DNA of 64,000 nucleotides from a virus (IMGVR_UViG_3300007352_000001:62001-126000), one strand, 5' to 3'; positions 1 through 64,000 are shown, counted from the first letter of the stretch. A program made the numbers and translations. The notes: generated from the letters alone by a model not told the origin.

Positions 1-1313
1 TTGACCTGCGTGCCCGCCGGCAAGGTGACCACCTGCTCGGCGAAGAGCCGCAGTTCGGGTGCAAAGACGTGCTCGGCCTCTTCGGTCTTGAGCGACGCCG
101 GGTAACGCAAGATGTCCACCGCGGCACTGAGAGCGAGAATCGCCCCGAGCGCGGCCGTCCACTGGTAGCGCTTGGAGTGCCACAAGGCGCCGAGCGGCAG
201 CGCCGCCAGGAACGCGATGAACGGCGCGAGCGCCAGCGTGCGTCGGAAGTCGCCGTTGCCAGTGGTCAGGATCGCTCCCCACGGGAAGATCAAGACAGCT
301 GCGCAGCAGACGGCGCACGCCCAGTCGAACCGGCGATGCCAAGCCAGCACGAAGCCGACAGCGGCGGCGATCGAGATCAGTGGGTTGATCGGTGGGAAGC
401 CTGGACTGGACAGGCCGTCACCGAAGTCTGGGCGCCCGCCAGCGAGAAGCCCAACAACGAACTTCCCTAGCTCGGCGATGATGAGCGCCACGCGCTCCCA
501 CCAGTGCGCCGCGGCCAGCCACTCCTCGGACGTGAAGATCATCAGGCCGGAAGCGCGGTTGAAGTACTGCTGTGGGTTCTCGACCGCATACAAGATCATC
601 GGCACCACCGCGGTGCTCACCGCCACCGCGAAAATGGTCGCCCGCGCCAGGTAGCGATCAGACGGCTCACGGATTTTCGCCAGCACGAACATAGCCGCGT
701 AGAGCGCAAAGGTGAGTGGATAGGCGTTGTACGTGTAGATCCCCAAGCCTGCGAGGAACCCCGCGGCCAGGGACAGCCCTGGGTGCGCACGGGTACGCAG
801 CGCGTAGGTGAGCACGATGCAGGTCGCCAGCATCACCAGCGGCCAACTCGCCACCATGTAGCCGGTGCGGCTCAGGTGGAAGTGCCACGGCATGCACGCC
901 AGCAGGAAGGCGGCGATGGTCGCCTGTGGGCGTGAGAACCAGAGCAACCCGAGCACGTAGGTGAGCACCACCGTGGCGATACCGAGGACCGCGATCGCCC
1001 CACGCAGCGTCGTCATCGAGACACCGAAGACAGAGAAGACGGCGGCGACCCAGTAGAGCGGCCCGGCCGGTTGCCCCAGTCCGCTGGGGTAGACGTAGGG
1101 ACCGATCCAGCCTTCGTCGAGGATGCGCTGGGCATCGAGCCCGGTGAGCGCCTCATCGCCGTGGAGACCGAACGGCACGTCGCCGATCCCCACCAAGCGG
1201 ACCAGTGCGGCGAAGACCGCCACCACCAGCCCCAGGCTGATGGTCAGCGCCCGCTCCCGCGTCGCCGTCGCCACCCCTGCCTGCGCCGGGGCGGCGGCAA
1301 CCCGAAACATCAT
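1..1313 (-). CDS. PMT/ArnT-family polytopic membrane glycosyltransferase (partial, 3' end beyond window)
   Basis: The reverse strand is open from ATG 1313 to the window edge (437 codons) and encodes a multi-spanning membrane protein. After TM1 (about residues 24-42) the first loop carries HGDEALTGLDAQRIL; an acidic DE pair here is the signature of GT39/GT83 enzymes (PMT, ArnT), which use lipid-linked sugars on the periplasmic face. About ten hydrophobic segments follow, with polar loops such as PWHFHLSRTGY and TTGNGDFRRT. The family is usually 450-600 aa, so only the C-terminus is missing. An ATG-ATG pair at 1313/1310 marks the start. It is divergent from the tail tube gene. Family PMT_2/GT83 is confident; the acceptor (protein or lipid) is unknown. 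Thr-Pro-rich secreted proteins nearby are candidate substrates by inference. Confidence 0.82.
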   Translation of the reverse strand, partial: MMFRVAAAPAQAGVATATRERALTISLGLVVAVFAALVRLVGIGDVPFGLHGDEALTGLDAQRILDEGWIGPYVYPSGLGQPAGPLYWVAAVFSVFGVSMTTLRGAIAVLGIATVVLTYVLGLLWFSRPQATIAAFLLACMPWHFHLSRTGYMVASWPLVMLATCIVLTYALRTRAHPGLSLAAGFLAGLGIYTYNAYPLTFALYAAMFVLAKIREPSDRYLARATIFAVAVSTAVVPMILYAVENPQQYFNRASGLMIFTSEEWLAAAHWWERVALIIAELGKFVVGLLAGGRPDFGDGLSSPGFPPINPLISIAAAVGFVLAWHRRFDWACAVCCAAVLIFPWGAILTTGNGDFRRTLALAPFIAFLAALPLGALWHSKRYQWTAALGAILALSAAVDILRYPASLKTEEAEHVFAPELRLFAEQVVTLPAGTQV

Positions 1314-1435
1314 GGTCGGCGCGTAGCATACCTCTTCAGCTTTTGTCCAGCACCACCTCACCACCCCACCACACTGACGGCACCGGTCGTCATTAACCGC
1401 GGCCTTTTTGTGAGCCGCGAAGCGAGGTCACCCGC
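1314..1435. promoter_or_regulatory. Divergent intergenic region between glycosyltransferase and tail tube gene
   Basis: A 122-base spacer separates two divergent genes and must hold the signals for both. I see no clear -35/-10 pair. A 6-bp inverted repeat, CGCGGC at 1399-1404 and GCCGCG at 1415-1420, encloses a T-rich loop just before the tail tube ribosome binding site (GAGGT near 1424). It could be a weak hairpin in the tail tube leader. Confidence 0.35.
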
Positions 1436-2062
1436 ATGGGTATCCATGTCTTGGCAACGAACCTGGCGCAGCAGAATGGGTTCTTCGAGCCCCAGCGCCA
1501 GCACAACTGGAACCTGGAGATCACGGGTATCGGCGACGGCAACGACGCCGAGATCATCTCGCTCTCGCTCGCCAACGGATTCATTCCCCAGGTGGCGAAC
1601 GAAGAGGTCGAGATCCCGTACGGCAACGAGCGCGTGTACGTCGCCGGCAAGGCTGTCTGGGCAGCCGGTACGGTGACGGTGCGCGACTGGGTGGACCGTC
1701 GCACGGCGGCAGTGCTCTACAACTGGCGTCTGCAGGTCTACAACCCGGTCACCGGTCGCATCGGTCTGGCGAGCCAGTACAAGAAGAAGGCCTTCGTGGT
1801 CCTCTTCGGCCCGAACCAGGACGAGATCGGCGGCGTAGTTTCCAACCCGAAGATGGAACGGGAATGGGAGCTGATCGGCTGCTGGCCGCAGACGGTCAAC
1901 TACGCCGCGAACGGACTCGACATGTCGTCCAGCGGACAGGTCATGATCGAGCTGAACCTGCGCTACGACAAGGCCATCGCAACGCAGATCGAGTCGGCTG
2001 GATCTGGCGGCAACATCATCAACCAGATCCTCACCAACCCCCTCGCGGTGGTTGGTCTCTGA
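1436..2062 (+). CDS. Tail tube protein (T4 gp19-like)
   Basis: This 208-residue protein matches myovirus tail tube subunits, which stack as hexamers to form the inner tube through which DNA passes. The recognisable core runs from about residue 80: RRTAAVLYNWRLQVYNP, GLASQYKKKAFVVLFGP and WELIGCWPQTVNYAANGLD, the usual order for gp19-like proteins. Length is normal for the family. ATG 1436 follows a GAGGT ribosome binding site. It is the first gene of the tail operon; two hairpins follow its stop and may lower expression of the downstream genes relative to this high-copy subunit. Confidence 0.9.
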   Translation: MGIHVLATNLAQQNGFFEPQRQHNWNLEITGIGDGNDAEIISLSLANGFIPQVANEEVEIPYGNERVYVAGKAVWAAGTVTVRDWVDRRTAAVLYNWRLQVYNPVTGRIGLASQYKKKAFVVLFGPNQDEIGGVVSNPKMEREWELIGCWPQTVNYAANGLDMSSSGQVMIELNLRYDKAIATQIESAGSGGNIINQILTNPLAVVGL

Positions 2063-2070
2063 TGCACGTT

Positions 2071-2102
2071 GCCGAGCTGTTTGGGCCTCCTTGCAGCTCG
2101 GC
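2071..2102 (+). terminator. Hairpin 9 bases after tail tube stop (9-bp stem), possible partial terminator
   Basis: GCCGAGCTG (2071-2079) is perfectly complementary to CAGCTCGGC (2094-2102) with a 14-base loop, 9 bases after the tail tube stop codon. It is followed by only two T residues, so it is a poor intrinsic terminator; mRNA end-stabilisation or partial termination is likelier. Confidence 0.5.
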
Positions 2103-2106
2103 TTCC

Positions 2107-2162
2107 GGAGCCCGGTGGACCATCACCGGCACCACCCACCACCCGGCGACCCACCGGGCTCC
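2107..2162 (+). repeat. 12-bp perfect inverted repeat between tail tube and chaperone genes
   Basis: GGAGCCCGGTGG (2107-2118) and CCACCGGGCTCC (2151-2162) are perfect reverse complements around a 32-base loop. With the hairpin just upstream it fills most of the 140-base gap between tail tube and chaperone. There is no T-run. An attenuator or RNA-processing role is inference. Confidence 0.55.
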
Positions 2163-2202
2163 GACCCATTAGCCGCGCCGCGTGTAAGGCGCAGGAGAAG
2201 AC

Positions 2203-3060
2203 ATGGACGACCGTGAAATCCTCGGTACGTCGGTGGAGCTGCCGTCGCACGGCCTCCCCTACGACGACAAGCTGCCCGATGGTGAAGTGATCGTCGCGCC
2301 GATGACCTCGCAAGAGGAGAAGGTGCTAGCCGGCTCGGGACCACAGGCTGCACTGCGCGCGATGGACATCCTCATCGACCGCTGCGTGCCCAAGCTCCGT
2401 GAAGTCGGGCTCAAGGCCAGTGACCTGGTCGTGGGCGACCGCTTCTATCTCATGATGGTGATCCGCGCCGTCACCTACGGCGCGCAGTACCAGTTCCAGC
2501 TCACCTGCCCGAGCTGCAGTCAGCGCTTTCTGCACACGCTGGAGGTGCCTGACGACTTCACCATCTACAAGCTCGCCGACACGTTCAGCGAGCCGTTCAT
2601 GGTCGACCTGCCGATGTGCAAGGGCAAGCTCGGCCTCCGGCTGCTGCGCGGCAAGGACGAGCACGAGATCATCAAGTACATGGATCGCGTGTACAAGAAC
2701 GTCGACCGCCGCTTGGCCGGCGATCCGGCGTTCACCTACCGCCTCTCGCGCCAGATCGAGTCGATCGGTTCGGAGAAGGGCACGCTGACGCGCAGCGACA
2801 AGGGCGCCGAGGACAAGATCCTGGAGTTCGTCGAGCACCTGCACGCGCGCGACACTGCGGCAATCCGCCAAGCACTTTCCGACAACGATTGCGGACCAGA
2901 CCCGGAGGTTTCGACCGAGTGCCCGCGATGTGGCCAGCCGCTGGACACGTCGCTGCCGTACTCGGCCGAGTTTTTTCGTCCGGGAGGTCGACGCCGACCC
3001 CCAACAGCCCCAGCTGCGTCCGTGGAAGAACCGAGTGCAGCAGTGGCTGGGGGCGAGTGA
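2203..3060 (+). CDS. gp26-like tail assembly chaperone / baseplate protein, upstream frame
   Basis: This 285-residue protein has two CxxC pairs, TCPSCSQRF near residue 105 and ECPRCGQPL near residue 245, a zinc-ribbon arrangement typical of the phage family related to T4 gp26 (T4 base plate protein). Its place between tail tube and tape measure is that of tail assembly chaperones, which coat the tape measure during assembly. ATG 2203 follows AGGAG. A TTTTTTC run at 2971-2977 lies just after the second zinc knuckle; beyond it the zero frame becomes a low-complexity Arg/Pro/Ala tail to 3060, while the +1 frame continues as a well-formed protein. I infer both a short and a frameshifted long product. 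Confidence 0.75.
   Translation: MDDREILGTSVELPSHGLPYDDKLPDGEVIVAPMTSQEEKVLAGSGPQAALRAMDILIDRCVPKLREVGLKASDLVVGDRFYLMMVIRAVTYGAQYQFQLTCPSCSQRFLHTLEVPDDFTIYKLADTFSEPFMVDLPMCKGKLGLRLLRGKDEHEIIKYMDRVYKNVDRRLAGDPAFTYRLSRQIESIGSEKGTLTRSDKGAEDKILEFVEHLHARDTAAIRQALSDNDCGPDPEVSTECPRCGQPLDTSLPYSAEFFRPGGRRRPPTAPAASVEEPSAAVAGGE
2971..2977 (+). other. Probable programmed +1 (or -2) frameshift site, TTTTTTC
   Basis: In the upstream frame the codons are GAG TTT TTT CGT. A +1 slip of tRNA-Phe from TTT to TTC is favoured because the usual GAA anticodon pairs better with TTC; reading resumes at GTC 2978. A -2 slip on the T-run reaches the same frame. Tail chaperones are widely known to use frameshifting here. 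Confidence 0.6.
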
Positions 3061-3388
3061 CGTCCAGCAAATCTACCGGGAAGAGTTCCAGCTCGAATAC
3101 TTCCTCCACTGGACCAAGCGGGACGTCGAGCACTGCTCGGTGTTCGAGCGGCAGGAGCACATCCGCATGCTGGTCGATCAGTTCGAGAAGGAAAAGGAAG
3201 CCATGAAGGGTGAGAAGCGCGGTCAGTCGCTGCTGCGCAAGCCGATGCCTGGTGAGGCGCACGGTTCGACTGACATGGAGAAGCTGCACCCCATCATGGG
3301 GGCACGAGCACAACAGCGGGCCACCCGTGCGTCTTCGCTCCGCGCGACGGCGCCACAGGGACCGCTGCGGATCTCCACGCCTGAGTAA
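2978..3388 (+). CDS. Tail assembly chaperone, downstream (frameshifted) segment
   Basis: This frame encodes about 136 residues rich in aromatic and charged helices: QQIYREEFQLEYFLHWTK, then FERQEHIRMLVDQFEKEKE. The pattern resembles the gp51-like or chaperone-extension proteins that follow gp26-like genes in myophages. It has no convincing start of its own. The GTG at 2930 reads the zinc-ribbon codons out of frame, and GTG 3036 has no good ribosome binding site, so fusion by frameshift to give about 394 residues is the best reading. Its TAA overlaps the ATG of the tape measure. Independent translation from 3036 is the alternative. Confidence 0.65.
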   Translation, partial: VREVDADPQQPQLRPWKNRVQQWLGASDVQQIYREEFQLEYFLHWTKRDVEHCSVFERQEHIRMLVDQFEKEKEAMKGEKRGQSLLRKPMPGEAHGSTDMEKLHPIMGARAQQRATRASSLRATAPQGPLRISTPE

Positions 3389-6300
3389 TGGCACAAGACC
3401 GCAACGGCCGTCTGGTCGACGTCACCAACAAGGGCATCGAGTTCACGCTCTACTTCCGCGACCTCGCGACGAAGGCTGTCGAGGGGATGAGCGGCGCCAT
3501 GGACAAGATGGTGAAGGGGCTGGAAACCGCGATGCGCAAGACCTCGTCTGGTGCGCGATCAGCGGCCGATATGCTGCAGAAGCTCCAGGAGCGCCAAGAC
3601 CGCGAGCGCGGGATGGTGACGCCCATTGGTGCGTCCAAGCACGCACCGGAGTTCATCGAGAAGCTGCGGCTCATCATGGAGCGCTTCAGCACGCGGCAGA
3701 TCGAGCTGATGCAAGAGCAGCGCTTCGAGCTGGAGCGGCTGCTGGGCAGCTTCACCGAGGTCAAGCACGAAGGCGAGGGCGTCGAGGAGCAGTTCAAGGA
3801 GACGACCGACCAGGTCGGGAAGTTCGTCGACGCACTCGGCAAGATCGGCGTCACGGCGTACGGCGCGAAGCGCCTGGCTGGCATGTTCGTCGACTGGACT
3901 GCGGAGATGGCCGACGCCCGTGGCGAGCTGGAGCGGTTGCAGATCGCGATGACCGCCGGCACGCCGCAGATCAAGACGTGGCGTGAGGAAGCGCGAGCCG
4001 CGGCCGGCGACCTGATCAACCTCACGCTGCAGACGCGAACGACCACCGAAGAGCAGCTGCAGGTCTACCGCCTGCTGATGCAGCAGAACATCGCCTTCGA
4101 GGGACTCGGCCGGCGCATCGCCGAAGAGTCGCTCAAGCTCGGCAAGTTCACGCAGCTCGGCGCCGAAGGGTTCGAGCAGATGTTCGCGTACCTCCACAAG
4201 ACGCTGGAGGTGTCGGAGAACGACATGCCGCGGGCGATGGACCGTATGTCCGGCGCGATGATCATCGCGCGCCGGAACGGGGTTGCCTCGTTCTCCGAGA
4301 TCCAAGAGCAGATGAATCGTCTCTCGGACTCGGCGACGTACATCTACAACCGGCTGCGCAACCTGGGGGTCGGCTTGGAAGAGGCGCAGCACCGCGCCAT
4401 GAGCTTCACCGAGCGTGCAACGGCGATGGGCACGGTGCTTCGCGAAGTGGGTGTCAATGCCGACGTCGTGCAGTCGGCGTTCAACACGCTGACCAAAGTT
4501 GGCACCGACGAGTTCAACCGCTTGGTGACCTTCATTGCCGGCAACTCCGGCGTCGCCGCCGATCACATCCAGAAGATGCTCGACTCGGGCGATCCGACTG
4601 CGTTCATCGAAGCCCTGCTCACCACAGCGCAGAACTTCTCGGGCCGTATCGGAGATCTCACCGCCGAGGCGCAGCAGAAGATGCTCGGCTCGCTTGGCCA
4701 GGACATCCAGCACCTCACGCAGATCACCGCGGCGCAGAACGACAAGATCCGTGACCGGATGCGCTCGACCTTCGCGGAGCTGGACGCTAACGCCAAGAAG
4801 CCGGTGGTGTGGCAACACGCGTGGGAGGAGTTCTCGAAGACGTTCGGTCAACTGTGGGAGCGGCTCACGGCGGTCGGGCGCGCGTTCAAGAACGATCTCG
4901 GGCTCACGCTCTCCGACGTCGTGCTGCCGGTCCTCATCAAGGTCGTCGACGTCATGGAGTACCTCTTCATCACCACCGACAAGGGGGAGAAGAAGCTCTC
5001 GACGTTCGGCCACGCGATGCAGCTCGCGTTCTCGGCTGCAGCGATCGCCGCCAGTGCGTTCTTCGGGTTCGCCACCGTGCATCGCCTCTGGAAGCTCGTC
5101 ACAGGCATGGAAGAGGCAGCAATGGTCGCTCACACCCTCGGCCGTGCGTGGACGGCAGCGCGCACCGCTGCGATCGCTTTCGGCACCGCCCTGCGCGGGC
5201 TCACGCTCGCCAGTGTAGGCGCCGCGCTTTTGAACCCGTGGATCGCCATCCCGGCGCTGATCATCGGCGCCACCATCTTGGTGGTGAAGTACTGGGACAC
5301 GATCACGGAGGGCTTCGAGGGCGCGAAGATGTTCGTCGAGGACCTCTGGCTCGGGATGAAGGATCTCTGGAACACGAGCCTCGTCGGTCAGTTCATCAAC
5401 ACCATCGTGAGCGGTGTCGGCACGGTGATCAGTGCATTGCAGGAAGTGGGGAAGGTGATCATCAAGGCGGTCATCTGGCCGTTCAGCAAGCTCTCGGAAC
5501 TCGTCGGCGGCATCTTCGAGGAGATCTGGGCGCGCCTTCCTGACTGGGGCAAGACCTTGCTGACGCTTGGCTCCAATGCGTTGCGGATGATGCCTGGCGT
5601 CGGCCCGCTGTTGCAGGCGGGAGATGCCGTTGCTGGTACGGCGAGCCATGGCCGCGACGTGCGAGCGGAACAAGATCGCCTCGCACACATCGAGCGGCTG
5701 GTCGCCGCCGGCTACTCGCGTGACCAGGCTGAACAGTTCAGCAAGAAGGCGTCTGCAGTCGCTGTCACGAGCAGCACCGCGCCGACTGACCAGGCCGGCG
5801 ACATGGCGAAGGCGATCGGAGACCTGTCAGGTTCCACGCAAGAGCAGGCGTCGGTGTTGGAGAAGCAGCTCGCCGCCCAGCTGCATGCGGCCGACGCGCA
5901 AGGGCAACTGACCAGTGCGACCGATGCTTTGCGGACCACGATGCAGGCCGGCCAGCAACAGGGGCAGCAGATCATCTCCGCGCAGATGCTGGCCTACCAG
6001 CAGATCCAGCGGGTCCTGCAGCAGTCGCTCACCAACGAAGCAACGCAGCGCACCGGGCTCACGGACATCCAGCGGGCGATTCAATCGGTTGCCGCCGGCA
6101 TGCAGTTCAAGTCGCCGGAGCAAGCCACGCCGGGCAATCCGACCGCGGCGTACGTCGCCGGGGACGGAGCACCGCCGGTTGCGATCCCCGAGCCGCCGAA
6201 ACAGGAAGACTTCGACACGCGCATCGACTACCGCAACGCACTCGATCAGTGGCAGAAGAACCGCGAGTCGCTGACGCAAAAGGTCGACCAGGCCTGGTCC

Positions 6301-6546
6301 GCACGGCAACAGACCACTGCCACGCCGCCGCCGGCAACGGACCCATCCGCCCCCGGCACTGACACCACGCAGTCGATGCTCGGGCGGCAGCGCGAGCGCG
6401 TGCGCGTCGACAACACGGACGTCGTCGGCGCGATCAGCGCTGGCAACTCGCAGATCATCGCGCAGCTGGAGAAGCTGAACCAGACCGTCGACCGCCAGAA
6501 TGCTGGAGGCGGTAGCGCCATCAACACGTGGAGGATGCAACAGTGA
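3388..6546 (+). CDS. Tail tape measure protein
   Basis: At 1052 residues, it sits directly after the chaperone with a TAATG overlap. The first 480 residues are mostly charged helices with coiled-coil character. Residues about 540-650 hold hydrophobic segments (AFSAAAIAASAFFGFATV, NPWIAIPALIIGATILVV) like those tape measures insert into the host membrane. The C-terminal third is Gln/Ala-rich and helical. Tape measures set tail length at roughly 0.15 nm per residue, implying a tail near 150 nm. No lysozyme or peptidase domain is evident; the lytic domain is in the hub protein instead. Confidence 0.87.
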   Translation: MAQDRNGRLVDVTNKGIEFTLYFRDLATKAVEGMSGAMDKMVKGLETAMRKTSSGARSAADMLQKLQERQDRERGMVTPIGASKHAPEFIEKLRLIMERFSTRQIELMQEQRFELERLLGSFTEVKHEGEGVEEQFKETTDQVGKFVDALGKIGVTAYGAKRLAGMFVDWTAEMADARGELERLQIAMTAGTPQIKTWREEARAAAGDLINLTLQTRTTTEEQLQVYRLLMQQNIAFEGLGRRIAEESLKLGKFTQLGAEGFEQMFAYLHKTLEVSENDMPRAMDRMSGAMIIARRNGVASFSEIQEQMNRLSDSATYIYNRLRNLGVGLEEAQHRAMSFTERATAMGTVLREVGVNADVVQSAFNTLTKVGTDEFNRLVTFIAGNSGVAADHIQKMLDSGDPTAFIEALLTTAQNFSGRIGDLTAEAQQKMLGSLGQDIQHLTQITAAQNDKIRDRMRSTFAELDANAKKPVVWQHAWEEFSKTFGQLWERLTAVGRAFKNDLGLTLSDVVLPVLIKVVDVMEYLFITTDKGEKKLSTFGHAMQLAFSAAAIAASAFFGFATVHRLWKLVTGMEEAAMVAHTLGRAWTAARTAAIAFGTALRGLTLASVGAALLNPWIAIPALIIGATILVVKYWDTITEGFEGAKMFVEDLWLGMKDLWNTSLVGQFINTIVSGVGTVISALQEVGKVIIKAVIWPFSKLSELVGGIFEEIWARLPDWGKTLLTLGSNALRMMPGVGPLLQAGDAVAGTASHGRDVRAEQDRLAHIERLVAAGYSRDQAEQFSKKASAVAVTSSTAPTDQAGDMAKAIGDLSGSTQEQASVLEKQLAAQLHAADAQGQLTSATDALRTTMQAGQQQGQQIISAQMLAYQQIQRVLQQSLTNEATQRTGLTDIQRAIQSVAAGMQFKSPEQATPGNPTAAYVAGDGAPPVAIPEPPKQEDFDTRIDYRNALDQWQKNRESLTQKVDQAWSARQQTTATPPPATDPSAPGTDTTQSMLGRQRERVRVDNTDVVGAISAGNSQIIAQLEKLNQTVDRQNAGGGSAINTWRMQQ

Positions 6547-7223
6547 CGCTGCCGACCGGACAGGTCCATGACGCGATGATCATCGACCTCTTGGAAACGC
6601 GCGTGCTGGAGTTCGTCTACATGCCAGCGGAGTTCTCCGAGTCGAAGGCTGCGGAGTGGGCGAACGTCAACATCCTCGGTCGCTCTGAGCCGATCGTTTC
6701 GTACTCGCACTCTGGCCCGCGTGTCTTCAACCTGAACCTCTGGTTCATCGTGCACGGTGAGCGCTCATACGCCCAGGAGATCCTCGAACCGATCCGCCTG
6801 ATCCGTTCGTGGGTCTACCCGTACTACTCGACCCAAGAACGCGGGCAGCCCAACACTCGCCTCTCGACGCCACCGACCCTGCTGTTCGTGGTCGGCAGCT
6901 GGTTGCGTCAGCGCTGCATCGCGCAGCGCTACAACATCACCTACCGCGCGCCGTGGGGCCGCGACGACGTCAACCTGTCGAGTGCCGCGACGGTGGAGAA
7001 CGTCACCGACGCGTTCGGCAATGTCATCGGCCAGCAATCTGTGCCGGCGACCATCGTCGCGCGCGGAGACTCCATGGTCCCCTTCGTGGTCGAGGTGAAT
7101 CTGCAGCTGCAGGAGGTGAACGAGAACATCCCGCAGCGCTCGCCGTTCGACACCTTCCAGGTCCGCCACGGCGACGACCTGATCAACCTCGCGGAGTTCC
7201 TGCGCGAGCGTCCAGGAACGTAA
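6543..7223 (+). CDS. Contractile injection system tube/LysM-type baseplate protein
   Basis: The 226-residue protein has the motif order of the CIS_tube/LysM family located after tape measures: FVYMPAEFSESKAAEW, then VNILGRSEPIVSYSHSGPR and a beta-rich FNLNLWFIV strand. These proteins join the tail tube to the hub. I place the start at GTG 6543, which overlaps the tape measure stop and has GGAGG eight bases upstream; an upstream GTG at 6528 would add five residues and lies before that ribosome binding site. The end, RHGDDLINLAEF, resembles the opening of a LysM-type segment. Confidence 0.75.
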   Translation: MTLPTGQVHDAMIIDLLETRVLEFVYMPAEFSESKAAEWANVNILGRSEPIVSYSHSGPRVFNLNLWFIVHGERSYAQEILEPIRLIRSWVYPYYSTQERGQPNTRLSTPPTLLFVVGSWLRQRCIAQRYNITYRAPWGRDDVNLSSAATVENVTDAFGNVIGQQSVPATIVARGDSMVPFVVEVNLQLQEVNENIPQRSPFDTFQVRHGDDLINLAEFLRERPGT

Positions 7224-7224
7224 C

Positions 7225-7569
7225 GTGGCCGATCCACAGGGCATCCTCTCGATTCAGCGAGTCCGGTTGCCGCGCACGTCGCGGTACCGGACGACGCTTG
7301 TCTATCCCGACTTGGGGCCGAGCTTCGGCCGCTTTGACCACCGTCCCCTCGACTTGCCATCGCACGAGAGCGACGACTACCACCGTGTCATCTTGGGAGA
7401 ACAGTTCCGTCTCGATCTGGTGGCGTGGAAACGCTACGGCACGCCGCGGCTGTGGTGGGTGCTGGCACTCATCAACGAGATTCGGAACCCGTTCGTTGCG
7501 CCCGCGGTCAATACGCTCCTGCGCGTCCCGACCATCGAGCGCGTGGTCTCACAGATCCTGAAGCAATGA
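7225..7569 (+). CDS. Baseplate wedge protein gp53-like
   Basis: A 114-residue protein with RYGTPRLWWVLALINEIRNP near residue 70, the hallmark of gp53-like LysM-related proteins (aromatic WW pair, then NxIxNPF and a short LxVP strand). In T4, gp53 links wedges to the hub. GTG 7225 follows the previous stop by one base and CAGGAA provides a ribosome binding site. Its stop overlaps the hub start (ATGA). Confidence 0.75.
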   Translation: MADPQGILSIQRVRLPRTSRYRTTLVYPDLGPSFGRFDHRPLDLPSHESDDYHRVILGEQFRLDLVAWKRYGTPRLWWVLALINEIRNPFVAPAVNTLLRVPTIERVVSQILKQ

Positions 7570-9578
7570 GTACGCGACGCGCAGACGCTCAAACCCGACA
7601 GATCATCGAACGCGAGGCCGCTCAGGCGGGGATCGACCCCGACCTGTTGGAGGCGATCTACAACCAGGAGTCGAGCGCGAACCCGTTCCAGGAAGCGCGG
7701 ACCGACACCAACGGCAAGCTCTCCTACGGGCCGTTCCAGATCCAGCACGCGCGAGCGATCGACCAGGGGTTCTCCGGCAATCCGAATGAGCTGGTGCCCA
7801 ACCCGCTCTACGGCAATCCGAACTACCCCGGCGCGCCGCAGTTCGTGAAGCGCCTGGACGCGTTGGATACGAACATCCACTTCGCGGCGCTCGCCATCAA
7901 CGACAATCAGGCCCGGTGCAGCGGTGATCCGCAGTGCCTTGCGGCCGGCTACAACTGCCCGGCCTGTGCCCGTGGCGGGGCTGACGGCAACTATGGGGCT
8001 GCCCAGATCTACTCGAACAGCGTGATGAAGCACTACGCTGGGATCAAAGGCGGCACGTACACCGCGGACAACGTCAACCCGCCCGGCAATCACCGGCGCT
8101 ACACTCCGAATCGTCCTGGCGGGCCGGGTGACGAGCCGATCGACCCTGCGCAGTTGGAGTTCGTCTGCAAAGCGGATCTTGACGAGGACCTCTTTCCCGA
8201 CGGCGCGCCGCTGCCACCAAACCCGAACCACCCTACCTTCCAGTTCACGGTTGGCGCGCTGCTCACCGCCGAGGGCGAGCCCACCGGCGGCTTCGATCTC
8301 ACCCCCACGCGCCCGCAGTACATCCAGTACTTCGAGTACGTCGACAACATCGGCGTGTGGTCGGACCAGTTCACGTTGCGGATCTTCGATCCGAGCTGGG
8401 ACATTGTCGCCGAGAACGAAGTGCTCTCGGCGATCCGCACGGCGAACACCGAGAACCCACAGGTCGGTGGGGATTCGCGTACCACGCGGCAGATCTTCGG
8501 GTTCGAGAACTGCATCATGAGCTGGGGCTACACCGCCGCGCCCGAGCGCACGCTGAACCAGATGCTGCGCACTGACGGGCTCTGGTCGCGCAACCATGCC
8601 GGGGTCGTGCTGGAGTACTCGCCGCGCTTCCTCGGCTTTGGGGTCGAGATCACGCTGAGCGGCCAGTCGAACGAGTCAGTGCAACGCCTCACCGCGAAGT
8701 CGCGCACCTGGCCTGGGCAGATTCAGCGGTCCGGCACCACGATCTCCGACATCGTACAGCAGCTCTGTGATGAGAACGGCTGGGGCTCGTGCATCTTGCC
8801 GACGCAGCCGCTCACCCTGCACAACGAGCCGCTCAAGTTCGACCAGGCGCAGATGGATGACCTCTACTTCATCCAGCACGTCCTGCGTCCGTTGGCGGTC
8901 GCTGCGCAGAACCCTTCGTTGACGGGCTTCCTCGCGCACTACGACTCGCGCAACAACGTCCTGCACTTCCACCCGCCGATGTTCTCCAAGCTGGCGCGTC
9001 ACTACACGTACGCGCGGCAGCGGCTCGGTGCGGTGATCAGCTTCCAGCCGCAGGTGAACCCCGCGATGATCGTGGCCCTTGGTGGGCACCGCATCGACTT
9101 TGGGGGCCTCGATGACGAGACCAAGGAACCGTTCACGGACTTCGTCACCGATCGCGACCTGCCAGACGCGCCGATCCTCGGGCCAGTGGGACCGCCCGAC
9201 GAGATCACGCTCAGCACGCAGAAGTTTCTCATGGGCCTCACCTCGTCCTACCCGAAGAAGGACCTGGCGAAGATCGAGGCGAAGGCCATGTACGAGACGA
9301 TGCGGTGGTCGACCGTCGAGTCGACGCTGGTCGTCGTCGGAGACCCGACCATCCGCGCAGGGCAGGTAGTGCGCGTGACGGTCTTCAGCAAGAACGGCGA
9401 GCCGCACTACACGAGCGGGCTCTACCTCATCAAGGAGGCACGACACGTGATCCAAGGTGGTGAGTACACGACCACGCTCTCGCTCCTGCGGAACGCGTAC
9501 ACGGGAGAGGATTCGTCCACGGTCGGGAACCTCGGCCAGGTCCTCTTCGGTGACCAGGTCTTCAATCGGGTGCGCTGA
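7566..9578 (+). CDS. Baseplate hub protein with N-terminal lytic transglycosylase (SLT) domain
   Basis: 670 residues from ATG 7566 in an ATGA overlap; a longer in-frame extension to 7425 lies inside gp53 and is rejected. Residues about 5-180 look like an SLT lytic transglycosylase: AGIDPDLLEAIYNQESS supplies the catalytic Glu in the ES motif, and LSYGPFQIQ matches the GxxQI turn. Cys pairs near residues 115-138 may form a disulfide loop. From about residue 220 the protein resembles gp27/late-control-D hub domains (DQFTLRIFDPSWDIV; later a YTSGLYLIKEARHVI strand). The enzyme would cut peptidoglycan as the tail enters. The T4 hub keeps its lysozyme in gp5, so the position of the domain differs here. 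Confidence 0.8.
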   Translation: MSTRRADAQTRQIIEREAAQAGIDPDLLEAIYNQESSANPFQEARTDTNGKLSYGPFQIQHARAIDQGFSGNPNELVPNPLYGNPNYPGAPQFVKRLDALDTNIHFAALAINDNQARCSGDPQCLAAGYNCPACARGGADGNYGAAQIYSNSVMKHYAGIKGGTYTADNVNPPGNHRRYTPNRPGGPGDEPIDPAQLEFVCKADLDEDLFPDGAPLPPNPNHPTFQFTVGALLTAEGEPTGGFDLTPTRPQYIQYFEYVDNIGVWSDQFTLRIFDPSWDIVAENEVLSAIRTANTENPQVGGDSRTTRQIFGFENCIMSWGYTAAPERTLNQMLRTDGLWSRNHAGVVLEYSPRFLGFGVEITLSGQSNESVQRLTAKSRTWPGQIQRSGTTISDIVQQLCDENGWGSCILPTQPLTLHNEPLKFDQAQMDDLYFIQHVLRPLAVAAQNPSLTGFLAHYDSRNNVLHFHPPMFSKLARHYTYARQRLGAVISFQPQVNPAMIVALGGHRIDFGGLDDETKEPFTDFVTDRDLPDAPILGPVGPPDEITLSTQKFLMGLTSSYPKKDLAKIEAKAMYETMRWSTVESTLVVVGDPTIRAGQVVRVTVFSKNGEPHYTSGLYLIKEARHVIQGGEYTTTLSLLRNAYTGEDSSTVGNLGQVLFGDQVFNRVR

Positions 9579-10258
9579 TGTCGTTGAGCAGCCTTTATCC
9601 CTACCACGTCGCGCTCACGCGCAACGTCCGCCAAGCGCTCGTACCTGCTTCGGGTTCGACGGTGGAGATCTTTGTCTCTGGTACCGGCGTGTCCAAGCAG
9701 CTCTACAGCGATCCAGACGGGCAGATCCTGCTTGATCAGCCGTTCCCGGTCGACATCGACGGGGAAGCGAATCTCTGGATCCAGCCAGGGCGCATTCGCG
9801 TCGTCGCGCGCCTCGATCCCGTGCACGAAGAAGTGTGGGAAGACGAGGTCTGCGACTGCGATTCGATCCCAAGCCAGCCGAGCCCGATCACCGGCCTCTT
9901 GAAGAACGAGGTCGAGGTCGAGATCGTCGGCACGACGATCAACGTTCCGTCGCTGCTGGTCGCGAACACCCAAGGCTACGGCGTGACCTGTCTGGTGACC
10001 TCGCAGATCACCGGCACGCTCACCGGCTTCTACCTCGGTCTCGCGAGCCCGGCCGGCATGTTGCAGGCCTTCTCGAAGCTCGGACAGGTCGGTCTGGCAT
10101 CAGGCCAGAAGACGGGCACCAAGGACATCGCGATCAACAGCCCCTGGAACCAAGCCAACGGCGGCGATGCCGTGATCACGGCCGTCAACGGCTCAGGAAC
10201 CGGTGGGACGGTGCTCTGCACCTACTGGTACCTGCAGCTGGAAACCACGGTGGGGTGA
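9578..10258 (+). CDS. Hypothetical baseplate/fibre-attachment protein
   Basis: 226 residues, TGATG overlap with the hub gene. The N-terminal 95 residues (PYHVALTRNVRQAL, GSTVEIFVSGTG) look like a small Ig-like attachment domain containing a CDC motif. The rest is a Gly/Thr-rich beta fold ending TVLCTYWYLQLETTVG, typical of phage tail appendages. No signal peptide, unlike the next seven genes. Exact role unknown; a connector between baseplate and appendages is inference. Confidence 0.6.
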   Translation: MSLSSLYPYHVALTRNVRQALVPASGSTVEIFVSGTGVSKQLYSDPDGQILLDQPFPVDIDGEANLWIQPGRIRVVARLDPVHEEVWEDEVCDCDSIPSQPSPITGLLKNEVEVEIVGTTINVPSLLVANTQGYGVTCLVTSQITGTLTGFYLGLASPAGMLQAFSKLGQVGLASGQKTGTKDIAINSPWNQANGGDAVITAVNGSGTGGTVLCTYWYLQLETTVG

Positions 10259-10261
10259 CGC

Positions 10262-10972
10262 ATGCGTACATGGGTGGCGGTGGTAGTGACGGTGGTGTTG
10301 GCAGCAGGTGCGTACGCACAGGACCCGCCGTGCCTGACGCCGTTCGGCTTCAACAACAACTGTCAGTTCATTCCGGGGGCTCCGCTGATCGCTGACTCGA
10401 CCTCGTCGGCGCGGTTCCTTCCCGGTGGCGCAACGCACTCGATTGACTTCGATGCGCTCTCGCTCTCGCACGACGGCTCGCAATGCACGGGGCCAACCGA
10501 TGTCGAGCTGAACAGTGGGCCGCACGACTTCACGATCAACTGCAACGATCACGCAGACTCGATCGTCGGCGCGAGCATTGGCATGCCGACGGGATGGGAT
10601 GGGGGCTCGGTCTCGTTCGAGATGTTCATCGTCTCCAACGACCCGGTCCCGACCGGTGTGTACTACTGGGACTTCGTGTGCGGCTGCGTCGCAGACGGCG
10701 ATGTGGTGAGCAGCTCGATCTACAGTGTCTCCGACTCGATCGACGACTTCGTGCGCATCCAGCTCGACATCACCGACGAGTGGACGGTGCGCATGGGGCA
10801 TACGGGGCTCGTGACCTGCGCCGGCACGTGTGAGGGCGGGCAGATGCTCTTCTGGCAAGCGCGGCTAAATGCGCCAGAGACGACCGCAACGCCCTGCGAA
10901 GACGTCGGCATTTTGAACATCAAGCTGCGCTACAACGTGTCGGGCGCATTCGATCCGATCCCGACGCCGTAA
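10262..10972 (+). CDS. Secreted beta-sandwich protein (signal peptide) in tail operon
   Basis: 236 residues beginning MRTWVAVVVTVVLAAGAYAQ, a textbook Sec signal peptide with AYA-Q cleavage. The mature part is a Cys-containing beta-sandwich with the aromatic strand pattern VYYWDFVCGCVADGD and NIKLRYNV at the end, like domains seen in phage appendages. The start is three bases after the preceding stop and spacing is operon-like. A cytoplasmic virion protein should not need a signal peptide, so either it is exported or the fibre is assembled unusually. First of seven such genes. Confidence 0.65.
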   Translation: MRTWVAVVVTVVLAAGAYAQDPPCLTPFGFNNNCQFIPGAPLIADSTSSARFLPGGATHSIDFDALSLSHDGSQCTGPTDVELNSGPHDFTINCNDHADSIVGASIGMPTGWDGGSVSFEMFIVSNDPVPTGVYYWDFVCGCVADGDVVSSSIYSVSDSIDDFVRIQLDITDEWTVRMGHTGLVTCAGTCEGGQMLFWQARLNAPETTATPCEDVGILNIKLRYNVSGAFDPIPTP

Positions 10973-11001
10973 GCGCGGCTGGGCTGGTGGAGGTGGTGGT
11001 G

Positions 11002-11664
11002 ATGAAGCGATGGCTCATGGTGGCGCTCGTCCTCGCCTGGGCGAGTGTCGCCCAGGCGGGGCAGGTGCACTTCCTGCCGCTCGGCTCCTTTGTGCGTGCG
11101 GGGGTCTGCGCGACCGACGGTGTGACGTCGTGCGCGTCGGCCGCGGACTGCTCCAGCGGTACCTGCCAGCTGAACGCCGGGTGCAGCAAGCAGCGGGTGA
11201 TCGGGACGAAGTTCCCGGTGGTCAGCATGCAATGCACCGCGACAGGCATCCAGGAGTTCTTCTGGGAGTTCGTCACGCCGCCAGACATGCCAGCGAGCGT
11301 TGTTGCGCAGGTCTATTTCCACACGGCAGCCACCACCGGCGCGGTCTGTTTCGACGCGACGGTCACCATCATGGACCACAACCAATCAGTCCCGTTGCTG
11401 ACCACGGCATTGGATCCGACCCCAGATGTCATCGCGTCAGGGTCTGGCAACCCGTCGATCTCGCTGCCGGCAAACCAGCTCTACCAGTACAGCCAGACGC
11501 TCACGCCGTACCGGCGCTCCAACGACGGCGACGGGAGCGGCAACTGCTCGGCGACCAACTGCCGGAGCCGGTACGCGATTCTGCGCCTCGCGCGCAAGAA
11601 CAGCGGCTGTGCCGGCAACGTCGCCAGCGACGTGTTCGTCGACGGAGTGGGCTTCACCTACTGA
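11002..11664 (+). CDS. Secreted Cys-rich protein (signal peptide) in tail operon
   Basis: 220 residues from ATG 11002, which has GGAGGT seven bases upstream; a GTG at 10987 lies before that site. The signal peptide MKRWLMVALVLAWASVAQAG ends in AQA-G. The next segment, CATDGVTSCASAADCSSGTC, has a repeated Cys spacing common in secreted proteins of delta-like bacteria. The remainder is beta-rich with SRYAILRLARKNSGC near the end, the same GDxxxLxxCR-like C-terminal strand found in the neighbouring secreted genes. Function unknown. Confidence 0.62.
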   Translation: MKRWLMVALVLAWASVAQAGQVHFLPLGSFVRAGVCATDGVTSCASAADCSSGTCQLNAGCSKQRVIGTKFPVVSMQCTATGIQEFFWEFVTPPDMPASVVAQVYFHTAATTGAVCFDATVTIMDHNQSVPLLTTALDPTPDVIASGSGNPSISLPANQLYQYSQTLTPYRRSNDGDGSGNCSATNCRSRYAILRLARKNSGCAGNVASDVFVDGVGFTY

Positions 11665-11672
11665 GGTTGTTT

Positions 11673-14600
11673 GTGACGCGCGCGTGGTGGGTTAGCGTCC
11701 TGCTTCTGATCTCGGTGCAGGCGGCGGTGGCACAAACACCGACCGCAACGCCAGGCGTGTGCCCTGGGGATTGCAACCACGACGGCGTGGTGACCATCGC
11801 CGAGAAGGACCAAGCGATTGCCATCATCAACGGCGCCGACCTCTCCACGTGCCCAGCGGCCGACGTCAATGGGGATGGGCGCGTCCGCGCGAACGAGATC
11901 ACGATCATCATCAACACGATCACCAACGGCCAGTGCGGGCCGCGGGTTGGCCCCCAGCTGTTGCACAACACGCCGACGCCGACGATCGCCGTCACCTGTC
12001 CGTGCGATTGCGACAGTAACGGCATCGTCACCGAGTCCGAGAAGGACATCGCCGTCGACATCATCAACGGGATCCGTCCGCTCACCGACTGCCCGCAGGC
12101 AGACGTGAACCAAGACGGCCAGGTGCGCGCGAACGAGATCACGCAGTGCATCAACGCGATCGTCAGCGGCCCGTGCGCGCTGCCGCGGTACCTTCCCGGC
12201 TGCGCCGGTGACTGCAACAACGACGGCCTGGTCGTGCAGTCGGAGATTCAGACCATGACGGACATCGTGAACGGTCTCCGGCCGTTCAGTGACTGCCCGA
12301 ACGGGGATGGCAACGGCGACGGTCAGATCCGCGCGGCCGACATCACGATCGCGATCAACGCGCTGAACTACAGCTGCGCCTACGACGACCCGCCGCGGCT
12401 CTATTTCTCGCTGCCGCCCCCAACCGGCACGCCGACGCCAACCGTCGTGCCGACTGCCTACGTCGTCCCGGTCCTGATCGGTCACACGAAGACGCCGACG
12501 CCGTCCCTGGCAATCGTGGTCAGTACGCCGACACCGTTCTTCACCTTGACGGGCACGCCGACTGCCACGAGCACGCCAACACCGACAGAGATCATCTGTG
12601 GCAGCTACAGCGACGTCGTCATGGACGACGACCCGCGCGTCTACTACTTGCTCGACGAACCGAGCGGCGCGACGATCGCGAAGGACCGCATGCACCGGCA
12701 TGACGGGCTCTACGCGGCGACCGACATCGCGTTCGAGGAACCGGGCTGTTGCGTGGGGCAGGCGACGCCAGAGCCCACGCCGACGCCCGGTACTCCGTTC
12801 TTCGCCCACGGCTGCTACACCGGCGACAACACCGATGACCGCGACATTGCGGTTGGCTTCCGCCCCTCGCTCGTGTGGCTCGGCGAAGCGACGGTAGCCA
12901 ACGGCAACACCAACAAGATGTCCTACCGCGACCGGACTCACGCAGACGGCGAGTCGGGCGTCTTGCAGACTGGCCTCGGCAACGGAAACCAGACCAACGC
13001 GATCCAGTCCTTCGGTGACACGACCTTCCAGATCGGCACTTCGACGCTGGTCAACGGCCTCGGGCGTCCGTACTGCTGGGCGGCGTGGCAAGAGGCGCCC
13101 GACTACATGGAAGTCGGACAGTTCGCCGGTGATGCGGCTCCGAACCACCAGATCCCGACCGGCTTCACGCCGGATGTAGCGGTGGTGCATCCAGTGGTCA
13201 GCACCATCTTCAACCGCATCGGAACACCTTTCCTGCGCACGACGGCGATGGGCACGGGAGATTTCTCCTGCGTGTGGGCGAACGCGAGCGCCATTGAGTG
13301 CAAGGACGGTGGCATCACCGCACTCCTCAGCTCGCCATTCACTGGCTTCTCGATCTCGAACTTCGGACCGGTGTGGCCACTCAACCACATCGGCGGTGAG
13401 CATCACTACGCCGTCTTGAAGGAGCACACGAACTATCTCGACTTCGGCATCTACACGGGCGACGGGCTGATCGGCGGCAACACGCAGACGATCACCACTG
13501 ACTGCCCGGCGGTCGCCGCCGTCTTCATTCGCGGCGTGCCGAGCAACAACACCTGCTCGATGTGGCGCTCCTCGTCGATGGAGACGCCGTACGTCACGCA
13601 CGCGGGCTTCGCGATGGGCGTGAACCAGCCAGGTGGGAACGCGGGCGGTATCCGTCCACTCGCCGGCAACACGGGCGAGTTCACCATCGAGAAGGGCAGC
13701 TCGTCACCGGACGCAGATTGCAACGTCAACAACACCACCTACTTCTGGTGGGCGATGTGTGAAGGGCCGAGCCCGACGGCGACGCCGACCGTCACCATCA
13801 CGCCGACGCCGACCCACACTGGCACGCCGACCGACACGCCGAACCCGTCGTTCACGCAGGTCTGTGAATCGCGCAACAACGCGGCTGCGGCCGGCACGGG
13901 CTGGACCGTCGACACCGGCACCGGCACGGTCGTGACCGGGTACAACACCACCGGCCCATCGAACGTCTTGAAGCTCCAGAACTTGGGCTTCGCGATCCCG
14001 CCGGGCTCGACCATCCTCGGCATCGAGGTCGACATGGGCGGCGGCGGGCCACGCAACGGGCTCACGTCGAGCTTCCTGCCGGTCACTACCGTCTGCGACT
14101 CGTGGACGACCTCGCCGCGCGACACGATCGTGCAGCTGCTCGACGCAAATGGTGATCCGGTCGGGGACAACAAGGCCACCGGTTCCAGTTGGCCTCCAAC
14201 CGGGAACAGCGTCCTCTTCCCAGATGGCTACGGCGGGGCCACGGACCTCTGGGGCTCGACGTGGGACGCGGCCACGATCAACGACACGAGCTTCGGCGTA
14301 CAGGTGCAGGTCGACTGGGCTTCGTCGAACGACGAAACCGACTGCGACCAGTACTGGACGGTGGAGTTCGCTGACCCAGACGACAAGCCTGACATCAGCG
14401 CTGGCTTGGCGAACATCACGGTCTGCTACGAGGGCATCGCCCCCACGGCGACCGAGACCCCAACACCGTCGTCGACGCCTACGCCTACCCCGACCGGCAT
14501 GGGCTGCTCGACCTACTCGTTCGACGTCGGGTTCGAGTGCCTGACCACGTTCACCACCACCGCCAGCGGCGGCTCGGTGGATTGGGGTGGTGACTGCTCG

Positions 14601-15062
14601 ACGGCAATCTCGGCGAGCGTCAGCTCAGGGGCTGCTGGGACGACCTATCTCTTGAAGATTGCCGGCGGCACGCTCACGGCCGGTGATCCAGTGCCTGGCA
14701 GCGCGACCATCGACGGGATCCGTCTGACCTCTGGCATGGGCTTCACGCACTCCGACGAGTTCTGCGAGCCAATCATGTGGGACGCGGCACCGCAGGATAA
14801 CGTTGTACGCCTGGTCAACGCCGCCGGCACGGTCGTCGGCACTGACAAGGGCAACGACGCGACGATCATCCAGGGGACGATCTACGGCGGGCTCGCAGAC
14901 GACTGGTCCGCCAGCCTCACCGGAGCAGACTTTGCTGGTGATGACTTCGGCTTCGCGTTCCAATCGACGTTCGATGCGACCACCAACACCGCTGACGACT
15001 GCGGCGGCACGCGTGGGGTCGTGTTCAGTACCACGACCATGGAGGTCTGTTGGCACGAATGA
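11673..15062 (+). CDS. Large secreted protein: three dockerin-like repeats, Thr-Pro linkers, fibre-type domains
   Basis: 1129 residues from GTG 11673 (GAGG upstream); the longer open frame back to 11010 is antiparallel noise over the previous gene. Residues 1-20 form a signal peptide (VSVLLLISVQAAVAQ). Residues 29-234 hold three dockerin-like calcium repeats (GDCNHDGVVTIAEKD paired with DVNGDGRVRANEITII, and two variants). Thr-Pro linkers at about 249-309, 697-726 and 922-944 separate a short LamG-like start (309-362), a domain of the DUF7483 type found in tail appendages (about 369-696; GFRPSLVWLGE) and two copies of a beta-sandwich with a YGG-DxWG signature (727-921, 944-1129). Host-like secreted architecture is fused to fibre-like domains. 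Its TGA overlaps the next ATG. Confidence 0.72.
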   Translation: MTRAWWVSVLLLISVQAAVAQTPTATPGVCPGDCNHDGVVTIAEKDQAIAIINGADLSTCPAADVNGDGRVRANEITIIINTITNGQCGPRVGPQLLHNTPTPTIAVTCPCDCDSNGIVTESEKDIAVDIINGIRPLTDCPQADVNQDGQVRANEITQCINAIVSGPCALPRYLPGCAGDCNNDGLVVQSEIQTMTDIVNGLRPFSDCPNGDGNGDGQIRAADITIAINALNYSCAYDDPPRLYFSLPPPTGTPTPTVVPTAYVVPVLIGHTKTPTPSLAIVVSTPTPFFTLTGTPTATSTPTPTEIICGSYSDVVMDDDPRVYYLLDEPSGATIAKDRMHRHDGLYAATDIAFEEPGCCVGQATPEPTPTPGTPFFAHGCYTGDNTDDRDIAVGFRPSLVWLGEATVANGNTNKMSYRDRTHADGESGVLQTGLGNGNQTNAIQSFGDTTFQIGTSTLVNGLGRPYCWAAWQEAPDYMEVGQFAGDAAPNHQIPTGFTPDVAVVHPVVSTIFNRIGTPFLRTTAMGTGDFSCVWANASAIECKDGGITALLSSPFTGFSISNFGPVWPLNHIGGEHHYAVLKEHTNYLDFGIYTGDGLIGGNTQTITTDCPAVAAVFIRGVPSNNTCSMWRSSSMETPYVTHAGFAMGVNQPGGNAGGIRPLAGNTGEFTIEKGSSSPDADCNVNNTTYFWWAMCEGPSPTATPTVTITPTPTHTGTPTDTPNPSFTQVCESRNNAAAAGTGWTVDTGTGTVVTGYNTTGPSNVLKLQNLGFAIPPGSTILGIEVDMGGGGPRNGLTSSFLPVTTVCDSWTTSPRDTIVQLLDANGDPVGDNKATGSSWPPTGNSVLFPDGYGGATDLWGSTWDAATINDTSFGVQVQVDWASSNDETDCDQYWTVEFADPDDKPDISAGLANITVCYEGIAPTATETPTPSSTPTPTPTGMGCSTYSFDVGFECLTTFTTTASGGSVDWGGDCSTAISASVSSGAAGTTYLLKIAGGTLTAGDPVPGSATIDGIRLTSGMGFTHSDEFCEPIMWDAAPQDNVVRLVNAAGTVVGTDKGNDATIIQGTIYGGLADDWSASLTGADFAGDDFGFAFQSTFDATTNTADDCGGTRGVVFSTTTMEVCWHE
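12421..12590 (+). repeat. Degenerate ACGCCGACG tract encoding a Thr-Pro linker
   Basis: Imperfect ACGCCGACGCC-type triplet repeats encode Thr-Pro runs between the dockerin-like repeats and the LamG-like start. Similar tracts recur at 13772-13845, 14445-14500, 18361-18435, 19085-19245, 20480-20580 and 21520-21585. They are coding and could promote recombination between the paralogous genes. Confidence 0.7.
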
Positions 15063-17050
15063 GCTGGCAGGTGGCGGTAGCCGGAGTGGTGTGCTTTTGG
15101 GCGGCAGCTGTGGGCGCTGGGGAAGTGCCCCTGCTCGCCGCCCGTGCACAAGACCCGGTCAACACGCCGGCCCCGCGCGTCCTGCGCTCGAACCCCGATC
15201 AACGCTACTTGGGGGTCGAGTTCGGCGGCACGACCGACACGTGCACCATCTTCGAGTTCGAGCTGCCCCGCGCCTACGGCACGACGGTGGACGGCCAGTG
15301 GAGCGCCCGCCTCGGCTACTTCAGCTGCGGGACCAACTGCAGCACAGTGGGAGAGTCCATCGTCGACACGACCAACGTGCCGCGGTTCCAGTTTTCCTCG
15401 ACTTGTATCGGCCCCGGCGACAACTACGAGAGCGCCACACTAACGGCAGGAACTGCGTTCAACGCCGAGGCCGTCGCGGGCGAGAACCAGCTCGTCGAGT
15501 ACACGGCGACGCAGACCAACTGGTTTGTCGAGACGGGCTGCGACGAAGGCGACACGGTGCTCGTGCAGCTGTGCCGCCTCGGCAGCGTCGACAGCAACAA
15601 CGATCTCTTCACGCTCACGGGCGTGTCGTTCTCGTTCGTCGAGAACCCAGATGCCACGCCAACGGTGACGCACACCTTCACGCCGACTAACACGGCAACC
15701 GCGACGCCGACGCACACCTTCACCCCGACGGCCACCGCGACCGTGACGGACACGGTCACTGCTACGGCCACCGAAACCGCGACCGACACTCCCGAACCCG
15801 TGACCGCAACGCCGACCGCGACGGTGGATCCGGAACAGGGTCAGCTGTTCTTCAAGGGACTGACCTGGACCACCGGCCAGGCGATCTTCACCACCGACGT
15901 ACAAGGCTCGAACTCCGACGCCAATGCGCGCAAGTTCCTGCCAGTCGGGATTCGGGTGCAGAATCTCTACGTCTCGTGCGTGGGCGGGCCAGGCGTCGGC
16001 AAGACGCTGACGGTCGGGATCATGAAGAACAACGCGCTGATCACTGGGTCGACGTGCGTTCTCGCAGGCGCTGGGACCGGTGACGGGGTCTCACGGTGCG
16101 ATGTCACGTTCCCGAGCCCGGACTCGACCTTCGCGTTCGCCGCCGGAGACCGGATCACGATTGACGCGACACAGACCGACTCTGGCTCGACCAGTCAGTT
16201 GTGCAACGTGTCCATCTACTACAAAGACAACGCGGGGACCGCGGAGCAGGACGCGCTGGTGTCTGGTGGCGGCAACTCGTTGAACCTTGCCGCGTCCACG
16301 ACGTACTGCGGGGCGTGGGACAACAACCCCGGCGGTCCGGAGAGCACGCTCTTCAAGTGCGGATCGCTCAGCGCGGACCACAGTCAGTGGCTCTTGGCTC
16401 GCGCAGGCACCTTGTCGGCGCTCAGCTTCAACGTCAACGGGTACACGGAGACCGCCGACTGGGTTGCTCAGACCGACGCGGGGACGACCGACTTGAGCGG
16501 GCAGATCACCAGCGTCGTCCTCAACATCACCGACACGGCCTGCACGACCAACTGCGCGGTCGCGGCCGGCGGCTTCTTCCGGTTGCAGCACACGCAGAAC
16601 ACGAGCAACTCCAACTCCCGGTTCCGCAACTGGATGCTGGCGATCAGCGGGATGGGGCAGACGTTCTGGTTCCAGAACAGCACCGTCAACGGCACAGTGT
16701 ACGGCGGTCCGTTCGGAACCACGTCCAGCGCGAACACGATCTCAGCTGCTTGGCCGGTCGCCAAGCGCTCGACGATCCAGAACTTGATCTTGAAAGGCTG
16801 GGGGTCGTTCAACAACGCGGCAACCGCCACCGTGCTCACGGGGACGGACCCCGCCAGCATGAGCGCGACCGGATTGACGTGCTCGACCAGTGCGAGCGGG
16901 TCCGACCTGACCTGCACGAATACCTCGCGGCACATTGGCGTGGATGAGGGGGCCTACTTGTCCATCCAAGTGGATGCGGTCGGAACCCCGAAGCCGTTCC
17001 ATGCGTCGTTCGAGCTGTCCGCTGATCCGACGGAGACGCCAACTCCATGA
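15059..17050 (+). CDS. Secreted two-domain appendage-like protein with long Thr-Pro linker
   Basis: 663 residues from ATG 15059, which overlaps the previous stop (ATGA); a TTG at 15050 also sits near GGAGG. The signal peptide is MSWQVAVAGVVCFWAAAVGA. Residues about 30-195 are a Cys-containing beta-sandwich ending DTVLVQLCRLGS. Residues 198-257 are a Thr-rich linker (THTFTPTNTATATPTHTF). Residues 258-660 are a second unit beginning EQGQLFFKGL with NLYVSCVGGPGVGKTLTV and AGAGTGDGVSRCD; the same unit recurs in the 18240 gene, so these are paralogues. Export plus an extended, potentially O-glycosylated linker is inference. Confidence 0.68.
   Translation: MSWQVAVAGVVCFWAAAVGAGEVPLLAARAQDPVNTPAPRVLRSNPDQRYLGVEFGGTTDTCTIFEFELPRAYGTTVDGQWSARLGYFSCGTNCSTVGESIVDTTNVPRFQFSSTCIGPGDNYESATLTAGTAFNAEAVAGENQLVEYTATQTNWFVETGCDEGDTVLVQLCRLGSVDSNNDLFTLTGVSFSFVENPDATPTVTHTFTPTNTATATPTHTFTPTATATVTDTVTATATETATDTPEPVTATPTATVDPEQGQLFFKGLTWTTGQAIFTTDVQGSNSDANARKFLPVGIRVQNLYVSCVGGPGVGKTLTVGIMKNNALITGSTCVLAGAGTGDGVSRCDVTFPSPDSTFAFAAGDRITIDATQTDSGSTSQLCNVSIYYKDNAGTAEQDALVSGGGNSLNLAASTTYCGAWDNNPGGPESTLFKCGSLSADHSQWLLARAGTLSALSFNVNGYTETADWVAQTDAGTTDLSGQITSVVLNITDTACTTNCAVAAGGFFRLQHTQNTSNSNSRFRNWMLAISGMGQTFWFQNSTVNGTVYGGPFGTTSSANTISAAWPVAKRSTIQNLILKGWGSFNNAATATVLTGTDPASMSATGLTCSTSASGSDLTCTNTSRHIGVDEGAYLSIQVDAVGTPKPFHASFELSADPTETPTP
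15653..15835 (+). repeat. Thr-rich linker repeat (about 60 codons)
   Basis: Degenerate repeats of ACC/ACG/ACT with CCG, GCG and GTG encode about 60 residues of alternating Thr with Pro, Ala and Val. It is the densest Thr tract outside 22120-22560 and offers many potential O-glycosylation positions. Confidence 0.7.
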
Positions 17051-17691
17051 TGCGTGCCATGTTGGTTCTCGCCTTTGTGCTCGCGGCTCCGGCCGCAGTG
17101 GCGGATCTCTATCTCCGTGGGGGTGAACTGCGGCCAATGACGCTCAATCCAGCCGCGGTGACGCTCGATGAGTCTGGCACCCACACGATCAAAGTCATCG
17201 ACTTCTCCGGATCGGCGCAGACCTGCGCCATGACCCATGCGCTCTTGCCGGCGACCTACCCGAAGTTCGCCCGCTTGGGTGTGGAGCTGACGTTCGTGGC
17301 GCGATCGACCTCGACGGCGCTCTCGCAGTTCGTGATTGGTGGGGTCTGTCAGCACGAGCCGGCCGACTTCCCGTTTGCGACTTTCACCACCGGTGGGCTC
17401 ACGTCGGTTGGGTTCACGAGCCCGTCGGTGGGGGACGTGTTCACGCACGAGTTCACCTTCCCGGTCACCAACTGCCAGTCCGGCGACACGGTGAGCTTGG
17501 CGGTGTGCCGGCACGGGGAGCTGGACGACAACCCGGCCCTGATTGGTCTTGTCGATGTGCGTTTTCGATTCCCGTACATCACGGCCACGCCGACGGTCAC
17601 GTTCACGCCGACCAACACGGCCACGGTGACGGATACCCCAACGGCCACGCCAACGGTGACCGCGACCGCGACGGCCACGCCGACGACCTAA
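17047..17691 (+). CDS. Secreted single-domain beta-sandwich protein with Thr-Pro tail
   Basis: 214 residues starting inside the previous stop (ATGATGA). The signal peptide is MRAMLVLAFVLAAPAAVA. One beta-sandwich follows, ending CQSGDTVSLAVCRHGE and LVDVRFRFPY, the same GDxVxLxxCR strand as its neighbours. The C-terminal 35 residues are a Thr-Pro/Ala tail (TFTPTNTATVTDTPTATPT) that ends at the stop, so in this gene the linker is terminal, not between domains. Unknown function. Confidence 0.65.
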   Translation: MMRAMLVLAFVLAAPAAVADLYLRGGELRPMTLNPAAVTLDESGTHTIKVIDFSGSAQTCAMTHALLPATYPKFARLGVELTFVARSTSTALSQFVIGGVCQHEPADFPFATFTTGGLTSVGFTSPSVGDVFTHEFTFPVTNCQSGDTVSLAVCRHGELDDNPALIGLVDVRFRFPYITATPTVTFTPTNTATVTDTPTATPTVTATATATPTT

Positions 17692-17703
17692 AGGAGAGGC
17701 TTG

Positions 17704-18237
17704 ATGAAGTGGTGGTGGGGGCTGGTGGTGGGAGTCCTCCTGGCGAGTCAGACCGTCTACGGCACCATGGCGGTCACGCTCTATGCTGGGTCGGCGACGC
17801 TTCCAGCGACGACTGCAGCGACGATCACGACGATCACCGGCGCCGCGCGCACCTTCGCGCGCGTCGACTACGCCGCTGGTGCGACCTCGTGCGCGGATTG
17901 GCACTTCCAGCTGCCGCTCGAATACGTCGCCGGCAACGCGCTGGAGCCCGTGCTCGACTACTACACCGCGGCCAATGACGCGGACGTGAGCGTGCGCTAC
18001 AGCATCATCTGCGCAGCCCAAAGCGAGGCGTACCAGTCGGCGTCGTTCGTCAACGGCTCGATCGAGGCGCTCACCTCGGGGCCGTCCGATGGTGTGGTAC
18101 AGCGTGTGTTCGGCGGCTTCACCGAGATCAACGAGACGGGCTGTGACCCGCTCGATCACGTCGTGCTTCGCATTTGCCGAATCAGTGACTCGAACTCCGG
18201 TCGGTTCTCGATCGTGAAGGCTCGGGTGCGTTTCTGA
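17704..18237 (+). CDS. Secreted single-domain beta-sandwich protein
   Basis: 177 residues; ATG 17704 follows AAGGAG. The signal peptide is KWWWGLVVGVLLASQTVYG. The mature part (WHFQLPLEYVAGNALEP, then DHVVLRICRISDS and IVKARVRF) closely follows the jelly-roll pattern common in appendage proteins of phages, where WxFxLPxxYxxG opens the domain. It is therefore the clearest case of a fibre-type domain carrying a signal peptide. It lacks a Thr-Pro tract. Confidence 0.66.
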   Translation: MKWWWGLVVGVLLASQTVYGTMAVTLYAGSATLPATTAATITTITGAARTFARVDYAAGATSCADWHFQLPLEYVAGNALEPVLDYYTAANDADVSVRYSIICAAQSEAYQSASFVNGSIEALTSGPSDGVVQRVFGGFTEINETGCDPLDHVVLRICRISDSNSGRFSIVKARVRF

Positions 18238-18239
18238 TC

Positions 18240-21200
18240 ATGCATCGAGTCGGCCCGCCTCCCATCATCTGGATTGTCGGTCTCGCCGTCCTCGCGGCGT
18301 GCTTCTACTTCTACCAGCCATCGGAGGGGCAGCTGGCCCCGGCGCAGTTCGTGTTCAACACCGACACGCCGACGCCGACCGTCACCAACACCCCCACGCA
18401 GACACCGACGCCGACGGCCACGCCAACGCCGGATCTGGTGAGCAATCTCCAGGCTCACATCCAGTTCGACGAGACGCCGGTAGTGACCACGAGCTTTGCC
18501 GACAGCTCGGGCAACGGGAACGCGGCGGTCTGCAGCCCGTCCTCTCAGTGCCCAGACGCTGGCTTCCCCGGCCAGTTCGGCTCAGGCGTGAACTTCAACG
18601 CTGCACAGAGCGACCAGCTCGCGATCGGCATCGCGGCCGATCCGTCGCAGTACACGATCGCGGCGTGGGTCTATCTCCTCAGCACGGGCTCGCAGGACAT
18701 CCTCGTCCGGACCAACAGCAACGGGCCGGTGAGCGACTTCTCGCACTTCCTGCGCACGGACAGCTCGGGCAAGTTCTCGCACTACGTCGACACTGGCACG
18801 AACACGTACTCGGCGACGGCCGCGGGCGCAGCCGGGACTCACCAGTGGTATTGCGTCGTCGGCACTTCAGACGGCACGTACGTCCGGCTCTACATTGACG
18901 GGGCGCTGGAGACCGAGACCTCGATCCCTGGCGCGTTCCAAGGCTTGTGGAGCGGGGGCGATCGCTGGGCCATCGGGCCGGCCGCAGGCCTCTCAACCAG
19001 CAACTTCGCCAGCCTCATGGACGATGTGCGGATCTACGATCGCGCGCTGCGGACCGATGAAGTGGCGCAGCTCTGCGCGGTGCCAGCGACGACGCCGACG
19101 CCATGGCCAGGCCCGCAAGAGATCCCAAATACGCCGGTGGGCACCTTCACCTTCACACCAACCTTCACGGCGACGGTCACGCACACCCCCACGGTGACGG
19201 CGACACCAACGATCACGTTGACGCCGACCCCGACGCTCGCGAGCCCCGAACAGGGCCAGTTCTTCGGGAATGTGCGCTCGAACACGAATGAGACACCTCT
19301 CATCGGATTCTCTGGCCCGACGGCGTTCTCCAACCAGTCCAATCCGAAGCGTCTCCCCCTCGCTGTTCGAGTGCGCAACCTCTACGTCAACTGCCGCGAC
19401 GGAGGGCCTGGTGCATCCAAGACGCTGACCTTCGCGCTGCTGAAAAACGGGAGTGTCGTCACCGGCTCCGACTCGTGCGTGCTCGCAGGCGCCGGCACCG
19501 GTGACGGTATCTCGCGGTGCGACCAGACCTTCGCGAACACGTCGGACTTCGACTTCGCTGCCGGAGACATCATCGCCGTCCAAACCACGCAGTCGGCCTC
19601 GGCGTCCACCGGACAGACTTGCCACTTCGCGATGTACTACCGGCAGGCTGGTGATGCAGGCGAGCAGGACGCGATGATCATGGGACACGACGGGACCGGC
19701 AGCATTGGCGCGGGGACGTCGTATTGCGGCGGCTGGTCTGACGCGACAGCGACCTCGCCTGTCAATCCCACGTACATCTGCGGGCAAGCGACGTCGGCGC
19801 ACGCCCGGCACGTCATCCCGCGTGCAGGGACTCTCACTGGGCTCGCGATGCGCAGCCCAGCGTACAGCAACACGGGCGCGTTTACGATTTTGGTGAACGA
19901 CACGGTAGATGCGACTGACCTCTCCGTCTCGTTGACGTCCGGTACCTTGTCCGTGTCGGATACGACGTGCACGACCAACTGCAGCGTTGACCAAGCGGAG
20001 TTGATGCATCTGGAGATGGTGCAAAGCGGCGGCTCCTCGGGCTCCACGAGCGCGCGTAACTGGATGATCTCGCTCGACGGCATGGGGCAGGTGTACCAGG
20101 GTAGCAACGACGTCTTCGGCAACACGGCCAACGTCAACTCGCACATGGGACCATCCGGCGCTGCGGTGGCGGGTAGTGCACAAGGCGTGTGGCCAGTCGC
20201 CAAGCGCTCCACGATGCAGAACCTGTGCGTCCACATGACCAGCGGGGACAAAAACGGCCAGGTCATCGTCACTGCGCGCAAAGGCACTGATCCTGCCAGC
20301 CTGTCCAACACCGCCGTGACCTGCACGACGGGCAGCGGCACGGGCGAGCAGTCGTGCTGTGACACTACGCACCACGTCGGCGTGGAAGAGGGCGAGTACG
20401 TCGAGGTGCACGCGCAGTTCATCGGGACGCCGTCCACGCCGCGACCGATCGCCATGGGCATGGAAATGTCTGGGGATCCGACCGACACGCCGACGCAGAC
20501 GCCGACACCAACTGGGACTCTGCCAACCTCGACGCCGACGGCCACGGTCACGCACACGTCGACGCCGACGTTCACGCCGGGCGGGACGCAGCCGAACTGG
20601 GCGAGCGGATGCTTTGACGGGAACGCCGCTGACAACCGGCAGATCACGACCGGGTTCCAGCCGGACTGGGTCTTCCTGTCGTGGGACCACTCAATCGGTT
20701 CCAGCCGCATCCCGGTGTTCCGGTCGTCTAGCTCACCCTTGGGCGATGCCTCGTGCGACACGTTCACTCTGCCGGGAGATGATTGCGCCACGACGAACAA
20801 CATCCAAGCGCTCAATGCGACAGGGTTCGAGGTCGGCACGGCCTCGAACGACGGCTCGTTCAACTACTGCTACTTGGCGCTGCAAAACCTGGCTGGCCAT
20901 GTGCAGGAAGGGCGCTACGTCGGCACGGGCACGGACAATCGAGCCATCGACGTCGGCTTCGTACCTGACGTTGTCCTCGTGTACAACGTCACCAACGTGG
21001 TCGTCGACATCTGGAGCTTCCGGACGGCCGACATGCCGTCCGATTTCTCCATGCGCTTGAACCAAGCCTCCGGCTTCGCCGAGACCGACCGCATCCAAGA
21101 TTTCTTGTCCATCGGCCTCGGCGACTCGGTCGACGGGTTCGAGGTCGGGACGGTCATGAACACGAGCAGCCGAGTGTACTACTGGGTGGCTCTCAAGCAG

Positions 21201-23213
21201 CTCGACAACTTCATGGAGTTCGGCCACTACACTGCCACTGGGGCCGATGACTTCCACATCGACACTGGCAGCTGCTCACCGGACATGGTTCTCATCGCCG
21301 CGGACGAGTCAGGCACCGTGGCCGAGTGCCAGCGGCACGCCTGGGACGACGCGCTGTGGCCGATGCCGCTGTCGCAGTTGGTTTCGGGTTTTACGGTCGA
21401 CAATCGGATCTTGAGCATCGACAGCAGTCCGGACGGGTTCACTGTTGATGCCATCTGTAACGACACTGACGCGGTCAGCGACTACCACTGGCTGGCGTTC
21501 TGTGCCGAGGAAGACTTCCCCACCCCCACGCCGACCGGCACGCCCACCGTGCCGCCCGCGACCAGCACGCCAACGGTCCCGTCGTGTGTGACCGTGTCGA
21601 GTTCGACGATGGCCACGGTCTCGACCCTGGCCGGTCCAGGGGACGTTGACTGGACCAACCAGGCGGATTTGAGCGATGGGTGTAATACCGAGACTACCGA
21701 GGCTACGTTCCCCCAGTTCACCAGCGGCAACACTGCGCAGCTGCGCGGGCAAGCATATTCTGGTCTCGGTGCCATCCCGGACGCAGCGTCGATCACCGGC
21801 ATCAAGCTCGACGTCACGCGCCGGCTGGTTGGTCCTGGAGTATCAGCCGCGACCGACCAGCTCATCAAGCTGATCCGGCCTGATGGGAACTACACGTCGA
21901 CCAACAAGGCGGACCTGATCACGCAATGGCCGAGCACGTTGACGCTCAAGAGCTATGGCGGGCTCGCGGATACGTGGGGGCAGTCGTGGACTGGTGCGGA
22001 TGTGAAAGACCCCGACTTTGGTGTCGTCATCAGCGCCGAAGTCGCGCGTGACGATGGATCGAGTGCTGATGCGCTTGCCGAAGTCGACTGCGCGACGATC
22101 ACGATCTGCTACGACAACTCGGCGTCCCCGACGCCGGCTGGCTTGGTCCAGTACCACGTCACACCGGCCCCGAGTTTCACTGGCTCTCCCACCGCAACGC
22201 CGACGCCACTGCCCACGCCGTACGCGCAGGCGCAGTACAACCTGAACACGCCGACGGACACGGCCGCGCCGACCGGCACGCCGACCCCTGGGCCGTACTA
22301 CCCACCGCAGTACATGTTCAGCACTCCGGCGCCGACGGGGACTCCGACGCCTGACATCCCGGACGATTACGACCTGCCAACGCCGACGGCGCTGCCGCCG
22401 TCCACGCCGTACGCGCAGGCCCAGTACCTGTTCACGATGCCGCCGACCGTCACGCCGACGGCGATTGGCTCGCCAACGATCTTCATCCCGCCGCAGATCC
22501 TCTTCCAGACGCCGACCAACACGGTCGGTGCGGCCCCGACACCGACACCACTGGCCGAGATGATCTGCTCGGACGGTGGTAGCGTCGACCTCGGCGACAG
22601 CTACTGGACCAACCTCGCCGCGTTCGAGACGCAGCTGCAGCATCCAGCCCCGGTCAACAATGAACTGACGCTGGAAGCCTGGTTGCGGTTCGACCACGAT
22701 GAACTGAACAAGCCATGGATCGCACGCTGGAACAGCGACGACACGCAAGCCCAGTACGTGCTTCGCGTCTCGCCGACCACGGCTGGCGTCATCGAGTGCT
22801 GCGTGCACACCGACACCGGCACGCAGCCGCACTGTGTTGCCTCGCCGTCGGATGCGCTCCTGAACGACGGGCTGTGCCACCACGTGCTGTGCCGCTACAA
22901 CGACAACGTGGCGACCGGCAACGGGCTTGCGCTCTGGGTCGACGGCGTGAAGGTGGCGACCAACGCGACGGCAAAGGGTAACCTGTCGATCACTACACAG
23001 AAGACACGCGTCTTCTGCTACTCGGACAACCGCGACTGCCCGGAGAGCGAGATGTGTATCCAACACGTGGCGCTCTACGACTTCGCGGTCTCGGAGGAAC
23101 GGATCCTGAAGCATGCCCGCGCGTGCCGCTCGGGCTGCGTGCAGCCGACGCCTACGGTGACTCCGGCCGTGACGCCGACTACCCGCCGTGGTGGCCCGGT
23201 CCTCTTCCCATGA
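18240..23213 (+). CDS. Giant membrane-anchored multidomain protein: two LamG domains, Thr-Pro linkers, fibre-type domains
   Basis: 1657 residues. Residues 9-27 are a single membrane anchor (PIIWIVGLAVLAACFYFY) after a short basic N-terminus, so the bulk would face outward. Order: Thr-Pro linker (41-65); LamG/concanavalin-like domain (67-281; LYIDGALE, then DVRIYDRAL); linker; a unit paralogous to the 15059 gene (335-747; AGAGTGDGISRCD); linker; DUF7483-type domain (782-1092; GFQPDWVFLSWDH); beta-sandwich with SYGGLADTWGQSW (1117-1292); a 145-residue Thr-Pro linker with PYAQAQY repeats (1294-1440); second LamG (1442-1634; VQHVALYDFAVSEERI). LamG domains usually bind glycans. A surface adhesin or host-range factor is inference; a tail fibre is the alternative. 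Confidence 0.72.
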   Translation: MHRVGPPPIIWIVGLAVLAACFYFYQPSEGQLAPAQFVFNTDTPTPTVTNTPTQTPTPTATPTPDLVSNLQAHIQFDETPVVTTSFADSSGNGNAAVCSPSSQCPDAGFPGQFGSGVNFNAAQSDQLAIGIAADPSQYTIAAWVYLLSTGSQDILVRTNSNGPVSDFSHFLRTDSSGKFSHYVDTGTNTYSATAAGAAGTHQWYCVVGTSDGTYVRLYIDGALETETSIPGAFQGLWSGGDRWAIGPAAGLSTSNFASLMDDVRIYDRALRTDEVAQLCAVPATTPTPWPGPQEIPNTPVGTFTFTPTFTATVTHTPTVTATPTITLTPTPTLASPEQGQFFGNVRSNTNETPLIGFSGPTAFSNQSNPKRLPLAVRVRNLYVNCRDGGPGASKTLTFALLKNGSVVTGSDSCVLAGAGTGDGISRCDQTFANTSDFDFAAGDIIAVQTTQSASASTGQTCHFAMYYRQAGDAGEQDAMIMGHDGTGSIGAGTSYCGGWSDATATSPVNPTYICGQATSAHARHVIPRAGTLTGLAMRSPAYSNTGAFTILVNDTVDATDLSVSLTSGTLSVSDTTCTTNCSVDQAELMHLEMVQSGGSSGSTSARNWMISLDGMGQVYQGSNDVFGNTANVNSHMGPSGAAVAGSAQGVWPVAKRSTMQNLCVHMTSGDKNGQVIVTARKGTDPASLSNTAVTCTTGSGTGEQSCCDTTHHVGVEEGEYVEVHAQFIGTPSTPRPIAMGMEMSGDPTDTPTQTPTPTGTLPTSTPTATVTHTSTPTFTPGGTQPNWASGCFDGNAADNRQITTGFQPDWVFLSWDHSIGSSRIPVFRSSSSPLGDASCDTFTLPGDDCATTNNIQALNATGFEVGTASNDGSFNYCYLALQNLAGHVQEGRYVGTGTDNRAIDVGFVPDVVLVYNVTNVVVDIWSFRTADMPSDFSMRLNQASGFAETDRIQDFLSIGLGDSVDGFEVGTVMNTSSRVYYWVALKQLDNFMEFGHYTATGADDFHIDTGSCSPDMVLIAADESGTVAECQRHAWDDALWPMPLSQLVSGFTVDNRILSIDSSPDGFTVDAICNDTDAVSDYHWLAFCAEEDFPTPTPTGTPTVPPATSTPTVPSCVTVSSSTMATVSTLAGPGDVDWTNQADLSDGCNTETTEATFPQFTSGNTAQLRGQAYSGLGAIPDAASITGIKLDVTRRLVGPGVSAATDQLIKLIRPDGNYTSTNKADLITQWPSTLTLKSYGGLADTWGQSWTGADVKDPDFGVVISAEVARDDGSSADALAEVDCATITICYDNSASPTPAGLVQYHVTPAPSFTGSPTATPTPLPTPYAQAQYNLNTPTDTAAPTGTPTPGPYYPPQYMFSTPAPTGTPTPDIPDDYDLPTPTALPPSTPYAQAQYLFTMPPTVTPTAIGSPTIFIPPQILFQTPTNTVGAAPTPTPLAEMICSDGGSVDLGDSYWTNLAAFETQLQHPAPVNNELTLEAWLRFDHDELNKPWIARWNSDDTQAQYVLRVSPTTAGVIECCVHTDTGTQPHCVASPSDALLNDGLCHHVLCRYNDNVATGNGLALWVDGVKVATNATAKGNLSITTQKTRVFCYSDNRDCPESEMCIQHVALYDFAVSEERILKHARACRSGCVQPTPTVTPAVTPTTRRGGPVLFP
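22120..22560 (+). repeat. Long Thr-Pro/PYAQAQY linker repeats
   Basis: About 145 codons of Pro/Thr repeats, including PYAQAQY twice and variants such as PYYPPQY and FIPPQI, each followed by a hydrophobic strand and TPTPT. The periodicity suggests a semi-structured stalk just before the terminal LamG domain. Confidence 0.65.
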
Positions 23214-24607
23214 GCAACCTCCTGAACTCGTCCGTCCCTACGCAGCGACATCTGCGTGAGGTCGAACGACTCTTCCCGCATCTCTACGAGGGCACGGTCG
23301 AATACGTCAGCGACCCGATGAACCTCGGACGGATCAAGGTGCGCGTGCACGGCGTCAACGATCCCGACTCGCAGCGCACGCCGCCAACCTCCTTGCCCTG
23401 GTGTTACCCCTGTCACGCGCCAGGGTCGTTCCATGTGCCGGAAGTGGGCTCCACGTGTTGGGTCCTCTTCCGGCACGGGCTCTCGGACTACCCGGTCTAC
23501 TTGGGCGTCTGGCACGGGCAACTGAAGAAGCCGGTGGTGAAAGGCCGGCTGCCGGTTTTCTCGACGCCGGAGGCAAAGCCGACCAAGAACAACGCGGCCG
23601 ACCAGGTCCTCTCGACCTACCAAGGGCTTGGCGTGCCTGATGACCTCCGCTTCCACAACGCCGTCGCACCGCCGGCCCTGCCGGTCTACCAGATCCTCTC
23701 GGCGAGCGGAGGCCTCGCCAACTTCGCTGCCGGCACCTCGATCACCGTGCAGGACTCGACGTTCAACAACGGCACGTTCCGGATCCTCACTAACAACGGG
23801 TTCATCATGACCGTCGATGGGCCGCTCAACGAAGAGGACCTCTCGACGGCGACGATCGGGCAGATCCTCGTCCCACCAGCCTCGAACAACTTCACCTCGT
23901 ACTTGGAGCCGCCGGGCAACGAGTCGCCGCGGGAGTCGTACGATCTGAAGCAGTCGATCGACCCGACGGTGAAGGTGCACTGGCAGACGCCAAAAGGGGC
24001 GACCGCGTACAGCGTCGACGACGACGGGGAAGAACGCACGGCGATCGTCGATCGCATGGGGCAGGGGCTGCACCTGGTCGGGGCAGTCACCAGCTCTGCG
24101 AACCAGCACAACAAGGCACGGCGCCGCCGGCAAGAAGTGCGCGACGGTACCGGGCTCCCGGTCGACCAAGCCGTCGACGGCAAGGCGAGCGTCGAGCTGT
24201 ACGACCTCCTTGGCCAGTTCGTGAAGCTCATGTCCGACGGTGGAGGTAGTTGCATCGTCGAGATTCACGGGAAGGACGGCGCCTCGGGATTCTTCCGCAT
24301 CGCGCAGGATGGCATGCGGATCACAATCCGCTCTGATGCCGACTCGCAGATGGTGATGGACGAGTCGATCGTCATGCAAGCACAGGTCGACGGCAGCGGG
24401 CCGAAGCTCTCCCTCCTCTCCTCGGGAGTGGCGAAGCTGGAGAATCAAGCGGGTACCGCGTCGCTGACACTCGATCAGTCTGGGGGCTACGAGCTGAAGA
24501 ACAGCGCAGGCGCGCAGGTGACGGGGAGCCCGGCCGGCACGCTCGCGCTCAAGTCGAGTATCACCATCACGATCGACGCGCCGATCGTGCAGACCAACGG
24601 AGGATGA
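23210..24607 (+). CDS. Baseplate spike protein, gp5/gpV-like OB-fold with beta-helix
   Basis: 465 residues; true start ATG 23210 overlaps the previous stop, the upstream 52 codons belonging to another frame. Residues about 20-115 form the OB-fold of VgrG/gp5 proteins (YEGTVEYVSDPMNLGRIKVR, then PWCYPCHAPG and VPEVGSTCWVLFRHG). Residues 140-235 include an inserted beta-rich segment. The C-terminus (SGFFRIAQDGMRITIRSD, LTLDQSGGYELKN) is the repetitive triple beta-helix needle. No lysozyme domain is present, consistent with the lytic domain being on the hub. Confidence 0.83.
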   Translation: MSNLLNSSVPTQRHLREVERLFPHLYEGTVEYVSDPMNLGRIKVRVHGVNDPDSQRTPPTSLPWCYPCHAPGSFHVPEVGSTCWVLFRHGLSDYPVYLGVWHGQLKKPVVKGRLPVFSTPEAKPTKNNAADQVLSTYQGLGVPDDLRFHNAVAPPALPVYQILSASGGLANFAAGTSITVQDSTFNNGTFRILTNNGFIMTVDGPLNEEDLSTATIGQILVPPASNNFTSYLEPPGNESPRESYDLKQSIDPTVKVHWQTPKGATAYSVDDDGEERTAIVDRMGQGLHLVGAVTSSANQHNKARRRRQEVRDGTGLPVDQAVDGKASVELYDLLGQFVKLMSDGGGSCIVEIHGKDGASGFFRIAQDGMRITIRSDADSQMVMDESIVMQAQVDGSGPKLSLLSSGVAKLENQAGTASLTLDQSGGYELKNSAGAQVTGSPAGTLALKSSITITIDAPIVQTNGG

Positions 24608-24608
24608 T

Positions 24609-24899
24609 GTGCCACCGAAAGCGCGCATGACGGACACGACGATTGGCCGTTGCACCGAGCACGGACAGCAGTCCGGCGTCGTCATGCTCGCCTCGTTTGA
24701 CGCGTTCACTGAAGGCCTGGGCGACGCCCGCATGACCGATACCGTGATGGCCGCGTGCGGGGACACGGGCACCATCATCAGCACGTCGCTGACCTCGTAC
24801 GTCAACGGGCTCGGCAGCGCCCGCCTCGGCGACACGTTCGTCGGCAAGTACTCGGGCACGATCGTCTTGGGGTCATTCACACATCTGGTGGGGGACTGA
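24609..24899 (+). CDS. PAAR-type spike tip protein
   Basis: 96 residues; GTG 24609 with GGAGG upstream. Two repeats of the form GDARMTDTV and GSARLGDTF, with short Gly/Thr strands (CTEHGQQSGVVML, CGDTGTIISTSL), match small PAAR-like proteins that cap the spike with a metal-stabilised point. Its place between spike and wedge genes supports this. Confidence 0.78.
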   Translation: MPPKARMTDTTIGRCTEHGQQSGVVMLASFDAFTEGLGDARMTDTVMAACGDTGTIISTSLTSYVNGLGSARLGDTFVGKYSGTIVLGSFTHLVGD

Positions 24900-25636
24900 T
24901 GGCACTTTCTGGTGAAACGCTCGGCAGCTTGTTCGGCGCTCAGAACTCCGCGGGGTTCATCAACCCGATGGCGACGGTACTGGGTGACGTGCACACGAAC
25001 GCACAGGCGGTCTCCGCAATCATCCCCGCGGAGAACCTCGGCGTAGGGTGGACCGCGCAGATGCGCGACGACCTCGCCAATGCGATCGGTGCGGTCACAA
25101 CCGCATCGGGCGGGAATCTCAACGAAATGTCCGGCTTCACGGGCGGACTCGCGTTCATGAACGGCAACCCGACCTACGACGCGCACACGACAGCGATGAT
25201 CGCGGAGATGTCGGACAACATCACGCTCGCGCGCAGCTACGGGTCGGCTGCGGCGCAGCTCGGCGACAAAATCCCGAGTTGCACAGCCGCGGTGAAGAAG
25301 TTCTTCGGGCCGTTGCTGAAGGAAGCCCAGGAACTCTGGGATGACGTGAAGAGCTTCCTGAACGACATCCGGGAGCTGATCCTGCAAGGCATCGAGTTCA
25401 TCCGCGATGTGATCAACACCGTCGTGGAGAAACTCTTGGAGTATCTCGCCAAGGCCATCAACTTCATTCGGGACTCGATCAACGAAGGGGTGCGCATGGC
25501 GAAGGACTTGCTCGACTATGTGATGGCGCAGATTCTTCCCGGCTCGTTCGAGGACGGGTGCTTGAAGGAAGTCGTTGAAGCTGTGGTCTCACCTGACACG
25601 TTGCAGATCCTGTCGAATCTGCCGATCCCAGCCTGA
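24899..25636 (+). CDS. Hypothetical helical baseplate-associated protein
   Basis: 245 residues; ATG 24899 overlaps the PAAR stop (TGATG) and the stop overlaps gp25. The N-terminal 130 residues are small-residue rich; residues 140-210 are long amphipathic helices (ELILQGIEFIRDVINTVVEK, NFIRDSINEGVRMAKDLLDY). It sits between the spike tip and gp25, but I recognise no family. Delivery with the spike or a structural role are both possible. Confidence 0.6.
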   Translation: MALSGETLGSLFGAQNSAGFINPMATVLGDVHTNAQAVSAIIPAENLGVGWTAQMRDDLANAIGAVTTASGGNLNEMSGFTGGLAFMNGNPTYDAHTTAMIAEMSDNITLARSYGSAAAQLGDKIPSCTAAVKKFFGPLLKEAQELWDDVKSFLNDIRELILQGIEFIRDVINTVVEKLLEYLAKAINFIRDSINEGVRMAKDLLDYVMAQILPGSFEDGCLKEVVEAVVSPDTLQILSNLPIPA

Positions 25637-26004
25637 TGGCGCTCTACTTCGGCCCTGGACTTCCCACCGCCGCCTTCTGCTTCCCCGCAATCAAGCGGGA
25701 TGAGGCGCTCGTGCGCGACTCCATCGTCCAGATCCTCGGCACACGGCAAGGCAGTCGGCTGCACCAGCCGGAGTTCGGCTCCCGTTTGGAAGAGTTGGTG
25801 TTCGAGCCGAACGATGCGGCGCTGCGCACGCTGGTCGAGGAGATGATCTTCGAGGCGATCACACGGTGGGAGCCACGCGTGGATCTCGTCGGCGTTGCCG
25901 TCAACCCTGACGAGAACCTGCTGCGTGTGTCGATCTCGATGGTGATCAAGCGGCTGAACATTCCGTTCGACTTGCCGCTCACCATCTCGCGGAACAACAT
26001 CTAG
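25636..26004 (+). CDS. Baseplate wedge protein gp25-like
   Basis: 122 residues with gp25/GPW features: RDSIVQILGTRQGSRLHQPE followed by FGSRLEELVFEPND, then EAITRWEPRVDL, the conserved EPR core that nucleates the sheath. Length is normal. The stop overlaps, tail to tail, the stop of the minus-strand zinc-ribbon gene. Confidence 0.88.
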   Translation: MALYFGPGLPTAAFCFPAIKRDEALVRDSIVQILGTRQGSRLHQPEFGSRLEELVFEPNDAALRTLVEEMIFEAITRWEPRVDLVGVAVNPDENLLRVSISMVIKRLNIPFDLPLTISRNNI

Positions 26005-26174
26005 CGAGCGCGGCCCTGCTTCGGCCGCACGTACCGCGCGGTCGCCTTGTGTACGACCATGACGTTCCCGCAGTCACAGAACGGCACGTCATCAGGCTCG
26101 ATCTCACCGGGTTTGATGTCGCGCGTCTTCTTGCACCGCACGCACCGCACCGTGACGAACCCTTCGTAGGGCAT
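26001..26174 (-). CDS. Small zinc-ribbon protein
   Basis: 57 residues on the reverse strand. Two Cys pairs (VRCVRCKKT and FCDCGN) form a zinc ribbon. ATG 26174 overlaps the stop of the upstream RHH gene (TGATG), so they are co-translated. Convergent with gp25, overlapping its stop by two bases. A related small zinc ribbon lies at 62266-62433. Confidence 0.65.
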   Translation of the reverse strand: MPYEGFVTVRCVRCKKTRDIKPGEIEPDDVPFCDCGNVMVVHKATARYVRPKQGRAR

Positions 26175-26500
26175 CAAGCGACGCTGCGGCGCGCGGCGGC
26201 GTAGTGGTTGGCGCAGAAGCCTTTGGCGACGTACGCGCGGTCACAGCCTGCCTTGGTGCATGTCCGCTTCGGTTTGATGAGCGGTTGGCGCTTGGGTTTG
26301 AAGTCGCGCAGCGTATCGGTGGACTTGTCGAGCCCTTCGTTCAAGAGCGCCACGACGACATCGGTCTTCGTGACGCCTAGCTCACGCGCGACGCGGTCGA
26401 TTCCATCGGCCACGTTCGTCGGGATCTTCACGTTCATGAGCTTGCTGGTACTGGTGCTGCCTCGGCCTTTGAGGTCGATCAGCCGCAAGTCGGACCGCAT
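26174..26500 (-). CDS. Ribbon-helix-helix protein with C-terminal zinc motif
   Basis: 108 residues. Residues 22-62 (LMNVKIPTNVADGIDRVARE, then GVTKTDVVVALLNEGL) have the strand-helix-helix layout of CopG/Arc-type DNA-binding proteins. The C-terminus CTKAGCDRAYVAKGFCANHY has the CxxxxC-x10-CxxHY form found near HNH or zinc-binding phage proteins. It is preceded by GGAGACACC and lies in an insert that breaks the gp25-gp6 order, downstream of two tRNA genes. A repressor of the local genes is possible. Confidence 0.65.
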   Translation of the reverse strand: MRSDLRLIDLKGRGSTSTSKLMNVKIPTNVADGIDRVARELGVTKTDVVVALLNEGLDKSTDTLRDFKPKRQPLIKPKRTCTKAGCDRAYVAKGFCANHYAAARRSVA

Positions 26501-26534
26501 GGTGTCTCCTTCCGCATATGGTGGATTGGTGAGT

Positions 26535-26607
26535 GGGCTGCCCGAGGGTCGAACTCGGAACCTACCGATTAAGAGTCGGTTGCTCTAAGCCATTGAGCTA
26601 GCAGCCC
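26535..26607 (-). tRNA. tRNA-Lys (CTT)
   Basis: 73 bases folding as a standard cloverleaf: acceptor GGGCTGC/GCAGCCC, D-stem GCTC/GAGC, anticodon loop CTCTTAA giving CTT, T-loop TTCGACC. No encoded CCA. Confidence 0.95.
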
Positions 26608-26733
26608 ACAGGGACACGCGCATCTTGTCCACCACCACACCGTCCAGGCTGATGCTGCTTCACGCCCTTCGCATCCTGGTCCTGCAGACTGTCGTCTTTC
26701 TTCGAGTCACTGGCAAGCGGAGTTGACGAAAGT

Positions 26734-26817
26734 GAAGAGGGACGGATTTGAACCGCCGCGGCGCACGCGCTTCCGCTCTACAGGCGGATGCCTTCAACCA
26801 GACTCGGCCACCTCTTC
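26734..26817 (-). tRNA. tRNA-Tyr (GTA), type II
   Basis: 84 bases with acceptor GAAGAGG/CCTCTTC, anticodon stem TCCGC/GCGGA around CTGTAGA (anticodon GTA), and a long variable arm, as expected for bacterial tRNA-Tyr. Confidence 0.9.
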
Positions 26818-26904
26818 AAGTGTGCGAGCCTAAGCACACTTCTTCGCAAGTTGTCAACTGCGTACTTGCGCGCATGACACGGCGTGAGACGAAGGAGATC
26901 CCTC

Positions 26905-28485
26905 GTGACGCTTCGCATTCCCTACACCAGCCGAGAGTTCGAGACCATTCTGTCCGAGATCCGTGATCGGATGCGGGCCGAACTGCCGGACTCGAACGAC
27001 TTCCTCGAATCGAACGTCGGCCGGTTCATGATCGAGCTGTACGCAGCGGTCGGCGACATGATCGCCTTCAACATGGATCGCCAGGCTGCCGAGTGCTACG
27101 TCGATACGGTCGAGACGCGCGAGCACCTGGTGGGCTTGCTGCGGCTGATCGGCTTCCAACCGTTCAACCCGGTGCCAGAAGAGACAGCTGTGCGGTTCTC
27201 GCGGGAAGCCGGCCAACCGCTCGACACGACGATCAACGTCCCGAAAGGGACGCGCCTGTTCTCGTCGGCGACCAGCCTGCCATGGGTGACCACGGCTGCG
27301 GCCGTGCTCTCCCCGTCGGTCAGCTCCGTGCTCGTGCAGGCGAAGCAAGGCGAGTACCGCACACTGAACTTCGTCTCCTCTGGGAACCCGTTCCAGGAGT
27401 TCCTCATCAACTCGCGACAGGTGGCTGAGGGCGAAGTCTTCATCACCGTCGATGGTACAACGTGGAACCAGGCAGAGCAGAACTCGCTCGTGGGTGAGGG
27501 GCCGGACGCCCCCGTGTTCCAGGTCGTGCGGACGCAGGATCAGCGCACCATCGTGCAGTTCGGCGACAACATCGACGGCTCGATTCCAGCCAAGGGCAGC
27601 GCGATCGCGATCCAAGTGTTCCTGACCGAGCACGTGAATGGCCGCGCGACCACTGGGCAGATTGACCAGCTGGTGGACACGCTCACAGCGCCGGTCACCG
27701 TCCGCAACCCGGACCCGTCGCGCGGCGGGGCTGACTTCGAGACGGTCGCCAGTGCGCGCATCCGGTTCCCCGAGGCGTTCGCGACGCAGAAGCGCGCCGT
27801 GACCCGTGGTGACTACGAGGCGCAGGCGAAGCTCGTACCGGGCGTGCTGCAAGCCAAGGCGGTCGACAACCAGCTCGACCCAACCGTGCCGCTGTTCAGC
27901 GTGCACGTCTTTGTCGTCGGCAATGACGGCTCAGTCTCCTCGACGCTCAACGATGAAGTCGAGGAGCTGTTGAACGAGCGCAAGGTCAACGTGATGAAGG
28001 TCACGGTGAAAAGCCCCACGCCGATCGAGGTGCGCGTGCAGATCGACGAGTTGTTCGTCTACCGCGACTTCGTCCCATCAGAGGTCGAATCGAACGTGCT
28101 GACGGCCATCGACAACTTCTTCATCCTGAGTGCGGATGACACGGGCGAGATCGCCCTGGGCACCGACGTCGCGCTCTCGCGGCTCTTTGCGACGATCTCA
28201 GCCGTCGAGGGGGTCTCCTCGTTTCGCAAGACCGTGTGGGTGAACCCCTTGCCCTTGGATGACGACGGGCGCTACGACCCGCTGGGGACGCCAAGCAGTG
28301 GGGATGAGGGGATCGGAGTGATCGTCGACACAGACGATCCGGAGCTGGACGAGGTGAACACCGGCGGGGTGATCCCGGTCGGGGTGACGTCGTTCGCGCG
28401 CCTGGAGCTGGCAAGCATCGCACAGATCCCCATCAACCCGGACGATCTGTCGCTGGGGACGAAGTCGAAGATCACGGTCGTCTAA
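26905..28485 (+). CDS. Baseplate wedge protein gp6/J-like
   Basis: 526 residues with baseplate J features: PYTSREFETILSEIRDRM at the start, then DFLESNVGRFMIELYAAVGD and the central FPEAFATQKRAVTRGDYEAQ, the most conserved J-protein segment. It forms wedge dimers that circularise the baseplate. GTG 26905 is chosen because AAGGAG lies eight bases upstream; GTG 26884 precedes that site. It resumes the + operon after the minus-strand insert. Confidence 0.87.
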   Translation: MTLRIPYTSREFETILSEIRDRMRAELPDSNDFLESNVGRFMIELYAAVGDMIAFNMDRQAAECYVDTVETREHLVGLLRLIGFQPFNPVPEETAVRFSREAGQPLDTTINVPKGTRLFSSATSLPWVTTAAAVLSPSVSSVLVQAKQGEYRTLNFVSSGNPFQEFLINSRQVAEGEVFITVDGTTWNQAEQNSLVGEGPDAPVFQVVRTQDQRTIVQFGDNIDGSIPAKGSAIAIQVFLTEHVNGRATTGQIDQLVDTLTAPVTVRNPDPSRGGADFETVASARIRFPEAFATQKRAVTRGDYEAQAKLVPGVLQAKAVDNQLDPTVPLFSVHVFVVGNDGSVSSTLNDEVEELLNERKVNVMKVTVKSPTPIEVRVQIDELFVYRDFVPSEVESNVLTAIDNFFILSADDTGEIALGTDVALSRLFATISAVEGVSSFRKTVWVNPLPLDDDGRYDPLGTPSSGDEGIGVIVDTDDPELDEVNTGGVIPVGVTSFARLELASIAQIPINPDDLSLGTKSKITVV

Positions 28486-28488
28486 CCG

Positions 28489-29379
28489 ATGGCGGACCCG
28501 ACGTTCGATCACACGCTCAGCGACGGGACAACCGTCACCAACGACCAGGACACCGCGCACACGCTGCACGGCCGGGTCGTCACCGGCGACATCACCCAAC
28601 GTGTCAAGGACACGTTCATCCCGGACTTCTACCGCGGTGATCCGAAGTACCAGTGCCTGGTCGACTTCCTGGAGATCGTTGCGCCGAGCTTCGACTACCT
28701 GCTGGAGCACGGCAAGGCACTCCCGTTCCTGACACAGATCGAACGCTGCCCACCGGAGTTCCTGCCCCACCTTGGCGCGATGGTGGGCTGGCACTGGGAT
28801 CCGACGCTCGACGTCGGGATTCAGCGTCGCTCGATCGAGCAGCTGGTCAAGCAGCACCACACCAAAGGGACGATCCCCGGCATCGAGCGCATCGTGCGCA
28901 AGCGCGGCGCGCAGTACGTGAAGGTGAACATCCTCTCGGAGCGCCTCTTCACCACGTCGGTGTCGACCACCTCTGGACCGGATCGGATCCCGGACGCGCT
29001 GACCTTCCGGTACGGCAGCTACGAGATCGTCACCGACATTCCTCGTTCAGCGTTCGAGGACGACCTGTTGCGCTATGCGCACCCGGCCGGCACCCGCTAC
29101 CGCGTCGCACGCACGTCGATCGGGGATCCGATTGACAACCCGCGCGACATTGTCACGCCCGGCGATGAGGACCTTGATCTCGATTTCAAGGTCTCGGTGT
29201 CGGTGTACGTGTTCATCCACTTGCTCGAAGAGAACCACCAGACGGACGACAGCGTGCCTGAAGTCACCATCATTCACGCGCTCATCACGCAGCCGCCGCA
29301 GGTGCCGGATCCGAACAGCAGCGACACGGATCCGCTGAGCCCGGAAGTGCACTTCCAAATCACCACGCAACCCGCATAA
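28489..29379 (+). CDS. Tail protein I / gp7-position baseplate wedge protein
   Basis: 296 residues. CPPEFLPHLGAMVGWHWDP, then QRRSIEQLVKQHHTKGTIPG and IERIVRKRG match the P2 protein I pattern (a P-xxLxxLA block, RR, then KGT). ATG 28489 is three bases after the J stop. The C-terminal 120 residues are an acidic beta domain. It completes the wedge arm with the J protein. Confidence 0.8.
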   Translation: MADPTFDHTLSDGTTVTNDQDTAHTLHGRVVTGDITQRVKDTFIPDFYRGDPKYQCLVDFLEIVAPSFDYLLEHGKALPFLTQIERCPPEFLPHLGAMVGWHWDPTLDVGIQRRSIEQLVKQHHTKGTIPGIERIVRKRGAQYVKVNILSERLFTTSVSTTSGPDRIPDALTFRYGSYEIVTDIPRSAFEDDLLRYAHPAGTRYRVARTSIGDPIDNPRDIVTPGDEDLDLDFKVSVSVYVFIHLLEENHQTDDSVPEVTIIHALITQPPQVPDPNSSDTDPLSPEVHFQITTQPA

Positions 29380-29402
29380 TCGGACGGCGGTGGAGGAGGC
29401 TG

Positions 29403-29981
29403 ATGGGGATCTATACGAACACTGGTCGCAACCTGCGCGGCGAAGACCTGATCACCAAGCGTGATTGGTTCGTCGTGCTCGGCCGGTGCCGCTTCATGAA
29501 CGTCAACTTCCCGTGGGCGAACGAAGTCAGTCCGCCCGATGAGGAACTGCAGCCGACGATCTACAACGGGCAGGCGTGGCCGGACATCGACATGGATGCT
29601 CCGGCGCAGCTTGCTGTTGGGATCCGCAAGGCGGCAGTCGTCTCGCTGGTCACCCCCAACCCGTCGGGCGTCATCACCTTCGACGGCCAGCAGTGGTCGG
29701 TCACCACCGACTCGCAGGCAAAGCACGTCTACTGGAAGTTCTACATCGAGCCCGAGGACTTCGTTGGTGACGCGCAAGGCGACAACATCGTCGGCTACCG
29801 CCGGTTGTCACTGCGCGCCAACTGCGTCCCGAAGTCCGACAGCAACAAGGACCCCAACACCCAGTCCCTTCGGGGTTTTGATCTGAGCGACCTGGGCACG
29901 CTGTTCTTCTACTCGAACCAGACCATCGTGAACCGGGCTCCCAATGAGCGGCACGTCATCGAGATCATCCTGCCGCAGTAA
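29403..29981 (+). CDS. Baseplate wedge protein gp8-like
   Basis: 192 residues; ATG 29403 with GGAGG. Its order (WFVVLGRCRFMNV, AAVVSLVTPNPSGVITFDGQ, HVYWKFYIEPEDFVGD, then YRRLSLRANC) resembles gp8-like wedge proteins that follow gp6/gp7 in large myophages. Assignment rests on pattern and position, so the family is probable but not certain. Confidence 0.62.
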   Translation: MGIYTNTGRNLRGEDLITKRDWFVVLGRCRFMNVNFPWANEVSPPDEELQPTIYNGQAWPDIDMDAPAQLAVGIRKAAVVSLVTPNPSGVITFDGQQWSVTTDSQAKHVYWKFYIEPEDFVGDAQGDNIVGYRRLSLRANCVPKSDSNKDPNTQSLRGFDLSDLGTLFFYSNQTIVNRAPNERHVIEIILPQ

Positions 29982-29996
29982 GCTCAGGAGACAGCA

Positions 29997-32900
29997 GTGA
30001 CGGACATCATCTACGACCGCTTCGCGGACGCACTCGACGCCGACGGTGACCCGACCCCTCCCAAGGATTGGGATCGGATCGTTTGGCGCGCCGGCCTGGG
30101 TGTTCAGGCAGCTGAGCTGAACGAGGTCACCTCGATCTCGGACTACTACCTGCGTCGTCTGGGACTCTCACAGTTCCCCGACGGGTCGTTGGTGAGTGGC
30201 GCCGCGGTGAAGGAGCGCGACATCGACACTGGCGTCATGGCAGTGTCCGATGGTTACTTCTTCATCCAAGGGAAGGTGCGCAAGGTCACCGGGGCGACGT
30301 TCGTCGTGCCGGCTGTTGGCACCTACCACTTCGGGCTGAAGACCGAGATCGTGCTCGTCTACCCGACCAATGCGCCGAGCGGTGCGGAGACCGATCAGGA
30401 CCTCGTCGACCCAGCACAGGAGTTGGAAAACGCCGGACTGCCTGGCGCGCTGCGTCAGAAGGTCAAGGTCTCCTGGGAGATGCATGCCGACGCGGACCCA
30501 GATGACGATACGCGGCACGTCTACGAGATCATCAACGGCATCCTGAACGAAGCGTTCCTGCCACCGTCGCGCTTCGACCTGACGCTGGAGGAGTTCGAGC
30601 GCCGCACCTACGAGTTCTTCGGGCACTTCAAGCTCTACGGCTTCACCGGCGCGTTCATCGGTCCATTCACCTCGACCGTGACGCAGTTGAAGGAAGCGGT
30701 GGCTGCCGGCTCGACCACCATCATCGTCAAGGACCGCGGCCAGCTGCTTCCGAACCAGACGCTGGTGGTGGGCGTGGGCGCGACCCAAGAGCAAGCCCTC
30801 ATCTCCGGCACCTACACGCCCGCGACGGGCGAAGGCGCCGTCACGCTCGCTGGTACGCTCGACGAGGATCACACCGCCGACGAGATCGTGGCGACGCACA
30901 AGACCGAATCGCTCGGCCTGAAGGTCGATGGTGGAATCGGCTACGTGCGCGGTCGGCGCGTACAGATGGCCGACTCGCAGGTGATCGAGTACCCGCGGGC
31001 TCTTGATTCCAAGTTCCGCCGGCAGTCGGTCCTCATCACGCAGCCTGAAGTGCTGAGCGTCGGCGCGTCAGCCGATCTCACCAATCCGAGCGGCTCGTTC
31101 ATCCCGACCAGCGCTGCGTCCATCACGGCCGGCGCCCCGTCGGCAACGGAGTGGGGCAACGAGGATAACGCGAAGATCCAAGATCAGAACCCCGCGGTTC
31201 TGCTCCTCAACAACGACTCGTCGAGCTTCCTGCGCGTGAAGGGTTTCGAGCGCGACGGCGAGACCTTCGGCGATGTGATCCCGAGCACGGCCACGATCCG
31301 CGGGATCGAGGTCACCATCGTCCGCGGCACGCTCACAGGCACTGGCAAGACGTACGATCACACCGTGCGCCTACAGTCCGGAGGTGACGCCCCCGGTGAT
31401 ATGCTCGGTGAGAACAAGGCCAAGGCCGAGGCGTGGAAGAACGTCATCTCCAGCGGCTACCAACAGATCACCTACGGCGGTCCAGAAGACCTCTGGGGCC
31501 TGTCGCCTGGGATGACGCAGGCGCAGCTGTACGCGGCGGTCACCGACGCCGACTTCGGCGTGCGCTTGGCGATCAAGACGCAAGGCGACTCGGCGATGAT
31601 CAGCCTTGTCGACGCGTTGCGTCTCACGGTCTACTACTCGCTCCTCGGCTCGAAGGCGGTCTACCAGCTCGATCAGCCGTTCGTGAAGAACGCGAGCCGC
31701 GTGGTCGCCAACGTCGACTCACCGATCATGCGCGCCCTGCAAGCAGCGTCGTCGGCGCTGCTCACGGAGTCGTCGGTCTACGACCCGTACTACGAGCCGC
31801 ACCTGGTCGTACCGTCGCCGGATGCGCCGGCTTCAGGCTCGGCGTACGCGCTCGTCGTCGGCAACGTCGAGGTGTGGGACAGCTTCAGCAACGCCACGGG
31901 CTCGACGCCGACCTACGAGGAAGGGGTCGACTACACCCTCTCGTCCGGTGACCAGATCGAGTGGATCACCGGGCCGGGCATCGGGCAGCCGTACTTCGTC
32001 CGTTGGACGTACAACACTGACAACGGCAACTCGCAGGCGGCGCTCAAGCAGGGCAGCCGGATCCGGACCATCCTCGGCGACGACAGCCCGACAGATCTCC
32101 TGCCAGCTGTCGGTAGCATGCCGTCGTCGTACAGCGCCACGCAGGACGTGGCCGTGCCGCTCACGTTCTCGAACGGCTCGACGGTCCTGAAGGACGTCTT
32201 CAAGATCAACAAGATCAACGTCGGCGTCACCGTCTACGTCGCCGGTCGCGATTACGTGCTCGACTCCGGCCGGCGCTTCGAGTCGGTGGACCAGGCGCGC
32301 ATTATCTGGAAGGCACACGGCAACCGGCCATCCACGTCCACGCAGTTCCAGGTGCACTGCGAGTACTGGGCGCACGCCCCAGAGGGCGACTACCTCTCGG
32401 CGGGTTCGTACTTCGACACCAACGGCATCACCCAGATCACCGATCGTGCCATCCTGCGTGCGGCCGACGATCAGACCGTGGTCGACATTAGCGAAGACAT
32501 CGCGGACGCCATCGACTTCCGGCCGCTCGGTCGCAACCCGGTCACGCCATTGGTCGGTGGGCCAAACGAGCTGCCCGACGAAGAGGGCGCCTCGACGGCG
32601 ATCGTTGACTACGACTTCTTCCTCCCGCGCATGGATGCGCTCGTGCTGGCCATCGTCCCTGGCGGTGGCATCTACAAGCTCCTGCTCGGGTCGTCCTCGG
32701 CCTCGCCACAGTTGCCGGCAGTCCCGGACGACGTATTGCCACTGCTCTACATCTCGTCGGATCCGGCTGCTACCGATCCCAAGCTCCGCGAGGCACCATC
32801 GACCCGTTTCACGGTTGCCGATCAGATCAACATCCTGCGCCGCTTGGAGAACCTCGAAGTGGCGGTGCTCACGAGCCTCCTGGAACAGTCTGGGGAGAAC

Positions 32901-35894
32901 GCCTCGAACACGCTGATCAAGCGTGGGCTCTTCACCGACCCGTTCAAGGACTTCACGCGCTCGGATCTGGAGTTCAACCGCGCGGCCACCAACGGCCTCG
33001 AACCCGAGGACGGCGGCGGCGATGTGTCGTTCGACTGCGCGCTGCAACCGCTCGCGCAAGCGATCCGGATGCCGTTTGAGTTGGAGCCGTTCGCGCTCCA
33101 GCTGGACACGACCCTTTCGTCCAACGTCCACACCACTGGCAACCAGCTCCTGATGCTCAAGCACACGGAGAAGGAACTGGCGCGCCAGCGCTACGCCACC
33201 AAGACGGTGCAGGTGAATCCCGGCCTCGTCTTCAAAGCGCCGATGGTGGTGGAGCTGACCCCGTCCGTCGACTTCTGGCTCGACGACGCTGTCGACCCGA
33301 TCATCGTCGTCCCGATCGAGGCGCAGGACCAGACGGTCAACTCGATCGCGGCCAAGCCGGCGCAGGTCCCCGACCGCAAGGCGATTCCGAACTTGCTGCG
33401 CAGCAAGTACCACGGCTACTGGAAGCTGCACCAAACCGGTGTGCGCAAGTCGGACACTGATCTGCCGTTGGAGTTCGCTCCCGCGGCGTACAACCGTCTC
33501 CACTCGGACGGCCGCACGGCCGACGGCGTCAAGCGCGGGCCGTCGATCGAGCAGGGCGGTGCACCGATCGCCGGCTCAGGCCTCACCGAGGCGTTCTCTC
33601 GGATGCGGCAGCGGTCCTCGCAGCAACCGGCCAACAACGAGTTCATCGTCAGTCACGACATCTTGCCGGCCATGCGCCAGGAGCTGGTGCAGTGCAGCGG
33701 CAAGCTCTTCCCGGCTGCGACGCCAGTGCGGGCGACGTTCGGCGGTGTGCCGATCTCGCTCACGCCAACCGGCTCGACGGCCGCGGGCACCACGCCCGGT
33801 ACGATCGTCACGGACACGACCGGTGCGTTCACTGCCTCGTTCACGGTGCCCTCGGGGCAAACTGTCGGCACCGTGCAGGTAGTGTTCTCGACCGAGACCG
33901 CTTTCAGCTCGCAGGGACCGGTCAGCGTCGCGATCGACCCAACCACACCAGGCCTCTACATCGAGAACAAGACCGACCCGTCGGTGGGCTCGGTGATCTG
34001 GAGCAACAAGGCCAACGCCGAGACGTTGAACGGCATCGCGGCCGGTGCGGTTATCCCCGGTGGGCAGAAGTCGCAGTACTTGTTCTTCAAGCGCTTCAGC
34101 TTCGCAATCCCAACCAACGCCACGATCACTGGCGTGGTGGCGCGCGTCACGCGTGGCCACTTCACCACCTTCGGTAAGGTGCGCGATCTCCAGCTGCGTC
34201 TCTTCAAGAACGGCTCGCCGATTGGCACCAACAAGGCCGACACTGCCACCGACTGGCCGCAGAAGCTCACTGCGCGCGACTACGGCGGGCGCACCGACAC
34301 GTGGGGGGCGACGCTCACGCCGGCCGACTTCAACACCCAGGACGTGATGGGCTTCGGCATCGCCGCTCAGTCGCTGTCGACGATCGAAAACGCACTCGTC
34401 GACGCCGTCGAGATCATCGTCTACTACACCAACCCCGATCTTCTGCAGGAGTTCTCGACGTCGGTCGCCTACGTGGCCCAGGGCCAGATCGCTCGCTCGA
34501 CGGCGACCTACGCGTCGATCCTGAGCCTGCCGTACAACAACGCGCGACTGACCGGCCCGATTGCGCAGACGATCTTCACCCGCGAAGACACCTTCCTCAC
34601 CTCGCTCGATCTCTACTTCGCGACCAAGGACGCCGAGCGCGGCCTAGTGGTCGAGATTCGCAACGTTGAGTCGCGCTCTGGCATCGGCGGGGCACGCCAG
34701 CTGTACACCGGCAATCCAGGCGGGCAGATCCTCGGCCGCGCGGTGCTCACACCGGCCGACGTCACCGCCAACGGCACCACGCCCACGCTCACGCGCGTAC
34801 GCTTCACCGACCCCGTCTTCCTGCGTCGCAACGAGGCGTACGCCATCGTGCTCCAGACGGACTCGGACGCCTACCGCCTGTGGGTGGCACAAGAAGGCAG
34901 TCGCGACATCTCCAGCGGCACGCCGGTCACCAAGAACGCGATCGTCGGCGACTGCTTCATCTCCCTGAACCAGTCGCTGTGGAGCAAGCAAACCGACACC
35001 GACCTCATGTTCACGCTCTGGGGCGCGCGGATCGACGCTGACACCACTGGGATCGCGGTGTTCCGCCCGGTCGACCTGGTCGACCGCGACGATGACCCGT
35101 TCTCCGTGCACGCGATCGTTTTGTCCGCCCCGCAGCTCCTGCCGGACAACACCAGCGCCCGGTGGGAGCTGAGCGTCGACGCCGGCCAGAACTGGATCCC
35201 GATTGAGCCGGGCGTCGATCTGTCCTTCGCCACGGTCTTCTCGAACGTGCGCTTCCGCACCCACCTCGCCACCACTACCGCTGGCACCTCGCCGGCCATC
35301 AACCGGCACGCGCCTGGCTTCGCCGCCTACGTCAACGGCGGCGACATCATCGGCGGCAATCGCCGCGTCGGCCAGTACATCACGTTCAAGAACGCGCTGT
35401 CGCAGACCTTCAACACGCTACGCACCGTGATCGACGAGCACGTACCAGCCGGTACTGATCTGCGCGTGTTCTACTCGGCCAACGACGGCGCCGCGTGGAT
35501 CCCGTTCCCGATCTCGGGCTCGCTCGTGCAAGAACTCGATCTCGGCAACGACGTCATCCAACGTTCGCGCAACTCGATCGTGCCGGAGTGGGACTACGGT
35601 GTGGTGTACCTCCCCGGCCAGGTCACTCGTCCCAGTGGGAGCTTGGCCACCAACGGCCACTTCTACCGCGCCCTCAACAGCGGCTCCTCGCATCTCTCGG
35701 TGCAGCCGTCGTGGAACACGGTGTCGGCCTCGATCACCCAGGATAACGGCGGCGCCTCGGGCTCCGGCCTCGACTGGGAGGAGGTCGGCCCGTACCCGTG
35801 GTCGGACTTCCGCGTCCGAATCTGGATGCGCACCGACGACGCGAGCGCGTCACCGCAAGCTGCCAACCTGCGCGTCATCGCCTACGACCAGTAA
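29997..35894 (+). CDS. Giant baseplate protein with DUF4815-like N-terminus (gp10 position) and two beta-sandwich insertions
   Basis: 1965 residues; GTG 29997 with CAGGAG. The N-terminal 230 residues (IIYDRFADALDADGDPTP, AELNEVTSISDYYLRRLG) match DUF4815-type tail proteins that organise baseplate arms. Two segments, about residues 351-549 and 1311-1477, carry the same YGG-DxWG beta-sandwich (TYGGPEDLWGLSPGMTQ; DYGGRTDTWGATLTPADF) found in the secreted genes at 11673 and 18240. Residues about 1490-1640 resemble an appendage domain (NNARLTGPIAQTIFTREDTF). It is unusually long and probably fuses wedge and short-fibre functions. Confidence 0.75.
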   Translation: MTDIIYDRFADALDADGDPTPPKDWDRIVWRAGLGVQAAELNEVTSISDYYLRRLGLSQFPDGSLVSGAAVKERDIDTGVMAVSDGYFFIQGKVRKVTGATFVVPAVGTYHFGLKTEIVLVYPTNAPSGAETDQDLVDPAQELENAGLPGALRQKVKVSWEMHADADPDDDTRHVYEIINGILNEAFLPPSRFDLTLEEFERRTYEFFGHFKLYGFTGAFIGPFTSTVTQLKEAVAAGSTTIIVKDRGQLLPNQTLVVGVGATQEQALISGTYTPATGEGAVTLAGTLDEDHTADEIVATHKTESLGLKVDGGIGYVRGRRVQMADSQVIEYPRALDSKFRRQSVLITQPEVLSVGASADLTNPSGSFIPTSAASITAGAPSATEWGNEDNAKIQDQNPAVLLLNNDSSSFLRVKGFERDGETFGDVIPSTATIRGIEVTIVRGTLTGTGKTYDHTVRLQSGGDAPGDMLGENKAKAEAWKNVISSGYQQITYGGPEDLWGLSPGMTQAQLYAAVTDADFGVRLAIKTQGDSAMISLVDALRLTVYYSLLGSKAVYQLDQPFVKNASRVVANVDSPIMRALQAASSALLTESSVYDPYYEPHLVVPSPDAPASGSAYALVVGNVEVWDSFSNATGSTPTYEEGVDYTLSSGDQIEWITGPGIGQPYFVRWTYNTDNGNSQAALKQGSRIRTILGDDSPTDLLPAVGSMPSSYSATQDVAVPLTFSNGSTVLKDVFKINKINVGVTVYVAGRDYVLDSGRRFESVDQARIIWKAHGNRPSTSTQFQVHCEYWAHAPEGDYLSAGSYFDTNGITQITDRAILRAADDQTVVDISEDIADAIDFRPLGRNPVTPLVGGPNELPDEEGASTAIVDYDFFLPRMDALVLAIVPGGGIYKLLLGSSSASPQLPAVPDDVLPLLYISSDPAATDPKLREAPSTRFTVADQINILRRLENLEVAVLTSLLEQSGENASNTLIKRGLFTDPFKDFTRSDLEFNRAATNGLEPEDGGGDVSFDCALQPLAQAIRMPFELEPFALQLDTTLSSNVHTTGNQLLMLKHTEKELARQRYATKTVQVNPGLVFKAPMVVELTPSVDFWLDDAVDPIIVVPIEAQDQTVNSIAAKPAQVPDRKAIPNLLRSKYHGYWKLHQTGVRKSDTDLPLEFAPAAYNRLHSDGRTADGVKRGPSIEQGGAPIAGSGLTEAFSRMRQRSSQQPANNEFIVSHDILPAMRQELVQCSGKLFPAATPVRATFGGVPISLTPTGSTAAGTTPGTIVTDTTGAFTASFTVPSGQTVGTVQVVFSTETAFSSQGPVSVAIDPTTPGLYIENKTDPSVGSVIWSNKANAETLNGIAAGAVIPGGQKSQYLFFKRFSFAIPTNATITGVVARVTRGHFTTFGKVRDLQLRLFKNGSPIGTNKADTATDWPQKLTARDYGGRTDTWGATLTPADFNTQDVMGFGIAAQSLSTIENALVDAVEIIVYYTNPDLLQEFSTSVAYVAQGQIARSTATYASILSLPYNNARLTGPIAQTIFTREDTFLTSLDLYFATKDAERGLVVEIRNVESRSGIGGARQLYTGNPGGQILGRAVLTPADVTANGTTPTLTRVRFTDPVFLRRNEAYAIVLQTDSDAYRLWVAQEGSRDISSGTPVTKNAIVGDCFISLNQSLWSKQTDTDLMFTLWGARIDADTTGIAVFRPVDLVDRDDDPFSVHAIVLSAPQLLPDNTSARWELSVDAGQNWIPIEPGVDLSFATVFSNVRFRTHLATTTAGTSPAINRHAPGFAAYVNGGDIIGGNRRVGQYITFKNALSQTFNTLRTVIDEHVPAGTDLRVFYSANDGAAWIPFPISGSLVQELDLGNDVIQRSRNSIVPEWDYGVVYLPGQVTRPSGSLATNGHFYRALNSGSSHLSVQPSWNTVSASITQDNGGASGSGLDWEEVGPYPWSDFRVRIWMRTDDASASPQAANLRVIAYDQ

Positions 35895-35897
35895 GCC

Positions 35898-36149
35898 ATG
35901 GAACGGCGGCGCGTCAGTCCTGGCATGATCGAGTACCGCCACACTCCGCAGGAGGAGGCGGCGATCCGCCACGCACAGGTCGAAGAACAACTGACCACGG
36001 TCGAGCACCAGCTGCTCGTCGAGCTGACCCGGCTCGTCGAGCTGCTGGTGCAAGATCGCAAGCAGCCCCCGATCGTCATCCAGCAGTGGAACAAGATCCA
36101 GCCGCTGGTGAACCAGATCCGCGCGCGTCGGCCCGGCTTCTTCAGCTAG
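35898..36149 (+). CDS. Small helical protein at end of baseplate operon
   Basis: 83 residues, ATG 35898 three bases after the preceding stop. Nearly all predicted helix, with heptad-like spacing (EEQLTTVEHQLLVELTRLVE). No family recognised. Position suggests an assembly factor or chaperone for the giant baseplate protein. Confidence 0.6.
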   Translation: MERRRVSPGMIEYRHTPQEEAAIRHAQVEEQLTTVEHQLLVELTRLVELLVQDRKQPPIVIQQWNKIQPLVNQIRARRPGFFS

Positions 36150-36212
36150 TGCTTCACCTTCCTACCGCGAGTTTGCTACGGTAGCGCGCGGTTGGTGGGG
36201 AGGTGCGGTGGG

Positions 36213-38453
36213 ATGAAGATTCTCATCTTCAGCGACTCGCCCTGGTTGCTGACAGGGCAAGCGCGAGTCGTACGCGAACTCGGACGGCGGTGGAAGGACA
36301 AAGGCCACCGGATCGTCAGCCTCGCGTGGAAAACGCGGTCTGATGATTTCTACGATCGCGAGTGGCCGACACACGGCGTGGCTGGCTCGTACGGGATGCG
36401 CGACGACGCGACGATCGCCGACCTCGTCAGCCGCATCAAGTCCGAGAAAGCCGACGTGCTCTTCTGTGTTGGCGACATCCACCACTTCGTGCGCATGCGC
36501 GAGTTGCGGGAGCTGTGCCCGCACGTCTTGATCTACGGCTACATCAACGTCGATGGCACCCACATGCCGGCGAACTCGCGTGCTGTGCCGGTCGGGTTCG
36601 ACCAGATCACCTGCACCTCGACCTTTGCCGCGCAGCAGCTGCAGCGGCTCGCCGGCAAGACCTACCAGGTCGTGCACCACGGCGTGGACCCCAAGGTCTT
36701 CCGGCCGCTGGATCGTTTTGTGGACGAGAATGAACCGTGTGCGCCCCAAGCGCTGTTCGATTCCCCGACCGGTGGGTGGAAGGATCACTTCTTCGCGATG
36801 TTCGTCGGCCGTAACATCGGCCGTAAGAATCTCCCCGCGCTGCTCGAAGCGTTGGCGATCGCCGTACAGGGCTGCCCCGAGATGCGGCTGATCATGCTCA
36901 CCAATCCGCGGGACGGTCACGGCTTCCCGCTGGTCGACATCGCGCACCAGCTGGGAGTGCTACCGCACATCGGCTTTGTCATGAGCATGCTGACCAAGCA
37001 GAAGGCCGTGCCGTTCGTGAACGATCGCGACCTGAACGTGCTCATGAATCGCGCCACCGTGCTGGTCGAGCCGTCGTACGGCGAAGGCTTCGGCCTGCCG
37101 ATCATCGAGGCCATGGCCGCAGGGTTGCCGGTATTCGCCGCCGACAACTCGGCGATGTCCGAACTGGTCCACGGCCGCGGCGTCACGATCCCGTGCAACT
37201 CAGCGATCTGGGCGACCGACAGCGGCGTGCGCCTGCAGCTGGTCGACGTGCCCCTGCTCGCGCAGGCGCTGATCGGGGCCTACCGCGATTGGGAGACCGG
37301 CGGCACCACCTTGGCCAAGTATCGCGCTGCCGGCCTCGACTTCACCAAGCGTCGCACCTGGCGCAACCAGGCCGACCAGTTGCTCACGCAGATCACGGAC
37401 GCCGTGGCGAAGAAGCCGCCGCCGACGGTGCTGTCGAGCCAAGTACAGATCGACGAGACCGTACAAGCCGCGGTCTGCATGATCACCAGCCGTGCTCCGG
37501 ACACGCCGACGATCTTCGTCGCCAAGTTCGGCGGGCTCGGCGACTACGTGCAGCTGATGCCCGTGCTCGCTGGCATCCACCGCCGCCATCCGCGGCATCA
37601 AGTGTTTGCCGTCGTCGAGCAGGACTACGGCATCTTCGACAACAGTCCCTTCGTCGACGGCACCACAGCAGTCGGCCCGCGCCCACAGTTCCGCGTCGTG
37701 CAGACAATCCGCCCCTACTGCGACATTCTCTACGACGTCCGCTACGTCTCGCGCGTCTACTCCGAGGTGGACCCGGCGGTGCAGTCGCCACCAGATGCGC
37801 CGTACGAGTGGTTCTACAATCACTGGGCGCACTCGAACGCGCGCGTGCACACCCTCGGCAAGCACGTCGTCGACCTCATGATCGAGTCGACTGGTCTCAG
37901 CGGCTACTGCTCGCGCGCCGACATGCTCATCGACCCGGTCGAGCACCCCCTGCACGCGCAGATCCCGCGCCCTTACGTCGTCGTCCACAACGCCGCTGGC
38001 AACGTCGGCCACTTGAAGACGTGGGACATGGCGTCGTTCCAGCAGGTGATCCGGTGGCTGCGGGGCCATGGCTATACCGTCGTGCAGACCGGGATCCCCT
38101 CTGAGCTGTCCCTGGGGCCAGACGTGCTCGACGTCCGCGGCAAGCTGCCGCACGTGCTGCACACCGCCGGCCTCCTAAAGGGCGCCGAGTTCTACTTCGG
38201 CGTCGAGGGCGGACTCTTCCACCTCGCCAAGGCAGTCGGCACGCCTGGTGCGGTGCTCTTCTCAGTCACCCCACCGGTCTGCTTCGCGTACCCCGACACG
38301 GTGGTGCTCATGAACGAGCAGTGCCCGCCGTGCTGGTGGCGTCCGGGCACGTGGTCGGAGACGTGCCCGCTCAACTACCCACGCTGCGTCAACTTCCCGT
38401 CTGTTGAGCAGGTCATCACCGCGCTCAGCGCGATGACCGGAAAAGGTGCGTGA
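36213..38453 (+). CDS. Bifunctional glycosyltransferase: GT4 fused to GT9-like domain
   Basis: 746 residues from ATG 36213 (GGAGGT upstream). Residues 1-400 are a GT-B fold of family 4 (ILIFSDSPWLLTGQARVVRE; the sugar-nucleotide site PSYGEGFGLPIIEAMAAGLP). Residues about 435-740 resemble GT9/heptosyltransferases (AKFGGLGDYVQLMPVLAGIH, GVEGGLFHLAKAVGTP). Phages use such enzymes to modify DNA, host surface polymers or their own proteins; no DNA-modification genes are visible here. It heads a short + operon; a 44-residue membrane protein overlaps its stop. Substrate unknown. Confidence 0.8.
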   Translation: MKILIFSDSPWLLTGQARVVRELGRRWKDKGHRIVSLAWKTRSDDFYDREWPTHGVAGSYGMRDDATIADLVSRIKSEKADVLFCVGDIHHFVRMRELRELCPHVLIYGYINVDGTHMPANSRAVPVGFDQITCTSTFAAQQLQRLAGKTYQVVHHGVDPKVFRPLDRFVDENEPCAPQALFDSPTGGWKDHFFAMFVGRNIGRKNLPALLEALAIAVQGCPEMRLIMLTNPRDGHGFPLVDIAHQLGVLPHIGFVMSMLTKQKAVPFVNDRDLNVLMNRATVLVEPSYGEGFGLPIIEAMAAGLPVFAADNSAMSELVHGRGVTIPCNSAIWATDSGVRLQLVDVPLLAQALIGAYRDWETGGTTLAKYRAAGLDFTKRRTWRNQADQLLTQITDAVAKKPPPTVLSSQVQIDETVQAAVCMITSRAPDTPTIFVAKFGGLGDYVQLMPVLAGIHRRHPRHQVFAVVEQDYGIFDNSPFVDGTTAVGPRPQFRVVQTIRPYCDILYDVRYVSRVYSEVDPAVQSPPDAPYEWFYNHWAHSNARVHTLGKHVVDLMIESTGLSGYCSRADMLIDPVEHPLHAQIPRPYVVVHNAAGNVGHLKTWDMASFQQVIRWLRGHGYTVVQTGIPSELSLGPDVLDVRGKLPHVLHTAGLLKGAEFYFGVEGGLFHLAKAVGTPGAVLFSVTPPVCFAYPDTVVLMNEQCPPCWWRPGTWSETCPLNYPRCVNFPSVEQVITALSAMTGKGA

Positions 38454-38587
38454 TGTTCAAGTGGATCCTCTTGCTCGTCGCGGTCGTCTTCGTCGGTTTG
38501 ATCGTCGTCGTGCTCACCGGTGATGATGACGACTGGAACGGGGACGATGACGACGATGATGACGATGGGCTTCCACAAGCCGCCTAG
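38453..38587 (+). CDS. Small single-pass membrane protein with acidic tail
   Basis: 44 residues. ATG 38453 overlaps the glycosyltransferase stop (TGATG). Residues 4-22 (WILLLVAVVFVGLIVVVL) are a membrane segment, followed by a tail in which 12 of about 15 residues are Asp. It could anchor or regulate the glycosyltransferase. Coupled translation and the clean membrane profile argue that it is real. Confidence 0.6.
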   Translation: MFKWILLLVAVVFVGLIVVVLTGDDDDWNGDDDDDDDDGLPQAA

Positions 38588-38906
38588 CTGGCTTGGGCGA
38601 CGGTCCATGTTTTTCGCCGGCTACGAGATCGACCGCCGCGGGCGCAACTACGAGCTGCACTCGCTCGGCGGCGAGTGGTACGCCTCACGCATGCACCTGT
38701 TTCTTGACCGCCGCCCGATGTGCCGGATCGGGGTGGAGTTCGCCTCGAAGCTCGAACGCGAGCCGTACATGGGAGGGCGTAGTACAACCAAAGGCGAGTG
38801 CAAGCTCTGCGCGCGTCGCGCGCTGGGCGGGTTGCCGCCACTGCGGGTGCCGTGGCGCGTAGGAGACGGAGCGCAATGGGAGAAGAGTGGGCCAACATCA
38901 GCGTAA
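38565..38906 (+). CDS. Hypothetical protein with C-terminal CxxC
   Basis: 113 residues from ATG 38565; an alternative ATG at 38607 starts MFFAGYEIDRRGRNYEL. The fold is basic with FLDRRPMCRIG and CKLCARRALGG. It overlaps the membrane-protein gene at its start and the next gene at its end. The ribosome binding site is weak for either start. Function unknown. Confidence 0.45.
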   Translation: MGFHKPPSWLGRRSMFFAGYEIDRRGRNYELHSLGGEWYASRMHLFLDRRPMCRIGVEFASKLEREPYMGGRSTTKGECKLCARRALGGLPPLRVPWRVGDGAQWEKSGPTSA

Positions 38907-39244
38907 GCTGGCCGGCGCTGCAGGACGTACGCGTGCTCGTGCCGAGCGAGCGCGAAGTGCCGCTCATTCTCGGGATCGCGCCCTCGCCGATCACCGGCAC
39001 CGTCGGCACCCAGCCCGTGCAGATCACCGGCGTCGGCTTTGAGCCGCGACCGGCTCCGATCGTTGTCTTCGAGAACCTCACCGCGGGTGAGGAGCACCGC
39101 CTGCGCCCGCGGACGACCACAGCGACCTCGCTGCTCTGCATGCTCGACACCGACGTCTTCGCGTCGACCTGGACGGCCAAGGTCGTCAACGCCAACGGGA
39201 CGGTCTCTTACCGCTTCCCGTTCACTGTCATCGCGCCGCCGTAA
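38876..39244 (+). CDS. IPT/TIG immunoglobulin-like domain protein
   Basis: 122 residues; ATG 38876 with AGGAG. LGIAPSPITGTVGTQPVQIT followed by GVGFEPRPAPIVVFENL and FASTWTAKVVNANG is the standard TIG/IPT pattern. Phages use such domains as decoration or fibre modules. It follows the baseplate operon and is probably a virion accessory protein. Confidence 0.68.
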   Translation: MGEEWANISVSWPALQDVRVLVPSEREVPLILGIAPSPITGTVGTQPVQITGVGFEPRPAPIVVFENLTAGEEHRLRPRTTTATSLLCMLDTDVFASTWTAKVVNANGTVSYRFPFTVIAPP

Positions 39245-39252
39245 GGAGAGCC

Positions 39253-39648
39253 ATGACCGCCATCGACGCCTTCACCGAGCAGCCGGTCTACGGCCCGATC
39301 CCAGAGGAGTCGACCGCCATTGTGCGCGCCGTCGTGACCGATGCGAACGGCTCCCCGCTGACGGCGCTCGACTCGCTTACGGTCTCGCTGTTCGATCGGC
39401 TGACCGGCGTCGTCATCAACGGCCGCAACAAGCAGTCGCTGCTGAACGCCAACGGCGGGGTCTTTGACACGGTCACGAGTGAACTGACATGGACGATGGC
39501 GCCGAAGGACAACATCATCGTCGAGCAGCGTAATGAGATGGAGGAACACCTGGCCCAGATCGAGTTCACCTACGCCAGCGGCGCCCTCGGGCGGTACGAG
39601 ATCGTACTGCGGGTACGCAATCTTGCCCGTTTGAACGAGGCGCACTGA
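39253..39648 (+). CDS. Small structural-type protein
   Basis: 131 residues; ATG 39253 with AAGGAGAG. A beta-rich domain: LTVSLFDRLTGVVINGRN, LTWTMAPKDNIIV, then EEHLAQIEFTYASG and YEIVLRVRNL. This EexH...YxxG...VRNL pattern recurs in small phage proteins of head-tail or decoration type. Exact function unknown. It overlaps the next gene by one base. Confidence 0.55.
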   Translation: MTAIDAFTEQPVYGPIPEESTAIVRAVVTDANGSPLTALDSLTVSLFDRLTGVVINGRNKQSLLNANGGVFDTVTSELTWTMAPKDNIIVEQRNEMEEHLAQIEFTYASGALGRYEIVLRVRNLARLNEAH

Positions 39649-40283
39649 TGCGGGTCGCTGTGGTTGCCCCGCCGGAGGCGCAGGAACAGGTCCGCTGGAT
39701 CGCTGAGGGCCTCCTGGCTGCGGGTCACGAGGTCTTCCAGCTGCAGGCACGGGACGTCACCCGGACGCTCACAGACGTCCTCCTGACGCGTGCAGAGGTG
39801 CTTGTCCCGTACCACGTCGAGCCGGCGCTGGTCGCCTGCGTGAAGGAGTTCGGCGTCGGGGTGGCCGGCGCCGACGCCCGGACCCGTCTCTACTGCGAGA
39901 ACGAGCCCGAAGTGCGGCGCACGCTCGACGCGTTCAAGGTCAGGACGTCAGAGTGTGACGGAGAAACAATCCCGATCCTCGTGCTGGGCGATGGCGGCAG
40001 CCTGCGCTGCGTGCAGCCGCGGAACATCGAGTGGCGACTACACCACTGGCTTGCCCGTGAGACCGTCGCCACCGAGGCCTATCGCGCGCTCGGGCTCACC
40101 GACTACGGCATCGTCGAGCTGACGCCCGACGCGGAGCCTGCGGTGGTGCGCGTCCGCTGCGACGCGCTGGATCTGCTGCACGAGGAGCGCTTCTGGGTGC
40201 AGTGCATCGCCGCCGGCAGCACGCCGGCCACGATGCTCGATCAGGTCGTGCAGCGCGCCCGCCAGCGCTCGCGCGAGATCTAG
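39648..40283 (+). CDS. Degenerate Ddl-like (ATP-grasp-related) protein
   Basis: 211 residues. The N-terminus has the preATP-grasp layout (RVAVVAPPEAQEQVRWIAEG) and GVGVAGADARTRLYCENEPE resembles the GxxxxxSDxxT block of D-Ala-D-Ala ligases. The C-terminus EAYRALGLTDYGIVELT matches their AxxAyxalgxxDyxRvD strand. The central ATP-binding lobe is missing and the metal-binding ExN is replaced by VRVRCD, so it is unlikely to be active. A partner or decoy for the intact ATP-grasp gene at 43894 is speculation. It ends in a tail-to-tail overlap at 40280. Confidence 0.5.
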   Translation: MRVAVVAPPEAQEQVRWIAEGLLAAGHEVFQLQARDVTRTLTDVLLTRAEVLVPYHVEPALVACVKEFGVGVAGADARTRLYCENEPEVRRTLDAFKVRTSECDGETIPILVLGDGGSLRCVQPRNIEWRLHHWLARETVATEAYRALGLTDYGIVELTPDAEPAVVRVRCDALDLLHEERFWVQCIAAGSTPATMLDQVVQRARQRSREI

Positions 40284-40660
40284 TCGACGTCGACGGTCTC
40301 TGGGCGCTCGCCCATCATCCACAGATACTGCCGCGTGGTGCCGGTGATCGGTACCCAGCGCATTCCCCCGTCGGCGTTGTGCACGACGATGTACTCGACG
40401 CCGTCTCGTTCCTGAAACGACACGCCCAGACGATCTCCGTCTGGACAATCCACCGGCAACAGCTCCAGCCCGTCAGGGTCAACGTGACGCACGAAGCGGC
40501 GGCGCCCACCAGCGGCCCACTCGACGTCGGAGATATTCACCTTCCCCCGCCAGTTCCCTCCGATCTCCACGAGATCGCCCGCCTGGAACGAATCGCCTCC
40601 CCTGTTCTCGATCCGCCAGCGAACGCGCGCGATGCGGCCTTCGTAGTCGCGTAGCTTCAC
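40280..40660 (-). CDS. Hypothetical protein
   Basis: 126 residues, beta-rich with an SH3-like look (GDLVEIGGNWRGKVNISDVE) and a conserved-looking QYLWMMGERPETVD end. ATG 40660 overlaps the next minus gene's stop. No family recognised. Confidence 0.55.
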   Translation of the reverse strand: MKLRDYEGRIARVRWRIENRGGDSFQAGDLVEIGGNWRGKVNISDVEWAAGGRRRFVRHVDPDGLELLPVDCPDGDRLGVSFQERDGVEYIVVHNADGGMRWVPITGTTRQYLWMMGERPETVDVD

Positions 40661-41196
40661 GGCACCACCGGCAACACCAGTGGTGAGAAGTGCGTGTGGT
40701 ACCCCGGCCAGTCGCTATCGAGCGGCGAACCGCTGTACGGCGCCTCTTCCGGCCGCGGCCCGTCGCCGCGATCCACGAAGCACCACCAGAGCTGATCGCC
40801 CATGTCCTCGTGCCACTGGTCCAACGGCCGCACCGTCTTGAGTGCCGCCAGTTCTCCCTCGGCCGCACGTAGGCGCTCACCGACGTGCGTCGCCGCCTCG
40901 GCCGCGGTCATCGACGCGTCGACGCCATACGTGCCGAACACTTGCAGGATCGTACCGAACTCACGCCCGGCACGCTCCGCATTCTCAACCAGCGCCTGCT
41001 CCAAGCGCTCGGCGAGCCGCGCCATGTGCTCCATGACGTTCAGCATCTCGACCCACTTCGCGGTGCCGCGTTCAAGCTGCTCCGGCATCCGGCCAAGATC
41101 GTAGAGGAGGCTCATGATCTCGGGGTGCTTGTGGAAGGCCTCGAACAGCTGCTGCTCGCGCCCTGCCCACCACGCAGCGACTCCAAGCTCGTTCAT
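40657..41196 (-). CDS. Hypothetical phage protein
   Basis: 179 residues. The first 110 are helical; the C-terminus WHEDMGDQLWWCFVDRGDG followed by PLDSDWPGYHTHFSPLVLP is an aromatic block I associate with small phage accessory proteins. Its stop overlaps 40660 and its start overlaps the next gene, so it belongs to a coupled minus operon. Function unknown. Confidence 0.55.
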   Translation of the reverse strand: MNELGVAAWWAGREQQLFEAFHKHPEIMSLLYDLGRMPEQLERGTAKWVEMLNVMEHMARLAERLEQALVENAERAGREFGTILQVFGTYGVDASMTAAEAATHVGERLRAAEGELAALKTVRPLDQWHEDMGDQLWWCFVDRGDGPRPEEAPYSGSPLDSDWPGYHTHFSPLVLPVVP

Positions 41197-41627
41197 TTAC
41201 CGTACATCGCCCACTCGGGCGCGATGCCGATGATGCCGTAGGAGCAGCCTGGCGGGATGTGGCCCCAGTCGCAGTTGAAGAGGTACCACCCGAGGCCGTT
41301 TGAGCCGTCGTGGTCAGGCTCGGGCGGTAGGGGTGCGCTCTTCAGCCACTGCTCGATCATTGGCTGCACACCGGCCACATCAAGCGGCACGGGGAATGCG
41401 TTCACCGGCGAGCCCCACTCCTGCTCGGGGTGGTGCCAGAAGAGACACATCCACGGTTTGGCCGGCAGCGGCTCTCTGCGCTCGCACACGTCATGGATCT
41501 TCTTCGTGTCGATGATCGCCCAGTGACTCACCTTGCCGCCAGCTGCGCCGTGGTTGAAGGCGAGCTGCAGCGCCAGCCTCAGAGAGTCGCTGCCCTCAGC
41601 GACGACTCGAAGCGAGAAGTTATCCAT
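41193..41627 (-). CDS. Hypothetical phage protein
   Basis: 144 residues from ATG 41627, which has GGAGGAG upstream; the longer frame to 41813 reads through the next gene out of frame. Contains VSHWAIIDTKKIHDVCERRE and FNCDWGHIPPGCSYGIIG. No known domain; coupled with neighbours. Confidence 0.55.
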   Translation of the reverse strand: MDNFSLRVVAEGSDSLRLALQLAFNHGAAGGKVSHWAIIDTKKIHDVCERREPLPAKPWMCLFWHHPEQEWGSPVNAFPVPLDVAGVQPMIEQWLKSAPLPPEPDHDGSNGLGWYLFNCDWGHIPPGCSYGIIGIAPEWAMYGK

Positions 41628-42084
41628 GGTGCTCCTCCACATCGAGATGGATCCGGCCGAAGGTGTGGTGCGCGCCGATGCGCAACATCGGTGCGAGCAG
41701 TGCCCACTCTTCCTGGCTTGTCGTGAGCGTCCCGGCCCGCCCGAGGGAACCGGACTGCTTGCCGACGAAGATGTCGGCGGTGACATGCGACCGTTCGGAC
41801 TGCACCGCCCCATCGTGGCGTACTTTCACAAGCAGCTGCGGCGTCTTCGGCGGCTTGCGCGGCGCACGCGTCACCTTGCCGTTGCGCTCGTCATAGAGCC
41901 CCGCCTGCGCCGAGCCGCGCTGAAAGATCCCGCCGTCGACGTAGTAGAGGCGCGAGGGTCCACCGATGAGACAAGCGTCGCCGTCGGCGAGATAGTGCCC
42001 CCAGGACTGCTCGCAGGCGCACTGCCGCAGTTCCCACGAGAGGAACACCGAATCGTGGCACTCGATGCAGAAGATGAACTTCAT
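41620..42084 (-). CDS. Hypothetical protein with zinc-ribbon-like N-terminus
   Basis: 154 residues from ATG 42084 (ATGA overlap with the upstream gene). CIECHDSVFL and QCACEQSWGHYL supply four Cys for a probable zinc site. The rest is a mixed domain ending RIGAHHTFGRIHLDVEEHHG. Function unknown. Confidence 0.55.
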   Translation of the reverse strand: MKFIFCIECHDSVFLSWELRQCACEQSWGHYLADGDACLIGGPSRLYYVDGGIFQRGSAQAGLYDERNGKVTRAPRKPPKTPQLLVKVRHDGAVQSERSHVTADIFVGKQSGSLGRAGTLTTSQEEWALLAPMLRIGAHHTFGRIHLDVEEHHG

Positions 42085-42467
42085 GCCTCGCTCGACGGCG
42101 TGGCCGGCAAGCGCTGATCGACTGCCAACACCAGCAACATTTCGGGCTGGCCGTCGACGGTCGACTGGTCGAAACCGACATCGAGATCGTAGAGCCACTC
42201 GCCGTCGCCCCACTCGGAGGCGAGCACGACCGCGCGCTGCGCGGTGGCGCGGTGCTCGACGAGATCGCCGACGTTGAACTTCGGCTCGGTGGGCTCGTCG
42301 TCCTCTTCCTCACGCTCCTCACTCATCTCAGCGTCCTCATCATCGTCAGCTGGGTCGTTGATCGTCTCGACGTGGAATGTCGTCTGGGGTCGCCCACGCA
42401 GCCACCGCATGAATGCAGCGACGAGCGCCAACCCAACCCCCAACACCGCAGCATGCCACAGTTCCAT
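42081..42467 (-). CDS. Membrane-anchored hypothetical protein
   Basis: 128 residues: one N-terminal membrane helix (AAVLGVGLALVAAFMRWL), an acidic stretch (DPADDDEDAEMSEEREEEDD), then an SH3-like segment (FNVGDLVEHRATAQRAVVLA). Heads the minus operon downstream of three tRNA genes. Unknown role at the inner membrane. Confidence 0.58.
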   Translation of the reverse strand: MELWHAAVLGVGLALVAAFMRWLRGRPQTTFHVETINDPADDDEDAEMSEEREEEDDEPTEPKFNVGDLVEHRATAQRAVVLASEWGDGEWLYDLDVGFDQSTVDGQPEMLLVLAVDQRLPATPSSEA

Positions 42468-42483
42468 GAGACGTCCTCAAAGC

Positions 42484-42556
42484 GACCGCGAAGGGACTTG
42501 AACCCTCAACCCCAGGATAGACAATCCTGTGCTCTGCTCTGTTGAGCTACGCGGCC
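42484..42556 (-). tRNA. tRNA-Asp (GTC)
   Basis: 73 bases; acceptor GGCCGCG/CGCGGTC, anticodon stem CAGGA/TCCTG around TTGTCTA (anticodon GTC), T-loop TTCAAGT. No encoded CCA. Confidence 0.92.
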
Positions 42557-42566
42557 AAGAAGAAGG

Positions 42567-42639
42567 TTGCGGGGACGGGACTCGATCCCGTGACCTCCGG
42601 ATTATGAGTCCGGCGCTCTACCACCTGAGCTACCCCGCG
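42567..42639 (-). tRNA. tRNA-Met (CAT), acceptor resembling an initiator
   Basis: 73 bases; acceptor CGCGGGG with CCCCGCA leaves a C1:A72 mismatch, the formylation mark of initiator tRNA. The anticodon loop CTCATAA gives CAT. The anticodon stem is CCGGA/TCCGG, lacking the three consecutive G:C pairs of true initiators, and the D-stem GCTC/GAGC is elongator-like. A CAT tRNA could also be an Ile (lysidine) tRNA. Confidence 0.88.
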
Positions 42640-42695
42640 CCAACCTTCAGGCGTTCGCTATCATAGAACGCCGAGCGGTGTCTAGTTTGAAAGAG

Positions 42696-42787
42696 CGGAG
42701 GCGGTGCGATTTGAACGCACGAGACGACCACTGGTCGTCTGCCGGTTTAGCAAACCGGTGCCTTCGGCCTGACTCGGCCACGCCTCC
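42696..42787 (-). tRNA. tRNA-Ser (GCT)
   Basis: 92 bases, type II; acceptor GGAGGCG/CGCCTCC, anticodon stem CCGGT/ACCGG around TTGCTAA (anticodon GCT), and a long variable arm AGACGACCAGTGGTCGTCT. The upstream protein gene stops one base before it. Confidence 0.93.
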
Positions 42788-43435
42788 CTAGACGAGTTCG
42801 GCGCTGCGACGATCGGGGAACAGTGCCTCGGTCACGAGGCTGAGCTTGCGCGATTCCGCAATGGTTTGCGGCGTGTACTCGAACACTACCGCCTCGGTCT
42901 GCGGCGTGTGCGTGTGCCCGATCGTGAACGCGCGCTTGTTCTTCAGCTGCGACCAGTACTCCCCGGTCTTGCGTGGGTGGAAGTCGCCAAGGTCGTCGCT
43001 GGTGCCGGTCGAGGTGTTGACGAGATGAACACGCCCTGACGTTTCCGGGCCAGCGTAGACGACGAAATCTTGCTGGTACTTCTTCCCGAGCTTCATGGCG
43101 TGCTCGCGCGCGACGCCGTGCACAAAGACACTGGGCTCCTTGGCGACGGTTACCTCGCCACCATGGACCTCCTGGCCGTAGCCGGTGAGCTGGTTGTAGC
43201 CGAGCCCGGCCGAGCGGAGGTCGTGGTGCAACGAGGCCATCGCCTGCTTGTTCGCAGCCGGTGAGCGGTCGCTCTGACGCCAGGCGGTCAAGATGGCGAA
43301 GGACTTGTGCGGCGCGTTCTGGTGGTGCTGCCAGACGCGCGAGAGCGAGGCCTCGGTGAGGTTGGCGCCGTTCTCAGCGGTCGGTGCGAGCCGGAAGGCC
43401 TCGCGGGCGCGGACGTAGGTCTCGTACCAATCCAT
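42788..43435 (-). CDS. DUF3293-like hypothetical protein
   Basis: 215 residues from ATG 43435; the longer frame to 43771 lies antisense to another gene. The middle, NKQAMASLHHDLRSAGLGYN then EPSVFVHGVAREHAMKLGKK and YQQDFVVYAGPE, follows the DUF3293 pattern (N-xx-L-xx-L, EPSF, QDAV). Function of that family is unknown. Divergent from the 43514 gene. Confidence 0.6.
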   Translation of the reverse strand: MDWYETYVRAREAFRLAPTAENGANLTEASLSRVWQHHQNAPHKSFAILTAWRQSDRSPAANKQAMASLHHDLRSAGLGYNQLTGYGQEVHGGEVTVAKEPSVFVHGVAREHAMKLGKKYQQDFVVYAGPETSGRVHLVNTSTGTSDDLGDFHPRKTGEYWSQLKNKRAFTIGHTHTPQTEAVVFEYTPQTIAESRKLSLVTEALFPDRRSAELV

Positions 43436-43513
43436 CGGCTCAATCTCTCTGCGTGGTGAAGGTACCGGAGGCGTGCTAGAAGAGCAACGGAAATACGGTG
43501 GAGGAGGTGGAGG

Positions 43514-43897
43514 ATGGGGCACATCATCACGCCCGGCGCGCGGCAGTTGAAGGTCGTACATGAGCCGCCGCCAGGTCCCAGTATCGGTGAGGAACTTGGA
43601 CTTGAACGCCTTGATGTCATCGAGATCGACCAGGTGCACGACGCCACGGTTGCAGCGAACTACCGCCTGCGCTCCGGCACCAAGTGTCTCATCGTCCCCA
43701 ACGACGAGTACTTCGAGGCCTTGGAGATCGACCGTGAGCGGGAGTCGATGATGGTCGGCGACCCGAAGCATCTGATCGCGGTGGCGATGGTTGCGCCTGG
43801 TGTACAGGAGCCGTTCGGGCTGATGGTACTGCGCAACAAGCAGGTCAGCTGGCGCAAGGTTGGCCGCGTGCGCGACATCCGGTGGACGAGTGTGTGA
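43514..43897 (+). CDS. Hypothetical protein at head of ATP-grasp cassette
   Basis: 127 residues; ATG 43514 with GGAGGTGGAGG. Mixed alpha/beta with LIVPNDEYFEALEIDRERES. Its TGA overlaps the ATP-grasp start (GTGA), so the two are coupled. No family recognised. Confidence 0.55.
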   Translation: MGHIITPGARQLKVVHEPPPGPSIGEELGLERLDVIEIDQVHDATVAANYRLRSGTKCLIVPNDEYFEALEIDRERESMMVGDPKHLIAVAMVAPGVQEPFGLMVLRNKQVSWRKVGRVRDIRWTSV

Positions 43898-44970
43898 AGG
43901 TTCTGGTCCTCAGCTCAGCCGCGTTGGAGTTGGACACTGACTGTGTCCGCAACAACGTGATCCCTGGCCCGTACGCCAACCAGGCCGGGGAGACGGCGTA
44001 CCACCTCCTGCACGAGCTGGCGCGCCGTGGCTACAAGTTCCACGTCGACAACCGCGTGACACCGGATGACCTGCGGCTGCGCGGCGAGCACGGACCGGAA
44101 GTGCTGTTGAACCTCATCGACCCGCTCGGACTCAACTACGTCGGTAGCGCGCCATACTTCGAGCGGCACTACCAGGCGCAGATCGCCTCGTTGTGCGAGA
44201 TGGCGCGCATGCCGTACGTCGGCTTCGGCCCGGCTGCGTGCGCGATCACCGCCGACAAATGGCACACCAAGCAGCTGCTACAGAGCCAGAAGATCCCCGT
44301 ACCAAAAGGGATCAAGCTGTCGCGGCCGGAAGACCTGGCCACGCTGCTGCGGGAGCCGGGTTACCTCGCCACGGTGCCAGGACCGTGGGTGGTGAAGCCG
44401 GTGATGGGCGCTGATCGCTTCACGATCTGTGACGACTCGTTCCAGTCCGAGCCGGCTGCCGTCGCCGAGATGGCCCACGTGCTGATGGAGCGGCTCGAAG
44501 CGCCAGTGCTGGTCGAGCAGTACATCGCCGGCCGGGAGATCGCGGTGTTCATCGTCGGCGATCTGGAGCTGGATGAGGAAGTGCGCGTCGTTGGCATGTG
44601 TGAGGTGCACTTCCCGCGCGGGGTCGGCAACGGTCCGTGGCAGTTGGTGCGCGATGTCCGCTTCCACACCTCGTCGCTCGGCGCGCTCGTGAAAGACGCC
44701 GCGCTGAAAGCCTACCGCGCGCTCGACTGTCGCGACTGGGCACGCGTCGACATACTGCTTGGGGACGACTTCGTTCCGTACGTGCTTGAAGTAGATCAGA
44801 TCCGCGGCGTGGGTGGGGCGGCTGGTCGATTCCTGACCGCACTCGACAACAACTTGACGCTCCTGGGCGATCTCGCGGCACAGCGGATCTCCGGCGCGCA
44901 GGTGCGGGTGTGGCACTTCGTCGAGGAGAGCGATGGATCTGACCGACCAGGAGTTGCTCGAAAGCAGTGA
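43894..44970 (+). CDS. ATP-grasp ligase, D-Ala-D-Ala ligase-like
   Basis: 358 residues from GTG 43894 in a GTGA overlap. KVLVLSSAALELDTD, then YVGFGPAACAITADKWHTKQ, VLVEQYIAGREIAVFIVGD and CRDWARVDILLGDDFVPY follow the Ddl order (preATP-grasp, ATP lobe, catalytic core). In Ddl the last metal site reads ExN; here it is LEVDQIRG, an Asn-to-Asp change that may alter metal binding or substrate. These enzymes join a carboxylate to an amine using ATP. With a nucleotidyltransferase and a receiver-domain protein behind it, it may act in a modification pathway. Substrate unknown. Confidence 0.72.
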   Translation: MKVLVLSSAALELDTDCVRNNVIPGPYANQAGETAYHLLHELARRGYKFHVDNRVTPDDLRLRGEHGPEVLLNLIDPLGLNYVGSAPYFERHYQAQIASLCEMARMPYVGFGPAACAITADKWHTKQLLQSQKIPVPKGIKLSRPEDLATLLREPGYLATVPGPWVVKPVMGADRFTICDDSFQSEPAAVAEMAHVLMERLEAPVLVEQYIAGREIAVFIVGDLELDEEVRVVGMCEVHFPRGVGNGPWQLVRDVRFHTSSLGALVKDAALKAYRALDCRDWARVDILLGDDFVPYVLEVDQIRGVGGAAGRFLTALDNNLTLLGDLAAQRISGAQVRVWHFVEESDGSDRPGVARKQ

Positions 44971-45709
44971 AGCCATCACCACGTTCCGCGTCCAGTCGAC
45001 GCTGAACCCACGCGTGTGGTCGGGGAAGACGATCAAGCCGGCCATTCGCAAGCAGCTGCTCGCGATCGCCAAGGACTTCCTCGACGACGACGAGCTACCA
45101 GCAATCGGCACACCCGAGATTACGATGACGGGCTCACTCGCCAACTACAACTGGTCCTCGCAGTCTGATGTCGACCTGCACCTCGTCGCCAAGTTCGACG
45201 GCGCCGACGGGGCGTTGAAGCGCCAGGTCTGCCAGCTGAAGTCGGGCAACTGGAACAAGGCGCACGACATCCAGATCGAGAACTTCCCGGTCGAGCTGTA
45301 TGTGCAGGACGCGAAAGAGCCGCACTACTCGACTGGCGTCTACTCGCTCACGGCCAACAAGTGGATCCGCGAACCGTCACGTGCCGAGTTCGAGAAGGTG
45401 ATCGACTGGAACAACGTTCACAAGAAGGCCGAGCGCATCATCACGCAGATCGACCACGTGGCGGCGCTGGTGAAGCGTGGCGAGTTCAGCGCCGCGCAGA
45501 TCGAGGCGACGCATGTCCGCGATCGCCTGAAGCGCCAGCGGGCTGCCGGCCTCGAAGCGGGCGGTGAACTGTCGGTCGAGAATCTAGTGTTCAAGACGCT
45601 GCGCCGCTCGGGGGACATCGAGCGGCTCTTGGCGCTCAAGCAACAGGCCTACGACTGCTCCAAGTCATTGGCCAGCACATCGTGTGGAAAGGCGGGTGAG
45701 GTGGCGTGA
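44933..45709 (+). CDS. Nucleotidyltransferase (NTP_transf_2-like)
   Basis: 258 residues; ATG 44933 overlaps the ATP-grasp gene by 38 bases with GAGGAGAG upstream. The signature GSLANYNWSSQSDVDLHLV near residue 65 is the GS-x-SDxD motif of polymerase-beta-type nucleotidyltransferases. NPRVWSGKTIKPAIRKQLL precedes it, as in a phage family of this kind. The C-terminal half is helical. It would transfer a nucleotide to an unknown acceptor. Confidence 0.72.
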   Translation: MDLTDQELLESSEAITTFRVQSTLNPRVWSGKTIKPAIRKQLLAIAKDFLDDDELPAIGTPEITMTGSLANYNWSSQSDVDLHLVAKFDGADGALKRQVCQLKSGNWNKAHDIQIENFPVELYVQDAKEPHYSTGVYSLTANKWIREPSRAEFEKVIDWNNVHKKAERIITQIDHVAALVKRGEFSAAQIEATHVRDRLKRQRAAGLEAGGELSVENLVFKTLRRSGDIERLLALKQQAYDCSKSLASTSCGKAGEVA

Positions 45710-46173
45710 CGCGACGGATCGTGATCCCTGGAGACCCTCTCAACGAGTTCGACAACGCTGAGGATCTGAAGCGTCTGCGGGATCCAAAGCTCACGCGAGC
45801 GCTTGCCGGCCGCGTGCTCTTCCTTGACGACAGCCACACGCGGTGGAAGACCTTCCGCTCGCTCCACCCACAAGCCGATCGCGTGGAGACTGCGCATGCT
45901 GCCGTGCGCGCCTTGGAGCGCTCGGTTGTGCTCGTGCGCCCTTTCCATGCTGTCTGCCTCGATCACGACCTCGGTGGCGAGCACTTCGTCGACTCGTCGC
46001 GCCGCGACTGCGGCATGGAGGTCGTGCGCTACATGGTGAAGATGCGCCCGCCGGTCGGCCACGTCATCGTGCACACCAACTTCGCCGAGGCCGGCAAGAC
46101 CATGCGCCACATGCTACGCGCCGCCGGCTACGACGTCGTGTACTGGCCGTTTGGCTGGGACTGGTGCCGCTGA
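45706..46173 (+). CDS. Cyclic-phosphate-processing receiver-domain (cREC) protein
   Basis: 155 residues; GTG 45706 overlaps the previous stop. FLDDSHTRWKTF, then VETAHAAVRALE, HAVCLDHDLGGEHFV and VIVHTNFAEAGKTMRHML, YWPFGWDW match the cREC family (LDD, LDHDLGG, then VH-N and GY-V-PFG). This family is proposed to act on cyclic phosphates in RNA or nucleotide processing. Its last 60 bases are antisense to the next minus gene. Confidence 0.75.
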   Translation: MTRRIVIPGDPLNEFDNAEDLKRLRDPKLTRALAGRVLFLDDSHTRWKTFRSLHPQADRVETAHAAVRALERSVVLVRPFHAVCLDHDLGGEHFVDSSRRDCGMEVVRYMVKMRPPVGHVIVHTNFAEAGKTMRHMLRAAGYDVVYWPFGWDWCR

Positions 46174-46539
46174 GCGCGACGCATCACCGACTCGCGTCAT
46201 CAGGCTCTCGATCATCTCCTGGTCGTGGATGTTCGCGCCCTGCGGCATCCCACACGCCCGGCACTCCAGGAACCGGTAGTCACGCCGCCCCTTGTACTTG
46301 TGTGGCTTGATGATCGTGTAGCGCTCTGGTTCCTGCAGGAGAATCAAGAGCCGCTGCTCGATCGTGCCGCAGGCGGATCCGAAACCGGAGCACGCCACCG
46401 TGCGTTTCCCGTCGTCGTAGATGTAGATGTGCAGGAACTCGCGAGCGAGACTTCCTTCTCCGATGTACCGCATGAGCGCCCACCCGCGTTCGAGCGCGGC
46501 GATGAGGTCAGCGGCTGGTGTGGGCAGGCTTGGAGGCAT
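46114..46539 (-). CDS. Hypothetical protein with VGDAS motif near C-terminus
   Basis: 141 residues from ATG 46539, which lies inside the last codons of the upstream gene. The centre (LHIYIYDDGKRTVACSGFG, then FLECRACGMPQGANIHDQE) has one CxxC. Near the end it carries TRVGDASRSA, a motif also at the C-termini of the 46508 and 48561 genes. The final residues are antisense to the cREC gene, so the original stop may be lost. Confidence 0.5.
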   Translation of the reverse strand: MPPSLPTPAADLIAALERGWALMRYIGEGSLAREFLHIYIYDDGKRTVACSGFGSACGTIEQRLLILLQEPERYTIIKPHKYKGRRDYRFLECRACGMPQGANIHDQEMIESLMTRVGDASRSAAPVPAKRPVHDVVAGGA

Positions 46540-46960
46540 CACCGACACGCGGGGTGAGTTTGGTGATGAAGTACGGCATGCCGCCGGGGAGTATCTCCCA
46601 CATCGTGCGCTCGCCGGGTAACCACTCGGCCAGCCCCAAGCCTATCGAGAGGACGCAGAACGCTTCCATCACGCGGTGCTCGCCGGTCCACTGGTCGCCG
46701 TCTTTCGTCTGGCAGAGATTCAAGAACGACCAGCCGCCGCCAGCGGCGTTGTGGAACTCGTCGGGGAGCTGGCGCAGCCAACCCTTCACCTTCTCGCGCT
46801 GCGCTTCGAGGCGCTCGGGGTGAAGGCCGAAGTCTCGGACGACGCCTTGGACAATGGTCGGTTGCGGCACGCCTCCGTGCGGCGTGCCTTGGGTGTTCAG
46901 TTCCTCGGGGCGATACAGGCACTCCCGTATCGCCCCGTCCACGTCCTGGGGGTCGATCAT
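46508..46960 (-). CDS. Conserved phage hypothetical protein with C-terminal VGDAS tag
   Basis: 150 residues from ATG 46960 (ATGA overlap). VRDFGLHPERLEAQREKVKG, GGGWSFLNLCQTKDGDQWTG and ERTMWEILPGGMPYFI form a pattern I know from small proteins of actinobacterial and other phages, with no assigned function. Ends RVGDASKPAHTSR, matching the tag in two neighbours. Confidence 0.65.
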   Translation of the reverse strand: MIDPQDVDGAIRECLYRPEELNTQGTPHGGVPQPTIVQGVVRDFGLHPERLEAQREKVKGWLRQLPDEFHNAAGGGWSFLNLCQTKDGDQWTGEHRVMEAFCVLSIGLGLAEWLPGERTMWEILPGGMPYFITKLTPRVGDASKPAHTSR

Positions 46961-48336
46961 GCGTCGAGCCGGTCCGCGACGCCGAGCGCCTCGCCCGCCA
47001 CGACGGTCTTGCCGCCTGCGCCGAGGGTCTTGTCGATCGCGATCCCGGCGTACTCCGCGTGCTTGCCCGAGAAGTAGCCGCAGCGACGCAGGGTCACCGC
47101 GAGCAACGGGCTCGACACGATTACCCCGTGCACCAGCTCCGGCGTCGGCTCGTACTCGGCGACCGAGACCGGGCGCGGCTTCACCCAACCCTTGCCCTCG
47201 ATCCCGTGCCGAGCGCACGCCGCCTCGATGTCCGCGCGCGTGCAGCGCATGCCTTGCATGACGTCCCACGGACGCGGCACCGCATTCCAGACGTTGGTGT
47301 CCGGCTCCAGCCCGCCCGAGCCATGATGGCGGTGCATCGCGACGACGTCGGCAGCCATCAGGCGCAGCGCCTTCCCCGGACAGAACTTGTCCAGGACGGT
47401 CGCCATGCCCATCGCGTAGAGCGAGCTGATCCAGCCGTCGCGCGCCTTGGTGAAGGCGCCGGCTGCCTCGTTCCACGTCGAGCTGTCGTTGCCGCGGCTG
47501 ACCACCAGATTGTGGAAGTCGTACCCCGGATCCTTCGCCAGCTCGCCCAAGATCTTCGCCGCGCGCTCCATGACGTCGAACCACTCACCGAGCAAGCGGC
47601 CCTTCTGCTCGTCGTTCAGCCGCTCGATCACTTCCGGCATCGGATACACGTGCGCGATCGCGAACCAGTTGGTCGACGGGCTCGCCACGCAGTGCTCCAT
47701 CAGGCTCTCGCAGACGACGTCGTACGGCCGCGCCTGTGCACCCCAGGTGAACGCCGAGCGCACGCCGAGCTTGGCGGCGAAGTAGGCGCAGAAGTAGGCC
47801 GTGTACGGGTCGGTGAGGTCCGCCACGTCGATGCGCGAAGCGAGCCGCGACTTCGCGATCTGCGCGAGATCGGTCATGTTGCGCGTGTGCTGCCACTGCG
47901 TGAAACGCTCGGCCATGCGCGCCAGGAGACGGAAGCGCTTGTTGTACGCCCGGTGGCCGCGCGCGAGCCCCTGCGCCTGCCGCTTCTCGCGGTTCAGCCG
48001 CCCGTTCAGGAAGTCGCGGTTCTGCGGGTCGAAGTGCAGCGCCTCGTAGAGCGTGTCGATGTAGTTGCGCACGACCGACGGGTCCGCTGCCGACACCGCC
48101 GGCACGGCTGGGAAGAGATCCGCCGCGACTTTGAGCTGGCGTTCCATGCCGACCGCGCGCCGATAGTCGGTCGACATCGACGAGAAGCTCCACCGCGGCC
48201 GAGCGCGCTTTAAGCGGTCAACGGCCCGCTTGTTCAGTGCGATCCCGTCGCCCGTGGCGGTCTCCAGGATCGTCTTGGCCACCGTCTCCGGCAGCCAGCG
48301 CTGGTTGATCGACTTCTGTAACGCATCCATCGTCAT
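46957..48336 (-). CDS. Conserved hypothetical protein (about 460 aa)
   Basis: 459 residues from ATG 48336, chosen for AGGAGG six bases upstream; a GTG at 48351 overlaps that site. Mostly helical with Arg-rich early segments (NREKRQAQGLARGHRAYNKR) and WFAIAHVYPMPEVIERLND, WISSLYAMGMATVLDKFCPG. No domain recognised; no transmembrane segment. It is the largest unknown in the minus region after the 55695 gene and lies just downstream of two tRNA genes. Confidence 0.6.
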   Translation of the reverse strand: MTMDALQKSINQRWLPETVAKTILETATGDGIALNKRAVDRLKRARPRWSFSSMSTDYRRAVGMERQLKVAADLFPAVPAVSAADPSVVRNYIDTLYEALHFDPQNRDFLNGRLNREKRQAQGLARGHRAYNKRFRLLARMAERFTQWQHTRNMTDLAQIAKSRLASRIDVADLTDPYTAYFCAYFAAKLGVRSAFTWGAQARPYDVVCESLMEHCVASPSTNWFAIAHVYPMPEVIERLNDEQKGRLLGEWFDVMERAAKILGELAKDPGYDFHNLVVSRGNDSSTWNEAAGAFTKARDGWISSLYAMGMATVLDKFCPGKALRLMAADVVAMHRHHGSGGLEPDTNVWNAVPRPWDVMQGMRCTRADIEAACARHGIEGKGWVKPRPVSVAEYEPTPELVHGVIVSSPLLAVTLRRCGYFSGKHAEYAGIAIDKTLGAGGKTVVAGEALGVADRLDA

Positions 48337-48358
48337 CGTCGTCCTCCTCACGTGAGAG

Positions 48359-48431
48359 TGCCGGCAGCAGGGCTCGAACCTGCGTCCACGCGGTTAGGAG
48401 CCACGCGCTCTACCAACTGAGCTATGCCGGT
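48359..48431 (-). tRNA. tRNA-Arg (CCT)
   Basis: 73 bases; anticodon loop CTCCTAA (CCT) on a CGTGG/CCGCG stem, T-loop TTCGAGC. The acceptor ACCGGCA with TGCCGGC leaves an A1:C72 mismatch. No encoded CCA. Confidence 0.85.
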
Positions 48432-48444
48432 ACAAGTTCTCACG

Positions 48445-48517
48445 GACACGGAGTAGGGCTCGAACCTACGTCCACCCGGACCCAGAGCCAGGCGCTCTAC
48501 CACTGAGCTACCCGTGT
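48445..48517 (-). tRNA. tRNA with 8-base anticodon loop (Gln CTG by standard position)
   Basis: 73 bases; acceptor ACACGGG/TCCGTGT, D-arm GCTC/GAGC, T-arm GTAGG/CCTAC. Aligning the variable loop TGGAC with the adjacent tRNA-Arg gives stem CCTGG/CCGGG and an eight-base loop CTCTGGGT. A seven-base reading needs a T:C mismatch in the stem. Identity by position is Gln (CTG); Pro-like decoding (TGG) is possible. Confidence 0.7.
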
Positions 48518-48560
48518 CGTGAGCGTCTATACCTGCGCGCAGAGGAACGCGCAAGGTTCT

Positions 48561-49184
48561 TCAGCGCACGTCCGTGGAGGCGGGCCGCGAGGCGTCACCG
48601 ACGTGCATCGAGAACGTCGTGCGCAAGTGCTTCACCGCCGCGGTGATCGCAGCGTGTAAATCGTCTGGCGTCGCGTCGGAGTCGGTCGCGACCATGATCA
48701 GCGCATCGTACGCCTGCTGGCACGCGTCGCGCGTGTCGACGATCGCCATCGAGCGCTCGTGCGATAGCTCGCGGGCGCGGTTCAGCGTCTCCAGCAGCTG
48801 GCGCGCGTACTGCTTCGCTTGCGTGATGAACGTCGCGAAGAGCTGCGCGTGCTCACCCATCGGCACCGAGGCGACTACCTTCGACGTGGTTGCCTCACCA
48901 ATCGTGATGCCGCCCAGGTCGGCGTCAAGGATGATCCACTCCGCTGCAGGTACGCGCTCTGCGAGATCGAGCAGCTTCAGCTCGTGCGCAAGCAAGTGCG
49001 GCGTGTTCGGCACCGTCGCGGCGACTTGGTGTAGCAACGTCTCGACCTGGTCCACTGTCTGCTCGATGCGGGCGCAGACCGGGTCGAATGCTTCCGGATC
49101 TTGATTGCCCAAGCTCAGCCGGCGAATCTCTTTCATCGAGGCCCACAGCACCGTCATGGCCTTGTCGACGTCACGCGCGGTCAT
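48561..49184 (-). CDS. Helical hypothetical protein with C-terminal VGDAS tag
   Basis: 207 residues, almost wholly helical (RIEQTVDQVETLLHQVAAT, QAKQYARQLLETLNRARELS). Ends HVGDASRPASTDVR. ATG 49184 overlaps the next gene's stop (ATGA). A structural or regulatory coiled-coil role is possible; no family recognised. Confidence 0.58.
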   Translation of the reverse strand: MTARDVDKAMTVLWASMKEIRRLSLGNQDPEAFDPVCARIEQTVDQVETLLHQVAATVPNTPHLLAHELKLLDLAERVPAAEWIILDADLGGITIGEATTSKVVASVPMGEHAQLFATFITQAKQYARQLLETLNRARELSHERSMAIVDTRDACQQAYDALIMVATDSDATPDDLHAAITAAVKHLRTTFSMHVGDASRPASTDVR

Positions 49185-49759
49185 GCGGCCTCGCGAGAGA
49201 AGTTCCCAACGCGCGGTCCGTAGAGTGCGGCGTCGTAGTAATCGTAGTCGTTGGTCGACCGCCCCCAGGCGAGCACGTAACGGAACAACACCAGTGTCGT
49301 CAGCGGCACGAGTAGCGACATTTCCTCCTCATACCAGCCGCGGGCGATGTACCACTGCCCCTCCGTGAGGTTGTAGAGGTAGTTCCATTCCAGGTTCTCG
49401 TGCGCGCGATAGGCGGCACGTGAACGGTAGCGCCGCCACTTGTTCTCTTTCCACGGCCGCTCAACATCGCGGTGGTACGCCGTCACCATGTGCCCGAACT
49501 CGCGCTCGTAGATCTTGCGCTCATCGGGGTCGTCTGGCAGCTGCCCAGGATGCTTGCAGCCGAGATCTCGCTTCAGCTCGCGCAAGCTGCCGAGTCGGAT
49601 AAGCGCCTTGATCTTCTGCTCGTCCTGGTAGTGCTGGTAGAGCAGCCAGCCGACGCCCCACGTCGCGTCGCCGTCGATCGGGTAGCCATCGAAGTGGCAA
49701 TAGATCGCGTCGACCACGCCGCTTGGGTACTCGATCGCAATGGTGGAGTTGGTCGACAT
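49181..49759 (-). CDS. Conserved phage protein of the MSTxSTIAIE/HFDGYP type
   Basis: 192 residues. The opening STNSTIAIEYPSGVVDAIYC followed by HFDGYPIDGD, then LLYQHYQDEQKIKALIRLG and TAYHRDVERPW are the blocks of a very widespread phage and plasmid family (STIA, CHxDGYP, HYxDxxKVxxLI). Its function is not established. The C-terminal 60 residues include a hydrophobic stretch (LVPLTTLVLFRYVLAW) not typical of the family. Confidence 0.7.
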   Translation of the reverse strand: MSTNSTIAIEYPSGVVDAIYCHFDGYPIDGDATWGVGWLLYQHYQDEQKIKALIRLGSLRELKRDLGCKHPGQLPDDPDERKIYEREFGHMVTAYHRDVERPWKENKWRRYRSRAAYRAHENLEWNYLYNLTEGQWYIARGWYEEEMSLLVPLTTLVLFRYVLAWGRSTNDYDYYDAALYGPRVGNFSREAA

Positions 49760-49760
49760 G

Positions 49761-50066
49761 TCAGACCTTGAGCTTCGCGCAGCGCTGCCCGACGCCGTAG
49801 CCGTCTCCGGGCACTTTCAGTTGCGCATGGAACCAGTCCACAACCTCGTCGTTGGTGCGGTAGGCCTCGGCGTTGTTGAAGTCGAGCAGCGCACAGCCGT
49901 GCTCGTCCCACACGCGCAGACGTGTGCCCCACCGACCCTTGCCTTGGCGGCGTAGGCGCGTGCCTTTGATCTTGCTGTCAGTCGAGTCGTAGCCGCGCTC
50001 GACCTGCACGCGCCATCGCGGAAACGCCGCCTGGATCTCGGCGGCGACTGTACGGAGCCGGATCAT
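49761..50066 (-). CDS. Hypothetical small protein
   Basis: 101 residues from ATG 50066, overlapping the stop of the DUF6166-like gene. Basic N-terminus, then WGTRLRVWDEHGCALLDFNN and a YRTNDEVVDWFHAQL helix. No family recognised. Confidence 0.52.
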   Translation of the reverse strand: MIRLRTVAAEIQAAFPRWRVQVERGYDSTDSKIKGTRLRRQGKGRWGTRLRVWDEHGCALLDFNNAEAYRTNDEVVDWFHAQLKVPGDGYGVGQRCAKLKV

Positions 50067-50386
50067 TGCCGAGCGAACCACGCTGCGACGTCGGCACTGG
50101 TCAGCGTCCACGAGCCGGACTGCTCCCACTTGGCGACGACCTGGAACTTGAACGTCTGGTGCGCCAGGAACGCCCGCTCGGCATCGCCCGTCTCTTCGAG
50201 GAGGATCGCAAGCGCGAGCTGCGCCGGGCCGCTGCCCCCGTAGCCCCAAGCGAACCCGTCAGGGCTGTGGTTGTACACCGCCTGCGACGGCGTCGGGTCG
50301 AACGGGTGCCCGTTCAGCTCGACCTGCCACTCACGCTGCAACGGCCGCGTGCCGTTGTACGTGCCCGTGTAGACGTTCTGCTTCAC
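50063..50386 (-). CDS. DUF6166-like protein
   Basis: 107 residues. FAWGYGGSGPAQLALAILLE, then FKFQVVAKWEQSGSWTLTSA and DVAAWF match DUF6166, a small family common on phages and mobile elements with unknown function. Coupled to its neighbours by overlapping stops and starts. Confidence 0.72.
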   Translation of the reverse strand: MKQNVYTGTYNGTRPLQREWQVELNGHPFDPTPSQAVYNHSPDGFAWGYGGSGPAQLALAILLEETGDAERAFLAHQTFKFQVVAKWEQSGSWTLTSADVAAWFARQ

Positions 50387-50670
50387 TTGGTGTCGGGGAC
50401 GAAGCTGAAGTAGAAGCGCGGCCGGTGCTGAAACTGCATCGAGCCCACCACGCCGTCGGCCTTGCGCACGACGCCGACGTACGGCGCCATGAAGCCGGTG
50501 ATGGTGAACTCGGCGTCCAGCTCGGCGAGCGTGTAGACCTTGCCGTGCTCGGCTTCGAGTGCGGCGCGGCCGTCGTCCTCGGGCGATGCGGCAGCGAGCG
50601 CCGCGCCGGCCGCGTTCAGCTCGACGACTTCGCGACGGCGGGTGGCCTCGGTCGGGTCGTGGTCAGACAT
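50383..50670 (-). CDS. Hypothetical phage protein
   Basis: 95 residues. The C-terminal half FTITGFMAPYVGVVRKADGV followed by FQHRPRFYFSF is a compact beta segment that I associate with small phage accessory proteins. N-terminus is Ala-rich and acidic. Function unknown. Confidence 0.55.
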   Translation of the reverse strand: MSDHDPTEATRRREVVELNAAGAALAAASPEDDGRAALEAEHGKVYTLAELDAEFTITGFMAPYVGVVRKADGVVGSMQFQHRPRFYFSFVPDTK

Positions 50671-50676
50671 GCTGGT

Positions 50677-50907
50677 TCAGCTCCTTTCCTTCGTGTAGCG
50701 CTCACCTGCGTCGAGCAGGCCGCGCCACGGTTCCTCAGTGGTGGTCAGCAGACGGTGACGGACGACTTTCAGCCGACTATTGCAGCGCTCGGCCCACTGC
50801 GTGTTCCAGCGGTCACCGCGGTCCTGTCGCCCCTTGTACTTGGGCAGCGCCGCGCACACCTGCCGCGCGGTGCGGACGCGATCCGCACTCGCAAAGCCGA
50901 TTGCCAA
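50677..50907 (-). CDS. Small basic hypothetical protein (start uncertain)
   Basis: 76 residues from TTG 50907; the frame stays protein-like upstream (RRELAELLVLAIGFASADRV) inside the 3' end of the next gene. GDRWNTQWAERCNSRLKVV is basic and helical. Either a separate coupled gene or the true C-terminus of the 50769 gene after a frameshift. Confidence 0.4.
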   Translation of the reverse strand: MAIGFASADRVRTARQVCAALPKYKGRQDRGDRWNTQWAERCNSRLKVVRHRLLTTTEEPWRGLLDAGERYTKERS

Positions 50908-51389
50908 GACCAGTAGCTCGGCGAGTTCACGCCGATGCAGACGGTCCCGTCCATGACGTACACACGCAGGCCGCAGCGGTCATGGTCGTGACCGGTTGAG
51001 CGTCCGATGGCGAAGTGCTCCGCGAGCGTGTTGTCGGCGTAGCGCGCGAAGCGCCAGTAGAGTCCGCCGAACTGCAGTACCGCGAAGTCCGACTTGTGTG
51101 GTGCCCAATGGCCGGCGTTGTAGGTCGCCTTCGCGGCGCGAGCGAGCCCCTCTGGGTTCTGCGCGCAGACCGCACGGAAGAGGGTCTGCAGATGGCCGCC
51201 GTCATCAGGCCACGGCAGCGACGTGTCGGGGCGCTGTGAGACGTCGAGCGCAGTGTCGCGGATGCGTCCGAGCAGCGTGAAGAGCCCGTAACGCGGCTGG
51301 AGATTCAGGCCGCTCAGCTCGACGCTGACCTCGTTGAAGGCCGGCACTGCGGCCTCCGCGTGGGCGCGCTCGTAGTCGAAGTCCGACAT
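50769..51389 (-). CDS. Hypothetical protein with suspect C-terminus
   Basis: 206 residues. The first 155 look genuine (NLQPRYGLFTLLGRIRDTAL, FAVLQFGGLYWRFARYADNT, LRVYVMDGTVCIGVNS). The last 45 become Arg/Ala/Thr-rich and overlap the 50677 frame by 139 bases, so a frameshift near 50910-50930 is possible. No family recognised. Confidence 0.5.
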   Translation of the reverse strand: MSDFDYERAHAEAAVPAFNEVSVELSGLNLQPRYGLFTLLGRIRDTALDVSQRPDTSLPWPDDGGHLQTLFRAVCAQNPEGLARAAKATYNAGHWAPHKSDFAVLQFGGLYWRFARYADNTLAEHFAIGRSTGHDHDRCGLRVYVMDGTVCIGVNSPSYWSWQSALRVRIASAPRGRCARRCPSTRGDRTAVTAGTRSGPSAAIVG

Positions 51390-51394
51390 GAGGG

Positions 51395-51865
51395 TCAGAA
51401 ACGGTTGGCGCGGCGCTCGAAAGCCAGCTCGGCGCGGCCGTCAGCGAGCTGCCCGGCCTGCTCGGCGGTGACCAGGCCGGTCGCCTCCAGCGGGAACTTG
51501 AACACCTTGCCGCCACGGACCCGCGCGGCGAGGACCGGGAACTTCGGCGCGCCCGGCTTGATGCCGCAGATGCGGTAGTCGTTGGACTGGAAGCGGAACA
51601 CGTGGCCGAAGTGCTCCGGCTTGAGCCCGAAGGCGTGGCAGTGCAGCTCGAACTCGCGCTTGGCCTTGTCGGCGTTCTGCGCCGCGACGTTCGAGGCGTC
51701 GCCGACCTTCGCCGACAGCTTGAGGGTGAACTCCTCGGCGCTGAACCGGCCTCCGGCGTAGGTGAAGGTGACGCCGAACTCGGCGCCGACACTGGCCAGG
51801 GCCTTGACGACCTCGGCGCTCAGGACACGGGCGGTGCTACGGTCGAATGCAGTCAACTTGGGCAT
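51395..51865 (-). CDS. Conserved phage hypothetical protein
   Basis: 156 residues; ATG 51865 with GGAGGA. FDRSTARVLSAEVVKALASV, then FGVTFTYAGGRFSAEEFTLK and NDYRICGIKPGAPKFPVLAA, GGKVFKFP are the blocks of a common phage family of unknown function. A sigma-54-like motif lies 30 bases upstream of the start. Confidence 0.65.
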   Translation of the reverse strand: MPKLTAFDRSTARVLSAEVVKALASVGAEFGVTFTYAGGRFSAEEFTLKLSAKVGDASNVAAQNADKAKREFELHCHAFGLKPEHFGHVFRFQSNDYRICGIKPGAPKFPVLAARVRGGKVFKFPLEATGLVTAEQAGQLADGRAELAFERRANRF

Positions 51866-51894
51866 CTCTCACGTTCCTCCTACCGGGACAAAAG

Positions 51895-51910
51895 TGCGAG
51901 AAGTGTGCCA
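51895..51910 (-). promoter_or_regulatory. Sigma-54-like promoter motif, copy 1
   Basis: Reverse-strand TGGCACACTTCTCGCA fits TGGCAC-N5-TTGCA except for C in place of the second T. GG and GC keep the sigma-54 spacing. The flank CTTTTGTCCCGGTA is shared with the other copies. Start codon 30 bases downstream with a ribosome binding site between. Confidence 0.6.
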
Positions 51911-51911
51911 A

Positions 51912-52127
51912 TCACGCTGCCGGCTCGGCCGGCTCTGGGGCATTCCGCTGCCGATCGCGCAGAGCCTGCCAGCACGGAGAGCTGCACGTATCCCACTCCC
52001 GTTCGAGCGCCTTGGTGGTGAAGAACTCCGAGCGCCGTCCGCAGATGACGCACGCGGCGAGGCGCTCGGCACGGGTGCAGGAGCACTCGCCGGGGTAGAT
52101 GGCGTGCCGGGCGGTGTGCGTGCTCAT
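51912..52127 (-). CDS. Small Cys-rich (zinc-binding) protein
   Basis: 71 residues; ATG 52127 overlaps the previous stop (ATGA). Cys pairs at CSC, CVIC and CSSPC suggest a zinc finger (AACVICGRRSEFF, WDTCSSPCWQAL). Unknown function. Confidence 0.58.
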   Translation of the reverse strand: MSTHTARHAIYPGECSCTRAERLAACVICGRRSEFFTTKALEREWDTCSSPCWQALRDRQRNAPEPAEPAA

Positions 52128-52465
52128 TCGGTGATGAACGGCAGCTCGGCGAGGCTGCCGTGCCGGCAGTGGCCGATCGGCTCGATCTCGTAGATCGTGC
52201 CGTCCTCCTCGACGATCAGGTCACCGACGCTCAGTGAGCGCTCGGCGTTGGGGAAGGCCTTCCGGACCTCGGGGTTCTCCTGCCAGAAGGCCACGATCGA
52301 GTTGCAGAGCTGGAACACCTGCCCGCGATCCTCCGCGATGACGATCGCCGCCGGAATGTACTCGGCCGGATCGAGCGGGTGCGCGAGGCGCGGTCCGGTC
52401 GAGGCTTCGTGCGCGGTGCGGAAGGTGTTCAGGCCAACCTTGTGGTAGATCGTGAATGTCGCCAT
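52124..52465 (-). CDS. YodL-like small protein
   Basis: 113 residues. FTIYHKVGLNTFRTA, then PAEYIPAAIVIAEDRGQVFQ and RSLSVGDLIVEEDGTIYEIE resemble a widespread mobile-element family related to YodL, of unknown function. A sigma-54-like motif starts 14 bases before the ATG, leaving almost no room for a ribosome binding site. Confidence 0.55.
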   Translation of the reverse strand: MATFTIYHKVGLNTFRTAHEASTGPRLAHPLDPAEYIPAAIVIAEDRGQVFQLCNSIVAFWQENPEVRKAFPNAERSLSVGDLIVEEDGTIYEIEPIGHCRHGSLAELPFITE

Positions 52466-52478
52466 ACCGGGACAAAGG

Positions 52479-52494
52479 TGCGAGATCTGTGCCA
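52479..52494 (-). promoter_or_regulatory. Sigma-54-like promoter motif, copy 2
   Basis: TGGCACAGATCTCGCA on the reverse strand, followed by CCTTTGTCCCGGT directly before an ATG. Same 14-base distance to the start as copy 3, implying a leaderless or near-leaderless transcript. Confidence 0.6.
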
Positions 52495-52495
52495 G

Positions 52496-52924
52496 CTAGT
52501 CCAGATTGACGCCGGCCGCGTCCGCGAGCGTACACAGCATGTGGTCGAGGGTGCCACCGTCGAGCCGACCCAGCTGCCCGTTCAGTAGTCCGCGGATGCC
52601 GATCAGAATGTCTCGGAAGTTCGGCCCGAGCACGCCATCGTCACCGATCACGCTCTCGTAGCGCTCGGCGTGCGCGTCCGCATAGCGAGCGGCGCCGACG
52701 ATGAGTGGTACCAGCGCCGCCTCGAACTTCCAGGCGCCGTCCCTGTCAGGCTGGTCGGGGTCGTGGTCGGGAACAAACGGGTACCAGGCCGTCAGGAAGT
52801 CAGCCTGCCAGTCCGGCCGACCACTTGGTGTAGAGAACGCCCCAACCATGCCGCGCGCACGGCGCGGGCGCGCGTCGCTAGTGAGTTTCTCCAGTGTCCG
52901 CTCGATCGCGTCCATCGCGGTCAT
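52496..52924 (-). CDS. Hypothetical protein
   Basis: 142 residues: helical ends around FLTAWYPFVPDHDPDQPDRD, then DILIGIRGLLNGQLGRLDGG and LDHMLCTLADAAG. No family recognised. Its start overlaps the small membrane protein gene by 46 bases. Confidence 0.55.
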   Translation of the reverse strand: MTAMDAIERTLEKLTSDARPRRARGMVGAFSTPSGRPDWQADFLTAWYPFVPDHDPDQPDRDGAWKFEAALVPLIVGAARYADAHAERYESVIGDDGVLGPNFRDILIGIRGLLNGQLGRLDGGTLDHMLCTLADAAGVNLD

Positions 52925-53105
52925 GTGTTCTCCTCACTTCAACGTTGAACTGGACTGGTGGTCGTGCCGACCGACGCAGAAAGATGTTGATCGCGATGCG
53001 CGCAGACAGGTACCCGAGCCACACGAAGAAGATGGCCACAATGACGAGCCCGCCCAAGGCTTCCGCCTCCGGCCTTGGTGGTGACTGGTGCACGACGACA
53101 GGCAT
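52878..53105 (-). CDS. Small membrane protein
   Basis: 75 residues with one membrane helix (LGGLVIVAIFFVWLGYLSA) and a basic tail. ATG 53105 overlaps the neighbouring stop. The overlap with 52924 is long, so it could be weakly expressed or spurious. Confidence 0.45.
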   Translation of the reverse strand: MPVVVHQSPPRPEAEALGGLVIVAIFFVWLGYLSARIAINIFLRRSARPPVQFNVEVRRTHDRDGRDRADTGETH

Positions 53106-53614
53106 CAGTGCACCGCGGCCTCTTCGGTCCAGCGCGGACCGAGGGCGAGCCGGTTCATGCGGATGCCGTTCGCGCCGCCGTGCTGTCTGACGTCGATCTC
53201 GTCTAGCTGGATCACCTTGCCTTGGTCGATGTCGGCGGCACCGGGCTCGCGCGAGTAGGTCTGCTGCAACCGCATTGCGGCACGCATCGGTAGATGGACG
53301 CTGTTCACGATGAGCGCCTCGCGCCGCCCCGGCATGTCCTTTACCTGCCCAGGCGGTCGGCCTTCACCGGCTGCGACGTGCGCGACCCACACGTCGAGCA
53401 GGATGTTCCAGCGCACGTAGTTCCCCTTGCCGAGGACGTCGTAGAAGAACATCGGCGGGCGCTCGATCGAGCGGTCGCAGACCATGTAGTCGACCTGCCC
53501 GTCGGCGGTGATGAACAAGCCCTGGCAGAGCACGTAGCCGTGCTGCAGGATCTGATCTTGTCCGACCGCGAGGAGCTTGAACGCTTCCAGGTGGTGTTCG
53601 TCGATTGTCGTCAC
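53105..53614 (-). CDS. Hypothetical protein
   Basis: 169 residues from GTG 53614 (GTGA overlap); upstream frame is antisense noise. HGYVLCQGLFITADGQVDYM, FFYDVLGKGNYVRWNILLDV and NGIRMNRLALGP. Acidic alpha/beta protein; no family recognised. Confidence 0.52.
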   Translation of the reverse strand: MTTIDEHHLEAFKLLAVGQDQILQHGYVLCQGLFITADGQVDYMVCDRSIERPPMFFYDVLGKGNYVRWNILLDVWVAHVAAGEGRPPGQVKDMPGRREALIVNSVHLPMRAAMRLQQTYSREPGAADIDQGKVIQLDEIDVRQHGGANGIRMNRLALGPRWTEEAAVH

Positions 53615-54018
53615 GGCGCCTCGCACGGATGGTGGCCGAACATGTGGAAGTACTTGTTGCGCTTCCGGAAGCGACCCTTGACCCAGAAGCCGAACTCGCG
53701 TTTCTCGCGCCCGGTGATCAGTAGTGAGACGCATCCGCCGGAGTCGACCTTGACGGCGTGGCGGTGCGTGGCGCGCCGCAAGCGCACTGAGCCCGCGCGC
53801 AGATGATCTTCGCCGTGCTCGTTGCGATCAGTGTAGCCGCCCCACAGCACGATAGTGAGGAACCAGAAGCTGTGATCGTGCAGGTAGCGCTGGTCGTCTG
53901 ACGCGTGCCACCAGTGCAGCCGAATCGAGCCGAGCCACTGCACCATCCACCGGTGCAGGTACGGGCACTCCGGCAGGCCTAGCGGTTCGCGCCAGGCCCA
54001 CCGGGGGCGCAGGTCCAA
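53611..54018 (-). CDS. Cupin-like phage protein (HDH motif)
   Basis: 135 residues from TTG 54018 (start uncertain; ATG 53946 is the alternative). CPYLHRWMVQWLGSIRLHWW, then SDDQRYLHDHSFWFLTIVLW and GGYTDRNEHG match a conserved cupin-like family with an HDHxWxF block that could bind metal. The upstream frame crosses the tRNA at 54025, so it cannot be used. Function unknown. Confidence 0.62.
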   Translation of the reverse strand: MDLRPRWAWREPLGLPECPYLHRWMVQWLGSIRLHWWHASDDQRYLHDHSFWFLTIVLWGGYTDRNEHGEDHLRAGSVRLRRATHRHAVKVDSGGCVSLLITGREKREFGFWVKGRFRKRNKYFHMFGHHPCEAP

Positions 54019-54024
54019 AGGAAG

Positions 54025-54098
54025 TCCAGGGGGAGGGACTCGAACCGCCCAACCTCTGAGGGATCTCCCCAGCGCTCTACCATTTGAGCTACCCCTGG
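54025..54098 (-). tRNA. Atypical tRNA-like gene (GAT by position)
   Basis: 74 bases; acceptor CCAGGGG/CCCCTGG and D-arm GCTC/GAGC are good. The anticodon stem CTGGG/CTCAG has a G:T pair and the loop GAGATCC lacks U33. The T-stem GGCGG/CCCTC has a C:C mismatch. By position the anticodon is GAT (Ile); it may be decayed. Confidence 0.55.
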
Positions 54099-54323
54099 TC
54101 ATGTGGACGTCCGATCGTCGACGAGGTCGACGTTCTCACCGTCCAGGATTTTTCTGATGGCTTCGATGTTGCCCTCGCGCGTCTCGGCGGACCCGTCACG
54201 ACGGAAGGCTGTGCGTGGCAAGCATCCTTTCAACGCGCGCTTCGCGACCGCTCCGTCAGGTGTCAACGTCACGTGCTCAGCGCGCGTGCTTGCGGAAATG
54301 CGTACGATGGCTCCCACTGTCAA
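54099..54323 (-). CDS. Small hypothetical protein (start uncertain)
   Basis: 74 residues from TTG 54323 (or GTG 54317). VRISASTRAEHVTLTPDGAV then EGNIEAIRKILDGENVDLVD. It ends one base from the tRNA-like gene. The longer frame to 54530 is antisense-like. Confidence 0.4.
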   Translation of the reverse strand: MTVGAIVRISASTRAEHVTLTPDGAVAKRALKGCLPRTAFRRDGSAETREGNIEAIRKILDGENVDLVDDRTST

Positions 54324-54360
54324 CCCCGGCTGGCAGAGATATGTTGATCTGTCCCACGCG

Positions 54361-54705
54361 TCAACGCCGCCGGAAGCTCTTCCAGAAGTCTTCGGGTGTG
54401 AGCGACACGGCGCCGCGACCTTCCTGCGCCCCACGACGCAGCTGCTCTTGCAGGGTCTCGCGCCGCACGCCTTTGATGTTGCCGACGAGGTCCGCGATCG
54501 CCAGCTCCTGCGTGTGACCGAAGCCGACAAAGCCGCCGGTGCTGACCTCGGCGACGTGGAAGTGCGTAGTCACCGGATTCTGGAACACGGCGAACTCGAA
54601 CCCGCGACGCTTGAAACGGTGGATGGGCTCGACGTCGGTCTCGACCGGTTGATCGGTCTTGCCGCCCATGACGAACGCGTTGTAGCGCAGCGTCCAGACC
54701 TTCAC
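54361..54705 (-). CDS. Hypothetical protein
   Basis: 114 residues from GTG 54705 (GTGA overlap). KRRGFEFAVFQNPVTTHFHV then LQEQLRRGAQEGRGAVSLTP. Alpha/beta; no family recognised. Confidence 0.52.
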   Translation of the reverse strand: MKVWTLRYNAFVMGGKTDQPVETDVEPIHRFKRRGFEFAVFQNPVTTHFHVAEVSTGGFVGFGHTQELAIADLVGNIKGVRRETLQEQLRRGAQEGRGAVSLTPEDFWKSFRRR

Positions 54706-54983
54706 GACTTCTCCCGGCCGGCGAGTCGGTAGCACTCGTCATACGCGTGCAGGAGTCGCGTGTGGTCGTTCTGGATGCCGGTTAGCTGCGCGAGCTTGTC
54801 GGCGAAAAGTGCCATCGCTGGATGCTGGTTCACGAAGTCCGTGCCGAGCTTGCGCTCGGAGGCGATCGCCCACAGCGCGTCGGCCACGCGCTTCCACGAC
54901 CCGAGCACGCCGCTGGCGTTGGATGCGTCCTGGACCTGGATTGCCTCTTCGCAGAGCTGCGCTTCGGTGCGAATGGTGCCCAT
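54702..54983 (-). CDS. Conserved small phage hypothetical protein
   Basis: 93 residues from ATG 54983, preceded by AGGAGG. CEEAIQVQDASNASGVLGSW, then GTDFVNQHPAMALFADKLAQ and LTG are the blocks of a common phage family (VQDACNLSGV, GTDxVNxHP, ADKxAxLTG). An in-frame ATG at 55085 would add 34 residues and overlaps the previous stop; both starts may be used. Confidence 0.6.
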   Translation of the reverse strand: MGTIRTEAQLCEEAIQVQDASNASGVLGSWKRVADALWAIASERKLGTDFVNQHPAMALFADKLAQLTGIQNDHTRLLHAYDECYRLAGREKS

Positions 54984-55084
54984 CAGTGAACCTCCTGGAA
55001 TCTCTTGGGACCAGCCGGGCGACGGGGTGCGCGGCTCGCCGAATACGTTGGTCGGGCCGAACGCTTCCTTCACGATGCGGCCCA

Positions 55085-55432
55085 TCAGCGGCAGTCCTTC
55101 AACGGCCGCGGCGTCCAGTGGATGTCGCGCTCGATGCCGAGTCCGCCCGGCCCACGCACGCTCTGCAGCTCGCTCAAGGCGAAATAGCCCAGCTCGCGTT
55201 CCTGCAGCACGGCGACGCCGAAGAAGATGATCTCGACCTCGGCCCCTTCCGGCACATCGACCAGCGCGACCTCGCGCCCGCCTGGTAAGTGCGCGGACGC
55301 TTCACTCGCGTACCAGGTGCCGATGCTCCAAGGGCAGAAGAACTTGACCTGCGCGATCGCGTCCTCGCCCTTGCCGTCCTGGCTGTAGAGCGCTGGCAGA
55401 CGACGACAAATCTCTTTTGTCAGCAGCTTCAT
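55085..55432 (-). CDS. DUF2958-like protein
   Basis: 115 residues from ATG 55432 (AAGGA upstream). KLLTKEICRRLPALYSQDGK, AQVKFFCPWSIGTWYASEAS and QERELGYFALSELQSVRG are the hallmarks of DUF2958, a small family on mobile elements with unknown function. The family's FFG(L/V) turn is also present. Confidence 0.72.
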   Translation of the reverse strand: MKLLTKEICRRLPALYSQDGKGEDAIAQVKFFCPWSIGTWYASEASAHLPGGREVALVDVPEGAEVEIIFFGVAVLQERELGYFALSELQSVRGPGGLGIERDIHWTPRPLKDCR

Positions 55433-55698
55433 CGGGATCCTTTCGCTCGGGCGTCGAGCTGCTGCGCCCGCTCCAAGGCGTACGCCGCGTAGCGGTAGTA
55501 CTCCGGCTTGCGTGATCGCAGTGCGCGGGACGCCCACTGATTGGCGCGGTGGTAGTAGTTGGCGGCAGCAAGCGCGTCGCGCAGATCGGCGAACTCCCGG
55601 CGCGCCGCCGGATTCTTCTGCACCTGCCGCTCGAAGGTCCACCCGTGGCGCAGCTCCGAGGAGCTGATCACGGCGGATCGTGGCCCGGTCCGCTTCAC
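55429..55698 (-). CDS. Hypothetical basic helical protein
   Basis: 89 residues; overlaps both neighbours by four bases. YYHRANQWASRALRSRKPEY and YRYAAYALERAQQLDARA form tetratricopeptide-like helix pairs. Function unknown. Confidence 0.5.
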   Translation of the reverse strand: MKRTGPRSAVISSSELRHGWTFERQVQKNPAARREFADLRDALAAANYYHRANQWASRALRSRKPEYYRYAAYALERAQQLDARAKGSR

Positions 55699-57299
55699 GC
55701 GACCTCCTCAGTACCCGGCACAGGCACGCCGTCCGGGACCGAGATCGTCTCCTCGATCACCGCGCGGTTGATGTGGGTTTCCTTGCCCCACTTCGCATCT
55801 TCCTTGTGCTCGACCGGCGTCGCCTTCACCTTGTAGACGCCACCGATGACCAGCTCGCTGATGTAGCGCGTCGAGAACCACGTCAGGCGGTTCCCGCCTT
55901 CGTCGGCGAAGCCGTAGATGTGCTTGGTGCCGAAGCCGGTCTCGTAGCTGTGGTGGCGCAGGAGAGTGAGGACGAACACCGCGCGTTTCTTCAACGTGCC
56001 GACCCACTCGCGCGTCAGCGCGGCTTTCTTCTCGCGTTCGATGCCCGCCGCGCGTTCCAGCTCGCGCTCGTAGGTCGCGATGATCGAACAGGCGAGCCCG
56101 GCGTTCTTGTGCGTGACGTAGCCGATGCGGCAGACCTGGGCGATGTTGAAGAAGTAGTCGTTCAGGTTGTCCTGCTCGATCAGCGACTGCGCCCAGGCGA
56201 GCGCGCCCTCGGCCTTCGCGTCGTCGATCGCCGCCACGTAGGCGTCGTGCGCTCGCTGCCCGTCCTTGTCACGCGGGTGCGGCTCGATGGCGCAGAACAC
56301 GTTGCTGACTGTCGAAGAGTAGTGGCGCTGGTGCTCGCCCGTGCGGCCTTCGATCTCGTCGGCCTTGGCGTTCAGCTCGCGCGCTTTCTTCACCGACGTC
56401 CAGCCGTCGATGGCGATCGCGCCGGTGGTGAAGCGCAGGAAGTAGTCGAGGCTCCAGCGGCGCTCGCGCCGGCTCCCGCCGCCCAGGCCCTCGAACTCGC
56501 GCGCGATGTCGGCGGCGCTCAAGATGGTTTCGAGGATGCGGGCGACGTTCTCCGGGTTCTGGTGGCCGAGGAAGTCGGCGACACACTGCCGGCCCACCTG
56601 CACGCGCTTGCCCTCGTCGTGCTGGCAGACGAAGGTCTCCAGGCGGAAACGCTTGGTCTTGCAGTGGTCGCAGTCGGGGTGCGCGTCGCGATACTCGGGC
56701 AGCTCGAAGCCCGGCACAGCGCGCAGGAAGGTGACCGTCGTGCCGTCGTCGGCGCGCTGGTGATCGAGCGTGCCGATGAACGACCAGCCGGCGAACTTCG
56801 GTGCCTCGCCGATGACCTGGATCGAGTGGACGATCTTGACCTCGCCGCTCCACTCCGCGTCGCGATGGGTGGCGGTGACCTGCCGCCCTTCCTTGTCGCG
56901 GTAGATCTTGAACTCTTTGGTGTCGACCTCGACGAGGACGATCGGCTTGGCGCCGAGCTTCGCCGCGCGCTTGTTCAGCTTGGCGATCTTCTCGTGCAGC
57001 GCGGCCAGGTTCTCGTCGGGGATCTCGAACACCGTGCGGCCGGCGAAGTCCTCGGCCAGCGGCAGCCCGGACTCGACCGGGCAGATGACATGCAGGATCG
57101 CCGAGACGTTGCCGTCGGGGTCGACGACGTCAGCGGGCTCGCCGTCATGGACGTAGACGTGGCCCTTGCCGGACCAGGTCTCGAACGACACCGTCACGCC
57201 ATCGTCGCCCTCGCGACAGCTGACGTTGCGGTACCCACCCTCCGAGCGCAGCAGCTCGGCATACGTCTCAGCCAACCCGATGTCAGTAGGAGTCGCCAT
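55695..57299 (-). CDS. Conserved mobile-element protein with Cys cluster (about 530 aa)
   Basis: 534 residues from ATG 57299; ten more codons upstream read through the promoter motif. The block HPDCDHCKTKRFRLETFVCQ then VGRQCVADFLGHQNPENVA recurs in a large phage and plasmid family (CxxCxxxRxRxxTF, QVGxxCxxDFLG), probably zinc-binding and of unknown role. It has no export or membrane signal. A sigma-54-like motif starts 14 bases before the ATG. Confidence 0.68.
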   Translation of the reverse strand: MATPTDIGLAETYAELLRSEGGYRNVSCREGDDGVTVSFETWSGKGHVYVHDGEPADVVDPDGNVSAILHVICPVESGLPLAEDFAGRTVFEIPDENLAALHEKIAKLNKRAAKLGAKPIVLVEVDTKEFKIYRDKEGRQVTATHRDAEWSGEVKIVHSIQVIGEAPKFAGWSFIGTLDHQRADDGTTVTFLRAVPGFELPEYRDAHPDCDHCKTKRFRLETFVCQHDEGKRVQVGRQCVADFLGHQNPENVARILETILSAADIAREFEGLGGGSRRERRWSLDYFLRFTTGAIAIDGWTSVKKARELNAKADEIEGRTGEHQRHYSSTVSNVFCAIEPHPRDKDGQRAHDAYVAAIDDAKAEGALAWAQSLIEQDNLNDYFFNIAQVCRIGYVTHKNAGLACSIIATYERELERAAGIEREKKAALTREWVGTLKKRAVFVLTLLRHHSYETGFGTKHIYGFADEGGNRLTWFSTRYISELVIGGVYKVKATPVEHKEDAKWGKETHINRAVIEETISVPDGVPVPGTEEVA

Positions 57300-57312
57300 A
57301 TCGGCGCAAAGG

Positions 57313-57328
57313 TGCGAGGACCGTGCCA
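57313..57328 (-). promoter_or_regulatory. Sigma-54-like promoter motif, copy 3
   Basis: TGGCACGGTCCTCGCA on the reverse strand, then CCTTTGCGCCGAT and ATG. It is the closest match to the sigma-54 consensus, with G at the seventh base. The + strand gene at 57323 begins inside this motif. Confidence 0.62.
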
Positions 57329-57637
57329 ACCAGAGCGAACTACACCCTGAAAATCGTCTTCCACCACGGGAAGGATCGCATCATCCCGGACGTCATCGAG
57401 TACGTCGGCGGCTGGCGGTACCTCTTTGTCGCCACGGCCGACCAGGACCGGGACACGCTCCGTATCCCGCGCCGGAAGATCCGTCAGATCTACCGCCAGC
57501 ACGGCGGGCCGGACGCCGACTGGTTCCCGGTCGTGCTGCGCAAGCCGCGGTTCCAAGCCCAGGCATCCGGCGACCTCGACGCACGCCGGCAGCAGATCAC
57601 TGACCGCTTTCGGCCGCGTCCAAAGGCGCCAGCTTGA
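57323..57637 (+). CDS. Hypothetical protein, lone plus-strand gene
   Basis: 104 residues from GTG 57323 on the opposite strand to its neighbours. LKIVFHHGKDRIIPDVIEYV, GGWRYLFVATADQDRD and IPRRKIRQIYRQHG look like a genuine small beta domain (strand-turn-strand, then a basic helix). The GTG lies within the sigma-54-like motif of the divergent gene. Its end overlaps the next minus gene by 41 bases. Upstream AAGGTGCGAGGA may serve as ribosome binding site. Confidence 0.5.
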   Translation: MPTRANYTLKIVFHHGKDRIIPDVIEYVGGWRYLFVATADQDRDTLRIPRRKIRQIYRQHGGPDADWFPVVLRKPRFQAQASGDLDARRQQITDRFRPRPKAPA

Positions 57638-58109
57638 AGCTGCCCCCGACGCGCTGTGCCCACTGCGTAGTGTAGACCTCGCCGCGGGCGCGGTGCACGG
57701 CGGTGACGAACTCTTCAAGCGTCGTGCCGGCGAAGATGGCGACGATGGGCTCGCCTTCTTGGTTGTGGCCGGTGTGCAAGCAAGCCGGCGCCGCGTGGTC
57801 GTTCAAGCGCACGAGGATCCAGCCCTCGGTGTCGGCGAGCCACGGCACCATCCGCCGCGTGTTGATGTCCTCGACCGACCACGGCGTGTTCGAGTGCTGA
57901 TCAGCTGGCGTTTCCAGGTCGCCGTCAAAGGCGACCTTCACCAGCTCGTACGGCACGCCGCCGGAGAGATTGGGCAAGCCGGCGTTGTGCTCGTACGGTG
58001 CATCGTCCCAATCGTCGCCGCGGATCGAGTCGACGGGGGCCGTGGTGAAGAACGCCCACGGCCCCTTCACAAAGACGAGCTTCAGTTCACGTGGATCGCT
58101 TACGGGCAT
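57597..58109 (-). CDS. Conserved hypothetical protein
   Basis: 170 residues from ATG 58109. LVFVKGPWAFFTTAPVDSIR then GDDWDDAPYEHNAGLP and VPYELVKVAFDGDLETPAD are conserved blocks of a phage and plasmid family of unknown function (KGxWAFFT, GDDWDDxPYEHNAG). Confidence 0.65.
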   Translation of the reverse strand: MPVSDPRELKLVFVKGPWAFFTTAPVDSIRGDDWDDAPYEHNAGLPNLSGGVPYELVKVAFDGDLETPADQHSNTPWSVEDINTRRMVPWLADTEGWILVRLNDHAAPACLHTGHNQEGEPIVAIFAGTTLEEFVTAVHRARGEVYTTQWAQRVGGSFKLAPLDAAESGQ

Positions 58110-58653
58110 CTGCAGACTTCTTGAATGCCCGTAAAGTATGCCGGGTCGGCCACCGTTGCGCAACCGCATTTGCAGCGACCAGCTCCCAGCTCGGTTTGGC
58201 CGCGTGTTCGGGGAGCAAGAAGCGCAGGGCGCCGGTTGGCAGTTGGATCACGTTGAGCGCAGCAGGGTCTGCGATGCAGACGCGATACGCCTTGGTGTAC
58301 GCGAGCCGGCGCCGCGGCAGGTGCAGCCGCACCGGTACGCCCTCCGCGTAGAGCCCACCGTAGCCGTTCGAGCCGAAGGACAGCTCGTACTTCTGCGCCT
58401 CTGCGGCAGCGGCGAGCGTGCGCCAGGCCTTGGACTTGCGCTTCATCCAGCGAGCACGTGGGCGCGCCGTACGCGCGGTTTGGCGCACTGCGCTCCGCGC
58501 GGCTTCCCAGATCTCCTTCAACCCGTAGCGCTGCAGCATCTGGCTCGCGGCTTCACGTGTCCGCAGCCCCGCCTGATCCGCGATCGCTTGGAGTGTCAGC
58601 CCCCGTTTCGCGCAGCTCTGGGCCTGCGCGCGGGTCATGCTTTTCTTCCCCAC
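58087..58653 (-). CDS. HTH protein, paralogue of the next gene
   Basis: 188 residues; start GTG 58653, adjacent to a GGAGGAGG site. Residues 10-45 (AKRGLTLQAIADQAGLRTRE) form a helix-turn-helix. The C-terminus has VPVRLHLPRRRLAYTKAYRV then LNVIQLPTGALRFLLP, matching the HTH gene upstream in order, so the two are diverged copies. DNA-binding regulator or homing-type nuclease are both possible. Confidence 0.55.
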   Translation of the reverse strand: MGKKSMTRAQAQSCAKRGLTLQAIADQAGLRTREAASQMLQRYGLKEIWEAARSAVRQTARTARPRARWMKRKSKAWRTLAAAAEAQKYELSFGSNGYGGLYAEGVPVRLHLPRRRLAYTKAYRVCIADPAALNVIQLPTGALRFLLPEHAAKPSWELVAANAVAQRWPTRHTLRAFKKSADARKRST

Positions 58654-59275
58654 CACAACCTCCTCCACCTCGTTCGGCGCCCGCCTCGGGCGCACTCTCA
58701 TCCGCGACCGCTCGCCACGCTTCTCGAATGCGTGCGGCCGTCGGCCATCGTTCCGCCGGCAATCTCCCCTCACGAAAATACCGATACCGTGGTCCGATCT
58801 CGTCTGGCAGCACGAAATAGCGTCGTTTGTCTGGAAACACAACGACATGGAGCGCGCGGCTCTTGATGTGGATGTGGAAGTACCGGGCCGCGGCCCGCGC
58901 CTCACCGTACGCGTACGACTTCGCCACGACGTGCACCCGCACCGGACCGCCCTCGATGGTGACGCTGGCATTTGTCGAGCGCACGGTGAGGCCGTGCGCA
59001 ACGGCGTCGTCAACGAGCCGGCGCAACTCGGCGCCGTTGCGCTGCCCGCGCTTACGCGAGAGCGTCTTGTTCAGTGTGCTCGTCGCGCGCTCGACCCGTC
59101 GCTGCGACTGCCAGCGCGGATAGACGCCGTGCTTCACGAGCAGTTGACGAGCGCGTTCCCCCGTGACACCCAACCGCGCACCGAGGGTGCGCAAGTCTGG
59201 TACGGGCCGTTCATCAACTGCAGCGAGGATCAGGGTACGGGCGTCGCGCTTACCACCGCCCCCGGACGTAGTCAT
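58553..59275 (-). CDS. HTH protein, possible DNA-binding regulator or nuclease
   Basis: 240 residues from ATG 59275. Residues 25-55 (LRTLGARLGVTGERARQLLV) are a helix-turn-helix. VRVHVVAKSYAYGEARAAAR then FHIHIKSRALHVVVFPDKRR YFVLP follows the pattern of PD-(D/E)XK-like proteins near homing elements, but no catalytic set is certain. The last 30 residues are out-of-frame over the next gene. Its start overlaps the end of the release-factor gene. Confidence 0.55.
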   Translation of the reverse strand: MTTSGGGGKRDARTLILAAVDERPVPDLRTLGARLGVTGERARQLLVKHGVYPRWQSQRRVERATSTLNKTLSRKRGQRNGAELRRLVDDAVAHGLTVRSTNASVTIEGGPVRVHVVAKSYAYGEARAAARYFHIHIKSRALHVVVFPDKRRYFVLPDEIGPRYRYFREGRLPAERWPTAARIREAWRAVADESAPEAGAERGGGGCGGEEKHDPRAGPELRETGADTPSDRGSGGAADT

Positions 59276-59841
59276 TGTAGGTCCACCGTTGTCCCGATCG
59301 GTGGTCGACCACGCCGTCCGATCGAATCGTCCGACGTTTGTCGCCGCGCATGCCGGAGCCGATCTGTTGCCGGCGCTCCGTCTGCCGGGCCGTGGCGTGC
59401 GACTGCTGTAGGCGCTCCCACAACCGCGCTCGCAGGACGGTGAGTGTTCTGATGCTGGGAACGCTCCGACTCGATGCGCACGCGCACCTGTGTCGGGCGG
59501 TGGGTCATCTGGATAGCGGAGGCGGTCTTGTTGCGGTGCTGCCCGCCGGGGCCGGACCCCGTGGTCGCGATGACGTCGAGGTCGTCGTCCCGAATGACGA
59601 GCTGCGGCGCACTCGGCTCGGCGAGTACGGCGACGGTGATGGTGCTCGTCTGAACACGCCCGCGCCGTTCGGTCGGCGGCACGCGTTGCCAACGATGCCC
59701 GCCCGCTTCGTGCATGAACACAGTCTCGGCGTTTGGTCCGGTCACGCGTAGGATCGTGCTACCTGACCGCCGGTCGATGACAGTGCAGTCAAAGACAGTG
59801 GTGTTGCGCGAGGCGGGCGTAAATGCCCGCTTGATCGTCAA
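59250..59841 (-). CDS. Release-factor-like protein (RF1-type PxT, GGQ) split by a frameshift
   Basis: The first frame (TTG 59841 to 59272) gives HEAGGHRWQRVPPTERRGRV and GSGPGGQHRNKTASAIQMTH, so it has the PxT tripeptide used by RF1 to read UAA/UAG and the GGQ loop that hydrolyses peptidyl-tRNA. Domain 1 is absent, as in compact PrfH-like and phage factors. After ERSQHQN the frame loses homology. In the +1 frame the protein continues LRARLWERLQQ, then ERRQQIGSGMRGDKRRTIRS and a stop at 59250, exactly the expected release-factor end. So one base must be skipped near 59445. Both frames end overlapping the next ATG. Programmed shift, error or decay cannot be told apart. Confidence 0.7.
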
Positions 59842-59855
59842 CGAGGAGCTTGGCG

Positions 59856-60095
59856 TCAGCTCCTCCTTCTGCGGCTCGAATCTCCAAGATCATCCTCGGC
59901 CTCTCCTATCCCGTGTTGAATGCTGTCCTCAGCCATCTGCCACGCCATGGCGCGCATTGACACCGTAGCATGCTGGACCGGCATGCGAGCGGCTTTACAG
60001 AGATCCGTCAAGTGCTCGCGATAGAACCGTTCCAGGACCTGGCGGCGTCCCACTCGTCGACGCCGCCAGGTCCAGAGTTGTTGGAGCCACTTCAC
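59856..60095 (-). CDS. Small basic helical protein
   Basis: 79 residues from GTG 60095 (GTGA overlap with the previous gene). Arg-rich N-terminus (WRRRRVGRRQVLERFYREH) and an acidic C-terminus. No family recognised. Confidence 0.48.
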   Translation of the reverse strand: MKWLQQLWTWRRRRVGRRQVLERFYREHLTDLCKAARMPVQHATVSMRAMAWQMAEDSIQHGIGEAEDDLGDSSRRRRS

Positions 60096-60769
60096 GCGCC
60101 GGAAGAACTGTTCGCGGCGAGTGATGGGCTGTGTGCGTCCGTGGCCGGCAGCGGCTGCGTACTCTGCCCCGCGTCCACTGCTGGCGAGAACGTAGGGTCC
60201 AGTGCCGGCGGCGCGCTCTCCTGATCGCGCGTGTCAGGGGTGTCGGTGGCCGCGGGATCCGCTGGCTTCGGTGCCTCGACGATCTTTCCGTTCACCTTCG
60301 GCGCGTAGAGGTTGCTGACCACGTACACGCCCTTGCGCTCGATCACGACCTCGCCCGCTTCGACCATGCGGTAGAAGGTCCCCTTGACGACGTTCATGTC
60401 ACGCAGCCCCATGCCGAAGTGCTTCAGCTCGTCGGTAGTGAAGCGCTTCTTGCCGTCGGCCGCTTCCGTCATCCCGTCCATCCAGGTGCGAAGCTGCCCC
60501 AGGTACGGACGCTCGGCGTACGGCATGCCGCGGCTGAACTTGCGGCTCGTCTTGCGCGTGCCCGGTGGTGCGCTGGCACGCGGTGCCGGCGACGCTGCGG
60601 CCGTACTCGGTGTCCCGCCGATCAGCGCCTGCATCTCATCGAGGCACTCTTGCGCCTTCGCGCGGTGCCCGGCAGCGATGAGGTCGTGCTCTTCTGCCTT
60701 GAGCGTGTGCTGCTGTAGCTCGCGAGAGAGCTTCTCGATCCTCGCCGCGCGCTCGCTTCCCTCAGCCAT
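60092..60769 (-). CDS. Coiled-coil protein with winged-helix-like domain
   Basis: 225 residues from ATG 60769. Residues 1-50 form a coiled coil (ARIEKLSRELQQHTLKAEEH). After a Ser/Pro linker, residues 95-165 (LGQLRTWMDGMTEAADGKKR, VVKGTFYRMVEAGEVVIERK, GVYVVS) look like a winged helix. The C-terminus is disordered and Pro/Ala-rich. A DNA-binding role is inference. A hairpin covers the leader. Confidence 0.55.
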   Translation of the reverse strand: MAEGSERAARIEKLSRELQQHTLKAEEHDLIAAGHRAKAQECLDEMQALIGGTPSTAAASPAPRASAPPGTRKTSRKFSRGMPYAERPYLGQLRTWMDGMTEAADGKKRFTTDELKHFGMGLRDMNVVKGTFYRMVEAGEVVIERKGVYVVSNLYAPKVNGKIVEAPKPADPAATDTPDTRDQESAPPALDPTFSPAVDAGQSTQPLPATDAHSPSLAANSSSGA

Positions 60770-60778
60770 GTCTCTACC

Positions 60779-60798
60779 CCCCACGTGAAAGTGTGGGG
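60779..60798 (-). promoter_or_regulatory. Leader hairpin overlapping ribosome binding site
   Basis: On the reverse strand CCCCAC (60798-60793) pairs with GTGGGG (60784-60779), 6 bp with an 8-base loop. The right arm runs into the G-rich ribosome binding region ten bases before the ATG, so folding could block translation. Confidence 0.4.
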
Positions 60799-60829
60799 CA
60801 CCATAGCGCACGCGGACGGAGATTGTAAA

Positions 60830-61234
60830 TCAGTGCGGATGGGCGATGAAGATGTAGACCTTGATCCGTCGCCAGCTCGCCTTCCCTGTGCCGGAAGTGG
60901 TGTGCACCGTCCTGGACGTGCGGATGACGTCGAAGGTTACGCCGATGAGACGGTGAACTTGGTGAAGGATCTCACGGAGGCGGTTCAGCGGCAACGAGAT
61001 GGTGAAGTGCCGGGTGCTCCATTCAGCGTGGTGCCCATTGCGTGCGCGCACGGCGCAGGCGGCGATCCCACCCGCCGCGTGCGCGCAATACGGATCGTCC
61101 GTGAACATCTCCGCGAAGCGGCGAACGAACATGGTATCGCCCAAAGAGAAGTCGCCCACCTTCGCGACGAATGGCGGCTGCTCGTAGTACCGCCACCGTC
61201 GCGTGCGAGCAGTTGGGATTTGCCCGCGTCTCAC
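60830..61234 (-). CDS. Hypothetical basic protein
   Basis: 134 residues from GTG 61234, overlapping the upstream stop. EQPPFVAKVGDFSLGDTMFV then STRHFTISLPLNRLREILHQ. Looks like a small alpha/beta domain; no family recognised. Confidence 0.48.
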   Translation of the reverse strand: MRRGQIPTARTRRWRYYEQPPFVAKVGDFSLGDTMFVRRFAEMFTDDPYCAHAAGGIAACAVRARNGHHAEWSTRHFTISLPLNRLREILHQVHRLIGVTFDVIRTSRTVHTTSGTGKASWRRIKVYIFIAHPH

Positions 61235-61749
61235 TTCTCCATCAGCTTCCTGATCGCATCGACGATCTGCTCACCGACCTGCAACGCTCGTGCGTGCTCA
61301 GGATTCGCCGTGTCTGCCGGGTTCTGCAGCTGCTCGATCACCACCTTCCACCGCTCGGCTGGGCTGGCTGGCGCGTAGCCAGCCTTCGCCAGCGCTTGCA
61401 GCTCGTCGCGGTACCCGTCAGGAACGGAGAACGCGACCGTGGCGTACGTAGCGTCGAACGAGTCGTCGGCGTCGCGCAGGTAGTTCGGGTGCCGCGGTAG
61501 GTGGTGCGTGATGCAGCAAGCCGGGCAGCGGCACCCGAGGCCCGGCGGCGTACCGTCCTCACTGTAGTGCTCGCGGTTGCCTCCACCGTTGCGCGTGTAG
61601 AGATGGATCTCCGTGCCGTCGGGAGACAGGAAGCAGTCGCGGAACCGACCGACCGGCCACTCACCATTGTTGTGAGGATCGAGACCGAGCAGCGGGAGCA
61701 GGACCCCAGCCAGCTGATCGAACCCGAAGATCGCGTTGTACATGCTCAT
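61231..61749 (-). CDS. Conserved phage hypothetical protein (MSMYN type)
   Basis: 172 residues from ATG 61749 (overlap with the upstream gene). SMYNAIFGFDQLAGVLLPLL, then GRFRDCFLSPDGTEIHLYTR and NGGGNREHYSEDG match a common phage family with MxMYNxLFG and RxGGGNRxxY blocks. CRCPACC adds a Cys cluster. Function unknown. Confidence 0.65.
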   Translation of the reverse strand: MSMYNAIFGFDQLAGVLLPLLGLDPHNNGEWPVGRFRDCFLSPDGTEIHLYTRNGGGNREHYSEDGTPPGLGCRCPACCITHHLPRHPNYLRDADDSFDATYATVAFSVPDGYRDELQALAKAGYAPASPAERWKVVIEQLQNPADTANPEHARALQVGEQIVDAIRKLMEK

Positions 61750-61982
61750 GAGGTCAACACCAGGCCGTCGGCGACCATGCCCTCGGCAAGGTCGCCAGCA
61801 TAGCGGTGGTCGACCGCGAAGCCGTTGCCCAGCCACTGCCAGTCCTCCAACTGAACGTTGTCGCGCACCCAGTCGCGGGCCGCGTCGGTGTTCGGCGTGA
61901 ACAGTACGACGCTGCCGTCGTTCAGCACGGAGACGTCGGGCTCGGTCTGGGGCGGGACACTCGTCTTCTTCGTCTTCGGCAT
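61746..61982 (-). CDS. Small hypothetical protein
   Basis: 78 residues from ATG 61982 with GGAGG. VLNDGSVVLFTPNTDAARDW then VQLEDWQWLGNGFAVDHRYA. A tight beta-alpha unit seen in other phage small proteins; function unknown. A sigma-54-like motif lies 26 bases upstream. Confidence 0.6.
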   Translation of the reverse strand: MPKTKKTSVPPQTEPDVSVLNDGSVVLFTPNTDAARDWVRDNVQLEDWQWLGNGFAVDHRYAGDLAEGMVADGLVLTS

Positions 61983-62007
61983 AGGGCACCTCCTACCGGT
62001 GCAAACC

Positions 62008-62023
62008 TGCGAATCGCGTGCCA
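62008..62023 (-). promoter_or_regulatory. Sigma-54-like promoter motif, copy 4
   Basis: TGGCACGCGATTCGCA on the reverse strand, then GGTTTGCACCGGTA and a GGAGG ribosome binding site. Same core as copies 1-3. Confidence 0.6.
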
Positions 62024-62100
62024 GCACGATCGTGGTCATATCGCGATTGACCGTCAGAGATCTACAGGTTTAGTCTCACAGCCTCTCCTCCCTCCGGCCA

Positions 62101-62147
62101 GCCAATGCCCTCACGTGCTCTCGGGCGCGTGGGGGCATTGGCGTTTT
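62101..62147 (+). terminator. Strong hairpin with T-run (plus-strand orientation)
   Basis: GCCAATGCCC (62101-62110) pairs perfectly with GGGCATTGGC (62133-62142), followed by GTTTT. It forms an intrinsic terminator for + strand transcription, although the genes on both sides run on the minus strand. It may stop antisense read-through. Confidence 0.65.
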
Positions 62148-62265
62148 CAGGGCTTGACCTCGCACGAGACACGCTGCTACCAGAGGACACGACAGGGGCA
62201 ACCCAAACACACGTCGACCAACTGCACGCCGCCGTCGAGCCTCCCACTCGGCGGCGGTGCTGCAT

Positions 62266-62433
62266 TTAGGGCCGGAAAATCGGCACTGGTCGGCGGATGT
62301 CGGTGATGACACGAGCGATCTGCACGCGGTACTCCAGTTTGCACCGTGGGCACTCGATCTCGCCGCCGCCGTCGAGTAAGTGCGGCAGTTCTACGAAGGT
62401 TCCACACCAGGGGCACTCGATCTTCGTCGCCAT
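62266..62433 (-). CDS. Small zinc-ribbon protein
   Basis: 55 residues. Two Cys pairs, CPWCGTF and CPRCKLEY, form a zinc ribbon of the kind common in phages. ATG 62433 has GGAGAGA upstream. Related in layout to the 26001 gene. Confidence 0.65.
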   Translation of the reverse strand: MATKIECPWCGTFVELPHLLDGGGEIECPRCKLEYRVQIARVITDIRRPVPIFRP

Positions 62434-62638
62434 GATCTCTCCTTCTGTCCCAAAAGACGTCGGACGGGCTGTGGATCTGACACCTCACTTCTCCATACGC
62501 GGACGCGTGACGGCTTCTATGTCGGCTCCCGCGTGCCACCCCTCACCTACCTATTCCGGCCAGGAACGGGTTTTCGTGGAAGCGGCCAAAAGATTCTGGT
62601 AGGGCAGGTGGCCGAGCGAGCGTGAAAGGGGTGTGCTG
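62434..62638. promoter_or_regulatory. Divergent intergenic region before GT2 gene
   Basis: A 205-base region separating the zinc-ribbon gene from the GT2 gene. Near its end, GGCAGGTGGCCGAGCGAGCG resembles the 5' half of a type II tRNA, but no 3' half follows. I see no clear promoter box. Confidence 0.35.
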
Positions 62639-63451
62639 ATGGCGTCCGTGGCGGTGGGAATCGTCGGGTACAACGATCCTGGAATGCTTGGGCAGACGTT
62701 GGACGCCGTCATGGCGACCGTCGCGTCCGATGTGCCGGTTTTCGTCTACGACGACGCGTCGTGGGCGGCGAACGTGCGGATGATCTCGCAGCGTCCCGAG
62801 TCGAAGGTCTTCTTCGACAACCCGTGGGTGGATCCCAACAACCCGCCAGGCTTTTACCATGCGCACATCCCGAAGCTGTCGGTGATCGCGAGCCCAGTGA
62901 ACCGTGGCTCCGCGTACGGCCGCAACGAGCTGTGGCACGCCGCGGAGTTCTACGGCATCGAGCGCATGGCGACGATCGACATGGACATGCGCGTGCATCC
63001 GGGCTGGTTGGACGCGCTCATGGGCGTGATGGACCGCCACGACGACTGCGGCATCTCCACCTTCACCTACTGCAACGATCACGGCGGGCGCTTCCCGGTC
63101 ACCCCGGCCGGCCAGGACCTGAAAGTCGCCGAGACTCCGTCGATGTGTTGGCTCGTGCGGATCGCGATGCTGAACGACTGTCTCGGGCCGGACACGGTCT
63201 GGGGCATGGACACGCGAATGGAGTTGTTCTCGCACGACTCTGAGTTCTCGCAGCGGATGAAGCGCTGCTCGCGCTGGCGTCAGTATCTGAGCCCGGAGCC
63301 GCTCATCAGCGAGTTCGTTCAGCACCACAGCGTGAAGACCGGCAACAGTGTCACCTCGGCCGAGGCCGCGGCGCGGCGGGAGCGCGACTGCAAGATCTGG
63401 GGCGAGATGAACGGCAAGCGCGGCTGGGAAGACGGCAAGACCGACGTGTGA
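62639..63451 (+). CDS. GT2-family glycosyltransferase
   Basis: 270 residues; ATG 62639 with AAGGGG, six bases after a GTG. VAVGIVGYNDPGMLGQTLDA and PVFVYDDAS start a GT-A fold; IERMATIDMDMRVHPGWLDA supplies the DxD metal motif. Residues 130-200 (ISTFTYCNDHGGRF, CWLVRIAMLNDC) form the acceptor half. It likely transfers a sugar from a nucleotide donor. It begins a new + operon. Confidence 0.75.
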   Translation: MASVAVGIVGYNDPGMLGQTLDAVMATVASDVPVFVYDDASWAANVRMISQRPESKVFFDNPWVDPNNPPGFYHAHIPKLSVIASPVNRGSAYGRNELWHAAEFYGIERMATIDMDMRVHPGWLDALMGVMDRHDDCGISTFTYCNDHGGRFPVTPAGQDLKVAETPSMCWLVRIAMLNDCLGPDTVWGMDTRMELFSHDSEFSQRMKRCSRWRQYLSPEPLISEFVQHHSVKTGNSVTSAEAAARRERDCKIWGEMNGKRGWEDGKTDV

Positions 63452-63723
63452 GCCTTGTGGCCCGCCAACCCAACACCGCCGGCTGGCACCTCGTGTACAG
63501 CTCGTTCGACTCGCTGGAGAACCACCACAGCGACGCTGTGGTGCAGACCTGGGAGACTCTCTCGCTGTCGAGCCTCGCCGAGCATGCGCAGGCGCGCTCG
63601 ACCGCCACTGCGCGGTGGCGCTCCCTTCTCTCCCACCGGTACGCGGGCTGGGACGATACGCTCTACCCGCGTGACCCGAGACTCGTCTACGTCGACGATC
63701 TCGCGTTCATGAGCGGGGAATGA
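63448..63723 (+). CDS. Hypothetical protein
   Basis: 91 residues; GTG 63448 overlaps the GT2 stop (GTGTGA). WHLVYSSFDSLENHHSDAVV then LLSHRYAGWDDTLYPRDPRL. No family recognised. Overlaps the next gene at ATGA. Confidence 0.52.
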   Translation: MSLVARQPNTAGWHLVYSSFDSLENHHSDAVVQTWETLSLSSLAEHAQARSTATARWRSLLSHRYAGWDDTLYPRDPRLVYVDDLAFMSGE

Positions 63724-64000
63724 GCCGGCGCGCGATCGAGGACCGGCTCTTCAGGCCGGGGCAGGTCGGGTACGCGTCCCAGCGTTGCGGTGATTGCCGG
63801 CGACCGATCGCTGGCTTCGAGCCTCTGTACCATCGCGGCCAACGCATCTGCGTACGCTGCTATCTCCGTGCGGAGGCCGACTATTACGGCAGCGGACGCT
63901 GCGGCGGGTGCGAGCACTGCGGGTCGTTCGACTACGTGTTCACGCCGACAGCGCAGTACCCTAGCCGACCTGTCCCGATGACGTGCGAGGAGTACGAGGC
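63720..64000 (+). CDS. Zinc-binding hypothetical protein (partial, continues beyond window)
   Basis: At least 93 residues from ATG 63720 (overlap with previous stop). Cys pairs at CGDC, CVRC, CGGC and CEHCG suggest two zinc knuckles (SQRCGDCRRPIAGFEPLYHR, ICVRCYLRAEADYYGSGRC). C-terminus not seen. Confidence 0.55.
   Translation, partial: MSRRAIEDRLFRPGQVGYASQRCGDCRRPIAGFEPLYHRGQRICVRCYLRAEADYYGSGRCGGCEHCGSFDYVFTPTAQYPSRPVPMTCEEYE

Follow-up and report, generated by a model that had tools for sequence, protein, structure and literature searches.

In phage T5, the gene for the lipoprotein Llp, which is expressed early, lies directly downstream of the gene for the receptor-binding protein; in other siphophages, putative exclusion lipoproteins are encoded downstream of gpJ (PMC9586334). 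The mEpimmI exclusion lipoproteins, whose genes lie within the structural cluster, have been shown to exclude phages (PMC11893012). Phage DGR target proteins are without signal peptides, unlike the surface-displayed bacterial ones (PMC6199706). For tailed phages, our literature searches found no described counterpart of signal peptides on tail or virion proteins. The cytoplasm is taken to be the place where tail fibres fold and are assembled. Here we describe seven consecutive genes with export signals inside the tail operon of a large phage.

The DNA analysed (the window, 64,000 nt) corresponds to positions 62001-126000 of a 241,426-bp IMG/VR virus record (IMGVR_UViG_3300007352_000001). The phage is a large one with a contractile tail, as its genes for a major head protein, a head maturation protease, a tail sheath, and a tail tube show. 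Its tail operon comprises, in order, the tube (1436), the tape-measure region (3388), a gp27/gpD-like baseplate hub (7566..9578, plus strand; PHROG tail protein matches phrog_350 2e-10 and phrog_52 6e-10; no export signal, 8 Cys in 670 aa), a small hub-associated gene without signal peptide (9578..10258, plus strand), the seven-gene block (10262-23213), a gp5/gpV-like spike (23210..24607, plus strand; PF04717 3.7e-10, phrog_430 2e-13), a PAAR spike tip (24609..24899, plus strand; phrog_281 4e-4), a gp25-like gene (25636), and a gp6/J-like gene (26905). At the distal end follow Tail_P2_I (28489), a BW3TFN fibre-network protein (29403), and a 1965-aa DUF4815 baseplate/tail protein (29997..35894, plus strand; PF16075 1.7e-60; 4 Cys, no signal peptide). 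Because these ordinary baseplate and fibre genes (Tail_P2_I, BW3TFN, DUF4815) are present downstream, the block is additional to the ordinary kit. An earlier note had placed it between hub and spike; the site is correct, but the hub is not adjacent, as the signal-less gene at 9578-10258 intervenes and forms the left border. The seven ORFs follow one another on the plus strand with gaps of 29, 8, -4, -4, 12, 2, and -4 nt, the last being the 4-nt overlap with the spike gene at the right border. So compact an operon suggests late expression, coupled with that of the tail proteins. Within the block, one promoter-like and seven terminator-like matches were found, not above the level in shuffled sequences. 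Recent transfer of the block from a host was considered and is argued against by GC3 and codon usage, which match those of the neighbouring tail genes.

Signal peptides were scored with a home-made measure of n-region charge, h-region hydrophobicity, and the residues at -3/-1, calibrated on five secreted proteins of E. coli K-12 (7.7-8.9); as a false-positive control, 0.25% of 3641 internal in-frame starts in non-signal phage genes reached at least 7.2. All seven block products score 7.3-9.4, on a scale that gives high values to N-terminal transmembrane helices too (MalG 7.4, PdeC nearly 7.2) and does not tell them from cleavable signals. With the same score, signals in 15 other genes of the tail region were absent or reached at most 5.0, and the run of seven that the earlier note had reported at 10262-23213, amid tail genes that lack such signals, is borne out. 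Outside the block, 6.1% of genes pass; the chance of seven passing in a row is about 3e-9, or 1e-6 over all positions. By the calibrated score, six of the seven have the positive n-region, hydrophobic h-region, and small -3/-1 residues expected for Sec and signal peptidase I, and look cleavable. The earlier note had counted one membrane anchor among the seven; the seventh product (18240) fits a signal anchor or a lipobox (LAAC). Export of the block products is very probable.

The first product (10262..10972, plus strand; 236 aa, 9 Cys) has the signal MRTWVAVVVTVVLAAGAYA followed by Q (score 9.4, with 0 of 2000 shuffles as high), and gave no family match. The second (11002..11664, plus strand; 220 aa, 10 Cys; score 8.9) has the signal MKRWLMVALVLAWASVAQA followed by G and a predicted jelly roll. 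The third (11673..15062, plus strand; 1129 aa, 35 Cys; score 9.0), with the signal MTRAWWVSVLLLISVQAAVA followed by Q, is modular: three dockerin-like modules (11763..12377, plus strand), TP-rich linkers, a DUF7483/DUF7361-like part, and two beta-sandwich modules (motif YGGxxDxWG; A10 alignment). The type I dockerin profile PF00404 matches at residues 31-83 (5e-10), the first being the only one of the three dockerin-like modules over the Pfam cut-off (39.8 bits vs 22.9), and DUF7483 (2e-5) and DUF7361 (3e-5) are both under theirs; one dockerin module is 81% identical (BLASTP) to the product of gene 225243 of the record. The fourth product (15050..17050, plus strand; 663-666 aa, from ATG 15059 or TTG 15050) reaches 8.6 from the TTG start only (MARMSWQ...), since from ATG 15059, the start on which its signal had been reported, the n-region is without Lys or Arg. 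It comprises an N-terminal beta-sandwich homologous to the 17047 and 17704 products, a TP linker, and a module of about 400 aa common to the 18240 product (BLASTP 4e-80).

The fifth product (17047..17691, plus strand; 214 aa, 4 Cys; score 9.1) has the signal MMRAMLVLAFVLAAPA (AVA before the putative cleavage site), a C-terminal TP-rich tail, and a BLASTP match of 9e-9 to 15059. The sixth (17704..18237, plus strand; 177 aa, 4 Cys; BLASTP to 15059 1e-7), for which a signal had also been reported, does pass with MKWWWGLVVGVLLASQTVYG and is the weakest of the seven (7.3, with 4% of shuffles as high). The products of 15059, 17047, and 17704 are mutually homologous (BLASTP 1e-4 to 1e-9). The seventh (18240..23213, plus strand; 1657 aa, 40 Cys; score 7.9) begins with MHRVGPPPIIWIVGLAVLAAC, in which LAAC at residues 18-21 is a textbook lipobox, so that the product may be a lipoprotein; the pattern [LVI][ASTVI][GAS]C was found in this product only and in none of the other six. 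Two LamG domains, of the ConA-like lectin type (PF13385 1e-32; 113.7 bits, over cut-off), the 400-aa module, a DUF7483-like stretch, and one copy of the beta-sandwich found in the 11673 product make up its modules; it also matches phrog_8510, a virion structural protein (1.5e-13), and PDB 4qvs, an S-layer-domain protein (1.4e-7). Its C-terminus (RGGPVLFP) resembles that of the gene before the spike in a related phage, G002 (RGNPIVFQ), in a comparison of two sequences only.

Beta-sandwich or jelly-roll patterns had been attributed to at least 17704, 17047, 15059, and 18240; the jelly roll was checked by folding for the 11002 family only. For the 11002 product, AlphaFold gives a jelly roll of moderate confidence (pLDDT 72, pTM 0.70); its nearest solved folds, at low TM-scores, are Eph receptor ligand-binding domains, CBM35, PP2 lectin, and other ligand-binding folds, and its viral structural matches include tail proteins. 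The model of the beta-sandwich module (pLDDT 73, moderate confidence) matches only generic viral beta-sandwiches. The 11002 product belongs to a phage-wide paralogue family (BLASTP between paralogues E 6e-17; profile E 3e-56), with profile matches in the record at 25.7 and 26.3 kb, seven at 220.3-225.2 kb, and one partial at 151.3 kb; the full-length paralogues that pass the score have signals, those counted carry six cysteines in the mature part (ten in 11002), and five cysteines are invariant across ten aligned members. Modules of fibre type in the block are LamG, phrog_8510, the DUF7483-like stretches, and the beta-sandwich, which is also present in the DUF4815 protein (29997..35894; BLASTP 5e-10 to 18240) and in phage ctRVW222, in a tail tubular protein. 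Cyanophage S-B68 encodes, a few genes upstream of gp6, a DUF7483-type protein without signal.

Cysteines make up 2.8% of the mature block proteins (118 in 4159 residues) vs 0.6% in neighbouring tail genes (39 in 6564; Fisher p 1.6e-20). Disulfides form outside the cytoplasm, and the enrichment therefore fits export, as support that is independent of the signals. The same holds in G002, in whose predicted exported proteins cysteine reaches 2.1% vs 0.8% (p 5e-7).

This relative (G002, IMGVR_UViG_3300000311_000002), found with a two-sequence sheath alignment, is a divergent phage of 81.8 kb and 38% G+C, vs 65% here, with a tail sheath about 42% identical. Its operon runs hub, homologue of the 9578 gene (BLASTP 8e-17), four signal-bearing genes in succession, spike, PAAR, and two more signal-bearing genes at the contig end; the predicted exported proteins contain LamG and DUF7483-like domains and TPT linkers. 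A PQQ-like gene with an export signal is common to G002 and the present phage (27300 product, E 4e-50). In the tail-tube relatives L081 and L084, which also have homologues of the 9578 gene, the order is the same and the block is absent, the spike following directly after the 9578-like gene; it is also absent from the more distant L088 and L089. Judged by these gene orders, the block is therefore an insertion at a single site, which two divergent phages have and others lack. Single-protein scans of viral contigs with the spike, a paralogue, a three-paralogue alignment, and the 400-aa module gave no close relative; a tblastn search with 11673 and 18240 through 50,697 phage records gave none, the 225243 product led to no confirmed relative when scanned against genomes (a dockerin alignment did give matches, to Binatia), and no close relative of the block is present in the viral collection searched.

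Taken tentatively, the products are most likely late proteins exported by the host and acting in or on its envelope, with an envelope or exclusion role. That they are exported and fibre-like, as the earlier note had suggested, is supported by the signals, the cysteine enrichment, the position kept in the divergent phage, and the modules shared with virion-type proteins. The course of events that we infer from gene order, signals, cysteine enrichment, the conserved insertion site and type of cassette, and module homology is the following. The inserted cassette of late genes would be expressed, and the host Sec machinery would carry the products across the inner membrane, where they would form disulfides outside the cytoplasm and might be tethered. 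Lectin (LamG), dockerin, and phage-fibre-type beta-sandwich modules would sit on flexible TPT linkers, and the lectin and fibre-type modules could bind envelope glycans, proteins, or receptors, possibly cohesin-bearing proteins of the host. Further phages and released progeny would then fail to adsorb to the infected cell or its debris. Cohesin domains above cut-off were found in six of seven genomes of Candidatus Binatia and similar MAGs, and none in the phage itself; the dockerin modules make a Binatia-type host a candidate. Such a coating of the infected cell is plausible, and exclusion proteins whose genes adjoin tail-tip genes offer a precedent (PMC9586334, PMC11893012). Against an exclusion role stand the large size of the block proteins, the late operon, and the lipobox in 18240 only; in the remaining six products, no signal for retention at the surface was recognised.

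It is unlikely that the proteins are instead virion appendages assembled outside the cytoplasm, that is, exported, disulfide-folded in the periplasm, and bound to baseplate or neck at release, so as to become virion fibres without a cytoplasmic step. The block is co-directional and overlapping with the hub and spike genes, its modules are common to the 1965-aa baseplate protein of the phage itself and to virion-type proteins of other phages, and the insertion site is the same in the divergent phage, all of which speaks for such assembly. However, ordinary signal-less baseplate and fibre-network genes (Tail_P2_I, BW3TFN, DUF4815) are present, L081 and L084 build the operon without the block, and no common docking domain was recognised: family profile searches gave no match to an N-terminal virion-docking domain in the block products, which begin with the signal and continue with a linker or domain. 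The further proposition, that a lineage of tailed phages produces some of its adsorption apparatus beyond the cytoplasm, with Sec-exported, disulfide-bonded, fibre-like proteins maturing in the periplasm or at the surface and joining the tail only on release, is slightly less likely still. The new mode of appendage assembly raised in the earlier note is not favoured, because ordinary signal-less baseplate and fibre genes exist downstream and the same tail is built by relatives that lack the block.

Likewise unlikely is that the block consists of accessory host-like extracellular proteins (morons), adhesion or matrix proteins captured from hosts, whose action would be on the attachment or aggregation of cells rather than on the adsorption of phages. 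The dockerin modules most closely resemble those of Candidatus Binatia and similar MAGs (32-51% identity), exported bacterial proteins from the phylum of a Binatia-type genome have the beta-sandwich module as well, and the phage genome has further exported clusters far from the tail operon. Yet the 11002 family is absent from the seven Binatia-type and 297 same-phylum genomes, searched with a profile that does detect the family in the phage, and the 400-aa module was not found in the seven; codon usage and GC3 of the block equal those of the neighbouring tail genes, and the DUF7483 match in that phylum is itself signal-less and sits in what looks like a phage gene cluster. Very unlikely is that the signals are remnants of a host-secreted ancestry in ordinary, cytoplasmically assembled tail fibres: the modules do overlap with both host-secreted and virion proteins and the location is a tail operon, but decayed signals would not stay so consistent, and these are kept in all seven genes as well as in G002 and in many divergent paralogues, with cysteine enrichment in both phages.

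If a conserved cassette in the tail operon does encode exported, cysteine-rich proteins with fibre-type modules, some phages would devote much of their effort to extracytoplasmic proteins made in step with virion assembly. Either the dying cell would be coated, protecting progeny and territory at a far larger scale than small exclusion lipoproteins do, or the periplasm would be a second assembly compartment. Signal-peptide genes with TPT linkers between hub and spike may serve as a marker for finding more such phages.

Compared with known systems, the block resembles Llp of T5, Cor, Rtp45, and mEpimmI in that the proteins are phage-encoded and predicted to be exported, and in that the genes lie beside tail-tip or receptor-binding genes or in a structural cluster (PMC9586334, PMC12685063, PMC11893012), here between the hub-associated gene and the spike. 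The known ones are superinfection-exclusion lipoproteins of small size, of which a phage usually has one, whereas here there are seven proteins of 177-1657 aa, several of them multidomain, mostly of signal peptidase I type and encoded in a late operon. Dockerin modules are shared with the secreted dockerin/TPT-linker proteins of Candidatus Binatia, unlike the 11002 family and the 400-aa module, which were not found in the genomes searched (same phylum and seven Binatia-type, respectively). DUF7483-like or YGGxxDxWG beta-sandwich modules are shared with QBP06135 of S-B68, tail tubular protein A of ctRVW222, and the DUF4815 protein of the phage itself, which, unlike the block proteins, are signal-less and poor in cysteine (13 in 1445 aa, 5 in 653, and 4 in 1965, respectively). 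The G002 block differs in gene order, in mostly non-orthologous proteins, in its 38% G+C, and in two genes after PAAR, and is like the present one in that its genes between the hub-associated gene and the spike encode LamG/DUF7483 proteins with TPT linkers that are predicted to be exported.

The block gene that immediately precedes the spike encodes the 18240 product in this phage and the L033 13343-16306 product in its divergent relative G002; these end in RGGPVLFP and RGNPIVFQ, respectively, and a common C-terminal motif is possible, as judged from these two sequences only.

Between the gp25-like and gp6-like genes, at 26001-26817, the tail operon is broken by tRNAs for Lys and Tyr and by a pair of small genes on the minus strand. 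Immediately downstream of the baseplate genes lies a glycosyltransferase fusion of GT4-type and GT9-type (36213-38453), possibly for glycosylation of surface or virion. Beside tRNA-Arg(cct), ARAGORN predicts a tRNA at 48444-48517 (minus strand) whose anticodon, ctgg, has four bases; it may be a frameshift suppressor or a degenerate tRNA. Upstream of the tail genes, both phages carry small lipoprotein-like genes (record 47832-48209 in this phage; L034:8909-9424 in G002), which are possible o-spanins.

A second exported-gene cluster, at record 25736-31062 (L005), encodes two jelly-roll paralogues, a beta-helix protein with Cys-rich repeats, and a PQQ-like protein that has a TPT tail and is itself conserved in G002. 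Outside the window, record 220351-225226 (L013:351-5226) holds seven exported paralogues of ~195 aa each, with one gene lacking a signal peptide between the first and second, and, directly after them (record 225243), a dockerin gene whose product starts with a hydrophobic stretch; the seven paralogues are akin to the 11002 product, the 220-aa jelly-roll protein of the block.
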